Shown one piece after another: positions 1-64,000 of a stretch of DNA of 64,000 nt. Below the pieces are notes generated by a model. The model was not told the DNA's origin. It saw only the letters and a list, made by a program, of their open reading frames with translations, and did not search any database. The stretch covers positions 30,387,501-30,451,500 of the forward strand of contig NC_091966.1 in NCBI RefSeq assembly GCF_036711975.1, written 5' to 3'. Position 1 is the first letter of the stretch, and every line of letters starts with the position of its first letter. Origin of the DNA: Onthophagus taurus (Eukaryota; Arthropoda; Insecta; Coleoptera; Scarabaeidae). The translations under genes were made by a program, and so were the position numbers.

Positions 1-1179
1 CAAGCCTGGTAAAATGCGAGGGGAAGGTGGCCGGCGCTGCGAAATAAGTATCTATCGTTAAAAACTGAAAAATCGGGAATATCTTCAAAACCGTTGAAGA
101 TAGACACTATGATAACTGTATAAAACTGAAAGGAAATTAAATTTTACATCCAGTTATGCAAAAACTGGTATATTGTTCCATTTAAAAAAATTAAGTTATC
201 CATGATTAAAAAGTTCGAAAATTACAGATCCCTACTTAAGTACTCCGTAATATAAATGCATAATTTTCTATTAGCAAACGTGTGCTCTTTTATTGTTAAC
301 CCAAAACAGAAAATCAAATCTTTCCAGCTTTCACAGCTTCGGCAATATTACCAAATTTATAAGACGCTGCAAATGTCATTTTTTTCGAAAATCATCATAT
401 TATAATTCAAAAACAAAATTTCACAAAGAATCCAAAAATGCAATAATATACTGGGATGTTCCATTTAAAATAACAAAGTTGATATCCATTTCCGGTAGAA
501 GCGGAAGTCCGCTATTACTGAAACTAATTTTAAAATATGTACAATATGATTCGATTAAATTTTTTGAAAAACTTAATCATAATTCGGCTATGAACCGAGG
601 CAACTTAGGTGGGACACCTGTATATAACATACATGATTTCTCTTATTCAAGTTGTAATAAAATAAACAAAAAATGAAAAATGTAATAAATAAAAAATGCC
701 CAAATATGCATTCTAATTTTATCAAATCACAGTACTAAAGTCTACTGGTATATCTACTATGGATTAAAGTCATTTTCACCTCTTTCAACAGAATTTAAAG
801 TTTTCTGCTTTATCGCTTAATCTACGCGGTGATCGATTCACGCTGTTTCCTCACTAGAAATTTTACATGTAATGTCGCGACGTAAGAACTATTCGTGAAA
901 ATAAAGACAAAATTCAAATAAGTGTTGAAGTTTCTCAAGTTATTACAAGGTCTCCAGTTATTTAAGTTTTTTATAGTATATTTATATTACAATTGAACAT
1001 TGTAAATATTTTGTTTTAATAATTAATAATTTTACGTTAAAAGTTGTGTATCTTACTTTAATATTTTTCATTATATAATTTATAATTTAATTTCAATGGT
1101 TACGATAAAAATTAAAACGCTTTTTGGCAGAAACTTTTTTCTCTGAAATATATCTATTTAAAAATAACTCAAATTTTGA
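1..1179. other. Left-edge spacer, nothing recognised
   Basis: AT-rich DNA. An open frame at 293-676 (127 codons) is basic and low in complexity. It shows no domain, no flanking splice sites and no similarity I recognise, so I do not call it a gene. The first 50 bases are more GC-rich than the rest and might be the end of a repeat or of a gene outside the window. Confidence 0.4.
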
Positions 1180-1810
1180 ACTATCAGTAATTCATATTTT
1201 CCTAACATTTTTGCCCCAACGATATTAAATTTGGATAATGGTAGAGAATTTAGTAATCGAGATGTATCCGGACTATGTTGTATGTGGAACGACATTAAGA
1301 TGGAAAGCCTCGTCATAGTCACAAGACTTAGTTGAAAGAGCCAATCAATATACAAAATATGTTAACTTCATGGATAAAGGATAATGATTAAAAGAAATGG
1401 TCAGAAGATTTGCCCTTTGTCCAGTTTGCCAAGAATACAACTTACCACGAAGGTATACACCAAAGCTCATGTTTGGTGTTAAACTAAAAAGAGGCATTAC
1501 CTCTACCTGGAAAATAATTTACAAATATTGCAACTGAAGAACAGCTCGAAGAAAACGTTAATTCTTTCGAAAAAAATTTGGGCAGTGACCATATTCCAAT
1601 TGGAAATGACGAGGATAGCAAAAATTCTATTGAAGAGGATCCGCAACCTAGCACATCTTCGATCCAAACTTTAACTAAACAACAACACGAGGACAACCAA
1701 AATTCTATTGAAGAGGACTCGCAACCTAGCATGTCTTCCTTTAAAGCATTAACTGAACATCATTTGACTAACTGTTGTGCAATTCAAAGTGCCATAACAG
1801 TATAAGATTT
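1180..1810 (+). pseudogene. Ty3-type integrase relic with a short acidic repeat downstream
   Basis: Read with frameshifts, 1230-1470 gives integrase pieces in order: a DNGREF motif, then RHS with a following VERANQ stretch, then WSEDLPFVQFA. These are typical of the integrase core of Ty3-like retroelements and of integrases domesticated from them. No single frame is open, so this is a dead copy. Downstream, an open frame at 1578-1805 carries two imperfect copies of a unit starting NSIEED and continuing QPS.SS. It may be the element's own C-terminal extension. No LTRs were found, and neither protease nor reverse transcriptase is visible. The relic lies about 1.3 kb upstream of the Golgi coiled-coil gene and is unrelated to it. 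Confidence 0.6.
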
Positions 1811-3066
1811 AAATCGGGCAAACCCTGGTTATACAGTTTTTATGTTTCAATAATTTTATGTTAAAAGTTCTGCATTTTGCTTTAATATCATATATTAGTA
1901 ATTTAATAGAGATATGAAATTTTGAATCGAAATGATCAAACATTTTGGGGTAAAAAATGCTTTTTTAAAAATCTTTAAAAAACGTTTACGAGAAAATTTG
2001 GAACTCTTTGTGGCAGAAACTTTTATCTTTGAAATAAATATTTAGACAGTTATTTATTTTATTAATTAAAATTTGTTTAATGAGTTATTAATTTTTTTGA
2101 ATAAAATCGAAAAATAAGACTGCTTTCTAATGTGTTCTAAAAATCCACAAATTATTAAAAACTAAGTCAAATTCTGTTCAAAAAGTTAAATTTTTTTAAA
2201 GCAATAATTGTAGCAATTTTATAATAATCAAATAATGAAATAAATATTAGACAATATTATTTTGTAACAATTATTACAAAATGTAATGTCTTAATCTTAA
2301 TAATCTTATCATATTTTATAAATTTATTTTCATAAAATTTTATGTACGATTTCTATCTGACAACTTGTATACATTCAACATTTTACATTTAACTTTACAC
2401 CGGCAAAATTAAACATAAATCTGTACCATTAATTAAGATAAAGGATCATTGTTCCACTTACCTTTAATCCTTAAAAATAACACTATGTAAGATTAAGTAG
2501 AAATAAAGCGATTTCGGCGAACCGCTAAACAAATAATACTATATTTGTCGATGGTATAAATAAAACCTTAGAATATTTCCTTCTTCGTTCACCGTCGAGT
2601 TCGTCATTAATCCAATTAAAAGAAAATCAATCGCGGGTGTTAAATATATAATAAACTGGATTACATCCGCACACTTCGAACAGACGGTAAAAAATACTTG
2701 AAAGAAAAAGTTAGAACTGTCAAGAATGACAAGGATGCAACATAACCTTGTTTTTAGGAATGTTGACACTTACGAAGCCAACTTCATGTCTATTGTAATC
2801 TTGATATTTTGTTATATTTTTAAATGTACTTATTGTTTTTGAATTTTTATCAATCCGTATTATTAATAAATGTATTAATTGCTATACAAAATTATATTAA
2901 CAAATAGATTATAAAAGTAATTTGTTAATGACACATCTCCGCCACTTAACTGGTAATAATACAGTTATCTATAATATTGTGTTGGCAAGATTAATCTAAA
3001 AATGTTTTCGGGTTGAATGTTTTTATTTTCAATTTAAACAAGAAAATTATCGTGTGATTATTTAAG
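1811..3066. other. Spacer and likely promoter/5' UTR of the Golgi coiled-coil gene
   Basis: Mostly AT-rich and non-coding. The minus-strand open frame at 2539-2769 has no domain and is taken as chance. The transcription start of the downstream gene probably lies in the last few hundred bases, but I cannot place a TATA box or initiator with confidence. Confidence 0.35.
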
Positions 3067-3166
3067 ATGTCATGGTTAAATTTCAACGACAGTTTAACCA
3101 ATCTACGGGGCCAACTCAGTAATTTAGCAAGTGGTGTTTTATCCGATGGTTTAGTTAACGAACCAG
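3067..3166 (+). CDS. Gmap: Gmap exon 1 with ALPS-like membrane-curvature motif
   Basis: The first 33 codons plus one base. The ATG at 3067 is the first in frame and opens with MSWLN. Residues 1-30 are rich in S, T, G, N and spaced L/F with almost no charge. That is the pattern of an amphipathic lipid-packing sensor, which in GMAP-210 binds highly curved vesicles. The exon ends at a GTAATT donor at 3167. Exon 2 (3285-3352) continues the frame into an acidic and basic stretch. Confidence 0.82.
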
Positions 3167-6100
3167 GTAATTTAAGCTTTATGTGCAGGTGACATAAGTG
3201 TTGTAAATATTAGAATCTAACCTCAAATATTTTGTTTGCTGACTTGTCAGATTATTATAAGGATTAATAATAATTTATTTTTAGGTGAAGATGGTAAAAA
3301 AGATGACCGATTAGAAGAACTGGAAAAATTAATTGTGTCTCAGGAGAATGAGGTACTTTTTAAAATATCCATCAATTAAGTTTGTTATTTATTGTTAAGC
3401 ATTATAAGCATTTTTTTATTTAAACGTTGAGTCATACGAAAATACTTCGGATTTTCTGAGATAAATTTAGAAAATTGTGCCGTCCACACTTAATACTATT
3501 TAATCCGTAGCTTATTTACTAACCTTGAAGTTATATAGAAATTATTCATTTATGGGATTAAGGAGATATAGTTGGTATGTTTAGATTGTTGATATAATTA
3601 ATATAATTAACACGAAGTGTTAGACTTTAGAGCTATTAAACTTATTTTTGTAAATTACTTTTATAATTTTTAAGACAACTTAGGTTATGTAACCAACTTT
3701 ACACCTTTTACAGGAATCTGTAAATGTTTACGTTCATAGATGGCGCTTTTGTATTTAAAATAGATGCTTCGAATTTAAATTCAAACATACTACTATATAC
3801 CTACCTTTTTGAAACGATTTTTTTAATCATAAAATATTATTATATATATATATTATGCTTCCGTTGTAATTTACATTAAAAGTTAAAACATATTCGTTAT
3901 TTAAACCAAAACTAGAACAAACACTAGTAACTTCAGGGGGAAAGTCTTTGTACGTATATATTCGTTATATTCCTCAAACATTTTTGATCAAATTAAATCT
4001 ATGAAAACTGCGATAATGTAAATAAAAATTACATTTTCAGTTAACAATTTGTAACGGAAATATTCTATATTATCATCGATAAAATGGAGAAGGGCGTCAC
4101 ATTTTTTTTCTGATCCTTATGTAAAGCTTTGTGAGATCATGGGGGGAAAATATTTGAACGGTATTGATAACAACGGTCAATATTGACGCGTTCGAAACGT
4201 TAATATATTCGAATATATTAACCGGAATAATGTAACGAGATAATGAGATTTACAATGTATCGATCGATATTTTTAATATATCCTGGATTATCGTTCCTGA
4301 TTGTGTAAATAAATGAAGTGGATATAGAAGTTGTACGCAAAAATTACAAATTATGTGCAAACGTAGAATTGAGGCGGTTAAAGTTTAAATTTATTATCAT
4401 GTTGTGGTCGATACATAGATTGACATGGAGATTTAATTTTTCAAAATCTTATCTTCTGTATATTTTAAAATAAACCGTTAAACCGTTTTGGTTACTCAAT
4501 GTTTAACGGTTAAAAGTTTTTAATACAATTCATTTACTGACATGAAGACATGAGTCATGTATTTTACAACGAAATCAATTTAAAAAAAGCAATGCTTGAT
4601 ACAAAACAACATCATTTATTTGTTTTTAAAAGTATAAAATTGACTAAAATATTAAAAAAAGTTTTTCAACTAAGATTTTAATTAAATTGGAGCCGTTTAT
4701 TATAAAAGGGACCTTAGTCTTTTCGTAATTATCACCAAATACATATCCACATACAAATACTCATTGTATACTAAAATAAAACCAAGGTTACTTGCGATCG
4801 AAGCTGCAACCGATACAGTTAAAGGTAAACGTGGGGAAGGTATACACTTTTTGGATAATCGGCTTTGAAATTGATAAAATAACTATTAGTTTATAGGTTC
4901 TAGATCAGTGTTTCTTAATCTTTTCACCATCATTACCCATATGACCTGCCCAGGACTAGGGATTTACGCCTTCATAAAAAATAACATACAGTACTATAAT
5001 ATTATTATTATTAAATAGATTTTACACAAATTTTGAATATTAAATTAATGAGATGGTTGATGTTGCTTCTTCTTAACAAAACGCCTCTACGCTGAGCCGA
5101 TTCCTAGATTTTGTTTTGATAGAAATCAAAGTTGAAAAGCCGCTCTCACATCTATATGTCCAAATGGAATTGGAATTCTTAAAGTCCTGTCAACTAAAAT
5201 AAAATATTCGCTCTGCATTTTTGACTATAACGTAGCTAAGTCATAATCTTGGAATTCCACTTGTGATGTACTGTCTTTGCGTAGTTCGAGAAACTGAAGT
5301 TTAGCTGAAACATCTTCCTCTTTGAAGATTTCTTCATCTGTAGAAAATGGTCTCAGTATCCAGGATAAAGCGTAACGGTTTTCGATGTCCGGGAAATATT
5401 GGTTCAACGAATTTATCAAAAAAGATAGGCTCTCAACTATGGAATCAGTGAAATAGCATATTTCTTCGTTGTATGCGCTTAATGTTTCAGACAAGTGCGT
5501 GAAAACAACTTCAACTCTATGTTTGTAAAGTTCTAGTTTTTGCAAAAAACTAGCAATCTTGTCTTGCGCTATCAGAATATTGCTAAAATAGGCACAAATT
5601 GGGATAAATGCTCTGTCTGTTATTTTTGTATTAAAGTTCTTCTCCTTTTCTTTTTTACGATTTTCAAAAAATAAAGCTATATCTCCAACAATCTGTTTAA
5701 AACATTTTGCCTGGACAGCGAACATACTTCGGTGTAGAACACAAGTGTATCAAATTTTGCAACAACTTCATGACATATCACTTCGAAATTCTTGAATTTA
5801 TGGCACTGATGCGACTATGATCGTAAATTTTTACTATGTCATTAACCGTTTGAGTGCGTCATTAATTGGAGTAAATATCGCGATCTTGGTGTAGCAATAA
5901 CCATTGCTACACCAAGATCGCTATATTTTTGCTATAGAAGCTGTATTTACGTTGAGCACCCGACACGTATAGATGTACTTCTATCAGCAGAAGGATTTCG
6001 TCAAATAACTTAGTTCCTATCACTTCCAAATATGCACTCGATAACGCCCGCAACTAGCAAGGAAGACGGAAATAAGTTCTGACTTTGACGTGGGCAAATC

Positions 6101-9100
6101 TGTGTCCTTATATCTTAAGGTAGTAATCATATTTGATGGTAACATTATGGGTAAAGTGGCTTTTCATCATGTCCGCTCCAAAATCCGCCTTGAAATAATG
6201 AATAAGCTCTTAGAAGAGTTGGGAAAAGGTGGCAAACCACCCGTGTATGAAAGATACTCTTCATGGCTCGAAATCAAATGTAAGATATAAAAAATGTTTT
6301 GCAAACATCAGTACACAGATTTCAAATGATATCAAGAAGCTGTTATATTAATATTACACACAAATGTATGTCAAGAATGTTACGTAACTTTGCAAAAACG
6401 CTAGGCGTGTTTTCAAACTGCTAACAAAAATTATAAGTAACGATCTGAGTGATGTAATTGTGTGATGTAAATATTAGAAGAACAACAGGGACACAGAACC
6501 AATAAATTCACTGTTTCTAGCGTTTCTTTGTTTTGTTGACCTCACACAAGTCTACTACAACGTGAAATTAAAGTATGTGATTAAAATTCTAAAACAAAAA
6601 TTAGTCGATCCGAAAATAATAACATTAATATCAAACACGTATTGTAACTGCTATACCAAGATTAAATTGGCTGATGGATTTCCTAACAGGAAATCCAGGT
6701 TACATCAATTGTCCGCCAAGGAGACGGCCTAATGACTTGCTTGTTTAACCTCATTATCCACAAAATCATCAAGAATGTTAAAGAAACTATAGGAGGATGT
6801 ACCTATAGAGCTGAAAATATAAAGATACTATGCTACGCAGATGTAGTACTGTTCATGACGCAATAGTATTTATCGCCGACAGTGAAGGTAATCTGCAGCG
6901 GCTGCTTTAGGAATTCTATCAGATGGCGAACTATTACATGGAAATATCAATACCAAAAGCAAAATCGATGACTATCGCCAAAGACCCCATACGATGTAAA
7001 CTTGTAAACGACCAGACTATAGAACAAGTCACGTCATTTAACTATCTTGGACTAACTATTTCCAGTAGTAGAAATATCATAAATCAAGTGCGCACGCAAT
7101 GATACTACTTAACCACTAAAAGTAAAATACGTATTATACATTTTCAGACCAACTGAAATGCCAACGTTAAGGTTAATAGTGGAAATCACATCATGACAGA
7201 ATAAGAAGTGACGAAATATCGTAGTCCATGTCGATAGGATGGGGGAGAACAGATTAGCATGACCCCTCAAACGATGACCTGTCAGAACGATAGCTCAGAA
7301 CGAAATACACAGTCGGATAGAACAGGGACAATCCTTATTAAGAAGAAGTTGAATTCTAGTTAACCTATTATTATTTAGCATTATTATTAATATTAACCGA
7401 CTTTGATGAAAATATTTGAATGAAAAATTGTAGAAGTTGGCTATTTTTGAACAGGTGGCGGTGGCTAATGATAACTGAGAATGTATTTTCATTCTGGAAG
7501 TGATTATTCGTCCATCAAACGGTGAGTTACACAAAGTGCAACATTTAATTTTTATTAAACAATGATTTAGCACTGTTACCACACTATTACGATAATGATT
7601 TAAACATCAAAATTTCTATCGGCTATTTTCATACAAAGTTATCTGAGACATTAGTTATTTTTCAATGCCATACATAAATATTCTTAACTATTTTGCACTG
7701 TATTCCTTATTTATCACTATATAACCATAGTGAAAATGGAAGAGCACCAAAAAGTCACAAAAGAAAAGTACTTACATTCGATTGAAGTGATGACATTAAA
7801 CACCGTAAATTTCTAATAGTTACACCCACAAGAAACATACGGGTCGACAAGAAAGAGATATATTCAGATAAAAAACTACCCCTATGTTAATACGTTAGCA
7901 ACCTAAATATAAAGGTGATTATGAGATATGGTTATGGCTAAACGGACGATAAAATCGCTTAATTAACACACTGAATGTATAAACTCTACACGAAGTTTAA
8001 TTAATGCTTCGTTTATAATTGCTTATACAGTTTGGAGTATAAAGGAGTCTTATTCCGAAAAAAATCCGCAATCATACGAACATTTGCTATTATTGGTATT
8101 AACAGTTAAAGCTACATAACCGCAAAAAAACTCCGATCGCTACAATATTGGTTTAAAATTTGCGCAAATGCCTATTTGAATGCGAGGTGATGAAAGTTTT
8201 TTATATTTCCTGAAAAATCAAGTAAATGCATTTTTTTTCTGTTTTGGCTTGGTAGCGTCCACGTGGTCTCTTTCTGGAAATTTTCTATTTACACGTTGTG
8301 ATAGTGAAAGTTGTCAATCACTTCGATATTGTAACGATATTTCTTTAATCGTCAGTTAAGAAGGAATTGTGATATAAAAGACAAACGATTGTCAGTTGTA
8401 ACCATTATCAATAATTATAAGTCTTGATCAAATTTTGTCATAGGTACCTATACGATGAGTGAAATTATTGATCGATTCTCTTGACGATACATCTTAATAT
8501 TTTTTAAATTGACTCTGCCGTACTACTTGTATTTCCGGTTGTTTCATGAGATTTCCATTAGAATGTGTTTCTAATCAGTAAAAACCACGTTGCATCAACA
8601 CTTTTTTAATGATTTTTTTGATTTAATGTAAAATTGTTACAAATTTCTGATGAATTGCTTTTAATGTTGGCACCTTTTGCTCCATGTTTTTTTTTTAATC
8701 GTTTATAACGAAAAAGAATCACATCCGGCCTGATTAATGATAAATACTTCTTCGTTAAGCATGTAGAAGTAAGATTAATAATGACTAAAGTGCTTCAAAA
8801 AGAAGTTTTATCTGTGGATGGTTAACGACTCTTTCGATATGGAGTTAAATGAACTTGATGTCGCTTAAAAATTGTAAGTGGTAACACGTTTTGAAATCGA
8901 ATACATAAATTTGAGATCCTTTAAAAAACACAATTGGTATTCTTAGAATTCGTAGCAACTGGTAACAACATGTTCCTATGAGTTCTAATACTTATGATTG
9001 AATACTAGAATCGTCCTTGAGCACATGAGAATTGATTGTGCTCAAGATCTCTGTGTTAATGATATCAAACCATTTCAACTTTTATAAATTACAATTATCA

Positions 9101-12100
9101 ATCTTTAATGTTAATCAAACATTAATTTGGTCTAAATCCCAACATACATTTTAATGCAGAATTCATGTTTTTGATTGAAGTGACATAAATCTCCGAATTG
9201 ATGAATCAGTGACGGAATAAATTAACACACATCAACGCATAATATATTATACAGGGTGATTTATAACATACGGAGAAGACTAAAAAGGTAGGAACTAGGA
9301 GCCAAATTAAAGATATTTTCTAATAATGTTTTAACCACAACTTAATAATCACAAAGATATAGAACGTTAAAGTTGAATTAATAGCCGAGCATTTCTTACC
9401 ATATACGATATTACATTACGTTTAAATTCAAACTACGAATATTTCGGGGTTACTTAAACGATGCATAATTAACAAAAATAATAAAATCTTTGTAATATAG
9501 CAGTTACGGCTATTTAAAAATTTGTTAAAACGCTCAAAAACTTGTGTTTTTTTATTGAGAACCGCTGATACTATGTTTTTGTTGCTGCCAATCCAGTTGA
9601 CTTGGTTACTTAGCAGCGGACATGTTAATAAACATTTAACAGTTAATAAACAATTGAATGTCATTTAACGTCAAAATTAGAACTATTACAAATCAAAAAG
9701 TACAATGACACTTTACAGTAACGAGGAATACGTAGATGTGCTTATTGTTTATGGAGCTGCTGGAGAAAACGCTGCACATGCAAGAGATCTGTATTTGAAA
9801 CTATTTCCAAATCGACAGACGCCTTCAGAAAACACTTTTCTTCGCTTAGTCCAGCGAGGAAGAGAGACAACCTAAGAAAGGTCTTGGTGGCGGTAGACCA
9901 AACAGATATGGAGTGAATGTAGAAGAAGAAATTCTAGAAATTGTTGATGCAGATGCAAGTACTAGTACTCGTAATTTCTTACTAACTCGAAGTTTCCCAG
10001 AACTTTGTTTGGCGTACATTGAAAAGTAATAGTTTATATAATGTCTGACTCCCGCTGATTATCTTTTGCGGCTGCAATTTTAGAGTAGCTAAGTAATTGT
10101 TTTAGAGATTTTGTAATTTTACATTTAAAACATTATTATTAGACGTTTCATAAATTAACATCTATTGTTTCTTTTAACAAATTACGTATAATCTAAAATA
10201 ACAACACTAATGAAATAATAAATTGTCTAGTTTTACAGCTCCTTCAAAAATGAGGATGGCGTTGACAAGTATTTTAAATGTTCTTTACTGAATATCAGCG
10301 GTTCTCAAAAATGGACATCAAATTATTTAAAAAAATTGTTAAGAAAATCTCTTCAGTTTTACCTCTAGTACCTACCCTTTTAGTCTGCTCCGTATGTTAT
10401 AAATCACCCTGTACATTATTCTTCTATCCTTTGAAATTTTGCAATGACGGTGTACAGTTCTTTAAAAAAATTTGGTGTGGCTTTATTATCACCTCCTGCT
10501 GCGAATTAAAAATGTTATTAGATATTAAATATTAAGTTTTTTATCTACAATATATGGCTGATATTTTCCAAACGTTATACAGGGTGTTTCTGTAAGTCGT
10601 GGCATAATATTAATCGCAAATACTAGACTCAAAATGATGACGGTTCATGTAAAATATTTTGGTCTAAATGCTTTATTGATGTAGAAAAATTAGTTTTATT
10701 TATTTTCTAAATCCCTATATTTAACTTATGCTTTTTATTTGCTTTACAGATTCGTGAGTTGCGAAAGCTTAACAAAGAATTTCAAGAAAAATCAGTCAAC
10801 AATCCTCTTTCAGTAAGTATTTAAATCCTTATTCATTTTTAAATTTTAATAATTAATTTCAAAAAAATGTAATAAAGAAATAAAATTCAGAGAGTGTTTC
10901 CGTTTAACGGTTTTCATGATGACAGTTTTGGGATCGTTTACTTCACTTCCAGGTAAAAGTTGTATATCTCTACTTCGGGGAGATAAACTGAATAAACACC
11001 AGCTTATTTGAGTGAGCGGAGCATATGCTGTTTAATCATTGATAAAGGGCCAACTAACCAACCAGTTTGTAGCATGGCCCCTACCCAATAACGTTGGCAA
11101 TTGTGTTTGCGCCCACAATATCCTATGCTAACGACGGCACAGCGATAAGCTAATATTTGCGGTTTTCGTCCGTTTCCGTGGACGAATATGGTTTAAAAGT
11201 GAACCAATGCGGAAATTGACATAACCGACAACATTTTCCGTTCCATATTTTATTTCAAATTCAAATTGAGTAATTATTTTATTTTTAATAAAGATTATAT
11301 TATTTAACGATTAAACAAAAAAGGTTGTGAACTGTCGAATTTGATTGAAACTTAAGCATAATTAAATTTAATATGAAAGTGTTGTTGTAGAGGTTATCTA
11401 AAATGTAAATCATTGTAGTTGTTAACCTTTTAAATTGATTAATTAATTTGAAAAAGGTTTTTTGTTTATTTCCCCTTTATCGAATAAGAAATAAGGTTTC
11501 GTTGTATTATATTTTATTCTAATTTATTAATTTTTTTAAAAATCTAAATCTAATATTTGTTAAACAATTTTCGATTAATTTTTGTTGATTTATCCAAAAA
11601 GGAAGCAAATATAAACCCATTTTTTGTAAATCGATAAAATGGTATTTATACAATATTCATTTTATTCCATCCTGCTTTTAATAAATTTTAATACAAGACC
11701 ATATTTACCGATCAATCGATTTGATAACCCAGACTAATAATAATAGGAAAAAAATAATAACTTTTTTCCGTTAAATGTGTGGCATCAAGTAAAGTATACA
11801 TAGACACGTGCACTCGAAATTATCGCGTAAAATGAGGCACGTTGAGCCTCTTATCGCAGTTGTCAATAGCAACAAAAAGCACATATAAAACCGTTACCTG
11901 CTGTGTACCATTGTCTTTCGCGCGGTTTGCCGCTGTGACCAAGTGGGGCCGATTACATATCAAGGTATGTTAATAGTAGTAGTTGAAACCAAATGTAGGC
12001 GACAATATCATTCTTGTAAGATATTGTTGTTTACGTCTTGTTTTATATTGTTGAATATAAGACACGGTGTGAAGTAGTACGTTTAAAAATTTTCTTTGTC

Positions 12101-15100
12101 GAATTTTCAATTACTTATTATGTATTTAACACCTTTTCTGTATAGCAAAAATATTTCTTGAACTATTTGACTTATTTGTTGATTATAAAATATGGATAGA
12201 GAAAAATAGGTTGAGTTCGGTTGAGTAACTACATATTATAACGAAGTATAGGTGTAAAAAAGGTCTGTTTCGTTATCTCCGGAAGTTCATGTTTGTACAT
12301 TAAGATATCGTACGAATTTAAAATACTTTTGAATTATTTTAGGTGTTTTAAAAAAGTTACTGTTCCCTGTTTGTTTCCTTGTTTTCATCGTTACATTTCT
12401 CAATATTAAAATCTTTCTTGAATTATTCTACTATTCTTGTCCTTTGCGTGGAATGTAAACTACCATTATTGAGTTGTGACTGTATTCATATAATATAGAA
12501 AAATGACGTATGAAAATTTCTTTTATAATTTTGTTTATAATTGAACCTTTTGTGCTTATTACTGCAGTAACAACAATATAGATGTTTGCTTCATTCGATC
12601 GTTATCATGGAACGATTATAAGATTAAGACGAAGAACTTTATTATCTTTTTTTCACTTAAATTCACTTAATTAAGACTGTTTTCCACCAAATTTCCTGGA
12701 ATGACAAAAGTTGACCTTATGACATTGAAAATATTTTCTGTTTTTACTGAAATTTTAGTTTTAGTTAATCAATTTAGCTCGAAAATTACAAGAATTTATT
12801 GATTATAAATGCTCCTACCCTCATTCGCATAATCCAAAAATTTTAAATAATTATCTTTTATTTTATCCTAACCCAACTAAAACCAGCCGAATTAGGCAAT
12901 GGTTTAGCAACTCGTTTCGGCTAAGATCCTCGTAAATGGGTTTGATGGGATTATAAGCTTCCTAAAACTGCTTTGGCTTATGACGGTAATCGTAGCTAGG
13001 TATGTATTGCTTTCGTTTCCTTCCAAATGCACAAAAAGTTCGAGAACTTCACGTGTTGCGGATTTTTGTCAGTTGAGAAATTGTGAAATAAGGTCGCCCA
13101 GATTTAATTTTTCATGATTAACAGTTAATTTTCCTCTCCGTTCCAGGCTTTTCGATGGTTTGTTGTAGAAAGATTGTAATATCTGACGTGGTAGTTCCAG
13201 AAACATGATAATTCCATTTAGTTCTATTCCTGGAAGTCGCATAGATAGCTAGAATTTCCCATGCATTTTTATTAATTTTCAACTAAGAATTATAACTTCT
13301 GGACATTTCAGGCAAGTGGTAATTATTTTTTAGTGCGGATTTTTTCTGCGAAAAGTACCATCGGAATTACACGTTTTCGAAAAAACGACAAAAATCGCAT
13401 GTTTTAAATTTCTTGGCAGAAACACTGACACGTTGCTCCAAAGCCGTATTCGATAACACTTTTTCGTACCTTTCTGGCACATATAAGCTTTTCTGCCGTT
13501 CATTTTTTCATTCTGAAATTACATAAAAACTGTTCAAAGCAACACTACGCACAAATTAAAAAAAAATAGATTAATTCAGTTGACGAAACTGTCTTTTTCG
13601 TACATGCACCGACGCAGTACTGGCGAATACTAACGTGATTCTGTTTGAAAATGCTTAGTCATTTCGAAGGCAATCGATGCGATTGATAAATAGCTGAAAT
13701 TTTCGAAGAAAAAGATTAGTTCCACGTATTTAAGTCTTTCTCGGTATTCTCGAAGATATAAAGGATTTTTTTAGCCAAAAAATTCTTTAACAGCACCTTA
13801 ATCGAAGATTAGACAAATTGTGTGTTAATTGTGATTAATGCCGATAATCTGTGGATTTTGTCAAAGAACGTTTATGAGAACTTTAGTGACATTTACACTA
13901 AAATAAATGCAGTTTTCATGAACTCCTAAATAAAGCTAAAAGATGTGTGTGGATGTATCGCGTAAACCTTTTAATAACATAAACACCAAAAAAAAGATAG
14001 AAGTTTCGCAAACTGAATAGTCATTGAACAGCAGCGATGAAATAGGTATTCAAGGTTTTGACGAACCTGCAGAAATGGTTATCTAGGTTATTTTTATAAT
14101 GTCGCAAATTCAAGATGTTCGGGAGAATGGGCTGCCTTAAAGTCTCGCCGGCACATACCTCGACTTCTGTATTATTTTGTGCTTATGCTATGTCTTAAGT
14201 ATGCAATTTTAAATATTAAGCTTTTATTAATGCGTGATGACTTAAAACTAAACCTGTCTTCCCATTTGATTCATATTTTCTACGCTGCCCAGTTGAATAA
14301 AGAAACTGCTTCATTCCTAGTTTAAAAAATTATAGAAAAACATGTACGTAGATAATATAATACATCAGTTATAATATGTGCAACATAAAAATCGTTTTAA
14401 GACCGCCATGCCGTCATCTTCTTACTATACCTCCACAACAATGCAGTAGAATGGCTATAACAGTATTTATGTACAGATATTTTGTTTCTAGAAACTGGTT
14501 TCTTTTTCATTAGTTGAAAGTAACAAGTATTCTTTGAATCTATTATGAAGAAACGTAGAAATTATATTCAATATTTCATCTATGTTTTAAATCTCTTTTA
14601 TTATGAATTGAAAAAGTAAAATAATTCTCCTTTTTTAGTGCCTTCAGTTCCTATCTTATATTTATCCTTCGGATCTATTTGTATGTGCGATTTTTGCGCA
14701 TAATCCTAGGTGTTTTATATATGCTATTGAGCTAACCTCTAAGAATGGGGTCTGGTATCGACATCTTGCATCGAGTCATACAATCGAGTCACTAGTATAC
14801 AATACAGTTTGGAGAGTGTGTACTGTTCTTATTTTGTTAGACCGTAGTAAAGCCGATGCTTTTCCTCCTAAAGTAGTATACCACGTTTATTTATATGACA
14901 TGTTATTGGAAATCTCTTTCATGACCAATAAAAAATAATACATTGCTGTCTTAGTTTACAACTGTAATTTGTATGATAAGATTACGATGTTTTTTAGTTT
15001 CTTCTTGAGGAAATGAAATCGAGGTCGTTTACAGTCGAACCGCAGCCGGTGCTGTCTCAAATGTATCACTGCTTCGATTTCGTTTGAAGAGGAGAAGATT

Positions 15101-18100
15101 TTTCCTCAAAAGCAGCCTTGATGTTGGACAAACAGGTTATAATGACCAGACTGGAGTTTCTCAAATAATTTGCTACTCAATGATTTGCTTTTATTATTAT
15201 TGACTGCCAATGACAGCAATAATAGCTAGGATATTTGGTGTTTCTTAGTCCAGTTGCGCGATAGATGCCTTGTATGGCTAAAATGCTTCAAATAATTTCT
15301 CCAAAAAATGTCTCCTTTCCTTCAAAAAAATCTTATGCATGATGTTTTATAAATCGTATGTATAATAAGAGTAGTAATGGAAAATTGTCAAGTCTTCAAG
15401 TAATCGCATAATAACATTTTAGCTATTTCATCAATTACACTGAGTTGTTATTTAAAGGTATCTTCGTTATGATAAAGAACGGTTCATAACACATCATTGA
15501 CTATCGGCAAAAGATTAATTCCTCGCCATTTGTGCGTGGTTTTCACTCTTTTACTCCATTGATCTATTTCAGCGATCCATCCTTATCCTTAGCTTTCCTA
15601 TCGAAACTTAGAATTTCTTTTTCAATATCTCTTACCGTCTGTCAACCTGCATGGCCAGCGTGGAAGAATACGGCCAAATACCCCATAAATGGAGAATTTT
15701 TAAAACAAAGGTTATGGTCCCCAGGTTGGCAAATCCCAAATGTCCCTCAAATGGTTGCCTTATCAGATCTGGAGGAGGCAAAAATTCGCTATTTAAACCA
15801 CAACACAACTTATACAGGGTGTATCAGGTATGAGTAGAAAAAATTTGAGGGGTTATAGGTCTCCTCTTTCTGAATAATAAATTCATATAACACAATGTCC
15901 CATTCTTTGTCCTTCTTAAGATATGATACCATAAAGTTAAAGGTTCACAAGTTTGAGTACTACTGGTTAATGAATTATACTGAGCTTCCTTTGCAATTTG
16001 TAATTTGTTTCTAGTTTTGTAATTTTGTTGTTTTTAATACAATAAGCAAGTTTATTTATTAAAACCAAAATTTTTGTAAATTTTCACATTAAAGAGTGAC
16101 AAAACAGATGTGATAAATTTATTCGTATAAAGTAAACAACCTCTAAAAAATATCTCAAAAATGACTTTTATGTCTCAAATTAAAGCTATATACATAAGCA
16201 AAGCCTGCTTAGTATAATTCTTTATACAGCAGTACTTAAACTTTCGAACCCTTAACTTTAACTGCGATTAACAATGAAGAATTCTATAAAGCTCGTTATC
16301 CATACATGTTCTTGATGGGACTGCAAAAAGCTTTAGAAGAAAATAGAACACATTGATAAATTGAACAAAGATCTTTTTATCAACATTGTTTATCTAGTCT
16401 AGAAGGAGAGAGTAGTAGTAGTCTAGAAGGTTTCACAGCTTCTTCACTTTTTGGAAAATTAAATAAAATACATAGATAAATCTTAGTCCGTTAATACATA
16501 TTCCAAATACTTACTACTGTACCACCGATAATTCTTTTTAGCTTCACATGATGATGAGCCACCGTTCCAATAGATGAACTTTTCAACAGTTCATCTGAAT
16601 AAAATATTAATATCTGCTATCACTTATCAGTCATAAATGATTATCGGTGCAGCACATAAAAATTAATGATAGTTGTTTATCATATGTCTTCGCTCGTATA
16701 CTCGCTTAGAACAACACGTTAACAGGTTACAAACAACAGATCTTTATTTACCAAAGTTCCAAAGACTTATCAAATTAATTTATCTGATTTTATTTCGAAA
16801 ATAGATTAAAAAATCGTCTTTAAGCTTTAGGCTATAATTCGCTAGTTACCTAAATTTTCAGTTATCGATTTAATCAAATTATTCAAATTGCTAAGATCAA
16901 TACAACATAACGTAAGTACATCGTAATGTGGAGAATAGCTGCTATTCTCCAAACCATGACGTGATGCACTACAAAACAATGGACTGGATATGTTGGACTA
17001 TCTATCCATATATTGGGTAATTTTAAAACTTTAAATAATAGGCAGGTTAAAAATGATTAATCAACTTAATGTCATAACTAATAATAAACAAGGTATCCAA
17101 ATGGAGATACTAAACGGCAAAATATGATGACTTGTGCCAATGTCGCTTGTTCAGCAAATACAAGATGTAGGTATTAAATCTAATTGCTGGCTTATTTTGT
17201 GGTCACTTATAAAGTGACATGTTACATATTTGTTTTGCCCACCTAGATTTTATGTTAGCATCTATTACTGATAAAAGGTAAACTTTAGTAGCCTATTTTT
17301 TAACTGTTATAGAGGACAAAGAAAGATGAGTGTCAATTTCTTACAAAATATTATTAAAAAATCACTTGAGTTTGATCCTTTTATAATGAAATCATTATTT
17401 ATTGTGGATTTCTTCATGATTACAGACTTCAAACATAATTATAATAAACTTATTATCTTTGTTACCTTATTATTTTCCATATTAAATGGTTTTTATTACA
17501 TGAACGCACAATTTTCCAGTTCTGACAAATGAAAGTTAACGCAACTTTATAAAAAGATAATAAATTTGATATAATTTAAGAATTCTGTAATCATGTAGGA
17601 ATCTCCAATCACAAAATCGTTTTATTATAAATGAAGCAATCGATTAATTTTTTTGATTACTTCTTAATAACGTCAAGAATTTGTGTTAGAACCTAATATA
17701 ATCCGATTCGATTTCATAGCGGATATTATACCAACATTATACAAACATTTGCACATAAGGTATTGTACGCAATTGATTTATTCCAAGTCATACGTTCTAA
17801 ACTGAAAATCGTCAAGGTCGAATATGTATAACAAAAATTTTATTATTTTTTTCTCACTGCTAAGAAGATCGTTTCATTCGAAAAGAGAACGTGTGTATTT
17901 TTCTGAAAACTGCTTGATAGACAAATTTGAAAAGACGGTAAGGAATTCAAGCTGAGTAAAGACGACGCCGTCGTTCGTCGTCGATGTTGTCGCCGTCCGG
18001 TACGATAAAACGGCGCGCCTTTCGATTTGTGGCGTCGTCGTCGTCGTCGTGGTGGGGCGTTTCTTATCATTTTAGACCTGTGCGAGTGCCTCAATTTGCC

Positions 18101-21100
18101 CACCTTTAGTTTTCTTGCGTTCGTCGTTGAAAGCAAACTCAAATTTAACAGTCAGTGATGAAATCAGAAATGTTTGCGCCATTTTGGATAGTTACTTTGA
18201 TTTTGTGAATTTTATTTCTACGTCGTTTTCTTACTTTCATTTAGGTGAGTCATAAGTTTCTTTTAATTTTGATTCATTAGTAAATTTTTATGAAAATAAA
18301 CTATAAAAGCATAATCATTTATGTATAAACGCAATAAGGTTATACTTTTATGTTTAATGTTCGCGCGGGAAAGTTTTTTTCCTCATTTGCGGTCTATTTC
18401 AAGAAAACTCTATTTATTTAAGCGTACAACTACTAAAATGATAATTCAAAGAAATTTTCGGTGATTTATAAAGGTTAAGGAATTAATTATTTTTATTGTG
18501 TTCTAATTATTAATTTTCTAATAGAAAATATTGTAGCGATTTTTTTTTATCTCAACCAGAAGTTGTCGGTTATTCAAGGGGCTTATCTAGCGATAAATTT
18601 TTTATCGAAATTGGTAATCAAAAAAATGTGTACTTCCTTTTACAATTTCCAATGGGGAAATATAACACAATATGATAAAAAAGAACATTGTTGAATATTA
18701 AAATAACGCACTGAAAGTGGTAATTTTAGAATGTTGCATCCTGAACAACATGCTTAATGCGTGTTAAATATTTTCTCAGAAAACATTGTGAAATTAAATA
18801 AAAATAGATAGATAGGGTAAGATAACAGAAAAACGTTTATTTAACCAAAAATGTCTTTCGATGCCAGCATTTTTTACGCATATTTTATGAAGTTTACAAA
18901 ACATGCGGGCGGTACATTAAAAATTCAATGAGTGTGAGTTAAATGATCGTAAATCCAGGGACGGATTAAACGGTTAACTAACTTTAACTTATTAAAAATT
19001 TACTGTCGTGTTATAAAGTTGATTAAAATTTTTAAGCAAATAATGTTCATGAAATCAAGTTCTTCCAAATTAATGTTTTATTAAATAATGTGTTTTGGTT
19101 GGGCCCATTATTGAAACCTTGAGCTATTTGAAGTTGGGTTGGATAAACAAAAATCGTCCAGTGATGGATTAAGGTTTAAACGCCTTAGATAAGGATTCTG
19201 TTATAGTCCCATATGTTATTAAAAACTCCAAACAATATTAATAAGATATATTTCATAGAATTAATTACTAGAAACTCATTATGATCATAATGAGTTTCTA
19301 ATATTATTCTTTCATATTCTCCGTTTGTGAAGTTGGAAAGCGCCTGAATGTCGTCTAGTTTGCGTAATTACTCTTGTTGTATGGCTACAATGTTGCGTAC
19401 TACATAGATGTTCTTTAACTTCCACAACATTTATGAACGGCTGTGTGAGTTAGATGTTATATCTTCATTATCTAATTCAATCATGTCATTTTTCGCATAT
19501 GCGTATTATATATGAGTTTACCTTTTTTTGTTTTCTTCTTTTGTATAATTTATGTATATACTTAATTGAATATTTATTGTTTATGTTTCATTACCACAGC
19601 GCGATCATAATTATTTATAGAATTAAATTAGTTTTCCAAAAACAAAAAAGGAAAAATAACGGAAACATGGTCTATTTTAGTAAATTTGTATTGACGATAA
19701 AGGACGAACTTTTTTATTATCTCAAAACAAGTTAATACCTTTCAAAGTTCGCACGATTTGTATCACTTAATTAAGTTTAACTTCAGTTTATTTAAAAATA
19801 CCAATGTGCTAGCTATACTATTAATTAGTGCGGACGAGCCCAATGTTGAGAAGAACAAATAAAAATTGTTTTAAAGTTAGGAGAAGCGTCTCAATATCAG
19901 GAAGTTTTTTTTTGTGAAATCCACCATTCCAAAGCAGTAAAATTGGATATAATTTCATCGGAGAACATAATTGCAGATAATGAGTCTATTTTCGCTCCTA
20001 GCTTAACAATTACAAATACGAAGCTATGGTATCATAGCTTCGTCTTTCTCTTCCATCGTCAATTTATATTTTGTTTTAGTTACATTTAAATTTAATATAT
20101 GCAATTGAATGGTAGAGTATAACTGCCTGTTTGTAGCGTTTCTGATAAAGTGGTATTTGAGACAGCGATAATTCCAAGTTTTCCTCAAAGGCACTTCCTA
20201 ATTCCTTCTACATTTTTACAGCATTAGATAGAGAAGCACTTCTTCTTTACAATTTTTCAAGTCCCACGGATATTGGCTTTAAGAAATTTAAGTAGTCTTC
20301 TGCAGATCGTTTGAGATCAATATTAGATATTTTTGGTATAATGGATCAACTTCAGAGTCTAAATCTTTTCATCGGCTTACATATTCAGCTCTAGCCAGGT
20401 GATTGTTTCTAAAATGTTTCCAAATTTGGAAGACATGCTCCCTGATTTTGGTTACTTCAAGGTCGTTGCAAAACAAATTTAAAAGGTGAGCTGAGCAGCC
20501 ATAACTACAGATGTTTCTAAGTGTCTTTTTCTCAGACCAGCTTTTTCACTATTATGACAGATTTCCGTATCTCCAAATGCCAAGCTTTTCATCACCGCAA
20601 CTCTATTATAGTTTGAGAATTGATGGATTATATGAAGCTGAAACTACATTTGTTAAGCCCATGAGAATGGTTAAAGGCCTCTATTGAAATTGTTCACTCA
20701 GCAAAAATTAATTCACCAATAGAATTGTGTATAGAGCGTCTTATGCTGCTTTTACTGAGGTTTCGAGGATGTCTAGATCTTTTTAAACTTGCTGTTGATG
20801 AAGTTCTGGATGGGTCTAGATATCGTTTGTTAATATAATGTGTGAAAGGATTAATTTTTTAATTCATCCAGATTTCTGTTTCGCTAGTATATTAACTAAA
20901 TTTTAAATAATCTATCAGAATTAAATCCATTTCCCAATCGTTGCTTTTAAAGTCCACAATTGTAGACATAATTGTGTTGTTAATAGTGGATATAGCAGTT
21001 GTTACAGTTACGAAGAAGTATCTCTCACCTTTAATTTGAACTTTTATTGCAATGTTATACTGTTGTAATCTAATTTATATGATGAATAAAATCATATCTG

Positions 21101-24100
21101 CAATCAATTGTGAGGAACCTTTATGGCCAACAATGAAGAAAGGTTGTAGGTCTTTGATTGTTAAATTCAGGACAAGGTTATCATAAATTATCTTGTCACA
21201 TACCCAATAGTCGTTCAATCACAATTCATTATTGTTGCTTATATTTTTGAGCAGCTTTCTGATAGTTGTCATCAAGATAATTGATCTTGGGGACAGGAAC
21301 TTGAAAGTTTTGAAATTCTATGGGGAATTGTACTATTCGAATCACTCTTAATGGCTTTTCTGTTTTTTTTGTGGTATTGAAGTTAACATAAAAACGAAAC
21401 TTATAGATGAAATATGTAAGTAAATTTGTTTGAAATCATTTCACAAATTTACAACACATTTTCAATATATAATCATTATAAATGCACAAATATGTAACAC
21501 AACAATAAGAGGTGTAATGCCAACAGACTAACACATAATTATAAATTGTCAAGGTCAACTTGCATTACCTATATACATATATAACATATTTCATGTATCT
21601 TTACCGTAGATGGTACTCCATCGTTTGATCATCGAGTAATATGATATAAAAATGACTGTATTTTTTATTCGCTATAATAATATAGATTTTATTTAAAATA
21701 ATACGGATATTTTTAGTAATATTTTATATGATATATTTTAAATAACTCCCCAACATTTAAACTGCCCAGTAAGAACATTAACTCGTAATGGTCGATGTAG
21801 AGGTTTCATTAACTGGGTTGAAAATACTTGTTTGAAATGTCACTGCTGTTATTTATGACATAATTTTCTATGCTCTTGTTAACGACGAAAATAACCATTT
21901 TGCTAATACTTCAGCTAATCTTGATTCACCTTAGCTTTCGAAATCTTCTTTCTATATGATTTTGACATTAAATCTAAAAAATAGCATGTAATAATAGATA
22001 GCAAGTGTAGGTACAGAATATGTTGGCACATGATATGCCTTATATTTATGTTGTGAACATCTGAACAAAGAGTAAGTTTCTTAAGTAAATTTAGTAATTA
22101 AATCTTTATGGTAGAGGCTGAATGTGCGTGATATACTCTCAGAGTGTGCATACTGTTGTTTTTAGTCCGCCGACATGCGACCTAAGGATGTGACCTCAGT
22201 GTCATTTCAGTTACTTACAAAATGGTAATGTTTGTAAAAATGTTTGTAACAAAATGTTGGTTGGTACTCCTAAAATCAGCATTGAGACGGGCACCATATC
22301 GGTTGAGAGTAAAAAGAAAGTTGGTGATATGCACATTTCAATTAGTTAAGCGAGATAATTGGAGTTCTTTGAAAAGTATTTTCATAGTTTTTTTTGTGTA
22401 GTGGTTTATAATGCCTCTCCAACCTTTCAAACAAAAATTCTTTCTCCCAACTATTATAACAATGATAGGTTTTACTTTTATTGTTCTTAATACACAATAC
22501 AACACCAAGTAGAAAGACATTTGAAATACCATTATGATCACTTTGTATAATAAACTAAACATGAACCTTGGAAATTTACTTTATCTATTTTCGCTTTCAT
22601 TTGAGCACTAGAAACTTAGAGAAGTTACAGTTAAGCAGTGTTTATTAGCCATGCCAATCAACGCCTGTTACATGATAAATATTCGAAAGAGTAGGCCCAA
22701 GTAAAGCACTTTGACGGTCAGTGTTGAATATGACAGTCACAATCTGTATAAATAACTTATATGCTGACTCCAGTTATCCAAAATGGCACAGCATTATGAG
22801 AAACTAGTATTGCAGGATCAAACCCCTTTAAAAAGTAGAAACCATTACAGTGGTTAAACCGTTGTCAGTTTCACGGAAAACATCGATGGTATCCAAGAGA
22901 GGCGTTGTGTATCTATATTCAGGGCGGAAGCCTGGCTGAAAATTACTGTAGGTAGTTAAATGTTGCCATAGAGCAGTGGATAATTAGGCATCTTTCTATA
23001 ACTTTAGAGATAATCTGAGAACAGCTAATCAGTGTAGTAAAATTGCATCAACCAGCTTGATTTTGATACGACAAAAAGGATTCATTGACATCATTAGCTC
23101 TCCCCACATCAATAAAATACATTTCATTCTAATATTACAACCACTAAGCGATTTTTCAGACATTTAAAGGATGTGGCTTTTATTACCAAACATAAATAAA
23201 GGATATTCCTTTCATTGACGTCGGATTGCAAAGTGCAAGTTCCAGATATTTCTTACCGATTTGGATTTTCCAAAAATCTGGAATCCTGTAGTAGCTTTAT
23301 GCATTCTAGCCACAAAATTTCCTTACTTTCTAACGTAGAATAGTTTTTGTTTCGTATGTAATTTTTTAAAAGTTGAAGTTTCTAGTTTCTGCAAAAACCA
23401 TTAATTTTAGATTTACATTCCTATACATATAATATATGTAATGACAAAGTCGTAAAAGTTTTTCGATTTTTGTAGATTTAAAAATTGAGCCAACTCAACC
23501 TTAATTTATACTATAAAATTTATAAACGAATCGTTTTTTTAATATCTTAACAAATACGTTTATTAAGAGAATGTGTTTTGTCTGTTAAACATATATGTAC
23601 TCGAGATAAAATCTTATCATTTCGAGTAAATAATAATTGTTTACCATCTGTACTTTATTTTATTATTATTTTTTAACCGACTAATTTCAAACGACTTTTA
23701 AATTTGTTTTATTTTACATCTTCTGTTTTATTTATATTCTGTTTTTGTATACCCTTTATTTACACCAACGTTTTCTCCAATTCACATTTAAAACTTTAGA
23801 ACTTGCCTTAATTGACCTCTATAGAGGTAACAAATGCGAAGGTAGCTTCCGTTGACCCGTATGCATGATGAATATGTATTGATGATTAACCAAACGCAGC
23901 TGGTTTGACAGCGTTTACGTTATTCCCAAGACAATATTTTAAATGGACTGAAAAATAATTTTTTTTTCTGTATTTCAGAATGTGGAAACATCGAATTACG
24001 ACTCATCTTCAAACGAATGGAATTGGGAAACGGATGTTAAAAATCCTAATGAAGATATTATTTGTAACCTGAAGTATCAAATAACCGAGTTAGAAAATGA

Positions 24101-27100
24101 AAAGAAAGATTTAATTGTTAGCTTGGAACAATTAGATTTAGATTGTCAACAAACTACGGAAAAAGTAATTAATTTAAAAGATGCTCTTCAAGTTGAATAC
24201 AATAATTTGCAAGAAAAGTACGATATTTTGAATCAGGATTATAAAAAAATTAAAAATTCGAAAAATGATGATGAAAAAGAAGTTTTAAAAAAGAAAATTT
24301 TGGATTATGAGTCAAAAATTGAGAATTATCAAGCTGGTAGAATATCAGATCAAGAAGAATATGATAAATTAGCGAAAATTTTGCAAGGATATGAAGATCA
24401 CGTAAAAATGTATAAAGAGAAATGTATCAAACTTGAAAGTGAAATTAATATGTCTAAAGTTAATTCAAATGATACAAATAACGATGTTGATTTGTCATTA
24501 CTTTTAAATGATACATTCAAAAAGTTTATGGATTATCCATTACCTGTGGAAACAAATACTTTTACGTCAACAGTTGAAGAAATAATGAAGCACTTATTAG
24601 AATACAAATATAAAACTGATACTTTAGAAAAACAAGTTTCAAGTCTTTTAGATGAAAAAAGTAGTATTTTGAAAGAAAAGAATGAAGAAATCGAAAAATT
24701 ATTAAATAATTCTGAATTACTTAGCCAAGAAATTATTTATAAAAATGATGCTTTAAAGCATTACGAAGAAGAACGCCGAGAATTAATAAAAAACAATGAT
24801 ATTCTTATTTCGGAATTAGATGATATTAGAAATAATTCAGGACTTCATACAATTTCAGAAACCAATGAAGATAATCTAATTATTTTGGAGAATCAATTAG
24901 AAATGTCCCATTCAAAAAATGAAGAGTTAGAAAAAGAATTAAACGAAAATAAGAAGCAATTAAATATTGTTAAAAATGATTATGAAACTCTTTTTAGCGA
25001 TTATGAAAAAATTAAAGATGTTAATTTAAGCGATGAAGGCAAATTTAGTGAAATCAACATGGAAACATTAAAAGAAGAAATAGAAAATTTACAAATTCAA
25101 ATTGATACATTAATTAAGAAAAATAAAAAATATGAGCACGATAATTTAAAATATCAAGGAGAAATTGAAATAGGACAAACCGAAATTGAAGATTTAAAAC
25201 AAACTTTATCAGTTGAATTAGAAACCAGGGAAGGATTAGAAAATGAAATTCGATTTTTAAAAGAAAAATTGCAAAAAATTAAAATGTCAGAAACAACTTT
25301 AAAATTACAATATGATAGGGACTTACAAACTTTAAATGAAACTAATTTAAAGCTAGAAGAAGTGACTAAATCTTATAATGAAGTACAAGAAATTGTGGAA
25401 AAGTTAAATTTTGAAAGAGCTGAGTTTAATATACATAATAAAATGTTGGAAGAAGAACATGTAAAGTTAACACAACAATTAAAAGAGGAAATTAAATATC
25501 TTAAAGAGTTAATAGATAAGAATGAATGTGAAAATGAAAAGAATATTTTTGAAAATCATGAGGTTTTAGAGAAACTTAAGTTTGAATATGAAGAATTAAA
25601 GATTGATTATAAAACTTTAAAAGATGAAAATGAGAAGTTTAAAACTCTAAGTATAAATGATTGCGATGAATTAAAAGAAAAACTTTTAAATTATCAAGCA
25701 TCGATCGATTTAATTAAAAATGAAAATGAAAAAATTAATTTTGAATTTTCTGTATTAAATGAGAAACATAAAAATTTAGAAGATGAATATAAAAAGATGC
25801 AGGATGAGATTACGTCAAAAAATGAGATTATAACAAAATATCAAAATGATATTGAGAAGTTAAAAGAAGAAAACCGAACGTTGTTGGTTTCAAATAACCA
25901 AAATAAGGAAAAATTGGGTGAAGCTGAAAAAATTAATTTAAAATTTACTTCATTAAACGAAGAATACAAAAACTTAAAAGAAATATGTGAAAATTTAAAA
26001 ATGCAACTACAAAATACCGAAACGAAAAATGCAAAACTTGAAATTGAAGAAAATTTATTAGATAATATCAAAAAAGAAGCCGAAACTAAAATATCAAACC
26101 TCCAAGAAGAACTTAATGTAACTAAAACAAATTATACCGAAAAAATAAAAATATTAGAAACAACTTTATCTGAATTAATTGAAAATAATAATAATTTAAG
26201 AACAAGTTTAACTGCAAAACACGAAGAAAGTCATCAATATTACATAGAAATACAAAGACTAAATCAAATATTATCTGTAGAAGTAGAAAAAACAAAAAAA
26301 TTAAGCGAAGAAATTAAAAAACCTACTGAAATATCACAAAATCAAGAATTATTAATTAAAATTAATACTTTAACTGAAGAAATTGAGAAGTTATCCGAAC
26401 AGAATTCATTTTTAAAAAGTAAATGTGATGTTTTAGGACAAACTCTATTAGAAGAACAACAAAATTCGAAAAAAATAATTGATGAGCTCTCTAATAGTAC
26501 GTCGGAAAAAGAAATTTCTTTAAGTAAAGAACTTCAAAGACTTCGCGCGCATTTATTGGAAATTGAAGATCAACACATGCAAGAAATTATGTTGGCGGAT
26601 AAAAAAGCTACTGAAATGCAGACTAAAATGATGATTTTGGAGCAAAGGGAAAAACAAGCTACTTCATTGCACACTTCGGTTAATATTCGGACGAATCAAC
26701 ATGTTGAAACACTCCAAAATCAGCTCCAATTGGTTACTAATCAAAGGGATGAGTTGAGAAAAAAAGTATCGGATGCTGAGGATACTATTAATAAGCAATC
26801 TGCTGGATTGGCTAATTTAGAATTTGTTTTACGACAATTTCAAGATGGTAAATTATATTTTATTTTATATACGTATTTTGACTAAATCAAATTTTTTTAA
26901 TGACTCCTTATGTGGTTATTTGTCGAATTTGAGAGTTAATCACATTGATTTTCGTAGATAAAGAAAAAGGTGTACAATTAGAAACAGAAAGAATACGTAG
27001 ACAGATAATGGTAGAAAAAAATGTTCAAGAAAACTTAAAAAAAGAATTAACATGTCTAAAAAATCAACTGGACGAAAGTAAACAAGGTCTTTTAGCCGCT

Positions 27101-30100
27101 TCAAGACTCAGCGACCAAATGGAAACGTCTAAACATCAAATTGTAGTTTTAAAAGAAGAAAGTAAGTAAATTAATAATTTTTTTGGAATGTTGCTAACCA
27201 CGTATTGCAATATGAGTTCGTTAAATAGCACTTTATCATTGCATTATTTAATGGAAACATATTTTACTTATTATTTCATTTATTGTGCATCCAATTTAAT
27301 AAGAAAAATCATCGGCTTTTACTAAGAAGTTTTGTTTTTGTTGGGGGAATGTGTCTGAATGTGAAATATCAACTGGTAATTCTGGTTTGAATATTGGCTA
27401 CCAGAGTATCAGCTGGTATTGGCACGCTCGGCCACAAAATGCCACATCCACTCATAGCCGGTCATTATTAAAAAAAATTGAAGATAATAATCCAATCTTT
27501 ATGTTGTATCCATTTGTCAAGCTTATTTATATTTTATTTTTTATTACCAGGCACCGCATCTGCACTAACTGTATTTTTCTAATCTCATATAGTAGCTGTG
27601 ATGTGTCATTAACCTCAAGTTACTACATGAGATATTGAAAACTTGCAGTACTTTTTCACGTCACGTATTTCTTCTTATTTTTTATTTTATTTTTATTTTA
27701 GTGTTTATGTAGTTTTTATCGTATATTTACCGCTTTTGCATATTTGGCTTTGTAGTGGATGTGAATATATTTTTTTTGCAATTACTTTAAGGTATTTACG
27801 TGATAATTTTGATTAATATAATTTAATGGTTTTTATTTTTGTCAAATCCGTTAAATTTATCTTTGACTAATTGATTGCTTTTGGGTGAGGCGATTAAATC
27901 AATGTTTTGACATTTCACAGTTTTATAAGTTATTATTATTTACAAGTTACAGTCTTATGAAAAATGCCGTCACACATTGACAAATGTTGTTATTGGTGTT
28001 TGATGACAATCGTTTCCTAAATGTTTTAATTTTTAGCATAAAGTGAGCCTTAATTGCCAAGCGTTTTGAATTGCCATATAACTATACAATGGGTAATCAT
28101 CTATTCAATGTTCGAGGGACTGTTTTGATTGCTTCTGATAATGCCATCCATGTTTTCATCGCACAAATTATCATGTACCCTTGCAGAACTAGTACTGATT
28201 TCTTTTGTGAACTCTTTTTACCATCCGAACTACATTAACATTAACAGCTTTTGAGGTTGTAGAAACCACATTGTTATCATTCCAAGAAATAATTGTTTGA
28301 TTTTTATCTAAATCGGTTCTAAAGTCGTGAGTACCAAGCGCGGTCTTTCTCATTTTGTTGGCCCATTTGGATGGATTGATTGTCTAATTGCTGTTTATAG
28401 TATTTGTGCTCCAAATACTCTTTATACTAGCACCTACACCGTAATTGTTTTTTGATGGTAATGTTTGCAAATGCAGCCAAATCATATTTTAGCCATGGTG
28501 TCTAAGTAGGACACTAAGACCCACTTTTACCACCTCTTGATAAATTTATCCCATGGATAAATTCAGATTTTTAACCAATGAGTATAACTATCAATAACTA
28601 TCTCCTAGATAATGGTAATTGTCCCCTAGATAGTTTATCAAGAGGATGGTAAAAGTAGGCATAAGTATTGCAAATTTACCACTGACATAATTTTTTTTTA
28701 TCACATGTAAGCTTTCATTATGTAATAAAATATGTATCTTTAGGAAGATCCAAAACATTTTTCTTCTATGGCATTCGCATCAACTCAATGTAGCGATCTC
28801 AACGAAACATTTGACTGACTTTAATTTTTCATAGTCACATAATAATTTGATTCTGCAACTAAGAAATCAAACATAATTTGATTGAAGAGTTTCAAAAATA
28901 ATAATATCCTTGGTCTCCTCTTGTGGCATATTGGAATTGGGTGCGGCATATTGCAGCAATGTGCAAATCAGTCCGGTTATAAAATTTAGAACTAAAAAAC
29001 GGAATATCTTCGTAGTCTAAGACTTAAGTTGGAAGTTCTATGTCAGCATTTCTTCCACAATTCGAGGAAACTGTTGCATATACACCAAAATAGTCAGGTT
29101 TGTTAAGAACACATATAATATGCGGAAAAATTCTGTTCATAAAAACAGTGCATGGGAAATAACTAACTTTACGAGAGCAATTCCGCATCCTGTATTCTCA
29201 TAAACCGCTCCGTGTGATGGCCGTTAAAGTGTATCTCAATATTTATAGGACATCCTTGTATATGTTTGACTCGTCTAACACTTCAGAGACACATCTAACG
29301 TTTCGAATGTCCTAGAGCAGGGATTCTAAAGCTGTGGTACCCGTATCACTGGTGGTACTTGGCTGCTGTCGTGATGGTACGCGATTTTATTACATTTAAT
29401 TGCATAAACATATTCCCAACGATTTTTCATAAACATAACAGGTTTGGCACGAATATCTCAATAATTTTTATTATAAGGAAATATATATTCTGTTGAAACA
29501 TTGTTGTAACTCAGTTGATATTATCAATATATAGATATAGATTATAAATAAATAGATATAGTTCATCTTGTATTTCACTATGACCAGTTTAACCACCATT
29601 CAATGATTCACTAATTACTACGTCGCGTCAAAACTGTATGTTTGAAAGTTAAACTATGTCTGGAATTAAGTTTCGTTGTAGCAATTGGTATTGAAGTCTT
29701 TATATTATTATTTTGCAAACCTTTTTTGAAAGCAGGACGCCGTTATAGCCAATTTCTCCCCACAATCTTCTTAATGTCATCTAGCAATCTCCGTTGTAGT
29801 CTTTCCACACTTCGATGTATTATACTGGGCCTTCCATGGATGATCTTTTTCGGCCATCTTATGCTGGTCTTGCATTGTCACATCAGGCCAGCAATCCACA
29901 CCACTGCATTTGTGATCTTAGTACGCATTCTATCTCTGAGTCTGATTCCCAGCTTCATTTCTCTTTGGTTTGTCCTTAGCTTGTTGGCACATTTTTCCGT
30001 GGCGCAGTGGTTTCCAGACCACATGCTGTTACCGATAGTACTCAGAATTCGAACATTTTCCGTTTCAGGTTAATAGGCATAGCTGGGGTTTTGAGGTCAA

Positions 30101-32181
30101 TTCTATTCTTCTTATTATTTCGGTGATCTGGTTTTCTTTGCCCAGCTTGATATCCTGACCAAGGTAGGTGTAGGATGCTATAACTTCTATAATATGATTT
30201 TCGATCGAAAACTGGGGAGTGTACGGACTCAAGATCTTTGCATTTGAAGGTTCATCCTTTTAGACCCATCTCTGCTGATACTTTATAGAGCTGCTCGAGT
30301 ATATTTTTGAACTTCTCTATCAATACGATGTCGTCCGTGAATTTCAGGTGATTTAGGTAAGTGCCGTCGATATTGATACCTTTCTTCTCACAAGATATTT
30401 TCTTGAAGATGTCATCCAGTGCCAACGTGAATAGTTTGGGTGATATCGTGTCTTTCTGTCGAACACCTCTCTCAACTGGGATTTTCTCCGTCAGCATGTC
30501 CTCATCCCGTTTGATCTGTAATGTTGCATTAAGTGATAATCTTAATATTAAGCATATTATTGTTTATAATTTACATTTTCACAATTTTCATCTTTAGAAT
30601 CTATGAACACCAAGTGTAGGGTGGTAATCTACTCTGTTGTCTTCTCGATTGGCATATGCGTGACTTGGAGGTAGTCTATCGTGCTATAGGTTTTTCTAAA
30701 GCCCCTTTGTTCGACTGGTTGATAGAATTTGTTGGTTGAGCGGTTTGTAATTATACTTGTTAACAATTTGTAGAAGATTGCGCAGGCGCCTTTTTTGAAC
30801 AGCAGAATACCTTCTACATTCCTCCACGTCGTTGGAATCATCTGTTCCTGCAGGCATCTGTTCAAGAGGAGCATAAGGATGCCTCTTTTAGTGGATTCTT
30901 TCCCATCTTGAACATTTCATCTGCCACTCTGTCTTCTACAGATGCCTTTCTGTTCCTCATCCTTCTTAAAGCAGCTCGCAGTTTATCACTATCTGTGGTA
31001 TCTCTTCTGAGCCCACATTTACGATGTTCCTCCTCTTATCGTTTACTATATTGTTTGGCGCCGCGCTGTTTAATTTGCAGTAATAGTTCTCGACGATTTG
31101 CTTTGTGCCTAATTTTCGCGTTTAAAAGTCTTTGGTCGCTGCCAGTATTAAATCGGTTGAGGACTTTGATATCCGCACAAATCTCTTTGTTGTTGGTGAA
31201 CTGCAATTAGATATAAGCCAATTTTTTTCCTTTGATTTAGGAAACATTTATACATCAGCTGTTTATATGGTATGAAAATAAACCTCATGGGCAGTTTTGT
31301 TATATCAATGAACATATGACACAAATTTTAAGAAATTTTGACTAAATTAATATTTTTATTCAAAACTACTCGGTTTATAAAGATTATTAGTGACGAGATA
31401 TCTTTTTATAATTTATATTTAATAATAATTCTTAATTTTCAGTATTTTTCTTTTTCGGAAGCATGTATTAGCATGAATCAGCATGAAAAGAAAGGTTACG
31501 TTGAGAGTATTACTTCAGGTACTGGTGTTGATTAAAATAATCAGTCCCTGAGTAAGACTTGCAATATAACACTTTCAATTGCATCCTTATTTATATCCAC
31601 ATATGGTTTTAATGGTTTTTAATTAATTCATTCATAAACTAATTTTTCGAATTCAGAATAATTTTGTGATTTCAGATGATAAACTACGAGAAAAATTAAG
31701 AAAAACCGAAGAAAATCAAAACGCATCTGGCAGCCAAGAGACGAAAGTGGATAAGATGTTGGTTAAAAATTTAGTTGTTGGGTTTATTACGTCAAATAAT
31801 ATTACTTTGAATAAAGACCAACATCAAATATTGAAAATAATCTCGACCGTTCTTGATTTTAATCAACAGGATAACGAAAAGGTTAAATTAAATAAAAATA
31901 ATCAAGGTTCTTGGCTTGGCGCAATTTTACACCCAAATGTTTTATCTCAAAATCAAGGGATGTCTCAAGAATCGTTATCGCAAGCTTTCGTCCGATTTTT
32001 AGAAAACGAATCAACACCAAGACAACTACCAAAACTGCTCAATCCCGATTTACCACTAGAACAACCTGGTACACCACAACCTTTATTATTAAACGAAGTT
32101 GTTCTACCTACGTTTGCTGATTTTGGACAAAATAGAAATTCCAGCTCCATTCTTAAAGATGTATTAAAAGATAATAATTAG
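3067..32181 (+). CDS. Gmap: Golgin GMAP-210/TRIP11 homologue, six coding exons
   Basis: Golgi microtubule-associated protein 210 family: a long coiled-coil tether on cis-Golgi membranes that captures curved vesicles and binds Arf-type GTPases. Coding exons read by eye: 3067-3166, 3285-3352, 10750-10812, 23979-26847, 26958-27161 and 31676-32181. All are bounded by AG and GT, and the phases fit throughout, giving 3810 bases or 1269 residues. The N-terminus is a short amphipathic stretch starting MSWLN, as in Drosophila Gmap. The middle is almost unbroken coiled coil, rich in E, K, L and N. The C-terminal 170 residues resemble the GRAB region. This is shorter than vertebrate TRIP11 (about 2000 residues). 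Introns 3 (13.2 kb), 1 (7.4 kb) and 5 (4.5 kb) are packed with dead transposons. The stop lies about 250 bases before the next gene on the same strand. The exon structure is seen in the sequence; the family assignment rests on the two termini. Confidence 0.88.
4200..4221. repeat. Perfect 22-base palindrome
   Basis: TTAATATATTC followed directly by its reverse complement, in Gmap intron 1. It is AT-rich, so chance is possible. It could extrude as a small cruciform. Confidence 0.6.
5073..5725 (-). pseudogene. hAT-superfamily transposase C-terminal relic
   Basis: The minus strand encodes a 166-codon open piece (5725 down to 5225) containing LNQYFPDIENRYALSWI, typical of the C-terminal half of hAT transposases of the SCAND3/ZBED5/FAM200 type. 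After a short break, another frame at 5160-5073 encodes CESGFSTLISIKTKSRNRL and a stop, the hallmark end of this family (the dimerisation region). The shift between the two pieces shows it is broken. The N-terminal zinc finger and catalytic aspartates are not visible upstream. It lies in Gmap intron 1, antisense to the gene. Confidence 0.72.
5880..5921. repeat. Perfect 19-bp hairpin with 4-base loop
   Basis: The arm 5880-5898 (GCGATCTTGGTGTAGCAAT) is exactly complementary to 5903-5921, with the loop AACC between. It lies 155 bases from the hAT relic, on the side of its lost N-terminus. It may be an internal part of that element or an independent foldback. Confidence 0.85.
6655..7290 (+). pseudogene. 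Non-LTR (LINE) reverse transcriptase relic
   Basis: Plus-strand frames, with interrupting stops and shifts, read through the C-terminal half of a LINE reverse transcriptase: RQGDGLMTCLFN, then ILCYADVVLF (the YADD box with its second aspartate replaced by valine), then SFNYLGLTISS, and near 7230 HVDRMGENRLA, a common C-terminal motif of insect LINEs. Several stops and the altered catalytic box show it is dead. No endonuclease or poly(A) tail was found. The similarity is to family motifs only; the exact clade was not resolved. Confidence 0.7.
7291..9249. other. Gmap intron 1, no recognisable content
   Basis: AT-rich sequence. The minus-strand open frame at 7295-7582 shows no domain. I see no repeat structure, splice-ready exon or RNA gene here. 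Confidence 0.35.
9250..10413 (+). mobile_element. Tc1/mariner-like element with long terminal inverted repeats, decayed
   Basis: The left end TACAGGGTGATTTATAAC and its reverse complement at the right end (10396-10413) define the element. The match continues inwards for about 75 bases with a few mismatches. A second matched block, GAGAACCGCTGAT, lies about 310 bases from the left end but only about 110 from the right, so the left arm has gained roughly 200 bases. Inside, 9705-9880 reads NEEYVDVLIVYGAAGENAAH, the helix-turn-helix start of the insect mariner-like transposases often labelled DUF4817, and then breaks at a stop. The catalytic part is missing, so the element is non-autonomous. A TA target-site duplication is plausible at the ends. 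Confidence 0.8.
10578..10600. repeat. Solo mariner-like terminal repeat end
   Basis: TACAGGGTGTTTCTGTAAGT resembles the ends of the element just upstream but differs after the first nine bases. I found no partner end nearby. It is probably the stub of another TACAGGGTG-type element. Confidence 0.45.
10750..10812 (+). CDS. Gmap: Gmap exon 3 (21 codons)
   Basis: A small in-frame exon encoding IRELRKLNKEFQEKSV and five more residues, with acceptor TTTACAG and donor GTAAGT. Both flanking introns are phase 0, so skipping it would keep the frame. The heptad pattern fits the start of the coiled coil. Confidence 0.85.
11884..11964 (+). promoter_or_regulatory. Possible internal promoter and untranslated first exon
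   Basis: A TATAAAA box at 11884-11890 is followed by an unusually CpG-rich stretch (CGCGCGG inside 11918-11930) and then a perfect donor context, CAAG|GTATGT, at 11965. It lies near the start of the 13-kb intron 3 of Gmap, on the sense strand. It could begin a shorter Gmap transcript or a nested transcript. There is no transcript evidence, and the call rests on composition and the splice consensus only. Confidence 0.35.
11970..17950. other. Gmap intron 3, left half: no gene recognised
   Basis: About 6 kb of AT-rich DNA. A TACAGGGTG end occurs at 15813 without a partner. A 21-base near-palindrome with GGAGAATAGC arms sits at 16930-16950. The open frames at 15532-15837 and 17326-17532 have no domain or splice support. 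The segment 15450-15800 is less AT-rich than its surroundings and may be an unrecognised repeat. Confidence 0.4.
17960..18244 (+). promoter_or_regulatory. CpG- and GTC-rich block ending at a strong splice donor
   Basis: 17960-18060 is dense in CGTCGTCG-type triplets, rare in this AT-rich window. The sequence continues to TTTAG|GTGAGT at 18245. This is the look of a promoter with a non-coding first exon. The minus-strand arginine-rich open frame here (17843-18142) is a by-product of the triplet repeat. It may be a second internal start site for Gmap or a nested transcript. Unproven. Confidence 0.35.
19269..19300. repeat. Perfect 32-base palindrome
   Basis: TAGAAACTCATTATGA is followed directly by its exact reverse complement, with no spacer, in Gmap intron 3. 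This is much longer than expected by chance even in AT-rich DNA. The matching stops sharply on both sides. No surrounding element was recognised. Confidence 0.85.
19930..21300 (-). pseudogene. hAT-like (DUF659-type) transposase relic
   Basis: The minus strand at 20530-20370 reads CSYGCSAHLLNLFCNDLEV and then VFQIWKHFRNNHLARAE, the middle part of hAT transposases in which a conserved AHLLNL block precedes the long insertion region. Many stops and shifts interrupt it. More weakly related text continues on both sides (about 21300 down to 19930), and the outer limits are estimates. It lies in Gmap intron 3, antisense. A perfect 11-bp hairpin (arm ACGAAGCTATG, loop GTAT) at 20018-20043 sits inside it. 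Confidence 0.5.
22760..23110 (-). pseudogene. Jockey/CR1-type reverse transcriptase fragment
   Basis: The minus strand reads QPGFRPEYRYTTPLLDTIDV followed by FRETDNGLTTVMV, matching the QSGFR..HST..AL motif region of Jockey- and CR1-type LINEs. An upstream ISCSQIISKVIE piece is in another frame. Stops and shifts make it a relic. It is about 350 bases long, antisense in Gmap intron 3. Confidence 0.6.
23979..26847 (+). CDS. Gmap: Gmap exon 4: main coiled-coil exon (956 codons)
   Basis: A single 2869-base exon from the acceptor TATTTCAG (ends 23978) to the donor GTAAAT at 26848. It encodes continuous E/K/N/L-rich heptads with few prolines, interrupted only by a short less-charged stretch (FKKFMDYPLPVETNTF) around exon residues 175-200. 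Coiled-coil golgins use such rods to reach out from the membrane. The first codon is AAT, so the exon needs upstream exons or an internal start. The open frame reads a further 38 bases past the donor, but that tail is intronic. Confidence 0.92.
26958..27161 (+). CDS. Gmap: Gmap exon 5
   Basis: Encodes 68 codons of charged coil that continue exon 4 in phase 1 across a 110-base intron. It ends at the donor GTAAGT at 27162. The next exon is 4.5 kb away. Confidence 0.85.
28070..28440 (-). pseudogene. piggyBac-type transposase relic
   Basis: The minus strand at 28340-28215 reads RTDLDKNQTIISWNDNNVVS followed by TSKAV and VKRVHKRNQ. This matches the RG.. / D.....WKD.K.V..LS / V.R..K part of PGBD-like piggyBac transposases, shortly before the conserved YN..MGGVD box, which is degenerate here (HDNLCDENMDGI). 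Shifts and stops are present. It lies in Gmap intron 5, antisense. Confidence 0.6.
28511..28668. mobile_element. Short MITE-like foldback (about 160 bases)
   Basis: The left arm (about 28512-28545, containing ACTTTTACCACCTCTTGATA) and the right arm (about 28633-28668) are inverted copies with a few mismatches and a one-base gap, flanking roughly 90 bases of AT-rich centre. There is no coding content. The size and structure fit a miniature inverted-repeat element. Confidence 0.65.
29655..31215 (-). pseudogene. RTE-like LINE relic (endonuclease end plus reverse transcriptase)
   Basis: On the minus strand, from 31210 downwards: NRFNTGSDQRLL (end of the endonuclease), then 30874-30629 with a degenerate reverse-transcriptase start (WRNVEGILLFKKG), then 30497-30252 with RGVRQKDTISPKLFTLAL and YLNHLKFTDDIVLI. 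The last is the FADD box with alanine changed to threonine but both aspartates kept. RTE-clade elements carry GVRQGDTISPKLFTAAL and YLNHLRFADDIVL here. About 120 non-coding bases at 30500-30625 interrupt the gene, and stops are frequent. It lies in Gmap intron 5. Confidence 0.75.
31338..31535 (+). pseudogene. Possible exon-1 relic of the downstream tandem gene family
   Basis: An open stretch ending in LYLIIILNFQYFSFSEACI and then SMNQHEK. It resembles the signal-peptide region of the gene at 40544 (LFSIIILIFQYSNACI, then TVSHDE) in both hydrophobic core and the AC-I cleavage region. There is no ATG before the hydrophobic core, and a stop follows 23 codons after it. It lies in the last Gmap intron, 1.1 kb upstream of the first tandem paralogue. 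It may be a dead third copy's N-terminus, or a lost or alternative first exon of the 32436 gene. A splice-like AG at 31441-31442 and GT at 31519 are present. Confidence 0.4.
31676..32181 (+). CDS. Gmap: Gmap exon 6: C-terminal GRAB-like region
   Basis: The last exon, joined in phase 1 after the acceptor GATTTCAG. After a short charged linker it encodes KNLVVGFITSNNITLNKDQ followed by ILKIISTVLDF. This resembles the GRIP-related Arf-binding (GRAB) domain of GMAP-210, which binds Arf1-type GTPases at the Golgi. It is followed by SWLGAI and a proline-rich acidic tail. The stop TAA is at 32179-32181. Confidence 0.87.
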
Positions 32182-32298
32182 CATTTATGTATATGTATAA
32201 TTGATGAAAACCGCCCGCTTATATTATTAACTTCAGATTTTATTATAAATTTGAGTATGGTATATTTTGTAATTTAACTCTATGTAAATATTGTATTT

Positions 32299-32304
32299 AA
32301 TAAA
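32299..32304 (+). terminator. Poly(A) signal, likely for Gmap
   Basis: AATAAA 118 bases after the Gmap stop, followed by another AATAA run, and 132 bases before the next gene's start codon. Confidence 0.55.
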
Positions 32305-32435
32305 TAATAAATCAATTCCAGATATAGTTTGAAATTATTTTCACAAATACCAAAAAGTTTAAATTAATCACTTGTCAAATGTATGTCAAGCTGAAATAAT
32401 TATACAACTTAATCAAAATTTAATACTTGCTAATA

Positions 32436-35400
32436 ATGATGTTTATGTGGGTTCAAATCCTTGAACTTATAATTAATTCAATGTCGTCCAGTCCAAACTA
32501 TAAGTTATATACTCAAAGTTTAGATTTAGCAAAAAGTGTTGATCAGTTTTCCAGAACTGCACTGGATTTTGAAGGAATTCCCAAAAGGATTACACAGGAT
32601 GAACAACTCATTAAGAAAGTACTCGAAAAGTGTGAAATGATTCATAAGGAAATGTTGCAAGCAATTTACGGAATCGATAAAAAAATAAAAAATATTCAAG
32701 AATCTATCTCATATGATATAGAATTAAAATTGTTTAATAATCATCAGGTGAATCGATTCACAACGAAATTCGATAACTTTATAAATGGTACAAAACAAAT
32801 TGACTATCTTTACACTCAATTTATGAAATTTTATAAAGATTCAACTCTATACAATTTAAAATCACGTCAGATATTTATCGATGCTTGTTTTAATTTAGAA
32901 GATGGTCTAAATTCCACATTATATTTTATGTCAAAAATGTTGGTTGAAGATGGAGGAGCATTTAACTTAATTACTGGGAATGTGATTAAATGTAGTAGAA
33001 TTAGCGAAATTATTGTAAATATTTAACATTTTGTAGACGGTTGAACAACACATTTTAGCGACGCGAAGATTATCAACGTTGGAATATCTATATAATTTAG
33101 TTGCTTATTTCGTTACGATTGAAATTAAAGCTGCGTTAACGATAACCGGTGCTAAAAGAATTGCAATTTTAACAGATTCAGGTGAATATGTTTATGATGA
33201 ATATTATAGGGTCTCTGCTAACTTAATTCTTTCAATATAAACATATAATATATGATTATCAACAAAGGTCTCTGTTACTACCCAATAATATCTCCCTGAA
33301 TCACCAGTATGTTATTTCATAAATGTTTTCGAAAGAATTTCATTGATAATTTATTTGGTTAGTATTAATATTATAATTTTTAATTGTTTTTTTAAGATAA
33401 GGATTATGAAGAGGATTATAACAAATATATGAAATATGTACCGTTGAGAATCATTTCGGTAATTATTTCACTTTTAACATATGCTCCAAAATGTAGTGGG
33501 AGATACTGGGTTTATGATACCCATAAATATAGAATTGGTATGTAGTTTTTATAAATTAGTAATAATACATAACTTATTGATTTTTTAGGGCATAAGTACG
33601 TAGCTTTTAATAATTTTTTGAAAGGATTTTATTATCGTGATACATCCTGTTCATATGCTGGTCAACCGATAAACTCTACTGGAAGTAACATCGAGTAAGT
33701 GTAATCTATTATTTTAATTACATTAAATTAACTGTTTTCTAAAACATCCTCTTTAAATTTTATAATGTGAAAATAGTTGTGAGATATGCATATTTCTCTC
33801 CAAGCACTTACATGTTATAGATAGCTCTGTAATTTGTTAGCTTGGCGTGTCTATTTTTCCAACTTATTTCAAAAGGCAAACATATTTTGATGTAACTAGC
33901 CAAACATTTTCTAAACTGCTGCAAAACGGCAAAATATCCAGATGTTTTCCGCATTTTCTTGAAACTTCTAAATATGCAGATCTGTCTCTTATGTATAATA
34001 GTGCAGTATAGCAGCTTCTTCACCAATTATGGTATCAAAACGATGGCGGCCCTGCTCATTATTATTTACAATTAATTATTTACGTTTCGTTATTTACAAT
34101 AACGAAATTGAAAATATAAATCAGCTGAAGCTTTTTTCAGCATAACTACCCACTTCCTGTACTATCCATATATTGCGAGATGTATGAAATTCCTGGTATA
34201 CACGTTTATAGTTTGGGGCAGAAGGGTTTTAAATTTACATAGCTTATAGTGCTCAATGAATCATGTTTTGCCATGGTACAGTACCCCTATTACAAATAAA
34301 GGAGTCTGCAAAATTTCCATTTTAGTCATTGCTGTATTGATGTAGTGCCAGCACTGTACATGAAGGTTGAACAATCGAGTCTACTTTACTCAAACATGCT
34401 GATATGACCATCTCGCATATCCGACATTATGATACCATTATTGCAAAAGCATGTTTTTCGAATAACATCCCTATTCTTGGATAAGGTTTTGATAAATTTG
34501 GTTGTAGTGGAATCGTCAGCTCATTCAATGATGACTGACTAAAAATTGATGCATCATTCCTACGGCCATTTGCTCCAAATATATCAACTTCAGTGAAGAA
34601 GACTAAGCTAAATTTATAAAATATAATAATAATATATATGAAATTATTTCTTTTGTATTTGAAAAACTATTAAGCTTCGTGTGTAGGGTTGAGAATTAAT
34701 ATGTGCTTTCCCGATTAAAACATGAAGCACCCTGTATAATGCTGAACATTTGATTACTCCACGAGTAATGCGATATATCAACCTGAGACCCATGAGAAGA
34801 AAAGCACATGAAGTGAATACAGTTAGCAAATCAGCTATGGCAGCTGAATAGAATCATTAAAGTCATCCTCGAATAATTTGAGTTGTCCGACTCTTCTCAA
34901 TGACGCTACAATCTCGTAGTTTTACTGAAGAATCAATGAATAGCTGTCGCTAGTAGCTAAAAGAAGTATTAGTAACTTAAGTAATGCTGAAAGAACATTT
35001 TTTTCTAGGAGATGTTCAATTGACTCATGAAAATTTGTAAATATAATTTTGTAACATTGCATATTTTATCTGTTACAGCCGTAGTGAATGTGAAGTGGAA
35101 AATTTTAATTCATGTAATGGAACTCTTCATTGTTTACCAAATTCAGAAACTTCATCTTCTGTAGATATATGTTATAATGTACGTAAACGGTTTTTTTTTT
35201 TAATGGAAATATGTTTTAATTTATGTGAGTTTTAGGCCGAGGGTAAAAATAGCAATTACGAATACGTGGTGATAAATAAAACTGGTACGAAGGATTGCAG
35301 TAGTACAAAAATATCTTATAAACCCAACGCAAAATGTATTGATTGTTTCTGCTATTGCGAAGAGTCTGAAGTAAATGTTCACATATATTTCAGTTTAGAC

Positions 35401-38400
35401 GAAATGGTATCTGACATTGAAAATAATAGGTATGCAGTAATCGATAATAAAATGTTTGTTGAAATACCTTTTTTTGTATTTTATAGAATTATTACTGGAA
35501 TACGTTTTGCTAAATACAACGGAACAGTTACAATGGATATTCAAGTAACTAAGCTACAATTTGATGGTTCATTAATGGAAAGCTCAAGTGTTTGGGTAAT
35601 TAATAAAGCTATTCGAAAATTTCGATTTAGATATTTAAAAAAACAAGAAATTCAGTTAGGCGAAGTTAAAGCGGATAATTATAAAGTAGTAACTGGTAGG
35701 TATTATACAAATGCTTAAATTTTGTAAAAAAATACTACAAAAGATATTTCAAATACTAAGGCATTTGAATCAATTCACCTTGTCTAAGGAATACTGTACT
35801 ACTTTAAATTTTGGCATAATAGCTTTCAGAGAGCAGAACTTTAGCAACACTTCTGTAATGTGCAAATTCATATCTATTTACAATTTGCGACGAAAGCAAT
35901 TATATTTTCGGTTAGCACAGTTTTCGGCATTGTGGCAGCGTTAAACTGCCACAATTTTTGCTGCATTGCGGGATAGTAGTTTTCAAACTTTTGAGATTAA
36001 ATAAAGTAAACGTATAAAGTTGCGAAACATGTACAGCTCTGTTCAGATTTAATGCGAATCGGCCGCTGTTAGCTCCGACATGACGCTGGTACTGGAAGAA
36101 GACGGAAACATCGTTTGTTTCTATTCAATTCGATTTGAGACTAAAGGAAGAGGGTAAAGCCCAGGTAAAACCGTCCCAGTTTGAAGTGGGCCGAAGAATG
36201 GATCACCCTTTTTTTAAATGTGTTAATTTTATTTTATTTTAAATTTTTTTTGATATTTTTAAGCACAACAAATACATGATTTTTTATATGTTCCTGTAAT
36301 AAATGATTTTAGAGTATTTCTATAAATAAAACGTCAGATAAAATTCATTCATGACCGGGTTGCTGTAAAAAAACCCCTAATTACGGAGCAATTGGCTACA
36401 ACACTGTTACGATTTGCCGGTGAATACCTTGAGTGTAATTGGGAACCAGTCATCTTCACAAACGAAAAATCTTCTGTTCGTCGGACGACCATAAGAAATT
36501 GCTATGGCGAAGGGATGGAACCCGGTATGATGCTAATCATGTTCAACCCAATACAAGAAGTGAAATTAAAGGAAGATTTAATACATTCGAGTGCTGGAGG
36601 ATGTTTTGATACCACCAGTAAGAACCTGTATCCAGAAGGGATCATCACGATAGTCCAAGACAATTCGCCCGTGCATTCTTCAAGAATTGTTCATGATTGG
36701 TTTGACGATCATAATGAGGTTAGGCGAATACCCTAGCCACCGTGGTCACCGGATTTAAACCCATTCCAAAATCTATGGGTTTTGGTGAAAAAACAATTCA
36801 ATAAAAATGCCAACTTTCCTTTTCGCAACGTGGATAATCTGCGCCGCAACATTACAGTTGTGTGGGAATTGTTTCGCGGCAAGGATATATGCGAAAGATT
36901 AGTAAATTCGATGTCCACCAGATGGCAATGTTGCATAGAGAATAATGGGTATTATACAAAATACTGATATTTGATGGTATAATGGACCGTATGAAATTCT
37001 CCCCAATTAGATTGTTATAATATTTATTATATTTTATATGTATAATAATATATTATATTTTTTGTTATACTAAAAATAGGAGTGTTATATTTTATTATAT
37101 TGATTTTATTACATTAAAATGGTTTGCGATATATTTCAATATATGATAGTTTATATATAACTTATTATCAATATATCATTTTCATTTCTTTTGAGGTTCG
37201 ACGTATCCTTCCACTGTATTACCAAAGTAATACAGTAATTATTAGTAATTATTTTCATTTACTACAGGAATAGTGTAAAGTAAATGAATTGCTTATACCT
37301 ATTTATTTTCTTAATTTTGTCTTTGTGATTCACTCATCTTGGCCATAAATCACACCACCCCGCAGGTAAAACCGAATTGAATGCCTCGTGAACGTAGGTC
37401 GTTTCTAGTACAATTTTATGCCTCTACGAGCGGCTCTTTTCGCATTATATCTGAACAGAACTGTACATAGCTGTAAAGTTGTACTTTAAAGTATTGATAG
37501 TTTTACGAATAAGTGGCGAGATGTATTCCAGAGGTCATTAATATTGAATTTAATAAAGAAACCTGACAAACGCAAAACTGATTCTGAACTTTTATCGCAT
37601 GATATTTAGGAAAACGAAGAAAAGATATGTAAGAATAAGAAAAGAATGAGTACAATGTATTATAATGGATTCAATCCCATAAACTAAGTCCTATCCGACT
37701 TGTAACCCAAGGACAAGAACACACTGAATTATAGACGCTTTCGTTATGTTAGCAACTCTTAATTCTGTATTCTGAAGGGATACAAAGTAATTGGCATCTC
37801 CACTGCGACATAGGTTGAGAAAAATAGAAAGAAATTTCAACATTAATATTTTTTAAACATTTTTGTGGAACTCATGAAGGAATTATGTGCCTGTAATGCG
37901 AGATCGAACATTTGTGGCTAGGTTCTAAGGAAACAAATCGTTGATGATGTAAAGAAATGTTGCGGTTTTTCTATTTTGCCGACGAAACCTCTGATATTAC
38001 GAAAAGAGCAGTTGTTCAACGTCGGTACATTAACATCTCGGTTCATATTTGATCGTATAGTGAATTAAATATGAATTCTGAGGATTTAGGATTCTGAACC
38101 ATCAAAGCTTGGTGCTGAAATGGTAAACATCGCAATGTGTTCAAGTTCATTGTTTTTATGCAAACATCGGCAAAATATAAAGCTATTCCTTTCTTTTACG
38201 AAAACTATACTAAGGTATACAAAGTCCTTAAAGATTTTGCTACGCATCCAGAGTGTAGCACAGTTGAAAGAACGAAATCTTGTCAGCTATATTTGATAGC
38301 CGGCTAGCTATATCAGAAATTTTCTTGGCATTACCATTGAAACACTTTTTAAAAACTGCAGAATGAGTAATTTTGCAATGATGTCTTAAATAGCGTTTTC

Positions 38401-40346
38401 TGATAAGTAAAAATAATAGATATTAAAAAAGTCAACAATTTTCTACTTTAATTTTTGTAATTCATTCCTTCTTTCGTCGCCCATAGTCCTGCCCAATCAA
38501 TTTATTACAAAAATGACGTTTCAAAATTTCCCCAATCGCGTTGAAAAAACATTTTGCACGATGTTATAAAGAAATGTCTTGAAAGAGACCTGGCAAAGTG
38601 TTCTTTCAAAAATTGCTGTTTCGCCATTCAGTATTCTTGGCAGAAATATTTACAGACCAACGACTTTGCCGATTCCAGCGACATATAAAATGAGGTTCCT
38701 CATAGTCCAAATAATGACCGTTGCGCTTCATCGGTAAATAAAACATTATGGGAAATTTCAGAATTGTGATGAATTTCATGTAAAGCCAATGTACTATCCA
38801 TAGATCATGTCCGGAATGCAGCATTTGAGCAGTAATAGGTAGTATAGATTATGTGTGACACCTATTTCTTGACAACAAACGTGTACTGGTAGTAGGATTA
38901 TTCATAAGTGGAAGTGTTAGGTAAGCGTTAAAGTTGTGAATTTGTGCTATTGGTCTCTATTGCTACTGCTGTGGTAAACTAAAAAATCTTTAATTACTGG
39001 TAACTTCAGCTGTTTTCACTTCAGGATTTGAAATAAAAGTAACACAATACAATTTTTGTGCAATAATCGAAGGCTTTTGAATTAATCTGGGATGAGTGAT
39101 TGTCTAAATGTATGTTTCAACAAAGTGTTGAAGAAAAATAATAAAACCTTTGTCTTGCATCCATCCTAAAGGATTTTCTATTGTCGTCCACTGTACCTCC
39201 CAGCGTTTTAGAGGTAATCACGTTGTTTCAACAGTACCCTGTTATAATCATACGCAGTATACAGGAGTTAGGCAGTCTAAAGACTATGAATAGTTCTTTA
39301 CCATCGACTGTGTGCACAGTGCTTAACTATATAAGTTTGGATCATAGCAAACATGGACCTTCGCCATCTACAATCTGTCTATTATTGGATATGTATAATC
39401 TATTTGAGGTATAAGTGCTTGTGGGCCCTTTGTCGAAGGATGTTTGATGTGAGGAGAAAGCAGCAGCCAATAATTTTGCAAATGGTATAATCCCTTGAAA
39501 GGTTGGGGTTGTCAGCAGAGCAGACTTTTACTCGTTTTACTTTTTGAAGTAACTTATGAAAGGGAAAGCCTCCATCCAAGTCTCCAATAGAGGAAGTACT
39601 GGGAAAAGAAATTCTATCTTCCTAGGTAAAATGGCTAAGTACATTGCTTTGAACATAACATTATGAAAACAATATAAGCGCTGAAGTTGGAGAAAAAGAA
39701 CTGATATAGTAATGTTTGTTTATAAAACAAAATGTGTTAATCTTACTTATTTTGATCATATAAAAATATTTATATGTTGTATTTATTTTAATGGATTTAA
39801 ATTTTAGGTATACGATTTGAAGAGGTTAGCGATGGAGTACAATTACAAGTAAAAGTAAATGATCTGCTAAAATGTTCAAAAGGAAAAATACTATTATCGA
39901 CAACATCTTCCTGGATAAAGCCAAATTTAGGAATGAAAGCAAACGCTAACCTTGACCTGGCATTAGATAATCCAAGTCGAGGTGAAAAGAAACACCCAGC
40001 TTCTATACACAATTTTACTAAAGAGCGAATTAAAATTTCATTAACGAGTTTTGAAGACGATGGAGCCCAGACAGTCATTCCATTTTTTGATACTCGTGAA
40101 GTTATACTTCCGCACCCCCTACCTTTGCGTGGAATTGGATTAGTTTATAAGACATCAGGAGAAATGTGTGGAGGATTTGTAGCACCATACATTATCTTGG
40201 CTGATTTATCAACAGAAATTGATTCAAAATCGTTATTTTTTTTGCAATCACGATTATCAAGTGGACCTAAAAATACTCAATTTGATTACGTTTTGATAAT
40301 AATTTTGATATTAATCAGATTGTTAACTCATTTAATTAATTATTAG
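32436..40346 (+). CDS. Tandem unknown-family gene A: secreted or anchored cysteine-containing protein (DUF4803-like?)
   Basis: Eight coding exons, placed by comparison with the paralogue next door: 32436-32981, 33037-33181, 33397-33537, 33589-33694, 35079-35178, 35236-35429, 35487-35695 and 39808-40346. Together 1980 bases, 659 residues, with phases consistent at every junction. Residues 1-180 are helical and charged. A middle part has GRYWVYDT. Exons 5-6 hold a cysteine cluster (CEVENFNSCNGTLHC, then CIDCFCYC). Exons 7-8 hold ITGIRF, GAQTVIPFFDT and PLRGIGLVY. The end is hydrophobic (YVLIIILILI), suggesting a GPI or membrane anchor. The start (MMFMWVQILELII) is a poor signal peptide, so the true first exon may lie elsewhere. 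From memory the pattern resembles insect DUF4803 proteins, whose function is unknown; this is a weak assignment. It starts about 250 bases after the Gmap stop. Confidence 0.8.
33695..35078. other. Intron 4 of gene A, unresolved insertion
   Basis: 1.4 kb against the short neighbouring introns. A CACCCTGTA end at 34728-34736 hints at a TACAGGGTG-type transposon stub on the minus strand. The minus-strand open frames (34829-34644 and 34026-33808) do not resolve to a family I recognise. Confidence 0.35.
36032..37465 (+). mobile_element. Tc1-like transposon copy with both terminal inverted repeats
   Basis: The left end is TACAGCTCTGTTCAGATTTA followed by ATGCGAA. The right end (37438-37465) is its reverse complement with two mismatches over the outer 27 bases. 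The outermost TA may be the target site. The size of about 1.43 kb is close to a full Tc1-like element. It carries a broken transposase (separate entry) and a very AT-rich 3' part. It lies in the 4.1-kb intron 7 of gene A, in the same orientation as the gene. Confidence 0.85.
36392..36966 (+). pseudogene. Broken Tc1-type transposase
   Basis: The frame carries VIFTNEKS, where an aspartate of the DDE triad normally follows FT, so that catalytic residue is now asparagine. Then come IVQDNSPVHSSRIV (the second aspartate is kept) and, after an in-frame TAG at 36734-36736, PPWSPDLNPFQNLW, where the usual IENLW glutamate is glutamine. The frame continues to QCCIENNGYYTKY and a stop at 36966. The N-terminal DNA-binding region is degraded. 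Two of three catalytic residues and the frame are lost. Confidence 0.82.
37466..38600. other. Gene A intron 7, middle part, unresolved
   Basis: About 1.1 kb with a more balanced base composition than typical intron sequence here. It is probably part of a decayed transposon, but no frame gives motifs I trust. Confidence 0.3.
38606..38830 (-). pseudogene. Mariner-like transposase fragment
   Basis: The minus strand at 38765-38700 reads EISHNVLFTDEAQRSLFGL and then a stop. The LFTDEA block is the first catalytic aspartate region of mariner/Tc-type transposases. The flanking text is degraded and no ends were found. It lies in intron 7 of gene A, antisense. Confidence 0.45.
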
Positions 40347-40543
40347 TAAAATTAATCAATGTTGCCTATTTATATCAATATAGGTATTTGTACTATGTTA
40401 TTATCTATCCAATCTAAGAAACAAATAATGAACACTACAAAGTTTACCATCAATCACTTGTCAATGTAATTTTCAATTTGTAGAAAACGACAAAAAAAAT
40501 CTTTTATTAATTTGTGTGCGCGCGTTTGATTGTAATATTGAAA

Positions 40544-43500
40544 ATGTTATATTGCGCATTTAATTTGTTTTCAATTATTATATTAATTTTTCAATATTCA
40601 AATGCTTGTATAACTGTATCCCATGATGAGATTTACAAAAAGCTGAAAACTGTAGCAAGTACATTAAACGATTTAAATTCTACAGTTGATAACTACTACG
40701 ATAAATTAAAAGATGTAAGTGATATAATCAAAAAGGTTATAAGGAATTTTACGAAAAAAATGAAAAGGGATATGTACGGAGAAGTTAGTCTTGAAATAAC
40801 AAAAAATCGAAAAATTATTGAAAATGTGGTTGAAACGATTGAAATTAATCATCAAAAAGCGTTACAAGAACTCGCCGGAGTAAATAAAGAAGTAAAATCT
40901 ATAGGTGAAGTCGCAGACATTGACAAAAACGAAATTATTATGAATGGGACACGTGTAAATGAATTTGTTGGAGAATTAAAGGGTTTCACGGATTTTGGTA
41001 AAAGTATCGAACGGATGTATGCTATGTTTTTGAATATCTACGGAGATCCAAGTCTAGTCGAAGATAGAAATATATATGAGTTTATTGATTATTGTTTAGG
41101 AAATGACGATTTTAATATGGGACCAGTCCTAAATAATATGCTAAATAATTTAATAGACGAACATGGCGTTTTTAATTTAATGAAAGGAGAAGTAAAGATT
41201 AATAAAATTGTTATCTAACATTTGTGAGTTGTTTATTTTTCTAGGTGGTGGAAAAATATGTTGTAGCTTCACGACGAAAATCAACATTAGAATATCTAAG
41301 TAACTTAGCTCTTTATATGGCAGTTTCAGAAGTCAGATGTTCAATGATGGCTACTAATGCTAAAGGATTGATAAGATTCTTACGACCAGGTATAAAAAAA
41401 ATATAGATTTTAAATTTGTTAATGTTGAATTTTAAAATGTTGCTTCTAGGTACTTTATATAATTCGCAATTGAACTCGTATATGAAGAAAATGACGGAGA
41501 GACTGAATTTATTAGCTCTATCAGTACAAATACATGCTCGACAGTATAGCGGCAGGTATTGGGTGGGCGATACAGAGAACAATAAAATAGGTTAATTTTT
41601 ATAATTGAATTATATTTAAAAGATTATAATTAATTAATTTTTTTAGGGTATCAATATGTGAATTTTTACAATATTTTCAAAGGTCTTTCTTTACGCAATA
41701 AAGATTGTGATAGTATTGGCAAAAAAATTGTCTCTAACGGTACACGTTCCAGGTAATTATTTGATATGTATTTTTATTAGCAAACGTTCGTTCTATGGGT
41801 TAAACATAAAGCCAATTCTTAGGTTCAGCTTTTAATGTCTTTATGGATGTCCAGGATATTTGGAGCACATATCGAATGCTTTCAGGCGATTCATCGCGGC
41901 AGCCTTTAGAGTTCAGATCTCAGCTCCATATGACAACACCGACCAGACATAACCTTTGATCCTTCTTTAACACAATTTTAGGTTTAAGTTGTCGTTACAG
42001 AAGAATGATTTCATTCCCAGAAAAGTTCTGTCAACTGTTTCAATTCGTGTCTTTAGATTTGTGTTTTTCAAATCAATTATTTATTAATATTTATTTGGTT
42101 ATTTCTTTCCATCTCAATTTTAATATAATTGAAATAAAACTATGTGTATTTATAGATGGATGGTTTTTTAATTGTCGGCTCTACCGGTTTCGATTGTTAA
42201 ATTCAATCATCTTCAGGAGCTAGCCACCTGGTGTAATACAAATGAAGAACATTAACTAAAACTTACAACATTTAAAATTTCTATTGCTATTGTTATTTTA
42301 TAAATAAAACGAAAACTCACGTCATTAAATAATTACTTGTATTACACTAGGTGGCTAGCTCCTGAAGATGATTGAATTTAACAATCGAAACCGGTAGAGC
42401 CGACAATTAAAAAACCATCCATCTATAAATACACATAGTTTTATTTCAATTATATTAATTATTTATTAGTTTTAATATATTTGAATAGATGACGATAATA
42501 CTTAATTTTTTGCGAGGTGTAATAAACAATAGCTAATAATTAACTGTAATCGGTTCTAAATGGGATCATGTGTTATCTTTTAACCTTAGCAAATAAAAGG
42601 CGGATCTTTCTAGACAGATATCGTCGCAATAATAGATTTCATTTTGAAGACCAACACCGAAGCTTGCAATACTGAACAGTATATTCTGTTGTTGATTGAA
42701 ATTTCTAATTCTGGTGAAACTTTATGCAATAATGTCTTTATCTGCAATAGCATCGGAAGGGGTGGAGAGGGTAGCAAGAGGAGATGGTGGAGAATGATAG
42801 CTAAGAACTTTCTATCATCCTACGATTTTGTACTTCATAGGAAGAAGAGATTTTGTGGACTTACTAACATTTAGAATACAAACTGTATACTTCAATTTAT
42901 GTTCTTCCTATTCTTTGTGGATATCATATAGGCTTGTTCTACTCATTTTGCACCTGTAGTGTGTTTTCAGTGGTTGCTCTCAAAATCATGTTCTTGGTAT
43001 GCACCATTTTTTCTTTGATTCCGTTGTATCTGCCTATACCCGTCGGGTATATGTTATTATTGAACTGTCGTAGGCTTATTATACCCTCACTTTGATCTCG
43101 GTAGATATGCATTTATTTCTCCTGATAGTCGATCTTAGTGCTCCTCTTATTCTGGCTGACTTATTGACTTGTTTTTTTGAGGTTGTTCTTGAAATATCCA
43201 TAAGATGTTATGCTTACACCCAAATAAGTGGAGTCTGTTACTGCGCAGTTCTTAAACTATTACCAGAGTTTTTGTTTTGGTAACATTTATATCCATGTTG
43301 GCTTTTCCTTTTCATTTGTAGTCTATCCTCTATATCTGCGTAATCAATGTTGTGTCGTTCGTGTAATATAAGATATTTAGTTCCTCTTTCCCATCATGTA
43401 TCCGTGTTGTACCTTACGCACTAATTCTATGATCCAATCAATTAAGGCGTTATAGAGCAACAGGCTAACCCTGCTGTCAACTGCTTACATTGAGTTGTGT

Positions 43501-45680
43501 GTTTATTTCTATTATGTGTGGTGAACTCCCTTACAATTCAACTTTTTTATATCGTACGACAGTCGTATCCCGTCAAACGCTTCCGTGAAATCCATAAAGC
43601 ATAAGTATACTGGTTTGTTGAGTTTTATTGGTCTCTCCCTTACTTAGTTAACTACTAACAGTGACCGCTTCAGAATGCAGAAGATGGAAAAACAGCTTTA
43701 TGAATGTGTCTAGGAGGTACATTTTTCGGTAATTCTCTGGGTCTGAGGATGTTCCTTTCTTAAACGGGAATAGTGATACTGTGTCTCCAGCATACTGGAG
43801 TGTATACGTTCTGCAGTATTTTGTGATACAGCTCTGTGAGTTGTTCTGTTAATCCTACACCTCCCCACTTCAGCAACACATTGGTGATATTGGCTACCGC
43901 TGTGGCTTATTTTATGTTGTTGTTTAAGACCTTCATAGCATTAGTTACCATGTCTTGCTGTCGGATTGGTGTACCTTTACTTTTTGTGGAAGACGCTGCC
44001 TAAATAGGACTTATGTGCTGTCAGTTCTTAGCGATTTGGTGTAGGGATTATGATGTTAAGAACCTAACATCCAATATTTGCTCTGGTCTGATTGCCTTGT
44101 TTGTTATTATGTAACCTATTCTGATGTCCAAAGAAATTAATTGACATCTGCGACCATAATGCAAGGAAAGTATTATGGCTGACGTGAAAATGGCAGTTGT
44201 CTATACGATCGATATACAAAACATATACGATCAAATGAGAATTCTGAGGATTTTGACCACTAAAGAAGCTTGATCTCAAAACAATAAGTATTGCGAGCTT
44301 AAACGTACTATCTAAAGCTCGATTAGGCATAGACAAACGCGTGTGTGTTGGGTATGATGGATGTGTAACAATGATTGGAAAAGAATCGGATATATGACAA
44401 AGAATTAAAATGAATTTGTTACATTAAATCTATTATTATTTATTATTGAATTGGTCTTTTATTTTCAGCTATGATTATTGCGATAAATATAATAAACATA
44501 AATGTAAAGGGACCATTCACTGTTCATCGAACATACATCTTATTACAGATGTACATATTTGTTATAGCGTATGTATAAATTAATAAAAATTATGTACATT
44601 TTACAAAAAAGTTTTTCTTGAACATTCAGAAAAAAACCGAAACCCGACTTTATGATTATGTCAGTTATACGGCTAAAGAGAAACGCGATTGCAGTGGCAC
44701 CAAAGAAACTATTAAAAAAGATAGCAAATGTGTGAATTGTGAATGTTATTGCGATCACAAGCAAGCTGATAAATACATTAGTTTAGATGAAATGGTGACG
44801 GATGTTGCGAATAATAGGTATAATAAACAATATAAAAAATTGACTCTTTATTATTATTAACATTATCGAATTTTATAGAGTATTAACTGGAATACGTTTC
44901 AACAAACACAATGGTGTTATTGGGTTAGATATTGAAGAATCTGAACTTAATGATAATGGATATATAATGGAAGGGACAAGTAAATGGATTATCAATAAAG
45001 GCTTAGATAAACTTGAATTAAAACATCCAGATAAACGAGAAATACATCTAAGTGGAATAGAAACAGACAATCATAGAGTTATAACCGGTATATTATTTTG
45101 ATGCAAAAAAATAACTTTTATTACAAATTGATTGATTTTAGGAGTACGATTTCACGAAGTAGAAGACGGTGTGGAATTACATGTAAGAATTACTGATTTA
45201 ATTTCATGCTCCATAAGTAAAACTATTTTATCGTCGTCTTCTAATTGGATAAATAATGATAAAAAAAGGGAATATAGTATTAACTTGGAAAAAGACAAAG
45301 TCGGCCATCCTAGTCAAGCGGAGACAGAAGATCCAGTAGCCATTCAAAATTTTTCTAAGAGCCGTGTTAGAGTTTCAGCAACTAGTTTTGAGGAAGATGG
45401 AGCTCAAACTGTTATTCCATTTTTTGATGTACGTAAAGTAACACCTTCTAAACCTATGTTGTTACGCGGAATTGGATTGGTTTACAAAAGAGGTAGTAAC
45501 AAGTATGGCGGATTTATAGCCCCATATATTGTTTTGACTGATTACTCAAATCAAATTGATAACGATTTTCTTGAGATAATGGCAAGAAGTTATTCATTTG
45601 GATTGTCTATTTTTATTATTAAAATGAGTTGGGTGTTGATTGTTGTAAATTGTGTAGTATTGTTGGTTTTCTTTGGTTAA
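40544..45680 (+). CDS. Tandem unknown-family gene B: secreted or anchored cysteine-containing protein (DUF4803-like?)
   Basis: Eight coding exons: 40544-41191, 41245-41389, 41450-41590, 41647-41752, 44469-44568, 44630-44817, 44879-45087 and 45142-45680. Together 2076 bases, 691 residues. The ATG at 40544 gives a good signal peptide (MLYCAFNLFSIIILIFQY, then SNAC). Then comes a long charged helical part (residues 25-215), then RQYSGRYWVGDT, a cysteine cluster (CVNCECYC), ISLDEMVTDVANN, ITGVRF-type and GAQTVIPFFDV motifs, PMLLRGIGLVY, GGFIAPYIVLTD, and a hydrophobic end (MSWVLIVVNCVVLLVFFG) that suggests a GPI or membrane anchor. Exons 2, 3, 4, 5, 7 and 8 have exactly the lengths of those in gene A, so the pair arose by tandem duplication. 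Function unknown. The spacer between the genes is only 197 bases. Confidence 0.85.
41790..42060 (-). pseudogene. LINE reverse transcriptase C-terminal fragment
   Basis: The minus strand reads LKTRIETVDRTF, KGYVWSVLSYGAEI and TLKAAAMNRLKAFDM, the region after the reverse transcriptase catalytic core where insect LINEs carry YVWSVLLYG.E.WTL. Stops interrupt it. It lies in intron 4 of gene B, next to the large inverted repeat. Confidence 0.6.
42122..42456. repeat. 120-bp inverted repeat, almost perfect (foldback element)
   Basis: The left arm 42122-42241 and the right arm 42337-42456 are reverse complements over 120 bases with a single mismatch, around a 95-base AT-rich centre. The arms hold CTGAAGATGATTG, then AACAATCGAAACCGGTAGAG (in right-arm orientation). 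There is no coding content. The near identity of the arms suggests a recent origin or ongoing correction. It lies in intron 4 of gene B and separates two LINE fragments. Confidence 0.92.
42870..44060 (-). pseudogene. LINE reverse transcriptase relic (core domain)
   Basis: Minus strand, from 43920 down: LLKWGGVGLTEQLTELYHKI with LQNVYTPVCWRHSITIPV; then NKPVYLCFMDFTEAFDGIRL at about 43620-43560, the palm motif around the first catalytic aspartate; then GKRN and a degenerate YADD box (YYTNDTTLI) near 43370. This order is that of a LINE reverse transcriptase. Stops and shifts are many. Together with 41790-42060 it may be one element split by the inverted repeat. Outer limits are approximate. Confidence 0.6.
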
Positions 45681-45795
45681 TAGAATTAATATGTAATCTC
45701 AACTTAAATTATATTTTATACACTATCAAACTTGCGTCAAACACTATAAACACTTGTGTTTATTAGTCCAGGGATCCACGAAATCATTATATGGA

Positions 45796-45801
45796 AATAA
45801 A
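45796..45801 (+). terminator. Poly(A) signal, likely for gene B
   Basis: AATAAA, 116 bases after the stop codon of gene B. Confidence 0.5.
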
Positions 45802-46136
45802 AATACCAAACAAATTTACTGTTTTGAATAGTGTTATTTCGTGAACGTAAGCATACACTGGGCCAAAAACGTTTCCATACACGCAATAGCAATTTCAACA
45901 TCTGGCTCTTGTTCGTCTAATATCGCATATTATAACAAATATATAATTCAATTAGAATGAACAGGGACTTGGACATTACCTACTTTGCTCAGAAACAGTT
46001 TTTACATAACAATGACTTACATCCGTAACTTTATTACGAAAATACAGATTTCTCAACCAATTCGCAAGTTAATTATTAACTTAAGAAAAGAAGGCAAATC
46101 ATTAAGAAAAATAGGTAAAATTGTTAATTGATCTTA

Positions 46137-47141
46137 TACAGGGTGCGGCAAAATAATAGATTTTATAATAAATATAAAATAATTCGTGCCATTTTCAGTT
46201 ATGAAACGCCCGATGGACTGAAGTGCATCGGGCGGTTGTAATCGACTAATTTATTAGAAATGGCGAGTCTGTTATAGCTTGCTTTCCGTATTTGGTTTAA
46301 TTTTGGCCGTCATGGTGCCATTCCAGACGGAAGAACAATTCGTTGGTGGGTTTTAAACTTTGGCGAAACAGGTTCTGCGCTTAAGCGAAAACCTACTAGC
46401 CGACCAAGGATAGCAGAAATACCGGAAAATGAGAATGCAGTCAGAGTCTCACTACGGTAGACTCCCACACGTTCTGCCTACGTATGCAGCTGCGTTAGGA
46501 ATATCGCGGATAAAAGTGTTCGAAAAATTTTACACAAGTCGTTCGGAATGCATCCACATAAAATGATGGTGATACAGGAATTAAGTGAAAGAAATTTTGA
46601 AATGCGTATAAATCTGCGTTCTTTACAACGTTCCCCCGACAGCTGTTTTCATGTCTAGCGACGAAGCTCATTGCCATGTCTCGAGCAGTATGAATAAGCA
46701 GAATTTCCGCTATTGGTCTGAAAATAGTCCTCGGGAACTTCATGAGCGACCACTTCACAGCCCGAAGGTTACAGACTGGTGTGCAGTATCTGGTGTCGGC
46801 GTGTGGGATCCTTACTTTTTTGAAGAGGATAGAGTAGAACAGTGGCCTGCGCGTTCGCCTGATCTATCCCCTGCGGTTTTTTTCTTTGGAGATACCTTAA
46901 AGCCCAGGTTTTTAAACAAGAGATGAGTCACAGAGCAATTCACTTTTGTGAAAACCTGCAAGACTGTAATGATGCAATAATGGCCGCTATTTAAGTAATG
47001 TTATTTTCAAAACATAAATTAATTCTTTAAATCTTTTCAAATAATAAAGCTTCTAATGATAAAACCAGTTTTTCTTTGCTTTGTGTGGTTTGGTTTTTAT
47101 TGATATTCCAAACACTACTAATTATTTTGCCGCACCCTGTA
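46137..47141 (+). mobile_element. Mariner-like element with both ends, transposase deleted internally
   Basis: The ends TACAGGGTGCGGCAAAATAA (left) and its reverse complement (right, about 47122-47141) bound a 1.0-kb element in the spacer between gene B and NOP58. The plus strand reads IPDGRTIRWWVLNFGETGS, then SDEAHCHVSSSMNKQNFRYW, then NPRELHERPLHSPKVTDW with GVGVWDPYFFEED, and then jumps directly to QWPARSPDLSPAVFFFGD. The segment holding the second catalytic aspartate is missing, and stops and shifts occur. It cannot move by itself. Family: insect mariner-like transposases with the SDEAHF and PDLSPCDFFLWG motifs. Confidence 0.85.
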
Positions 47142-48606
47142 TAACGGTGCTATTTATAATATAATAAGTAAATATCAAGAATTACCAAATTGTGAAAATA
47201 GTATTCGTCATTTTACATAAAAATGAACCAAATGAAAGTCGTTCTGTCCCAAGTGAGAAATCATATGACGATAAATTTTTTTGACCTTGAACTTATTTTC
47301 AAGGTTATATGAAGGTCACGAACAATTTTTTAAATGGCACCCTATACAATGGACCCATACTTTGTTATTTGATGTCAAGTCACCTGTAGGACAGCTTTAT
47401 TTGGCCTTTAAACTGATTTATCATCTTCATAGAAAAAATCTAGGCTTAAATTGAGCGGGGGTGGTTACGTTTAGTAGTTTAAAAGGGTAGGTTGAAAGTA
47501 CAAATAGGGTCAAAACGTGCCCTATTATGAGTTAAACATATTCCCCTAATTTCATTTTCCTAGCGTTTATTGTTTTTGAGAAAAAAAAATTAAACCAATA
47601 TTTTCCGCCATTTTTGGAAGGGTGTAGCTCCTTAGGGGAGCCGAAGTCGCCCATGGTTCATATATCAAAGTACCCTTAAAATTGCCTAAAGAATCACCCC
47701 TGAAGTTTGGGCACGTCATTCAGATAGACCCTGTATATATGTTGTCATGGTTACAAGTTTTTAGACTCATCACTGGCGCCAGTGATTTCAGAAGGGTGCA
47801 GCCTTTTCCGATCCATGCATGCCAGTTGATGTTTACACATGCAATTTAATTTTACTGGCGCGCCAGTTTTTATTGGCGCCACTAAATCCATGCATGTCTA
47901 AACTCACTATAACTTACAACGCTTTCGATATCTGATATTTTCAAATATTGCTGCCTTTCAACAATGGCGTATAGATCTCTACGAAGCGCTTTGCTGTTGG
48001 AAATACAGCACTATCATAATTAGACATGTACAGAAATATTCAGCAACAATCGAGATTTTTAAGAAATCTCAGCAAATAGGGTAATTAACAATGTAAGGTT
48101 TAAGACAACCGATCATTATTTGTCTTACGTTTTCAAAGCAAAAGAAATGATATGTTCTAGAATGCTGTAAATTAACTGTCAAAACAATTGTGATCAAAAA
48201 ATAATTTCTGTGCAGCTAATAAAAAAAAATTAATGGACATATCTGTCGTAATACCATGTCCTTGACATTTATTAAATGATAATTTAGATTATTAGGCGTT
48301 AAAAATTTTATTCTTCATGGGCATGGTCAATGTTTCAAATATTTGGAAACTTGTGAAAATTGAGGTAATAATGCTTTAAGTAATTTCAAGTTATTGGCAT
48401 ATTGAAATTGAAAGTATAAATGAATATAAATCTTGCCTTTATAGTTCATTAGCAGTTTTCATGATACAAGAAAATTGTTTACCCTAAGTCTCAACCTTCA
48501 TAACTGGTCCTAAATTCCTAAACAACTTGACTATATACATAACAGTACATAATCCTATTCTCTAAGTATTAATATTAAAAAATAAGTGTTCAAACAAAAA
48601 ATTGTT
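47142..48606. other. Spacer with transposon-end and palindromic remnants
   Basis: ACCCTGTA at 47728-47735, read on the minus strand, is a TACAGGGT-type end with the 400 bases beside it fairly GC-rich, probably a non-coding element. 47765-47900 holds CTGGCGCCAG and ACTGGCGCGCCAGT palindromes and two copies of ATCCATGCATG. No gene was recognised. Confidence 0.4.
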
Positions 48607-48612
48607 TTTATT
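48607..48612 (-). terminator. Poly(A) signal for NOP58
   Basis: AATAAA on the minus strand (TTTATT on plus), 138 bases past the NOP58 stop codon. Confidence 0.5.
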
Positions 48613-48749
48613 TCTGAAAAAATTAAAATAAAACTTTATCAAATGTATTTTCTTAACTGTCTAAATAATGTAATTCACATTACATTACAAGTTTTATATA
48701 AAAAGAAATTTTATATTTAATCATTTTAATCGATATAAACAAAGAAAAA

Positions 48750-50594
48750 CTATTCCTGTTCAACGACTTCCTTATGTTTCTTTTTCTTCTTCTTTTTCTT
48801 TTCAGAACTTTCCTGAACAACCTCTTCAGTTTCAACAGCAGCAGTAGAACTTTCTCCTACTTCCTGTCCTTTCTTCTTCTTTTTCTTTTTTTCACCTTTA
48901 CTAGGTGTAGTAGCTTCTTCTTCTTGGACTTCTTCCTTAACCTCAACTTCTTCAACATCCTGCTTCTTCCTCTTTTTCTTCTTTTTACCTTCACCTTGTT
49001 CTTCAACTTCCTGTTTTACTTCTACCTCTTCTTCTTCTTTAACTTCTTTTTTAAGTTTCTTTTTTTTCTGTTTTGTTGTTTCAGTAGTTTCTTCTTCAAC
49101 TTCAGTTTTAATTTCTTCAATCAATGGTTTATTATCAGAATCTCTCTTCCTTTTGCTACTTGATGGTAAAGTTGAATCAGCAGCAACAGGATATTGTTTG
49201 ATTTCACTTACTCCATGATATTTCTCAAATTTAGCTTTTGCTTTTCCGGTTCCACTTAATCTTTTTATATTTCCTTCTTCGAGGAATCTTAATCTTGATT
49301 CTAATTTAGTTTTGTGTTCAACACCTAAATCAAAACCGGTACTTTCTCCTAATGCGTCAACACGAGTTGCTAAGGAAGCTTTTGCAGCTAACATTCTTGA
49401 CATTTTTCCTTTATTTCTTGTACTTGCTTGACCAATTAATTGGGCGTGGTAAATTAAACCGTATTTAGGTGTATCTTTTTTGGTTTTAAGTGCGCGGAAA
49501 AGTGCTTTTTCCGCACCTATGATTTGTACGGTAGAAGCGGGGTGTTTAGCTAAATTAATTAAAGATCCAGCATGAGATATTAAACGCGCCCCTACAAGTT
49601 CTCCAACTAAAACTGTTAAATTTGGCGCCATTGCCATCATTCGTCCTTTTAAATAATCATAAAGTTGAGCGCGATAATTTGAAATATCAATTACTTGATC
49701 ACATAAATGTTGAATATGAATGATATCATCTTCTGAAATTTCGGTCCCCATTGAAATTTCAGCTGTTTCTTTAACTTTTTCTTCAACTTCTTCTGGAAGG
49801 ATATCAGACATATCTGATTTAGCAGCGTTATCTCGTGTTCCCATAACTTTAACAAGTTTCACATAAGCTATGTTATCTGTGATAATTTTTCCTAATTCAG
49901 GAAAATGCCATCCATACCATTCGCGACATCTCATAATGTAATTGTTTAATTCTTTATCTAAATCATCTAATAAACAAACAGCCTGAACAATCATTGTGTC
50001 AACTTTATCAGGAGAAAATTTTAATTTGTATCTTGATAATGAATGAGCTAAACCCAACATCATAGCGGTGTTTTCTTTTTTGGGTAACCCTGATATTAAG
50101 CTGTCCAATTGGGAACGTATACATCTCATAAGTTCTTGTACCGGACTGTTTGATAAACATTGCAAACTAAATTTTTCTTTAATAGCAGTACCTAATTTGT
50201 TATCAGCTACTAAAAGTTTTTCTTGGACGTCTTTATCAACAAATTTTTTTAAAACTTTTTTAAGAATTTTCGATAATTTTCCTTCAACAGCTGCAGTTGT
50301 CGCTGCCAAAGCTTCCGTTGTATCAGCAAACTTCTCAAAGTGTTTTAATTTTAAACTATTAAAAAAAAAAATTAAAACATTAAATTATAAAAAAAAAATA
50401 AAATACACATACATTTTATTTGCTGCTTCCGGCGATTGGAACTCCAAATACAAATTATCAGTTTCTTTTAACTTATTTTCATCGAGCATCTAAAACGAAA
50501 ACGTGGTTAAAGTGAGGTTATGTTTAAACCCCGGTTTTAAAGTATTTACCTTAAAAATGGCGTATCCTGCCGCCGTTTCGAAAAGCACCAACAT
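48750..50594 (-). CDS. Nop58: NOP58, core protein of box C/D snoRNPs, three exons
   Basis: A nucleolar protein that pairs with NOP56, fibrillarin and the 15.5K protein to guide 2'-O-methylation of rRNA and to help process pre-rRNA. Minus-strand coding exons: 50594-50550 (MLVLFETAAGYAIFK), 50489-50413 and 50355-48750, with matched phases, 575 residues. Seen in order: the N-terminal domain, LKHFEKFADTTEALAA, the coiled-coil part with NNYIMRCREWYGWHFPELGK, and the NOP domain with MMAMAPNLTVLVGELVGARL, SHAGSLINLAKHPASTVQ and GAEKALFRALKTKKDTPKYG. A long lysine/glutamate tail follows with K runs (nucleolar localisation). Exon 2 begins with an in-frame ATG, but homology requires exon 1. Identity is very high to the family through residue 430 or so. 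The tail is longer and more repetitive than in human NOP58. Confidence 0.97.
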
Positions 50595-51394
50595 TTTGGT
50601 GATTATCCGAAGTCACTTCACTTAAAAAAAACTTAATTATTAAAAAGATTATTTCAATTTAACCTTAGAACATGCGCGCATAAGAATTAGGTTAGGAACA
50701 ATATTAAAGATGGTTGACCCACGCGCCACTTAACATCAACATGAAGTTATCTATTTTAAAGATTGCCATCTATTAATAAGTAATTGTACCAGAATTTTGA
50801 AATCGTAAAATTTTACATTATATTTATTATTTATTTATTGCGATTATAAGTGAATAGTTTTAAATGTTTATTTGATTAAATTCGATAGGTTGATAATTCC
50901 AATTTATAAATTAAAATTTATTTATTAAAATTAAAAAGATTTTAAGTGAAATTACAGGTTCCTATTATATTAGATAATATAATTTAATAATAATAAATGT
51001 TTATAAACAATAATTTATTCAAGTTGATTGATTCTCGTTGCGTAAATAATGAATAAACGAATTTAATTAATCTTCTTTTGGGATAATAAAATTAGTCTAA
51101 CGGTTAATCTGTCGTTAAAATAATTTATAAAATTTGGCGAGTAAATAATATTTTTCATTAAATTTTTCGTGAAAATTTCATTGCAGCATAGGAAAGGTTA
51201 TTGACACATAAAAGAATGTATTTAACATGTAAATTTAGAATTTGTGATGAATAATTTAACTGTGAAATTTTCAGTTAAATACACATAATAAACTACATAT
51301 TTTATTATAAACTATTTTTGTTTCTAAGTTTCTTGTGAAATAAAAAAAAATGCGTTATTGGACACCAACAAACTTACATGTGCTTTGACTGACT
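50595..51394. other. NOP58 upstream region
   Basis: The NOP58 promoter should lie in 50595-50800 (read on minus), where the sequence is slightly less AT-rich than beyond. No TATA box is evident at a fitting distance. 50800-51390 is very AT-rich with no gene seen. Confidence 0.35.
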
Positions 51395-51610
51395 CCATTA
51401 CAATTCCAAAATTTGACCGTGTAATATGGATTTCATGTCGGAACCATATTTTTTGACCTTTTTTGAAACGATTGCCATGTTACTGTTAATGGAGTTCATT
51501 ATCATGCGATGTTTGAAGACTATTTTTAGCCAAATTTGGATTGGCCTGACATCAATGATATATGGTTCCTACACGATGGTACAGACGCTGGTCAATCAAT
51601 TAATTTATGT
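51395..51610 (+). pseudogene. Mariner-like transposase fragment
   Basis: The plus strand reads GTIFFDLF, a stop, then NDCHVTVNGVHYHAMFEDYF and NLDWPDINDIWFLHDGTDAG. This is the region around the second catalytic aspartate (VWFQQDGA in active insect elements); here the sequence is HDGT. It is about 70 codons long with stops and without ends. Confidence 0.6.
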
Positions 51611-52212
51611 TTATTGCAAGTAACTCAAAATCCTTTAATTCATACTACAGAATACAGCACATACCCTCTACAGTCCAACCGCGTCCAGAAATGTTTACTA
51701 TAGTTTTCAAATAATAAAAAATTGAAGAAGAGAGGAGGTATTGCAAATACTGAACCTAAGTGGATCTAATTGTAAGTTAAGGTCTTCCACCGCAAGGTTT
51801 AGGAAAGACTGTAAATTTGAAAAAAATTTCTTCGACACGTTATCTACAGTGGGTCGACCAGCTGGAACGTTTTGTTTATTAAAAATTGCTAACTAGCATG
51901 TCTTTCAGGAAACGACATTGTCAGATGATAGCCGGATTATTGTCGAACTACACATAAGGACATAAAAATTTAAAAAAAAATGTGCCCCTAACAGCCACTG
52001 TGGGTATTCCTAGATTTATTACCACACAACATTGACAATTTACAAAAATATTCGACTTTGCTACAAACTTTATGAGGAGCTTGTAAAAGCAGGTAGAGGA
52101 TACTGGAAAAGATGAGACCGACCATGACAGCTTTGCCAAGCAGTACTATTAAGCAGATTACAGTACTGGACTAGATCATATCATTTACATTTTTCCAGTC
52201 ATTCAAAAGCTG

Positions 52213-52650
52213 TTGAATCGGTTAATAACAATGATTTCAAGAAAGGAGTTCAAAAATTGTTTTAAAACTGTTCAATTACTGATGTTAGAAGAAGTAACTG
52301 ATGTAGTGGAAGAAGAATTAAACAAAGAAATTTGGCTGAGAAATAGAGTAAGCGAAAGAAATACAAAGGGAGGTTCGATGCTTTTACCACAGCTGAAGTC
52401 AGAAGATCCCTCTGAATTCAATGAGAATGACGGCAGAAAATATTGATTAGTTGGTATTATTAATTTTAAGTAATATTCGACGCAGCGATGCGTTATTTAT
52501 GCATTTTTTGTTATTTATCTGCTGGAAATAGTTACAAAAGTTTCAGTCATCTGTTTCGGTTGCCCAAATCATCTATTTCGCAAATTATACCCGAAGTTTG
52601 TGAAGAAATAAAAAGGGCATTAAAAGACCACATCAAGATCCTAAATTATG
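52213..52650 (+). pseudogene. PIF/Harbinger transposase relic
   Basis: Two pieces in neighbouring frames: 52213-52446, with EIWLRNRVSERNTKGGSMLL (compare the RR.W.R.W..RR...G.Y.TLL start of HARBI1-type proteins), and 52488-52640, with MRYLCIFCYLSAGNSYKSFS and then FRLPKSSISQIIPEVCEEI, the conserved helix-turn-helix part (LRYLATGDSYRSL..F.I..STIS.IIPEVC). The catalytic half is lost. A convergent MADF/BESS-like ORF lies 250 bases on, which fits the two-gene layout of this superfamily. Confidence 0.75.
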
Positions 52651-52904
52651 TTTATATTATAATTTTCATGTTGCATATCAAAATCAACATCTCTATGGAG
52701 TCTATGTACATGTATTCATTTATTTTGATGTGTGCAACTTTTTGATCGCACTGTACTTAACACTATTTCGCTTAAACAATATTGAACTCTTTCGTAATAA
52801 TATTGGTCTATTCTGTATTTTCACACAATAAATGAAGTGAATCATCAGTGGCTTGTGTGTCTATGTATAGTAGACCCTGCACTCGTTGAAAACGTATCAG
52901 ACTT

Positions 52905-53150
52905 TCAACCAGAGGCTTGTAGTATGTGACAATAGTACATATTTTTATATTTCAAATCGTTCAGTCTATATTTTGTAATCACTTTCTGCATTTCTTCTTT
53001 GCGTAGGATAGCCTGTTCAGTGAAAAATTTTCTTAATTGCGTCGGTATATATCTTCCAAAAATGCTAAATTCATCTCCTGCTCTTTCGATTTGGCGATGT
53101 AATTTTTGAGCTTGAAAGACTGAATTGAAGACATTGAGAATTGACATTTT
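52905..53150 (-). pseudogene. MADF/BESS-like partner ORF fragment of the Harbinger element
   Basis: The minus strand reads AGDEFSIFGRYIPTQLRKF followed by EEMQKVITKYRLNDLKY. It resembles the C-terminal end of MADF-BESS proteins (FGRYIA.QLR.L, then a helix that binds itself). PIF/Harbinger elements often carry such a DNA-binding partner gene in opposite orientation. The N-terminal MADF part is missing, and a Tc1 fragment abuts it at 53151. Confidence 0.45.
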
Positions 53151-53612
53151 ATGAGCTCGAAAGGTGTTGGAAATATGTATTTCCTTGATGGAATCATGAA
53201 TCACAAGCAATATATCAACATTTTGAAAACAAATCTTCGAAGCAGCGCTGAAAATATGGGGCTAAATAACGATTACGTATTTACCCAAGACAACGATCCG
53301 AACCACACAGCTTGGAATACTAAAATTTGGTTACTTTATAATACTCCTCAATGGATTGAAACCCCCTCACAATCGCTTGACATTAACCCTATTGAAAATT
53401 TGTGGAATTTACTTGAGGCGAAACCCAGAAAATACAGTATTCAGAAACAAAAAGATCTCAAGGCAGCTTTGACTACTGGCAATGAGTGGGAGAAAATTTC
53501 TATAGATACAATACAAAGATTAGTACAATCACTTCCAAGACGATTAGCTGAAGTCATTAACCCGTTTTTGCCCGAGTTTTCTTATTTCGAATACAAAGGT
53601 TCTTTTACATAA
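53151..53612 (+). pseudogene. Tc1 transposase, C-terminal 150 residues, 5'-truncated
   Basis: Open from SSKGVGNMYFLDGIMNHKQY to the stop at 53612. It contains QDNDPNHTAWNTKIWL (second catalytic aspartate), DINPIENLWNLLE (the third acidic residue of the DD34E triad) and a normal C-terminus. The first aspartate and the DNA-binding domains are absent. The reading frame here is intact, unlike the other transposase relics in the window, so it may be younger. The terminal repeats were not found. Confidence 0.8.
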
Positions 53613-53829
53613 TTTTGACGATTTTCGTTAATTTTTGATGTTCCAATTTTGGAACATTGACTGTGTCACAGGAACTTACAGTAAGAACAGTGCTGTTATC
53701 ATTCCAAGCTGTCACAGTTATGTTTGTGGTTTTATCCGTTAGGTATTGTCATACATATATTTCATACGTGCCCCTTGGTTTCTCTTTTAAAATTTTGCTG
53801 GGAGTGATAGGGCATTTCTCAGTCCTGTT

Positions 53830-54300
53830 AGGATTGATAGTTCTTCTCGTTAAACCTGTTTCTTCTCATTGCATTTGCGACCATTGGATTGTATGGAGGA
53901 ACTTGAAGATGTCCTGACAAGAACAAAATGGCAACGAAGCATTTAATTTCGCCAGTATCAATTTCTAAACTATGGTCATCATGTTGCTGAGCATAAAGTA
54001 CAAACATATCGTTCAAGAAAGTGCATATTTCTTCATCAAAAAAACTTTCAAAACCAGAAACAGCATCGGTATGTACGAGATTGGCTTGGTGAAGCAAATG
54101 GCGGCAAAGTTGGAGTCAAATCATATTTCGCCCAATTTCTTTTAGGCGGATGATTATAATTTGTGTTGCCTAAACGAGAAAGAGGTAAATCGTCTTGGTC
54201 ACTAGAATTTTCTGTGTCTTCGACGTCTCCGATGTAAGTGGTTTTATCGAATCGTCTAAATTTTACAGTCGCAGGGGCTTGTGTCGTTCACTCAAGTGAT
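53830..54300 (-). pseudogene. piggyBac-type transposase N-terminal relic
   Basis: The minus strand at 54097-53828 reads SGFESFFDEEICTFLNDMFV followed by YAQQHDDH, EIDTGEIKCFVAILFLSGHL and VANAMRRNRFNE. It matches the start of the PGBD-type domain (FELFFDEEI...I, EIK.FIGILLLSGY, V..AM.R.RF). Upstream, frames encode RNWAKYDL and an acidic region, broken by shifts. The catalytic part downstream is missing. Confidence 0.75.
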
Positions 54301-55650
54301 TTATATCAGAAGGAAGTTCTTCATCATTACTATCTTCCTCAGAGATTCTTCCATCATTAGGTGGAGTAATATGAATGTCTGCTTCCCATGTCTGCTGGTA
54401 GAATAGCAATTGAAAAAAGAGTGCACCCAATCACTCCCAGTGTTCCGAAGTTAGAACATTCCAAAATAATGGTAAATTACCATAATAAACGCATGCAAAT
54501 TTGGTAAGATTATTTATAGCAAACATTCAACAGACAATATAGTATGTTTTAGTACAAAAACAATTTGAAATTATTTACAGTAAATTACAAAAAAATACTT
54601 ACTTCTTTGCAGCCATTTTTGCACTATAAACATCAGCACAGTAAACTTTGTCAGATTTGCAAACGAGTGAATTCTAACAATATAGTACACTTCCCAATAA
54701 CGTATGAGACTATGACGAACAAGATGAGACCTGCAGAATGCAAAAAATATTTATTAAAATAATAAAATAATTATTTTTTATTATTGTTGACTGACTGTTA
54801 GAACAATCTTTTCTTGCCAGTTTCTTATTACATTACAACGTCTATTTGTATTATAATAAACCATTTTTATTGTAATTTATTTTATTTTTATCAAATTAAT
54901 AGTGCGAATACGCATGGTTTTGGAATTCTTTTGGTTTCCTGTCGCGACTATCTTTTTGTTGAAATAAGTTTTTCGTTTTCGTTCAGTGTTAACTAAAACT
55001 CCGATAAAGAATTCGAACTCTGGCTTAATTGGGACAAAATACCCCGATCGCAGTGTCCCAATTAACCAAAATCGACTGCAGTATATGCATTTTTTTCTCA
55101 AAACTGATAAAATGATAATATAACTTTAAATGATAAAATTTGATTTTTCCTGAAATCAATCTTTACATTAAAATTGACGATTTCCAATTAAAAGAATATT
55201 TAGAATGGATCAATTTTGAATGTTTAAAAATATTCAATCTAAGCGTAAAGTATTATATAATTTAAAAACTTTTTTTTCTAAAACTTCCAAAGTGTTGAAT
55301 TAGCCATAACGAATTTATTATATTATAATAAAAGCTAAGTTTAACAGTGTTTGCTTTTCCACTTTTTTTGTATTTATTTCTTATTTAGAGAATTTTAAAT
55401 TTAAATAAAAAATGATTATATTTACACGTTCAATATCAATAAACGGTATTGAAAAAGACAACAATTATCCCTCCAAAAAGATTTTTTAACGTAACCGCAG
55501 CCTTGAATAGAGCATAAATACGCTTCACTGGACGAATGTCAACACCATTACACTTTGTAGTGCTCGAGTTCAGACATTTTTTTTTTGTTTCTTGGTAGTG
55601 AGCTTTTATGTGAATTTTCTTTTGATTATAAAGAAATTATTAACAAAAAG
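54301..55650. other. Upstream region of the P450 gene
   Basis: No gene was recognised. A 12-bp inverted repeat (TTAATTGGGACA) lies at 55025-55036 and 55054-55065. The 55500-55640 part is likely the P450 promoter and 5' UTR, ending in AACAAAAAG before the ATG. Confidence 0.35.
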
Positions 55651-58600
55651 ATGTTTGAGAAAGTAAGTAAAATTAATTAAATATTAATGTTAAATTCAAA
55701 AAAAGTTTTCTTTCATATTTCTTTTCATTCTTTCTTCAAAATAAAATATTTGACTCAAAATTAAAAAAATACTTTATTAATTTATCTATATTTATTTAAT
55801 TATTAGTATTGTTTTTAAAATTTGTAAATTCTATTTTTAATTTCTTTTCTTCTTCTTTGTTGTTGATGGCTTTGGTTAAAAAAAATATTTTAAATTAAAT
55901 CCTAATCACGTACAACAAAAATGTTCATTTACAAGAATAACAATGGACTTTCTTGGATACTAAATGAATGCAAACGATCGATAAATAGTAAAACGGATAA
56001 TTGTTCTATTTCAACAGATGCTATTGGGTGATCGCCTTCCTCTTTCGACATTCGTTGCGGTTTTTCTTTTGATACTTTTAATGATTTACTTCAAAACATG
56101 GCTAAGATGTTCATGGCTCGTATTGAAATTAAAAGGACCGACTGCTTTACCCATTGTTGGAAATGCATTGATTATTGCAGATTCAGCAAGTAAGTAACAA
56201 AAATTTTAAAAGTTTCGCTATTTTCTAGGTTAGATCATTTTATTCGAAAACGATTTTCTGCCAGATTCTATGGAATATGATAAAAAAATTAGACGATATC
56301 TTTTAAGGTGAATTTATTGATGAGAGCTGCGACTACAATTTTTTTAACACAATGAATAATTTCTCTAATATGTTTTAATATAGTTTATATCAATAATAAT
56401 ATATTTATATCATTCTCATCTATTTATGTATGAATTTCTATATTTCGGTTTATCTATTTTTCTAGACAAAGTAATATATTTGTAGCTAAACCTGTAATGA
56501 ATATTTTGGCAACATGCTTCAATATACCTCAAAATTCTGGAAATATTCAAGTTGAAGCTGTACGTTTTGTTAACACTTCAGATAATTGAAATATATAATT
56601 ATTTCTTAGGATGGTTGTCTCTTACTTGTGCAGAAGAACACATATGGTTTCTGTTAATCATCTCAAAATACCTGCTCTATATAAAGTTTTTGTTTGTACA
56701 TACACATTAATAAGTATGTTTGTTGAACAAGGGTGTTAAATGGTTGTTAATATACATTGAGTTTGTGCCTATAACTTGTATTGTAATTAATTGCACTAAC
56801 TAGGCACGTGTTGTTCATGATGTGTCTATGTTATTTGTAATGTGAATAAATGGAAAATTACCAGCAAATATGTAGTTATTGCAATAAGAGAGTTAAAAGT
56901 GAATAAAATCGATAATATGGGTTTTTAATAGGAGATATAATTCCACAGAATTAATTTTTACTGAATGATTAATTAATGTTAGTTTCAAAATCGATATTTG
57001 AGTCAATCTCACAATTATTGGAAAATGTGCATATTTTTCTACCTATACTCTCCATAATATCTACACATATCTAGTCAAACAGATTTTGCAGTAAAAATAT
57101 GTGTCCATCAGTGATTGGGTCGATAATTTTATTGGTTGTTATGATGTTGTAATTATCTGTATGTTATTATGTATTGCATCTGTATGTTGTAATTATGATC
57201 TTCGTAATTAGTCGTAACCCTTTTTCTTCGTATTTGTTTCATATTTGAGTCCACATTCAAATATTTTTAGCCTTACTTTTGTAAGATATCCTATAATTAT
57301 TTAAGACCTGTTTTAATCTGCGGGGGTAAATACCTATATGAAGAATTTCTCTTTTTCTTGTAAAATGTTGTCTTCGTATGGCACAAAGTTATGAGAGTGG
57401 CTTTGAAAATATTGGATTGGCAACTAAGTTCCGGTTATTGTTTTTATTTTAAAGTTTATTTTTCAATATAAATTAACAACTTCACAATCAATAATGTATT
57501 TTTTGTTGTTGTTTCAACTTCCTCGCAACGTTTAACAAGATATTCAATACTTTTTTGTTAGAAATCATCCGATTTCGACTCGAAAAATTCATCCAACCAA
57601 GCTCTCCATTCTGCATCGATGTTAAAACAATCTTTGCACATAGCATTTGGATGAGATCAAAGAGGTGGAAATCTGTTGATGCAAAATTGGGAGAGTTCTT
57701 TCGTCATATTGACGATATCTATGAATATTCCCTTTTCACCATAAGAACAACATCGTTTTACACTGATGAAGAACTTGTTTATCCGGTGTTAAGCCATTCC
57801 ATGCGATACAGGTACAATTTTTCATTTCCAGCAACAATTGATTTCATTCGATCATTTAAATCATGCGGAACCCATGCTTTACACTTCTCAACCTTTCTCA
57901 TCGAGTGAAGATGCTTCTTCATAGCAGTGTAGGACCATTCCATTTTCCCAGCCAGTTTCCTTGTCGTTTAACCCATATTTTTGTACAAAAGCTGATTTTA
58001 TCGCTCTATACACAGCAAATTTCAATGTTGGTTTTTATTAAATCATATTTTCTATGAATTTTGGTTTTCATGCAAACAACATACGTCAGGACGTTAGTCT
58101 CCTATTATGTCATCTTTTATTATGTTATATTTAAGGTAGCTCGTGCATAGTATATTAACACGTTGGACATTGTAACGTTGTTAGTGGACATGATGAAACA
58201 AGGATATGCGTGAATTGAACTAAAATTAGAATTAAAACTAGAACTAACACTAGAAACTTTCGGGTTTTGCCGTGCATCTTTTAAGAAATCACTTCGAAGT
58301 GTCACTTCAAACCAGTTTCTGAAGATGGATAATGGATAATTTAATCAAACAGTTTCTGAAGAAGGTTGCAACATGGCATCCGAAACGTCAAACCTTTTAG
58401 GGGAGAAAGTGGCTTTAAAAATATTGGATTAGCAACTAAGTTTTGGTCATTTTTTTATATTTTTTTATTTTAATAGTTATTTTTGATACAAGATGGCGAA
58501 ATGACACTTTTGCATTCGAGAATGAAAGTTTTTTTTGCGAGCTTTAGCGAGCAAAATTCTTTTGCTGTCGTGTATCAAACAACATTTTTTCGAAAACTGC

Positions 58601-61600
58601 GTATTCTAAAGTTATAAATTAATAAAAAGACCAAATTCTGTATAATGACATTTAGAATTCATTTAATGTTATGTCAAAAACTTAACGTCACATCGATTTA
58701 ATTATATTATAAATTTGCATTTAAACGTGAAATTAAATGATAAAACAATTAAATGTTGATTATTTTGTGTTTATAATTTGTTTATAACAATAAATTAACA
58801 ATTAATAGTATCAAATTCTTTGATTGTCGTTTGATTGTCTTTGACTTCCTGTTGACAAAAAACTACGCAAAAGTCAACTTTTAATAGCAGTTTTCGAAAA
58901 AGTTTATTTTTCAATATAAATTAACAACTTTACAATCTACAATGTATTTTTCTTTGTTGTTTCAACTTCCTCGCAACGTTTATCAAGACATTCATTACTT
59001 TTTTGTTAGAAATCACCCAATTTCGACTCGAAAATTCAGCTAACCAAGCTCTCCATTCTTCATCGGTGTTAAAAGAATCTTCACACATAGTATTTGGATG
59101 AGATCAAAAGAGGTGGAAATCTGTTGATGCAAAATTGGGAGCGTTCCTTCGTTATATTGGCGATATCTATGAACATTCCCTTCTCACCATAAGAACAACA
59201 TCGTTTTACACGGATGAAGAACTTGTTTGAAAACTTTGTTGTTTGAAATTGTTCCTTGCGCTACAGGTACAATTTTTTATTTACAGCACAATTCGGTGCT
59301 TGCATCCATAAGTTGAGCGGTGACGAGCAAGCAAACTTTATATTGATATTTATCATTTAAAGCATGCGGAACCCATGCTTTACGCTTCTCAACCTTTCTC
59401 ATCGAGCGAAGATGCTTTTCTATAGCAGTGTGCAATCATTCCATTTTCTCTGTCAGTTTCCTTGTCGTTTAACGCATATTTTCGTGTAAAAGCTGATTTA
59501 ATCGCTCGGTTCTTTTATGATACCCTTTCCATACACAGCAAAAGTATCATGAGCAGCTTTCGCGGGCCTTAGAATTTTGATGAAAAGCCAGATCTTGAGC
59601 AAAAGGAGAGACAAGACATTACATTTTAATAATCTGAACATGAACTTAATTTAATATAAAAACATAGAAACAAACAGAACATTTAATGCCCAAATGTTAA
59701 AACTAAAGAAAAAAACCGTAGGAACTGCCAATGTAATAGATTTAACATTTTTTAATTTAGCAAATTTAGAACAGATTCATGTTTTGTATGTTTCCTTTGT
59801 GCCACATTGTTTATGGCCAAGAAAACTCCTGCAGTATACTTTTTATAGCTACGATGTTTGGATGTTACTATATGTATAAGGTGGATTCCTTGTGAATAGT
59901 GGAGTTTTGAGGTTTTAATCAGAATTGTTATATCGGTATTTTGGAATAATGACTTTTAGAATTTTAACATTAATTATGTTTACATATGCTTTACTAATTA
60001 CCAATTGTTATGTCCACTCCCATTTTTCCACATATCTATGAACAGTAGTTCTCTGTCGGATTACTATATGTTTATTTTAAAAATCATATCATAATGGGGA
60101 ATTTTTTTCTCTACCGTGTGCACAAATTATATAAACGAGACGAAGCAGAGTTAGAGGTGAGAAAATATAATTCTTTATACTGTTGGTCTCGTAACTCACG
60201 GATGTTCATCCCAGAATGGGTTGTAACCAAACCTTCCCGTACAATCTATATTAGATTTCATCTTACCCAGTGAAGTAGTACTATTCAATTCATCATAAAA
60301 TGTTTTCTCGACATCTGAACACAGTCAGTACATAACATCATTAAATAAAATATATATTCTCAAAAATTCAGAAGCTTTTCGGAAACGATCAAGGGGTACC
60401 TTGAAATTTTCTGTCCTTGATGAGATGGTTTGGTGAAGATCTCTGCAATTTTTCGATTTAAGCAAGCGGACATATCACTTTGAGGATTTGTTCGGCTGTA
60501 GTAAGTTTACTTTCATACATCATTGGATTGACAGATTCCTATACAAAAAAGCTCTAAAATATGTTAAGTGATTCAAGAGAAAATATCAGTCTAGAATTTC
60601 AAGATGAGGAACTGAATTTAAATAACTTCTTCAGACCCTTCGATGTCAGACATGGTGATATGTATCAACTTTGACACATCGCTAAAATATAATGCAGGTC
60701 TCATACAGGAAAGACTGATATTCAGTAGGTATATATGTTTCACTTAGAACAACTTTTGTTTGTACACGTCATTCGAAGATACATAAATTCGGTTATCTAT
60801 CGGAGTACATAAATCTAAGAAATGTTGTATCGTCATTAACATTAAAGTTGGAGTTAACCAAGTTTTCATGTATTTCCTTTTTTATTCCAGCATATTCGTT
60901 ACCTAACAATTATTTTGAAATAAATCCAAAGTAGTAATTTTGATTGAAACGTTAGCAGATCGTTGTTCTGTCGTGGTTGTAACTGGAGGCCATGTCTAAA
61001 TACCAAGTACCAAGTCCTATGTCACGTGGTTGCATGCTCTGTTATCATTGGTACATTGTGTTATTTTTAATTCTGGCTTTATTCTTATGGTTAAGACCTA
61101 TTCTTTTGTGTTAAGTTCAATACATTTCTAGAAAGCCTATAAACGAATTAATTGTTATTTGTGAGAGAAATGTGAGTGGTAATGCATCAAATAAGTTATT
61201 AATTGAATAGATTCATTTTATCTCTGTTGGTTAAGTAATTGATTACCATTTCTATTATGGTTTTTATTAAATCATATTTTCTATAAATTTTGGTTTTCAT
61301 GTAAACAACATAATTCAGAACGGTAGTCTCCTATTATGTCATCTTTCATTATGTTATATTTAAGGTAGCTCGTGCATAGTATATTAACACGTTGGACATT
61401 GTAACGTTGTTAGCGGGCATGATGAAAAAAGGATATGCGTAAATTGAACTAAAATTAGAACACTGGAAACTTTCGGGTCTTTTAAGAAAAGGTTTGACGT
61501 TTCGAATGCCATGTTGCAACCTTCTTCAGAAACTGGTTCGAAGTGACACTTCTGAAGAAGGTTGCAACATGGCGTCCGAAATGTCAAACCTTTTCTTAAA

Positions 61601-64000
61601 AGACGCACGGTAAATCCCGAAAGTTTCTAGTGTTAGTTCTAGTTTTAGTTCTAATTTTAGTTCACTTCATCATTTCGAAGTGATGCAGTTATATGCATAG
61701 TAAATCAGTTATAAAAAACAATAATAAAAATTACTACTATTATTATGCTTCCTGGTCTGTTGTAAGTTTCTCCTTCCGTGTTTTTAACATACCTCCATTA
61801 CCACAAATGCCGTGTACATCACGTAGTATTATAATTCTCATTTACTTTTCATTCTTTAAGCCTACTCTACTGTTTTATTTCCTGCAATAACAATTAATGG
61901 TTTTTATCGGTTTCCTTCGTATCGGTAATTTAAGTTACTGATGTGTACTCAGAAAATACCCAGTTTGTACGCACTAAAAAGATAACGTTGCTGTTTTCAA
62001 TATACACCTTAATTCCGATATTCGATGTTTTCAATAATTTTTATGAATATCTGCTTTAGTTTTAGCAGAAAATCCTGACGATCGATATCGAATACGTGCG
62101 TTACATTTCTTTGCTAATTTACAGCGACAACAGTCTAAAACTTTATTGTATGCTGTATAAATTATTTTAAATTTTAAATTTTTTTAGCACATCTGGTAAA
62201 TTTAAAGTGGTTACAAATAAAAATAAGGTAGAAAATAGTAAAAAGAGATGTTTTTGAATAATTTATTGGCTTTTAACGCATCTACCATATTGATAAACAC
62301 AATTAAAGAATCTTTTTTATCAATTACAAATTTGAAGTTACAAAAACCTCACTGAAAAAATTTATCATCGAATGGTTGCTGAAGAAATCAGTATCTAAAG
62401 TAGTACAATCTTGATACAATTTTTGCAAGTTTATATCTTTGGGGATCGATATCTTTGGCAATCGTTCGATGAAACAATTATGTTGAAGTTCATTGGCCTT
62501 ATTCAACTTCATAATGTTTTTAAATTTATAAATGATTTGATATAAATCGCTAATTAAATGAAAAAACTATCACATTTTGGTGATTATTGCTTGAAATCTA
62601 TTAAAGAAAAAAGTTTTAACATACATTGTTTGATATTTCATCATTACTGATTTATATGAAATTTCAATCTTTATTCATGAGTAAAGTTACTACATTCATT
62701 TAAATCAAAAGTTTTATAATGCCTTAAAAGAAAGAAAACTTTGTTAGCGAAAATTTTGTATTAAAAGTGTTAATTTATCTTTTTACTTCGTTTATTATAT
62801 CACTTCTAACGCAATCTAAAAAGATACAAGAAAGTTTTTAAAATCAATACGATAAACATACAAACATTTGCATTTTATCCATAAAATCTTTATTTTTAAA
62901 AATCTATTTTATTTATTAGGAAAACCTTTTTGTTACGGTTAAGTTTGTGTTTATAAAACGATTTAATTTACTAGAAAATTAACATAATTTAGTAAAAAAT
63001 ATTACAATTTGCGTTTAATAAATAAAAATTGCCACGTGTAAGTTAAAAATAAGGAAAATCAATAAATGTTAAAGATTAATTGATTTTCGATTAACACTAA
63101 ATTATCACAATCATTCTCACAAAAATATTTAGAAAAAATTTAGAATGTGTTTTCAAACTAACATTTTCTCAATTCAAAGAAAGCAATCCCGCTAAATAAT
63201 AAATTAAACAACGTCGTGAAAGGATAATAATTCAATACATTCGTGTGTGCACAGAAAAAGAAACAATTTTGTAGATTTAATTTGTGTATGTAAAAATATG
63301 ATGTCAAGCATAAATTATTAAGAAATTCTTAATAAAAAAATCTAATGGAATAAACATCAACCGAAATATTTACATATTTATTTAACTGATTTTTAAATAA
63401 TAATGTTAAATAAACAGATATTTTTTTTTTAACTTGTTTAGGAATGGAATACTTGGCAAATGTTTGTCATACACTGTTTGGAAGGATATTTCGCATATGG
63501 GTGTCAGTAATTCCGGCAGTTATGGTTTTAGAGCCAAAGGATGTTCAAACGATAATAGGGTCGAGTAAACACAACGATAAGAATTTTTTGTACGCTCTTA
63601 TGCACAATTTTATCGGCGAAGGTTTGATATCGAATAACGGTGATAAATGGAAAATACATAGGAAATTAATTCAACCCCATTTCCATATTAACATTTTGGA
63701 ACTTTACGTTAATAGTTTTTGTAAAAGCTCTTCCAGACAAGTTCGAAAATTAAAAAACGTTAAAGATATCAACGTTAACACATACGTAAACGATTGTGTG
63801 TTAGATATTTTACATGGTTAGTTAATAAACATTATTTATAAATTATATTTAAACATTTTATCTTTTAGAAACAATCTTAGGGATTCCATTAGAAGATGCC
63901 GAAACTAAAGAAAAATCTCCATTTAGAAAGTTTGTATACGGGGATATTTCAGAATTATAAAAGAACTACTAGTTTTTTATTTATTTAATTTGGAAGATGA
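55651..64000 (+). CDS. CYP4-like cytochrome P450, 5' part; gene runs off the right edge
   Basis: A membrane-bound haem monooxygenase of the ER. Exons: 55651-55662 (four codons, MFEK), 56018-56189, 63442-63816, and the fourth from 63869 onward. Phases fit through exon 3 and into exon 4. Seen: an N-terminal membrane anchor (STFVAVFLLILLMIYF), a proline-containing hinge (LKGPTALPIVGNAL), VSVIPAVMVLEPKDVQTII, GEGLISNNGDKWKIHRKLIQ (helix C with the WxxxR haem-contact motif) and ETILGI of helix D/E. The I-helix, ExxR and haem-cysteine motifs would lie outside the window. In exon 4 the frame hits a stop at 63958, while a shifted frame continues FRIIKELLVFYLFNLED in CYP4 fashion. So the gene may be broken, or the assembly may have an error. 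Intron 2 is 7.25 kb and full of repeats. An alternative start is the ATG at 56018. The subfamily is inferred. Confidence 0.85.
56190..57394. other. P450 intron 2, left part
   Basis: AT-rich with no coding relic recognised. No alternative second exon with P450 similarity was found here; exon 2 joins directly to 63442 by phase and homology. Confidence 0.4.
57395..58026 (-). mobile_element. Mariner relic, copy 1
   Basis: The left end holds TATTGGATTGGCAACTAAGT, close to the ends of insect mariners. Reading on the minus strand, fragments give SPNFASTDFHLF (compare SPDL.P.DYHLF), DAEWRAWLDEFFESKSDDF and SIEYLVKRCEEVE, the last quarter of a mariner transposase, broken by shifts. The copy stops at about 58026, where a dispersed repeat begins, so it was cut there. 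It is similar to copy 2 over about 550 bases. Confidence 0.75.
58031..58400. repeat. Dispersed repeat unit, copy 1 (with partial foldback)
   Basis: 58031-58265 matches 61260-61475, including TCGTGCATAGTATATTAACA and the following TTGGACATTGTAACG, with scattered differences. It ends in CTGAAGAAGGTTGCAACATG and CCGAAACGTCAAACC. It has no coding capacity. It lies between the two mariner copies. Confidence 0.75.
58405..59520 (-). mobile_element. Mariner relic, copy 2, with an insertion
   Basis: It begins with TATTGGATTAGCAACTAAG, carries about 400 bases of unrelated DNA (58485-58890), then repeats copy 1 from 58895 to about 59500 with many shared bases. The 14 bases before the terminal repeat (AGTGGCTTT and AAAA) are also shared with copy 1, which points to duplication of a segment rather than two insertions. 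The transposase is broken in the same region. Confidence 0.7.
59521..61259. other. P450 intron 2, middle part
   Basis: No gene or recognised transposon. The open frame at 59694-59879 lacks any domain. Confidence 0.35.
61260..61664. repeat. Dispersed repeat unit, copy 2, with 54-bp foldback
   Basis: After 215 bases shared with copy 1, the sequence folds on itself: 61478-61531 pairs with 61550-61603 over 54 bases with three mismatches and an 18-base loop. Flanking arms (61446-61477 with 61617-61664) extend the inversion, with a GTTAGTTCTAGTTTTAGTTC short direct repeat in the right arm. The loop side carries CTGAAGAAGGTTGCAACATG then CGAAATGTC. No ORF. Confidence 0.85.
61665..63441. other. P450 intron 2, right part
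   Basis: Very AT-rich, ending in a long T run and the acceptor TTTAG before exon 3. No gene recognised. Confidence 0.4.

Follow-up and report, generated by a model that had tools for sequence, protein, structure and literature searches.

Two adjacent genes, g1 and g2, were identified as new members of DUF4803 (PF16061), a family already known, in the 64-kb window (the whole stretch of DNA that was analysed). Our analysis revealed that g1 and g2 are sister genes and old tandem duplicates. They belong to a set of seven DUF4803 genes, to be taken as a lower bound, found in the 291-Mb genome. Four of these lie on C1, namely g1, g2 and the members of another close tandem pair (A and B); a fifth lies on C5 and the remaining two on C7 (C7a and C7b). 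We give about an even chance to the reading that g1 and g2 encode a tail-anchored DUF4803 pair, expressed from sister promoters and acting jointly outside the cell.

Family membership, motifs and gene models

Pfam profile searches matched both proteins to PF16061 far above its gathering cut-off of 27 bits. The g1 protein scored 76.3 bits (E 3e-21; profile positions 5-252 of 255; residues 191-426, encoded by exons 2 to 7) and the g2 protein 87.1 bits (E 1.6e-24; profile positions 5-255 of 255; residues 225-461). The original prediction had guessed DUF4803, and this guess was correct; its description of the pair as an unknown family and as undescribed biology was not supported, as PF16061 is a known arthropod family with repeated records from the venom of wasps. 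Some of its members have been tested by RNAi in Asobara japonica (PMC12822402), and a tail-bearing pair in tandem is on record from venom vesicles of Meteorus pulchricornis (PMC8310156). Fold searches of the N- and C-terminal regions gave sub-threshold Pfam matches alone (e.g. ApoLp-III, E 0.02-0.05), which are not believed. Solved structures gave no match to either protein, the predicted structure of the exon-8 part (pLDDT 32.8) was too poor for use, and secondary-structure propensities did not separate regions of the proteins.

Both genes consist of eight exons (Table 1) whose spliced reading frames are uninterrupted and encode 659 (g1) and 691 (g2) amino acids; all 14 introns have GT..AG ends. 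The equality of exons 2, 3, 4, 5, 7 and 8 in length and phase, on which the prediction was built, was found to be exact. Intron phases are 0,1,1,2,0,2,1 in g1 and g2, and in the protein alignment all seven intron positions fall on aligned residues with equal phases. Our own protein-to-genome spliced aligner, with splice weights learnt from g1 and g2 themselves, recovered each gene's seven introns from the other gene's protein; with the weights off, 7/7 introns were still recovered in g2, and in g1 intron 2 was displaced at its two ends and intron 4 at one. A splice-site scan near g1 exon 1 found no acceptor scoring above 0. Exon 8 showed an ungapped nucleotide identity of 0.37 between the genes, compared with 0.54-0.62 for exons 2-5 and 7, and its protein alignment contains a one-residue internal gap and gaps in the tail; its length is equal in both genes because small indels offset each other.

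The motifs named beforehand, namely the cysteine cluster, GRYWV, TG.RF, GAQTVIPFFD and GIGLVY, were all found in both genes. A CxxCxCxC motif is described for the family in PMC8310156; it is present in g1, g2, B and C5 and incomplete in A, C7a and C7b. The same text places a VI/VTGIK/RF motif at the end of the DUF4803 domain, duplicated in the C-terminus. The duplicated motif reads TGIRF twice in g1 (residues 414 and 480); in g2 it reads TGIRF (446) and TGVRF (512). The internal-repeat score was matched by 0/1000 shuffles in each protein. RRY, termed canonical there yet poorly conserved, and not treated as defining here, was absent anywhere in g1 or g2 and found in B and C5.

The strong divergence that had been noted between the paralogues was seen as a protein identity of 38% (BLASTP E 1e-154). 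Exon 1 is the least alike region (28% identity), g1 being shorter there by 34 codons. Estimates by NG86 were dN 0.58 and dS 1.29; the divergence is purifying on average, with dS near saturation. Such low identity, with its minimum in exon 1, would suit plain tandem duplicates that drifted to separate jobs, with family and architecture in common and without partnership or common regulation. The shorter exon 1 and weaker signal start of g1 point the same way, as does the record of Asobara, where knockdown of 21 DUF4803 venom genes from clade V affected discs in just 5 cases (PMC12822402). This explanation is possible but doubtful in our judgement, as an upstream block is common to the two genes and their adjacency has lasted despite near-saturated synonymous sites.

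Table 1. Features of g1 and g2 (window positions) and location of the second tandem pair
Feature	Position	Strand	Basis
g1 upstream block common to g2, with AATCACTTGTCAA at 32366; candidate promoter element	32346..32383	+	g1/g2 upstream alignment
g1, whole gene	32436..40346	+	splicing
g1 exon 1: N-terminal region with a short hydrophobic stretch at the start (MFMWVQILELII), weak as a candidate signal peptide; donor GTGATT weak	32436..32981	+	splicing, hydropathy
g1 exon 2, 145 nt	33037..33181	+	splicing and spliced aligner
g1 exon 3, 141 nt, with GRYWV	33397..33537	+	splicing and spliced aligner
g1 exon 4, 106 nt	33589..33694	+	splicing and spliced aligner
g1 exon 5, 100 nt	35079..35178	+	splicing and spliced aligner
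g1 exon 6, 194 nt, cysteine cluster CIDCFCYC	35236..35429	+	splicing, motif
g1 exon 7, 209 nt, TG.RF copy 1	35487..35695	+	splicing, repeat analysis
g1 exon 8, 539 nt: TG.RF copy 2 (across exon 7/8 junction), GAQTVIPFFD, GIGLVY, hydrophobic C-terminal tail, stop	39808..40346	+	splicing, motifs
Spacer, g1 stop to g2 ATG, 197 nt; no AATAAA/ATTAAA	40347..40543	+	motif scan
g2 upstream block common to g1, with AATCACTTGTCAA at 40452	40431..40468	+	g1/g2 upstream alignment
g2, whole gene	40544..45680	+	splicing
g2 exon 1: signal-peptide-like start and N-terminal region	40544..41191	+	splicing, hydropathy
g2 exon 2, 145 nt	41245..41389	+	splicing and spliced aligner
g2 exon 3, 141 nt, with GRYWV	41450..41590	+	splicing and spliced aligner
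g2 exon 4, 106 nt	41647..41752	+	splicing and spliced aligner
g2 exon 5, 100 nt	44469..44568	+	splicing and spliced aligner
g2 exon 6, 188 nt, cysteine cluster CVNCECYC	44630..44817	+	splicing, motif
g2 exon 7, 209 nt, TG.RF copy 1	44879..45087	+	splicing, repeat analysis
g2 exon 8, 539 nt: TG.RF copy 2 (across exon 7/8 junction), GAQTVIPFFD, GIGLVY, hydrophobic C-terminal tail, stop	45142..45680	+	splicing, motifs
AATAAA, candidate poly(A) signal about 115 nt past g2 stop	45796..45801	+	motif scan
Second close tandem pair A/B	C1:2917535-2935228		PF16061 match

Descent of the pair and probable inheritance of the exon plan

Phylogenetic analysis placed the four C1 genes on one side of a branch (100/100) and grouped g1 with g2 (98/99). 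Trees joining one member of g1/g2 to one member of A/B were rejected for all four cross-pairings tested (AU p 0.0004-0.0015). A and B are possible sisters (p 0.33). Simple block copying of a ready-made pair was rejected, because g1 and g2 are sisters and the cross-pairings fail.

Comparison of the two pairs revealed that A/B resembles g1/g2 in its PF16061 match, in eight readable exons with identical phases, in the hydrophobic tail and in a short spacer (177 nt in A/B). The pairs differ in that A and B have 33-35% protein identity to g1 and g2, that their exons 4, 5, 6 and 8 vary in length, and that the models require a GC donor at intron 7 in A and at intron 2 in B. The tail-less C5 gene has counterparts of introns 5, 6 and 7 in the same phase and, on a weak alignment, of intron 1. 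Since A/B is readable with a matching plan and C5 keeps three to four of the introns, the equal exon lengths look like an old inherited gene structure, ordinary in tandem descent. The intron match between g1 and g2 is far beyond chance, yet it is what common descent gives. The pair also illustrates that tandem copies which have diverged may match in exon length through plain inheritance of structure. A special constraint on exon lengths was rejected on the length variation in A/B, the corresponding C5 introns and the offsetting indels of exon 8.

Searches of the window by tblastn with both proteins found no further DUF4803 copies, hits elsewhere having E values of at least 0.24. The best outside hit (31407-31487) resembles the g2 signal-peptide region and was considered as what may be a lost g1 first exon. 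It scored 60, compared with best scores of 50 within 1-31300 and 36 within 45700-64000; 12 shuffled sequences of 30 kb gave 35-54. It has no in-frame ATG ahead of the hydrophobic stretch, half of it precedes a good acceptor (31442), and the candidate was judged improbable and not accepted. The segment looks like intron and exon of the upstream golgin-type gene. No relatives were found in viral contigs or prokaryote genome contigs, and the window gave no hits in searches for tRNAs (bacterial settings) or Rfam families.

Hydrophobic ends, upstream block and spacer

The predicted hydrophobic C-terminus was seen in both proteins by hydropathy. The best 16-residue C-tail hydropathy was 1.93-2.85 in all four C1 genes and -0.04 to 0.48 in the other three, whose tail-less gene models may miss further 3' exons. 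In g1 and g2 the tail reaches the C-terminus or stops within two residues of it; that of g1 contains R and H. Rule-of-thumb GPI omega-site candidates were found at residues 631 (g1) and 660-666 (g2). At the N-terminus, the best 12-residue value, judged by hydropathy alone, was 2.62 in g2 and 2.00 in g1, the g1 stretch including Q and E. We infer that the products enter the secretory pathway, and hydropathy marks them as putative anchored surface proteins.

The upstream block, picked out post hoc after looking, is identical between g1 and g2 in 32 of 39 columns. Its score was reached by 0/489 random window pairs, 4/500 dinucleotide shuffles and 6/5000 AT-rich noncoding pairs; an exact match of equal length occurred in 10/500 shuffles, and at least two near-copies of the upstream 13-mer in 4/100 whole-window shuffles. 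Intron similarity between the genes was above their own shuffles in none of the seven pairs (introns 4 and 7 with five shuffles each). Retention of the block while the introns do not align suggests duplicated promoters of g1 and g2, the promoter role being putative. A search for an upstream element in common with A/B gave best scores of 10-14, compared with 18.5 for g1/g2, and the 13-mer is absent there.

A single dicistronic transcript giving two partner proteins would fit a spacer that lacks both poly(A) signals, as does the A/B spacer, with A and B in one frame. PMC8310156 describes such an arrangement on Meteorus pulchricornis contig 38, where two tandem DUF4803 coding sequences (38.p1 and 38.p2), both with a predicted C-terminal transmembrane segment, lie in one frame on one assembled transcript. 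We nevertheless consider this explanation improbable for g1/g2. The g2 start is in a different frame from g1 (one reading frame is ruled out by frame count), each gene has its own copy of the upstream block, the g1/g2 and A/B pairs were not copied as a block, and the Meteorus pair is about tenfold apart in expression. Absence of AATAAA from the spacer says little, since just 0.37 occurrences are expected per 197 nt here.

As a tail-anchored pair, g1 and g2 would be two intact, old tandem duplicates within the tail-bearing group of this genome. Each protein has an N-terminal region, then a core rich in cysteines (C..C.C.C), and carries the TG.RF repeat in its C-terminal part. It would enter the secretory pathway, and its C-terminal tail would tether it to the outer face of the membrane, either GPI-like or tail-anchored. 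The genes would be co-expressed from separate but sister promoters, and their products may partner in an extracellular binding or receptor-type complex.

Comparison with known DUF4803 systems

The arthropod family DUF4803 includes the braconid venom proteins VID-1 to -5 and IDDF-1/2 as well as allergens of Culicoides; its proteins are abundant in the venom of several braconid wasps, and some members are required for host tissue destruction. This record, together with the strong divergence of the two proteins, would suit dedicated venom or saliva effectors secreted onto host or prey, a role we regard as very unlikely for g1 and g2. Seven genes were found here compared with 91 copies for Asobara japonica and 41 for Microplitis demolitor (PMC12822402), although counting methods differ, and the tail argues for membrane retention, yet the two tailed Meteorus proteins themselves come from venom vesicles. 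The seven genes, four tailed and three tail-less, constitute a small system for the role of DUF4803 outside venom. The tail-anchored pair would represent a state of DUF4803 outside venom, and soluble venom factors of wasps that act jointly on other cells may have been recruited from it. It is a long shot that insects without parasitoid venom keep tail-anchored DUF4803 genes in close head-to-tail pairs as an obligate two-part surface complex with a normal developmental or immune role, the wasp venom factors lethal to imaginal discs of the host being soluble copies that hit the host partners of this complex.

The Culicoides allergens Cul n 3, Cul n 5, Cul n 10 and Cul o 10 have the DUF4803 superfamily assignment (PMC8592417) in common with g1 and g2; they are allergens of biting midges and are likened here by description. 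The Meteorus pair, also likened by description, resembles g1/g2 in its tandem arrangement, low mutual identity (31% vs 38%) and C-terminal hydrophobic segment, and differs in its single frame and transcript contig. Its members are highly expressed venom-gland products identified by mass spectrometry in vesicles, whereas g1 and g2 are described here from genomic sequence. In Asobara japonica, disc degradation is suppressed when a single member of the set VID-1 to -5 is knocked down (PMC12822402; a word search of this paper found no mention of a transmembrane segment), and IDDF-1 and IDDF-2 cooperate (review PMC13301370). Unlike g1 and g2, these proteins are venom factors whose family numbers 91 copies, and they were tested by RNAi or co-injection. 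Like g1 and g2, they belong to DUF4803; the VIDs arose by duplication, and several members act jointly in Asobara (PMC12822402; PMC13301370). Joint action is known only from these venom members of another lineage, and by analogy with them it is proposed for g1 and g2.

Family assignment and structure of the gene pair

Profile analysis of the two neighbouring genes, g1 and g2, revealed matches to DUF4803 (PF16061) scoring 76 and 87 bits where the cut-off is 27, covering nearly the whole profile. The original prediction of an unknown family with undescribed biology is not supported, the family being described in venom and allergen papers. DUF4803 is described as restricted to arthropods and as bearing a CxxCxCxC motif along with a VI/VTGIK/RF motif present in duplicate near the C-terminal end (PMC8310156). 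Both motifs were found in g1 and g2, and the internal-repeat score of each protein was equalled by none of 1000 shuffles. The RRY motif, termed canonical yet poorly conserved in that source (PMC8310156), is absent from g1 and g2. Searches of solved structures with g1 and g2 gave no match.

Splicing of g1 and g2 at the predicted sites confirmed the equal exon lengths and phases claimed for them, exons 2, 3, 4, 5, 7 and 8 measuring 145, 141, 106, 100, 209 and 539 nt in each. All 14 introns have GT..AG ends, and the intron phases are 0,1,1,2,0,2,1 in both genes. The proteins share 38% identity over about 600 residues (E 1e-154), with all seven introns on aligned residues. A purpose-written spliced protein-to-genome aligner, its splice weights learnt from g1 and g2 themselves, recovered the introns of each gene identically from the protein of the other; without these weights it still recovered every one of the seven g2 introns, and in g1 intron 2 shifted at its ends and intron 4 at one end, by 5 to 8 bases. 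Ungapped nucleotide identity is 54-62% for exons 2-5 and 7 and 37% for exon 8, where the length match results from a one-residue internal gap plus offsetting tail differences. With synonymous sites close to saturation (NG86 dS 1.29; dN 0.58), the duplication must be old. Across the seven introns, no pair aligned better than its own shuffles (100 each; only five for introns 4 and 7). Overall, the gene pair is real, well-read and from a known family.

Positions of the genes and other features (window coordinates unless a contig or locus is named)
Feature	Position	Strand	Remarks
g1	32436-40346	+	8 exons, 659 aa
g2	40544-45680	+	8 exons, 691 aa
A	C1:2917535-2924101		head to tail with B
B	C1:2924279-2935228		head to tail with A
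Signal-peptide-like starts of C7 genes	L003 790-1071; L004 408-632		loci on contig C7
Reverse transcriptase fragment	30255-30563	-	below cut-off
Golgin-type gene, last exon	31627-32181		GRIP and GRAB domains; ends 254 nt upstream of g1
Transposase-like frame	36326-36736		within g1 intron 7; HTH_Tnp_Tc3_2 match under cut-off
Inverted-repeat element	42120-42458		in intron 4 of g2; two arms of 122 nt with 99% complementarity, separated by 95 nt
Nop family gene (snoRNA-binding, NOP58-like)	48750-50384	-	downstream of g2
Transposase IS4-type (PF13843) fragment	53831-54115	-	above cut-off
Nested direct and inverted repeats	57451-61669		88-96% alike; 55-nt hairpin at 61477-61604
Cytochrome P450 gene, partial (PF00067)	63414-63821

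DUF4803 genes across the genome

The 291-Mb assembly (33 contigs; window at C1:30387501-30451500) was searched. Searching with the PF16061 profile produced five matches, which lie in four genes beyond the window; g1 and g2 were missed presumably because the search runs exon by exon and each exon scores too low alone. The g2 protein gave at least 22 matches and the partial A protein at least 11, all in seven genes: g1, g2, a second pair (A and B) on the same contig, one gene on contig C5 and two on C7. As these counts are lower bounds, at least seven DUF4803 genes are present.

A and B are separated by 177 nt and their proteins match PF16061 with about 105 bits each. In gene models finished by hand, both show phases 0,1,1,2,0,2,1, and exons 2, 3 and 7 are 145, 141 and 209 nt, matching g1 and g2; three of these six shared lengths depend on choices made with the expected answer known. 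A GC donor is needed for the stated length of exon 7 in A and of exon 2 in B, and for A exon 3 the lower-scoring of two acceptors 3 bases apart was chosen, the alternative giving 144. The unguided aligner gave 145, 141 or 144, and 213 for exons 2, 3 and 7 of A, and 141 and 209 for exons 3 and 7 of B, missing exon 2. Exons 4, 5, 6 and 8 depart from the g1 and g2 lengths, being 124, 112, 197 and 518 nt in A and 100, 97, 200 and 536 nt in B. The C5 gene, in a model guided by the g2 protein, shares introns 5, 6 and 7 in identical phases, with a counterpart of intron 1 on a weak alignment. The simplest reading is thus that the exon structure was inherited and predates the g1/g2 pair, whose exon equality is ordinary. 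The GC donors, at conserved splice positions in A intron 7 (C1:2919394) and B intron 2 (2928570), may represent GC-AG introns, damaged sites or wrong models.

In a tree of seven DUF4803 proteins, with approximate and incomplete C5 and C7 models, a branch with support of 100/100 separates the four C1 genes from the other three, and g1 and g2 are sisters (98/99). Each of the four trees that forced one of g1 and g2 together with one of A and B was rejected (p 0.0004-0.0015); A and B as sisters were neither supported nor rejected (p 0.33). The simplest history is therefore a separate duplication that produced g1 and g2 once their lineage had parted from A and B.

Upstream block, transcription and neighbourhood

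A block with 32 of 39 aligned columns identical occurs between the golgin-type gene and g1 and again between g1 and g2. It contains an exact 13-mer found nowhere else in the window, even at one mismatch, and absent from the A/B pair. Its score was equalled by none of 489 random window-stretch pairs, by 4 of 500 dinucleotide shuffles and by 6 of 5000 AT-rich noncoding pairs, one of the six spanning a repeat pair detected in the repeat search. An exact match of at least 13 occurred in 10 of 500 shuffles, and at least two near-copies of the 13-mer in 4 of 100 whole-window shuffles. As the block was found after inspecting the sequence, its strength is moderate. The simplest reading is a putative duplicated promoter element, which would argue for separate starts and possibly shared regulation.

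A single dicistronic transcript is possible for such pairs: both spacers are short, neither contains AATAAA or ATTAAA, and A and B share one reading frame. However, AATAAA is expected merely 0.37 times per spacer of this length, the frames of g1 and g2 differ, and each has its own upstream copy of the block.

A stretch at 31407-31487 scores 60 for peptide-level likeness to the signal-peptide region of g2; it is probably made up of intron and exon of the golgin-type gene, with a fainter possibility that it is a first exon of g1, lost or alternative. The golgin-type gene may include a long coiled-coil-like frame at 23952-26885. Intron 7 is 4112 nt in g1 versus 54 nt in g2, and insertions may account for the difference. 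The inverted repeat in g2 intron 4 is probably a foldback or MITE-type transposon.

C-terminal tails and proposed action

By hydropathy, as opposed to a trained predictor, all four C1 proteins carry a hydrophobic stretch ending at most two residues from the C-terminus (best 16-residue value 1.93-2.85). The C5 and two C7 proteins are without such a tail (-0.04 to 0.48); their open frames stop shortly past the corresponding point, and an additional 3' exon is possible. The modelled parts of the C7 genes share 54% identity, and similar signal-peptide-like starts (LLVISLLF) lie upstream of both.

DUF4803 members are described as braconid wasp venom proteins (PMC8310156, PMC5078806, PMC6954513, PMC12044726) and biting midge allergens (PMC8592417). 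In Asobara japonica, knock-down of any one of the venom proteins VID-1 to -5 is reported to suppress host imaginal disc degradation (PMC12822402), and a review describes IDDF-1 and IDDF-2 as cooperating in disc apoptosis and autophagy (PMC13301370). The best reading is that g1 and g2 would form a tail-anchored extracellular pair acting jointly, with secretion and anchoring predicted and joint action borrowed from these venom relatives. What remains worthwhile is the tailed group and the close pairing seen twice. The tandem tailed arrangement of g1 and g2 finds a parallel in Meteorus venom vesicles (PMC8310156).
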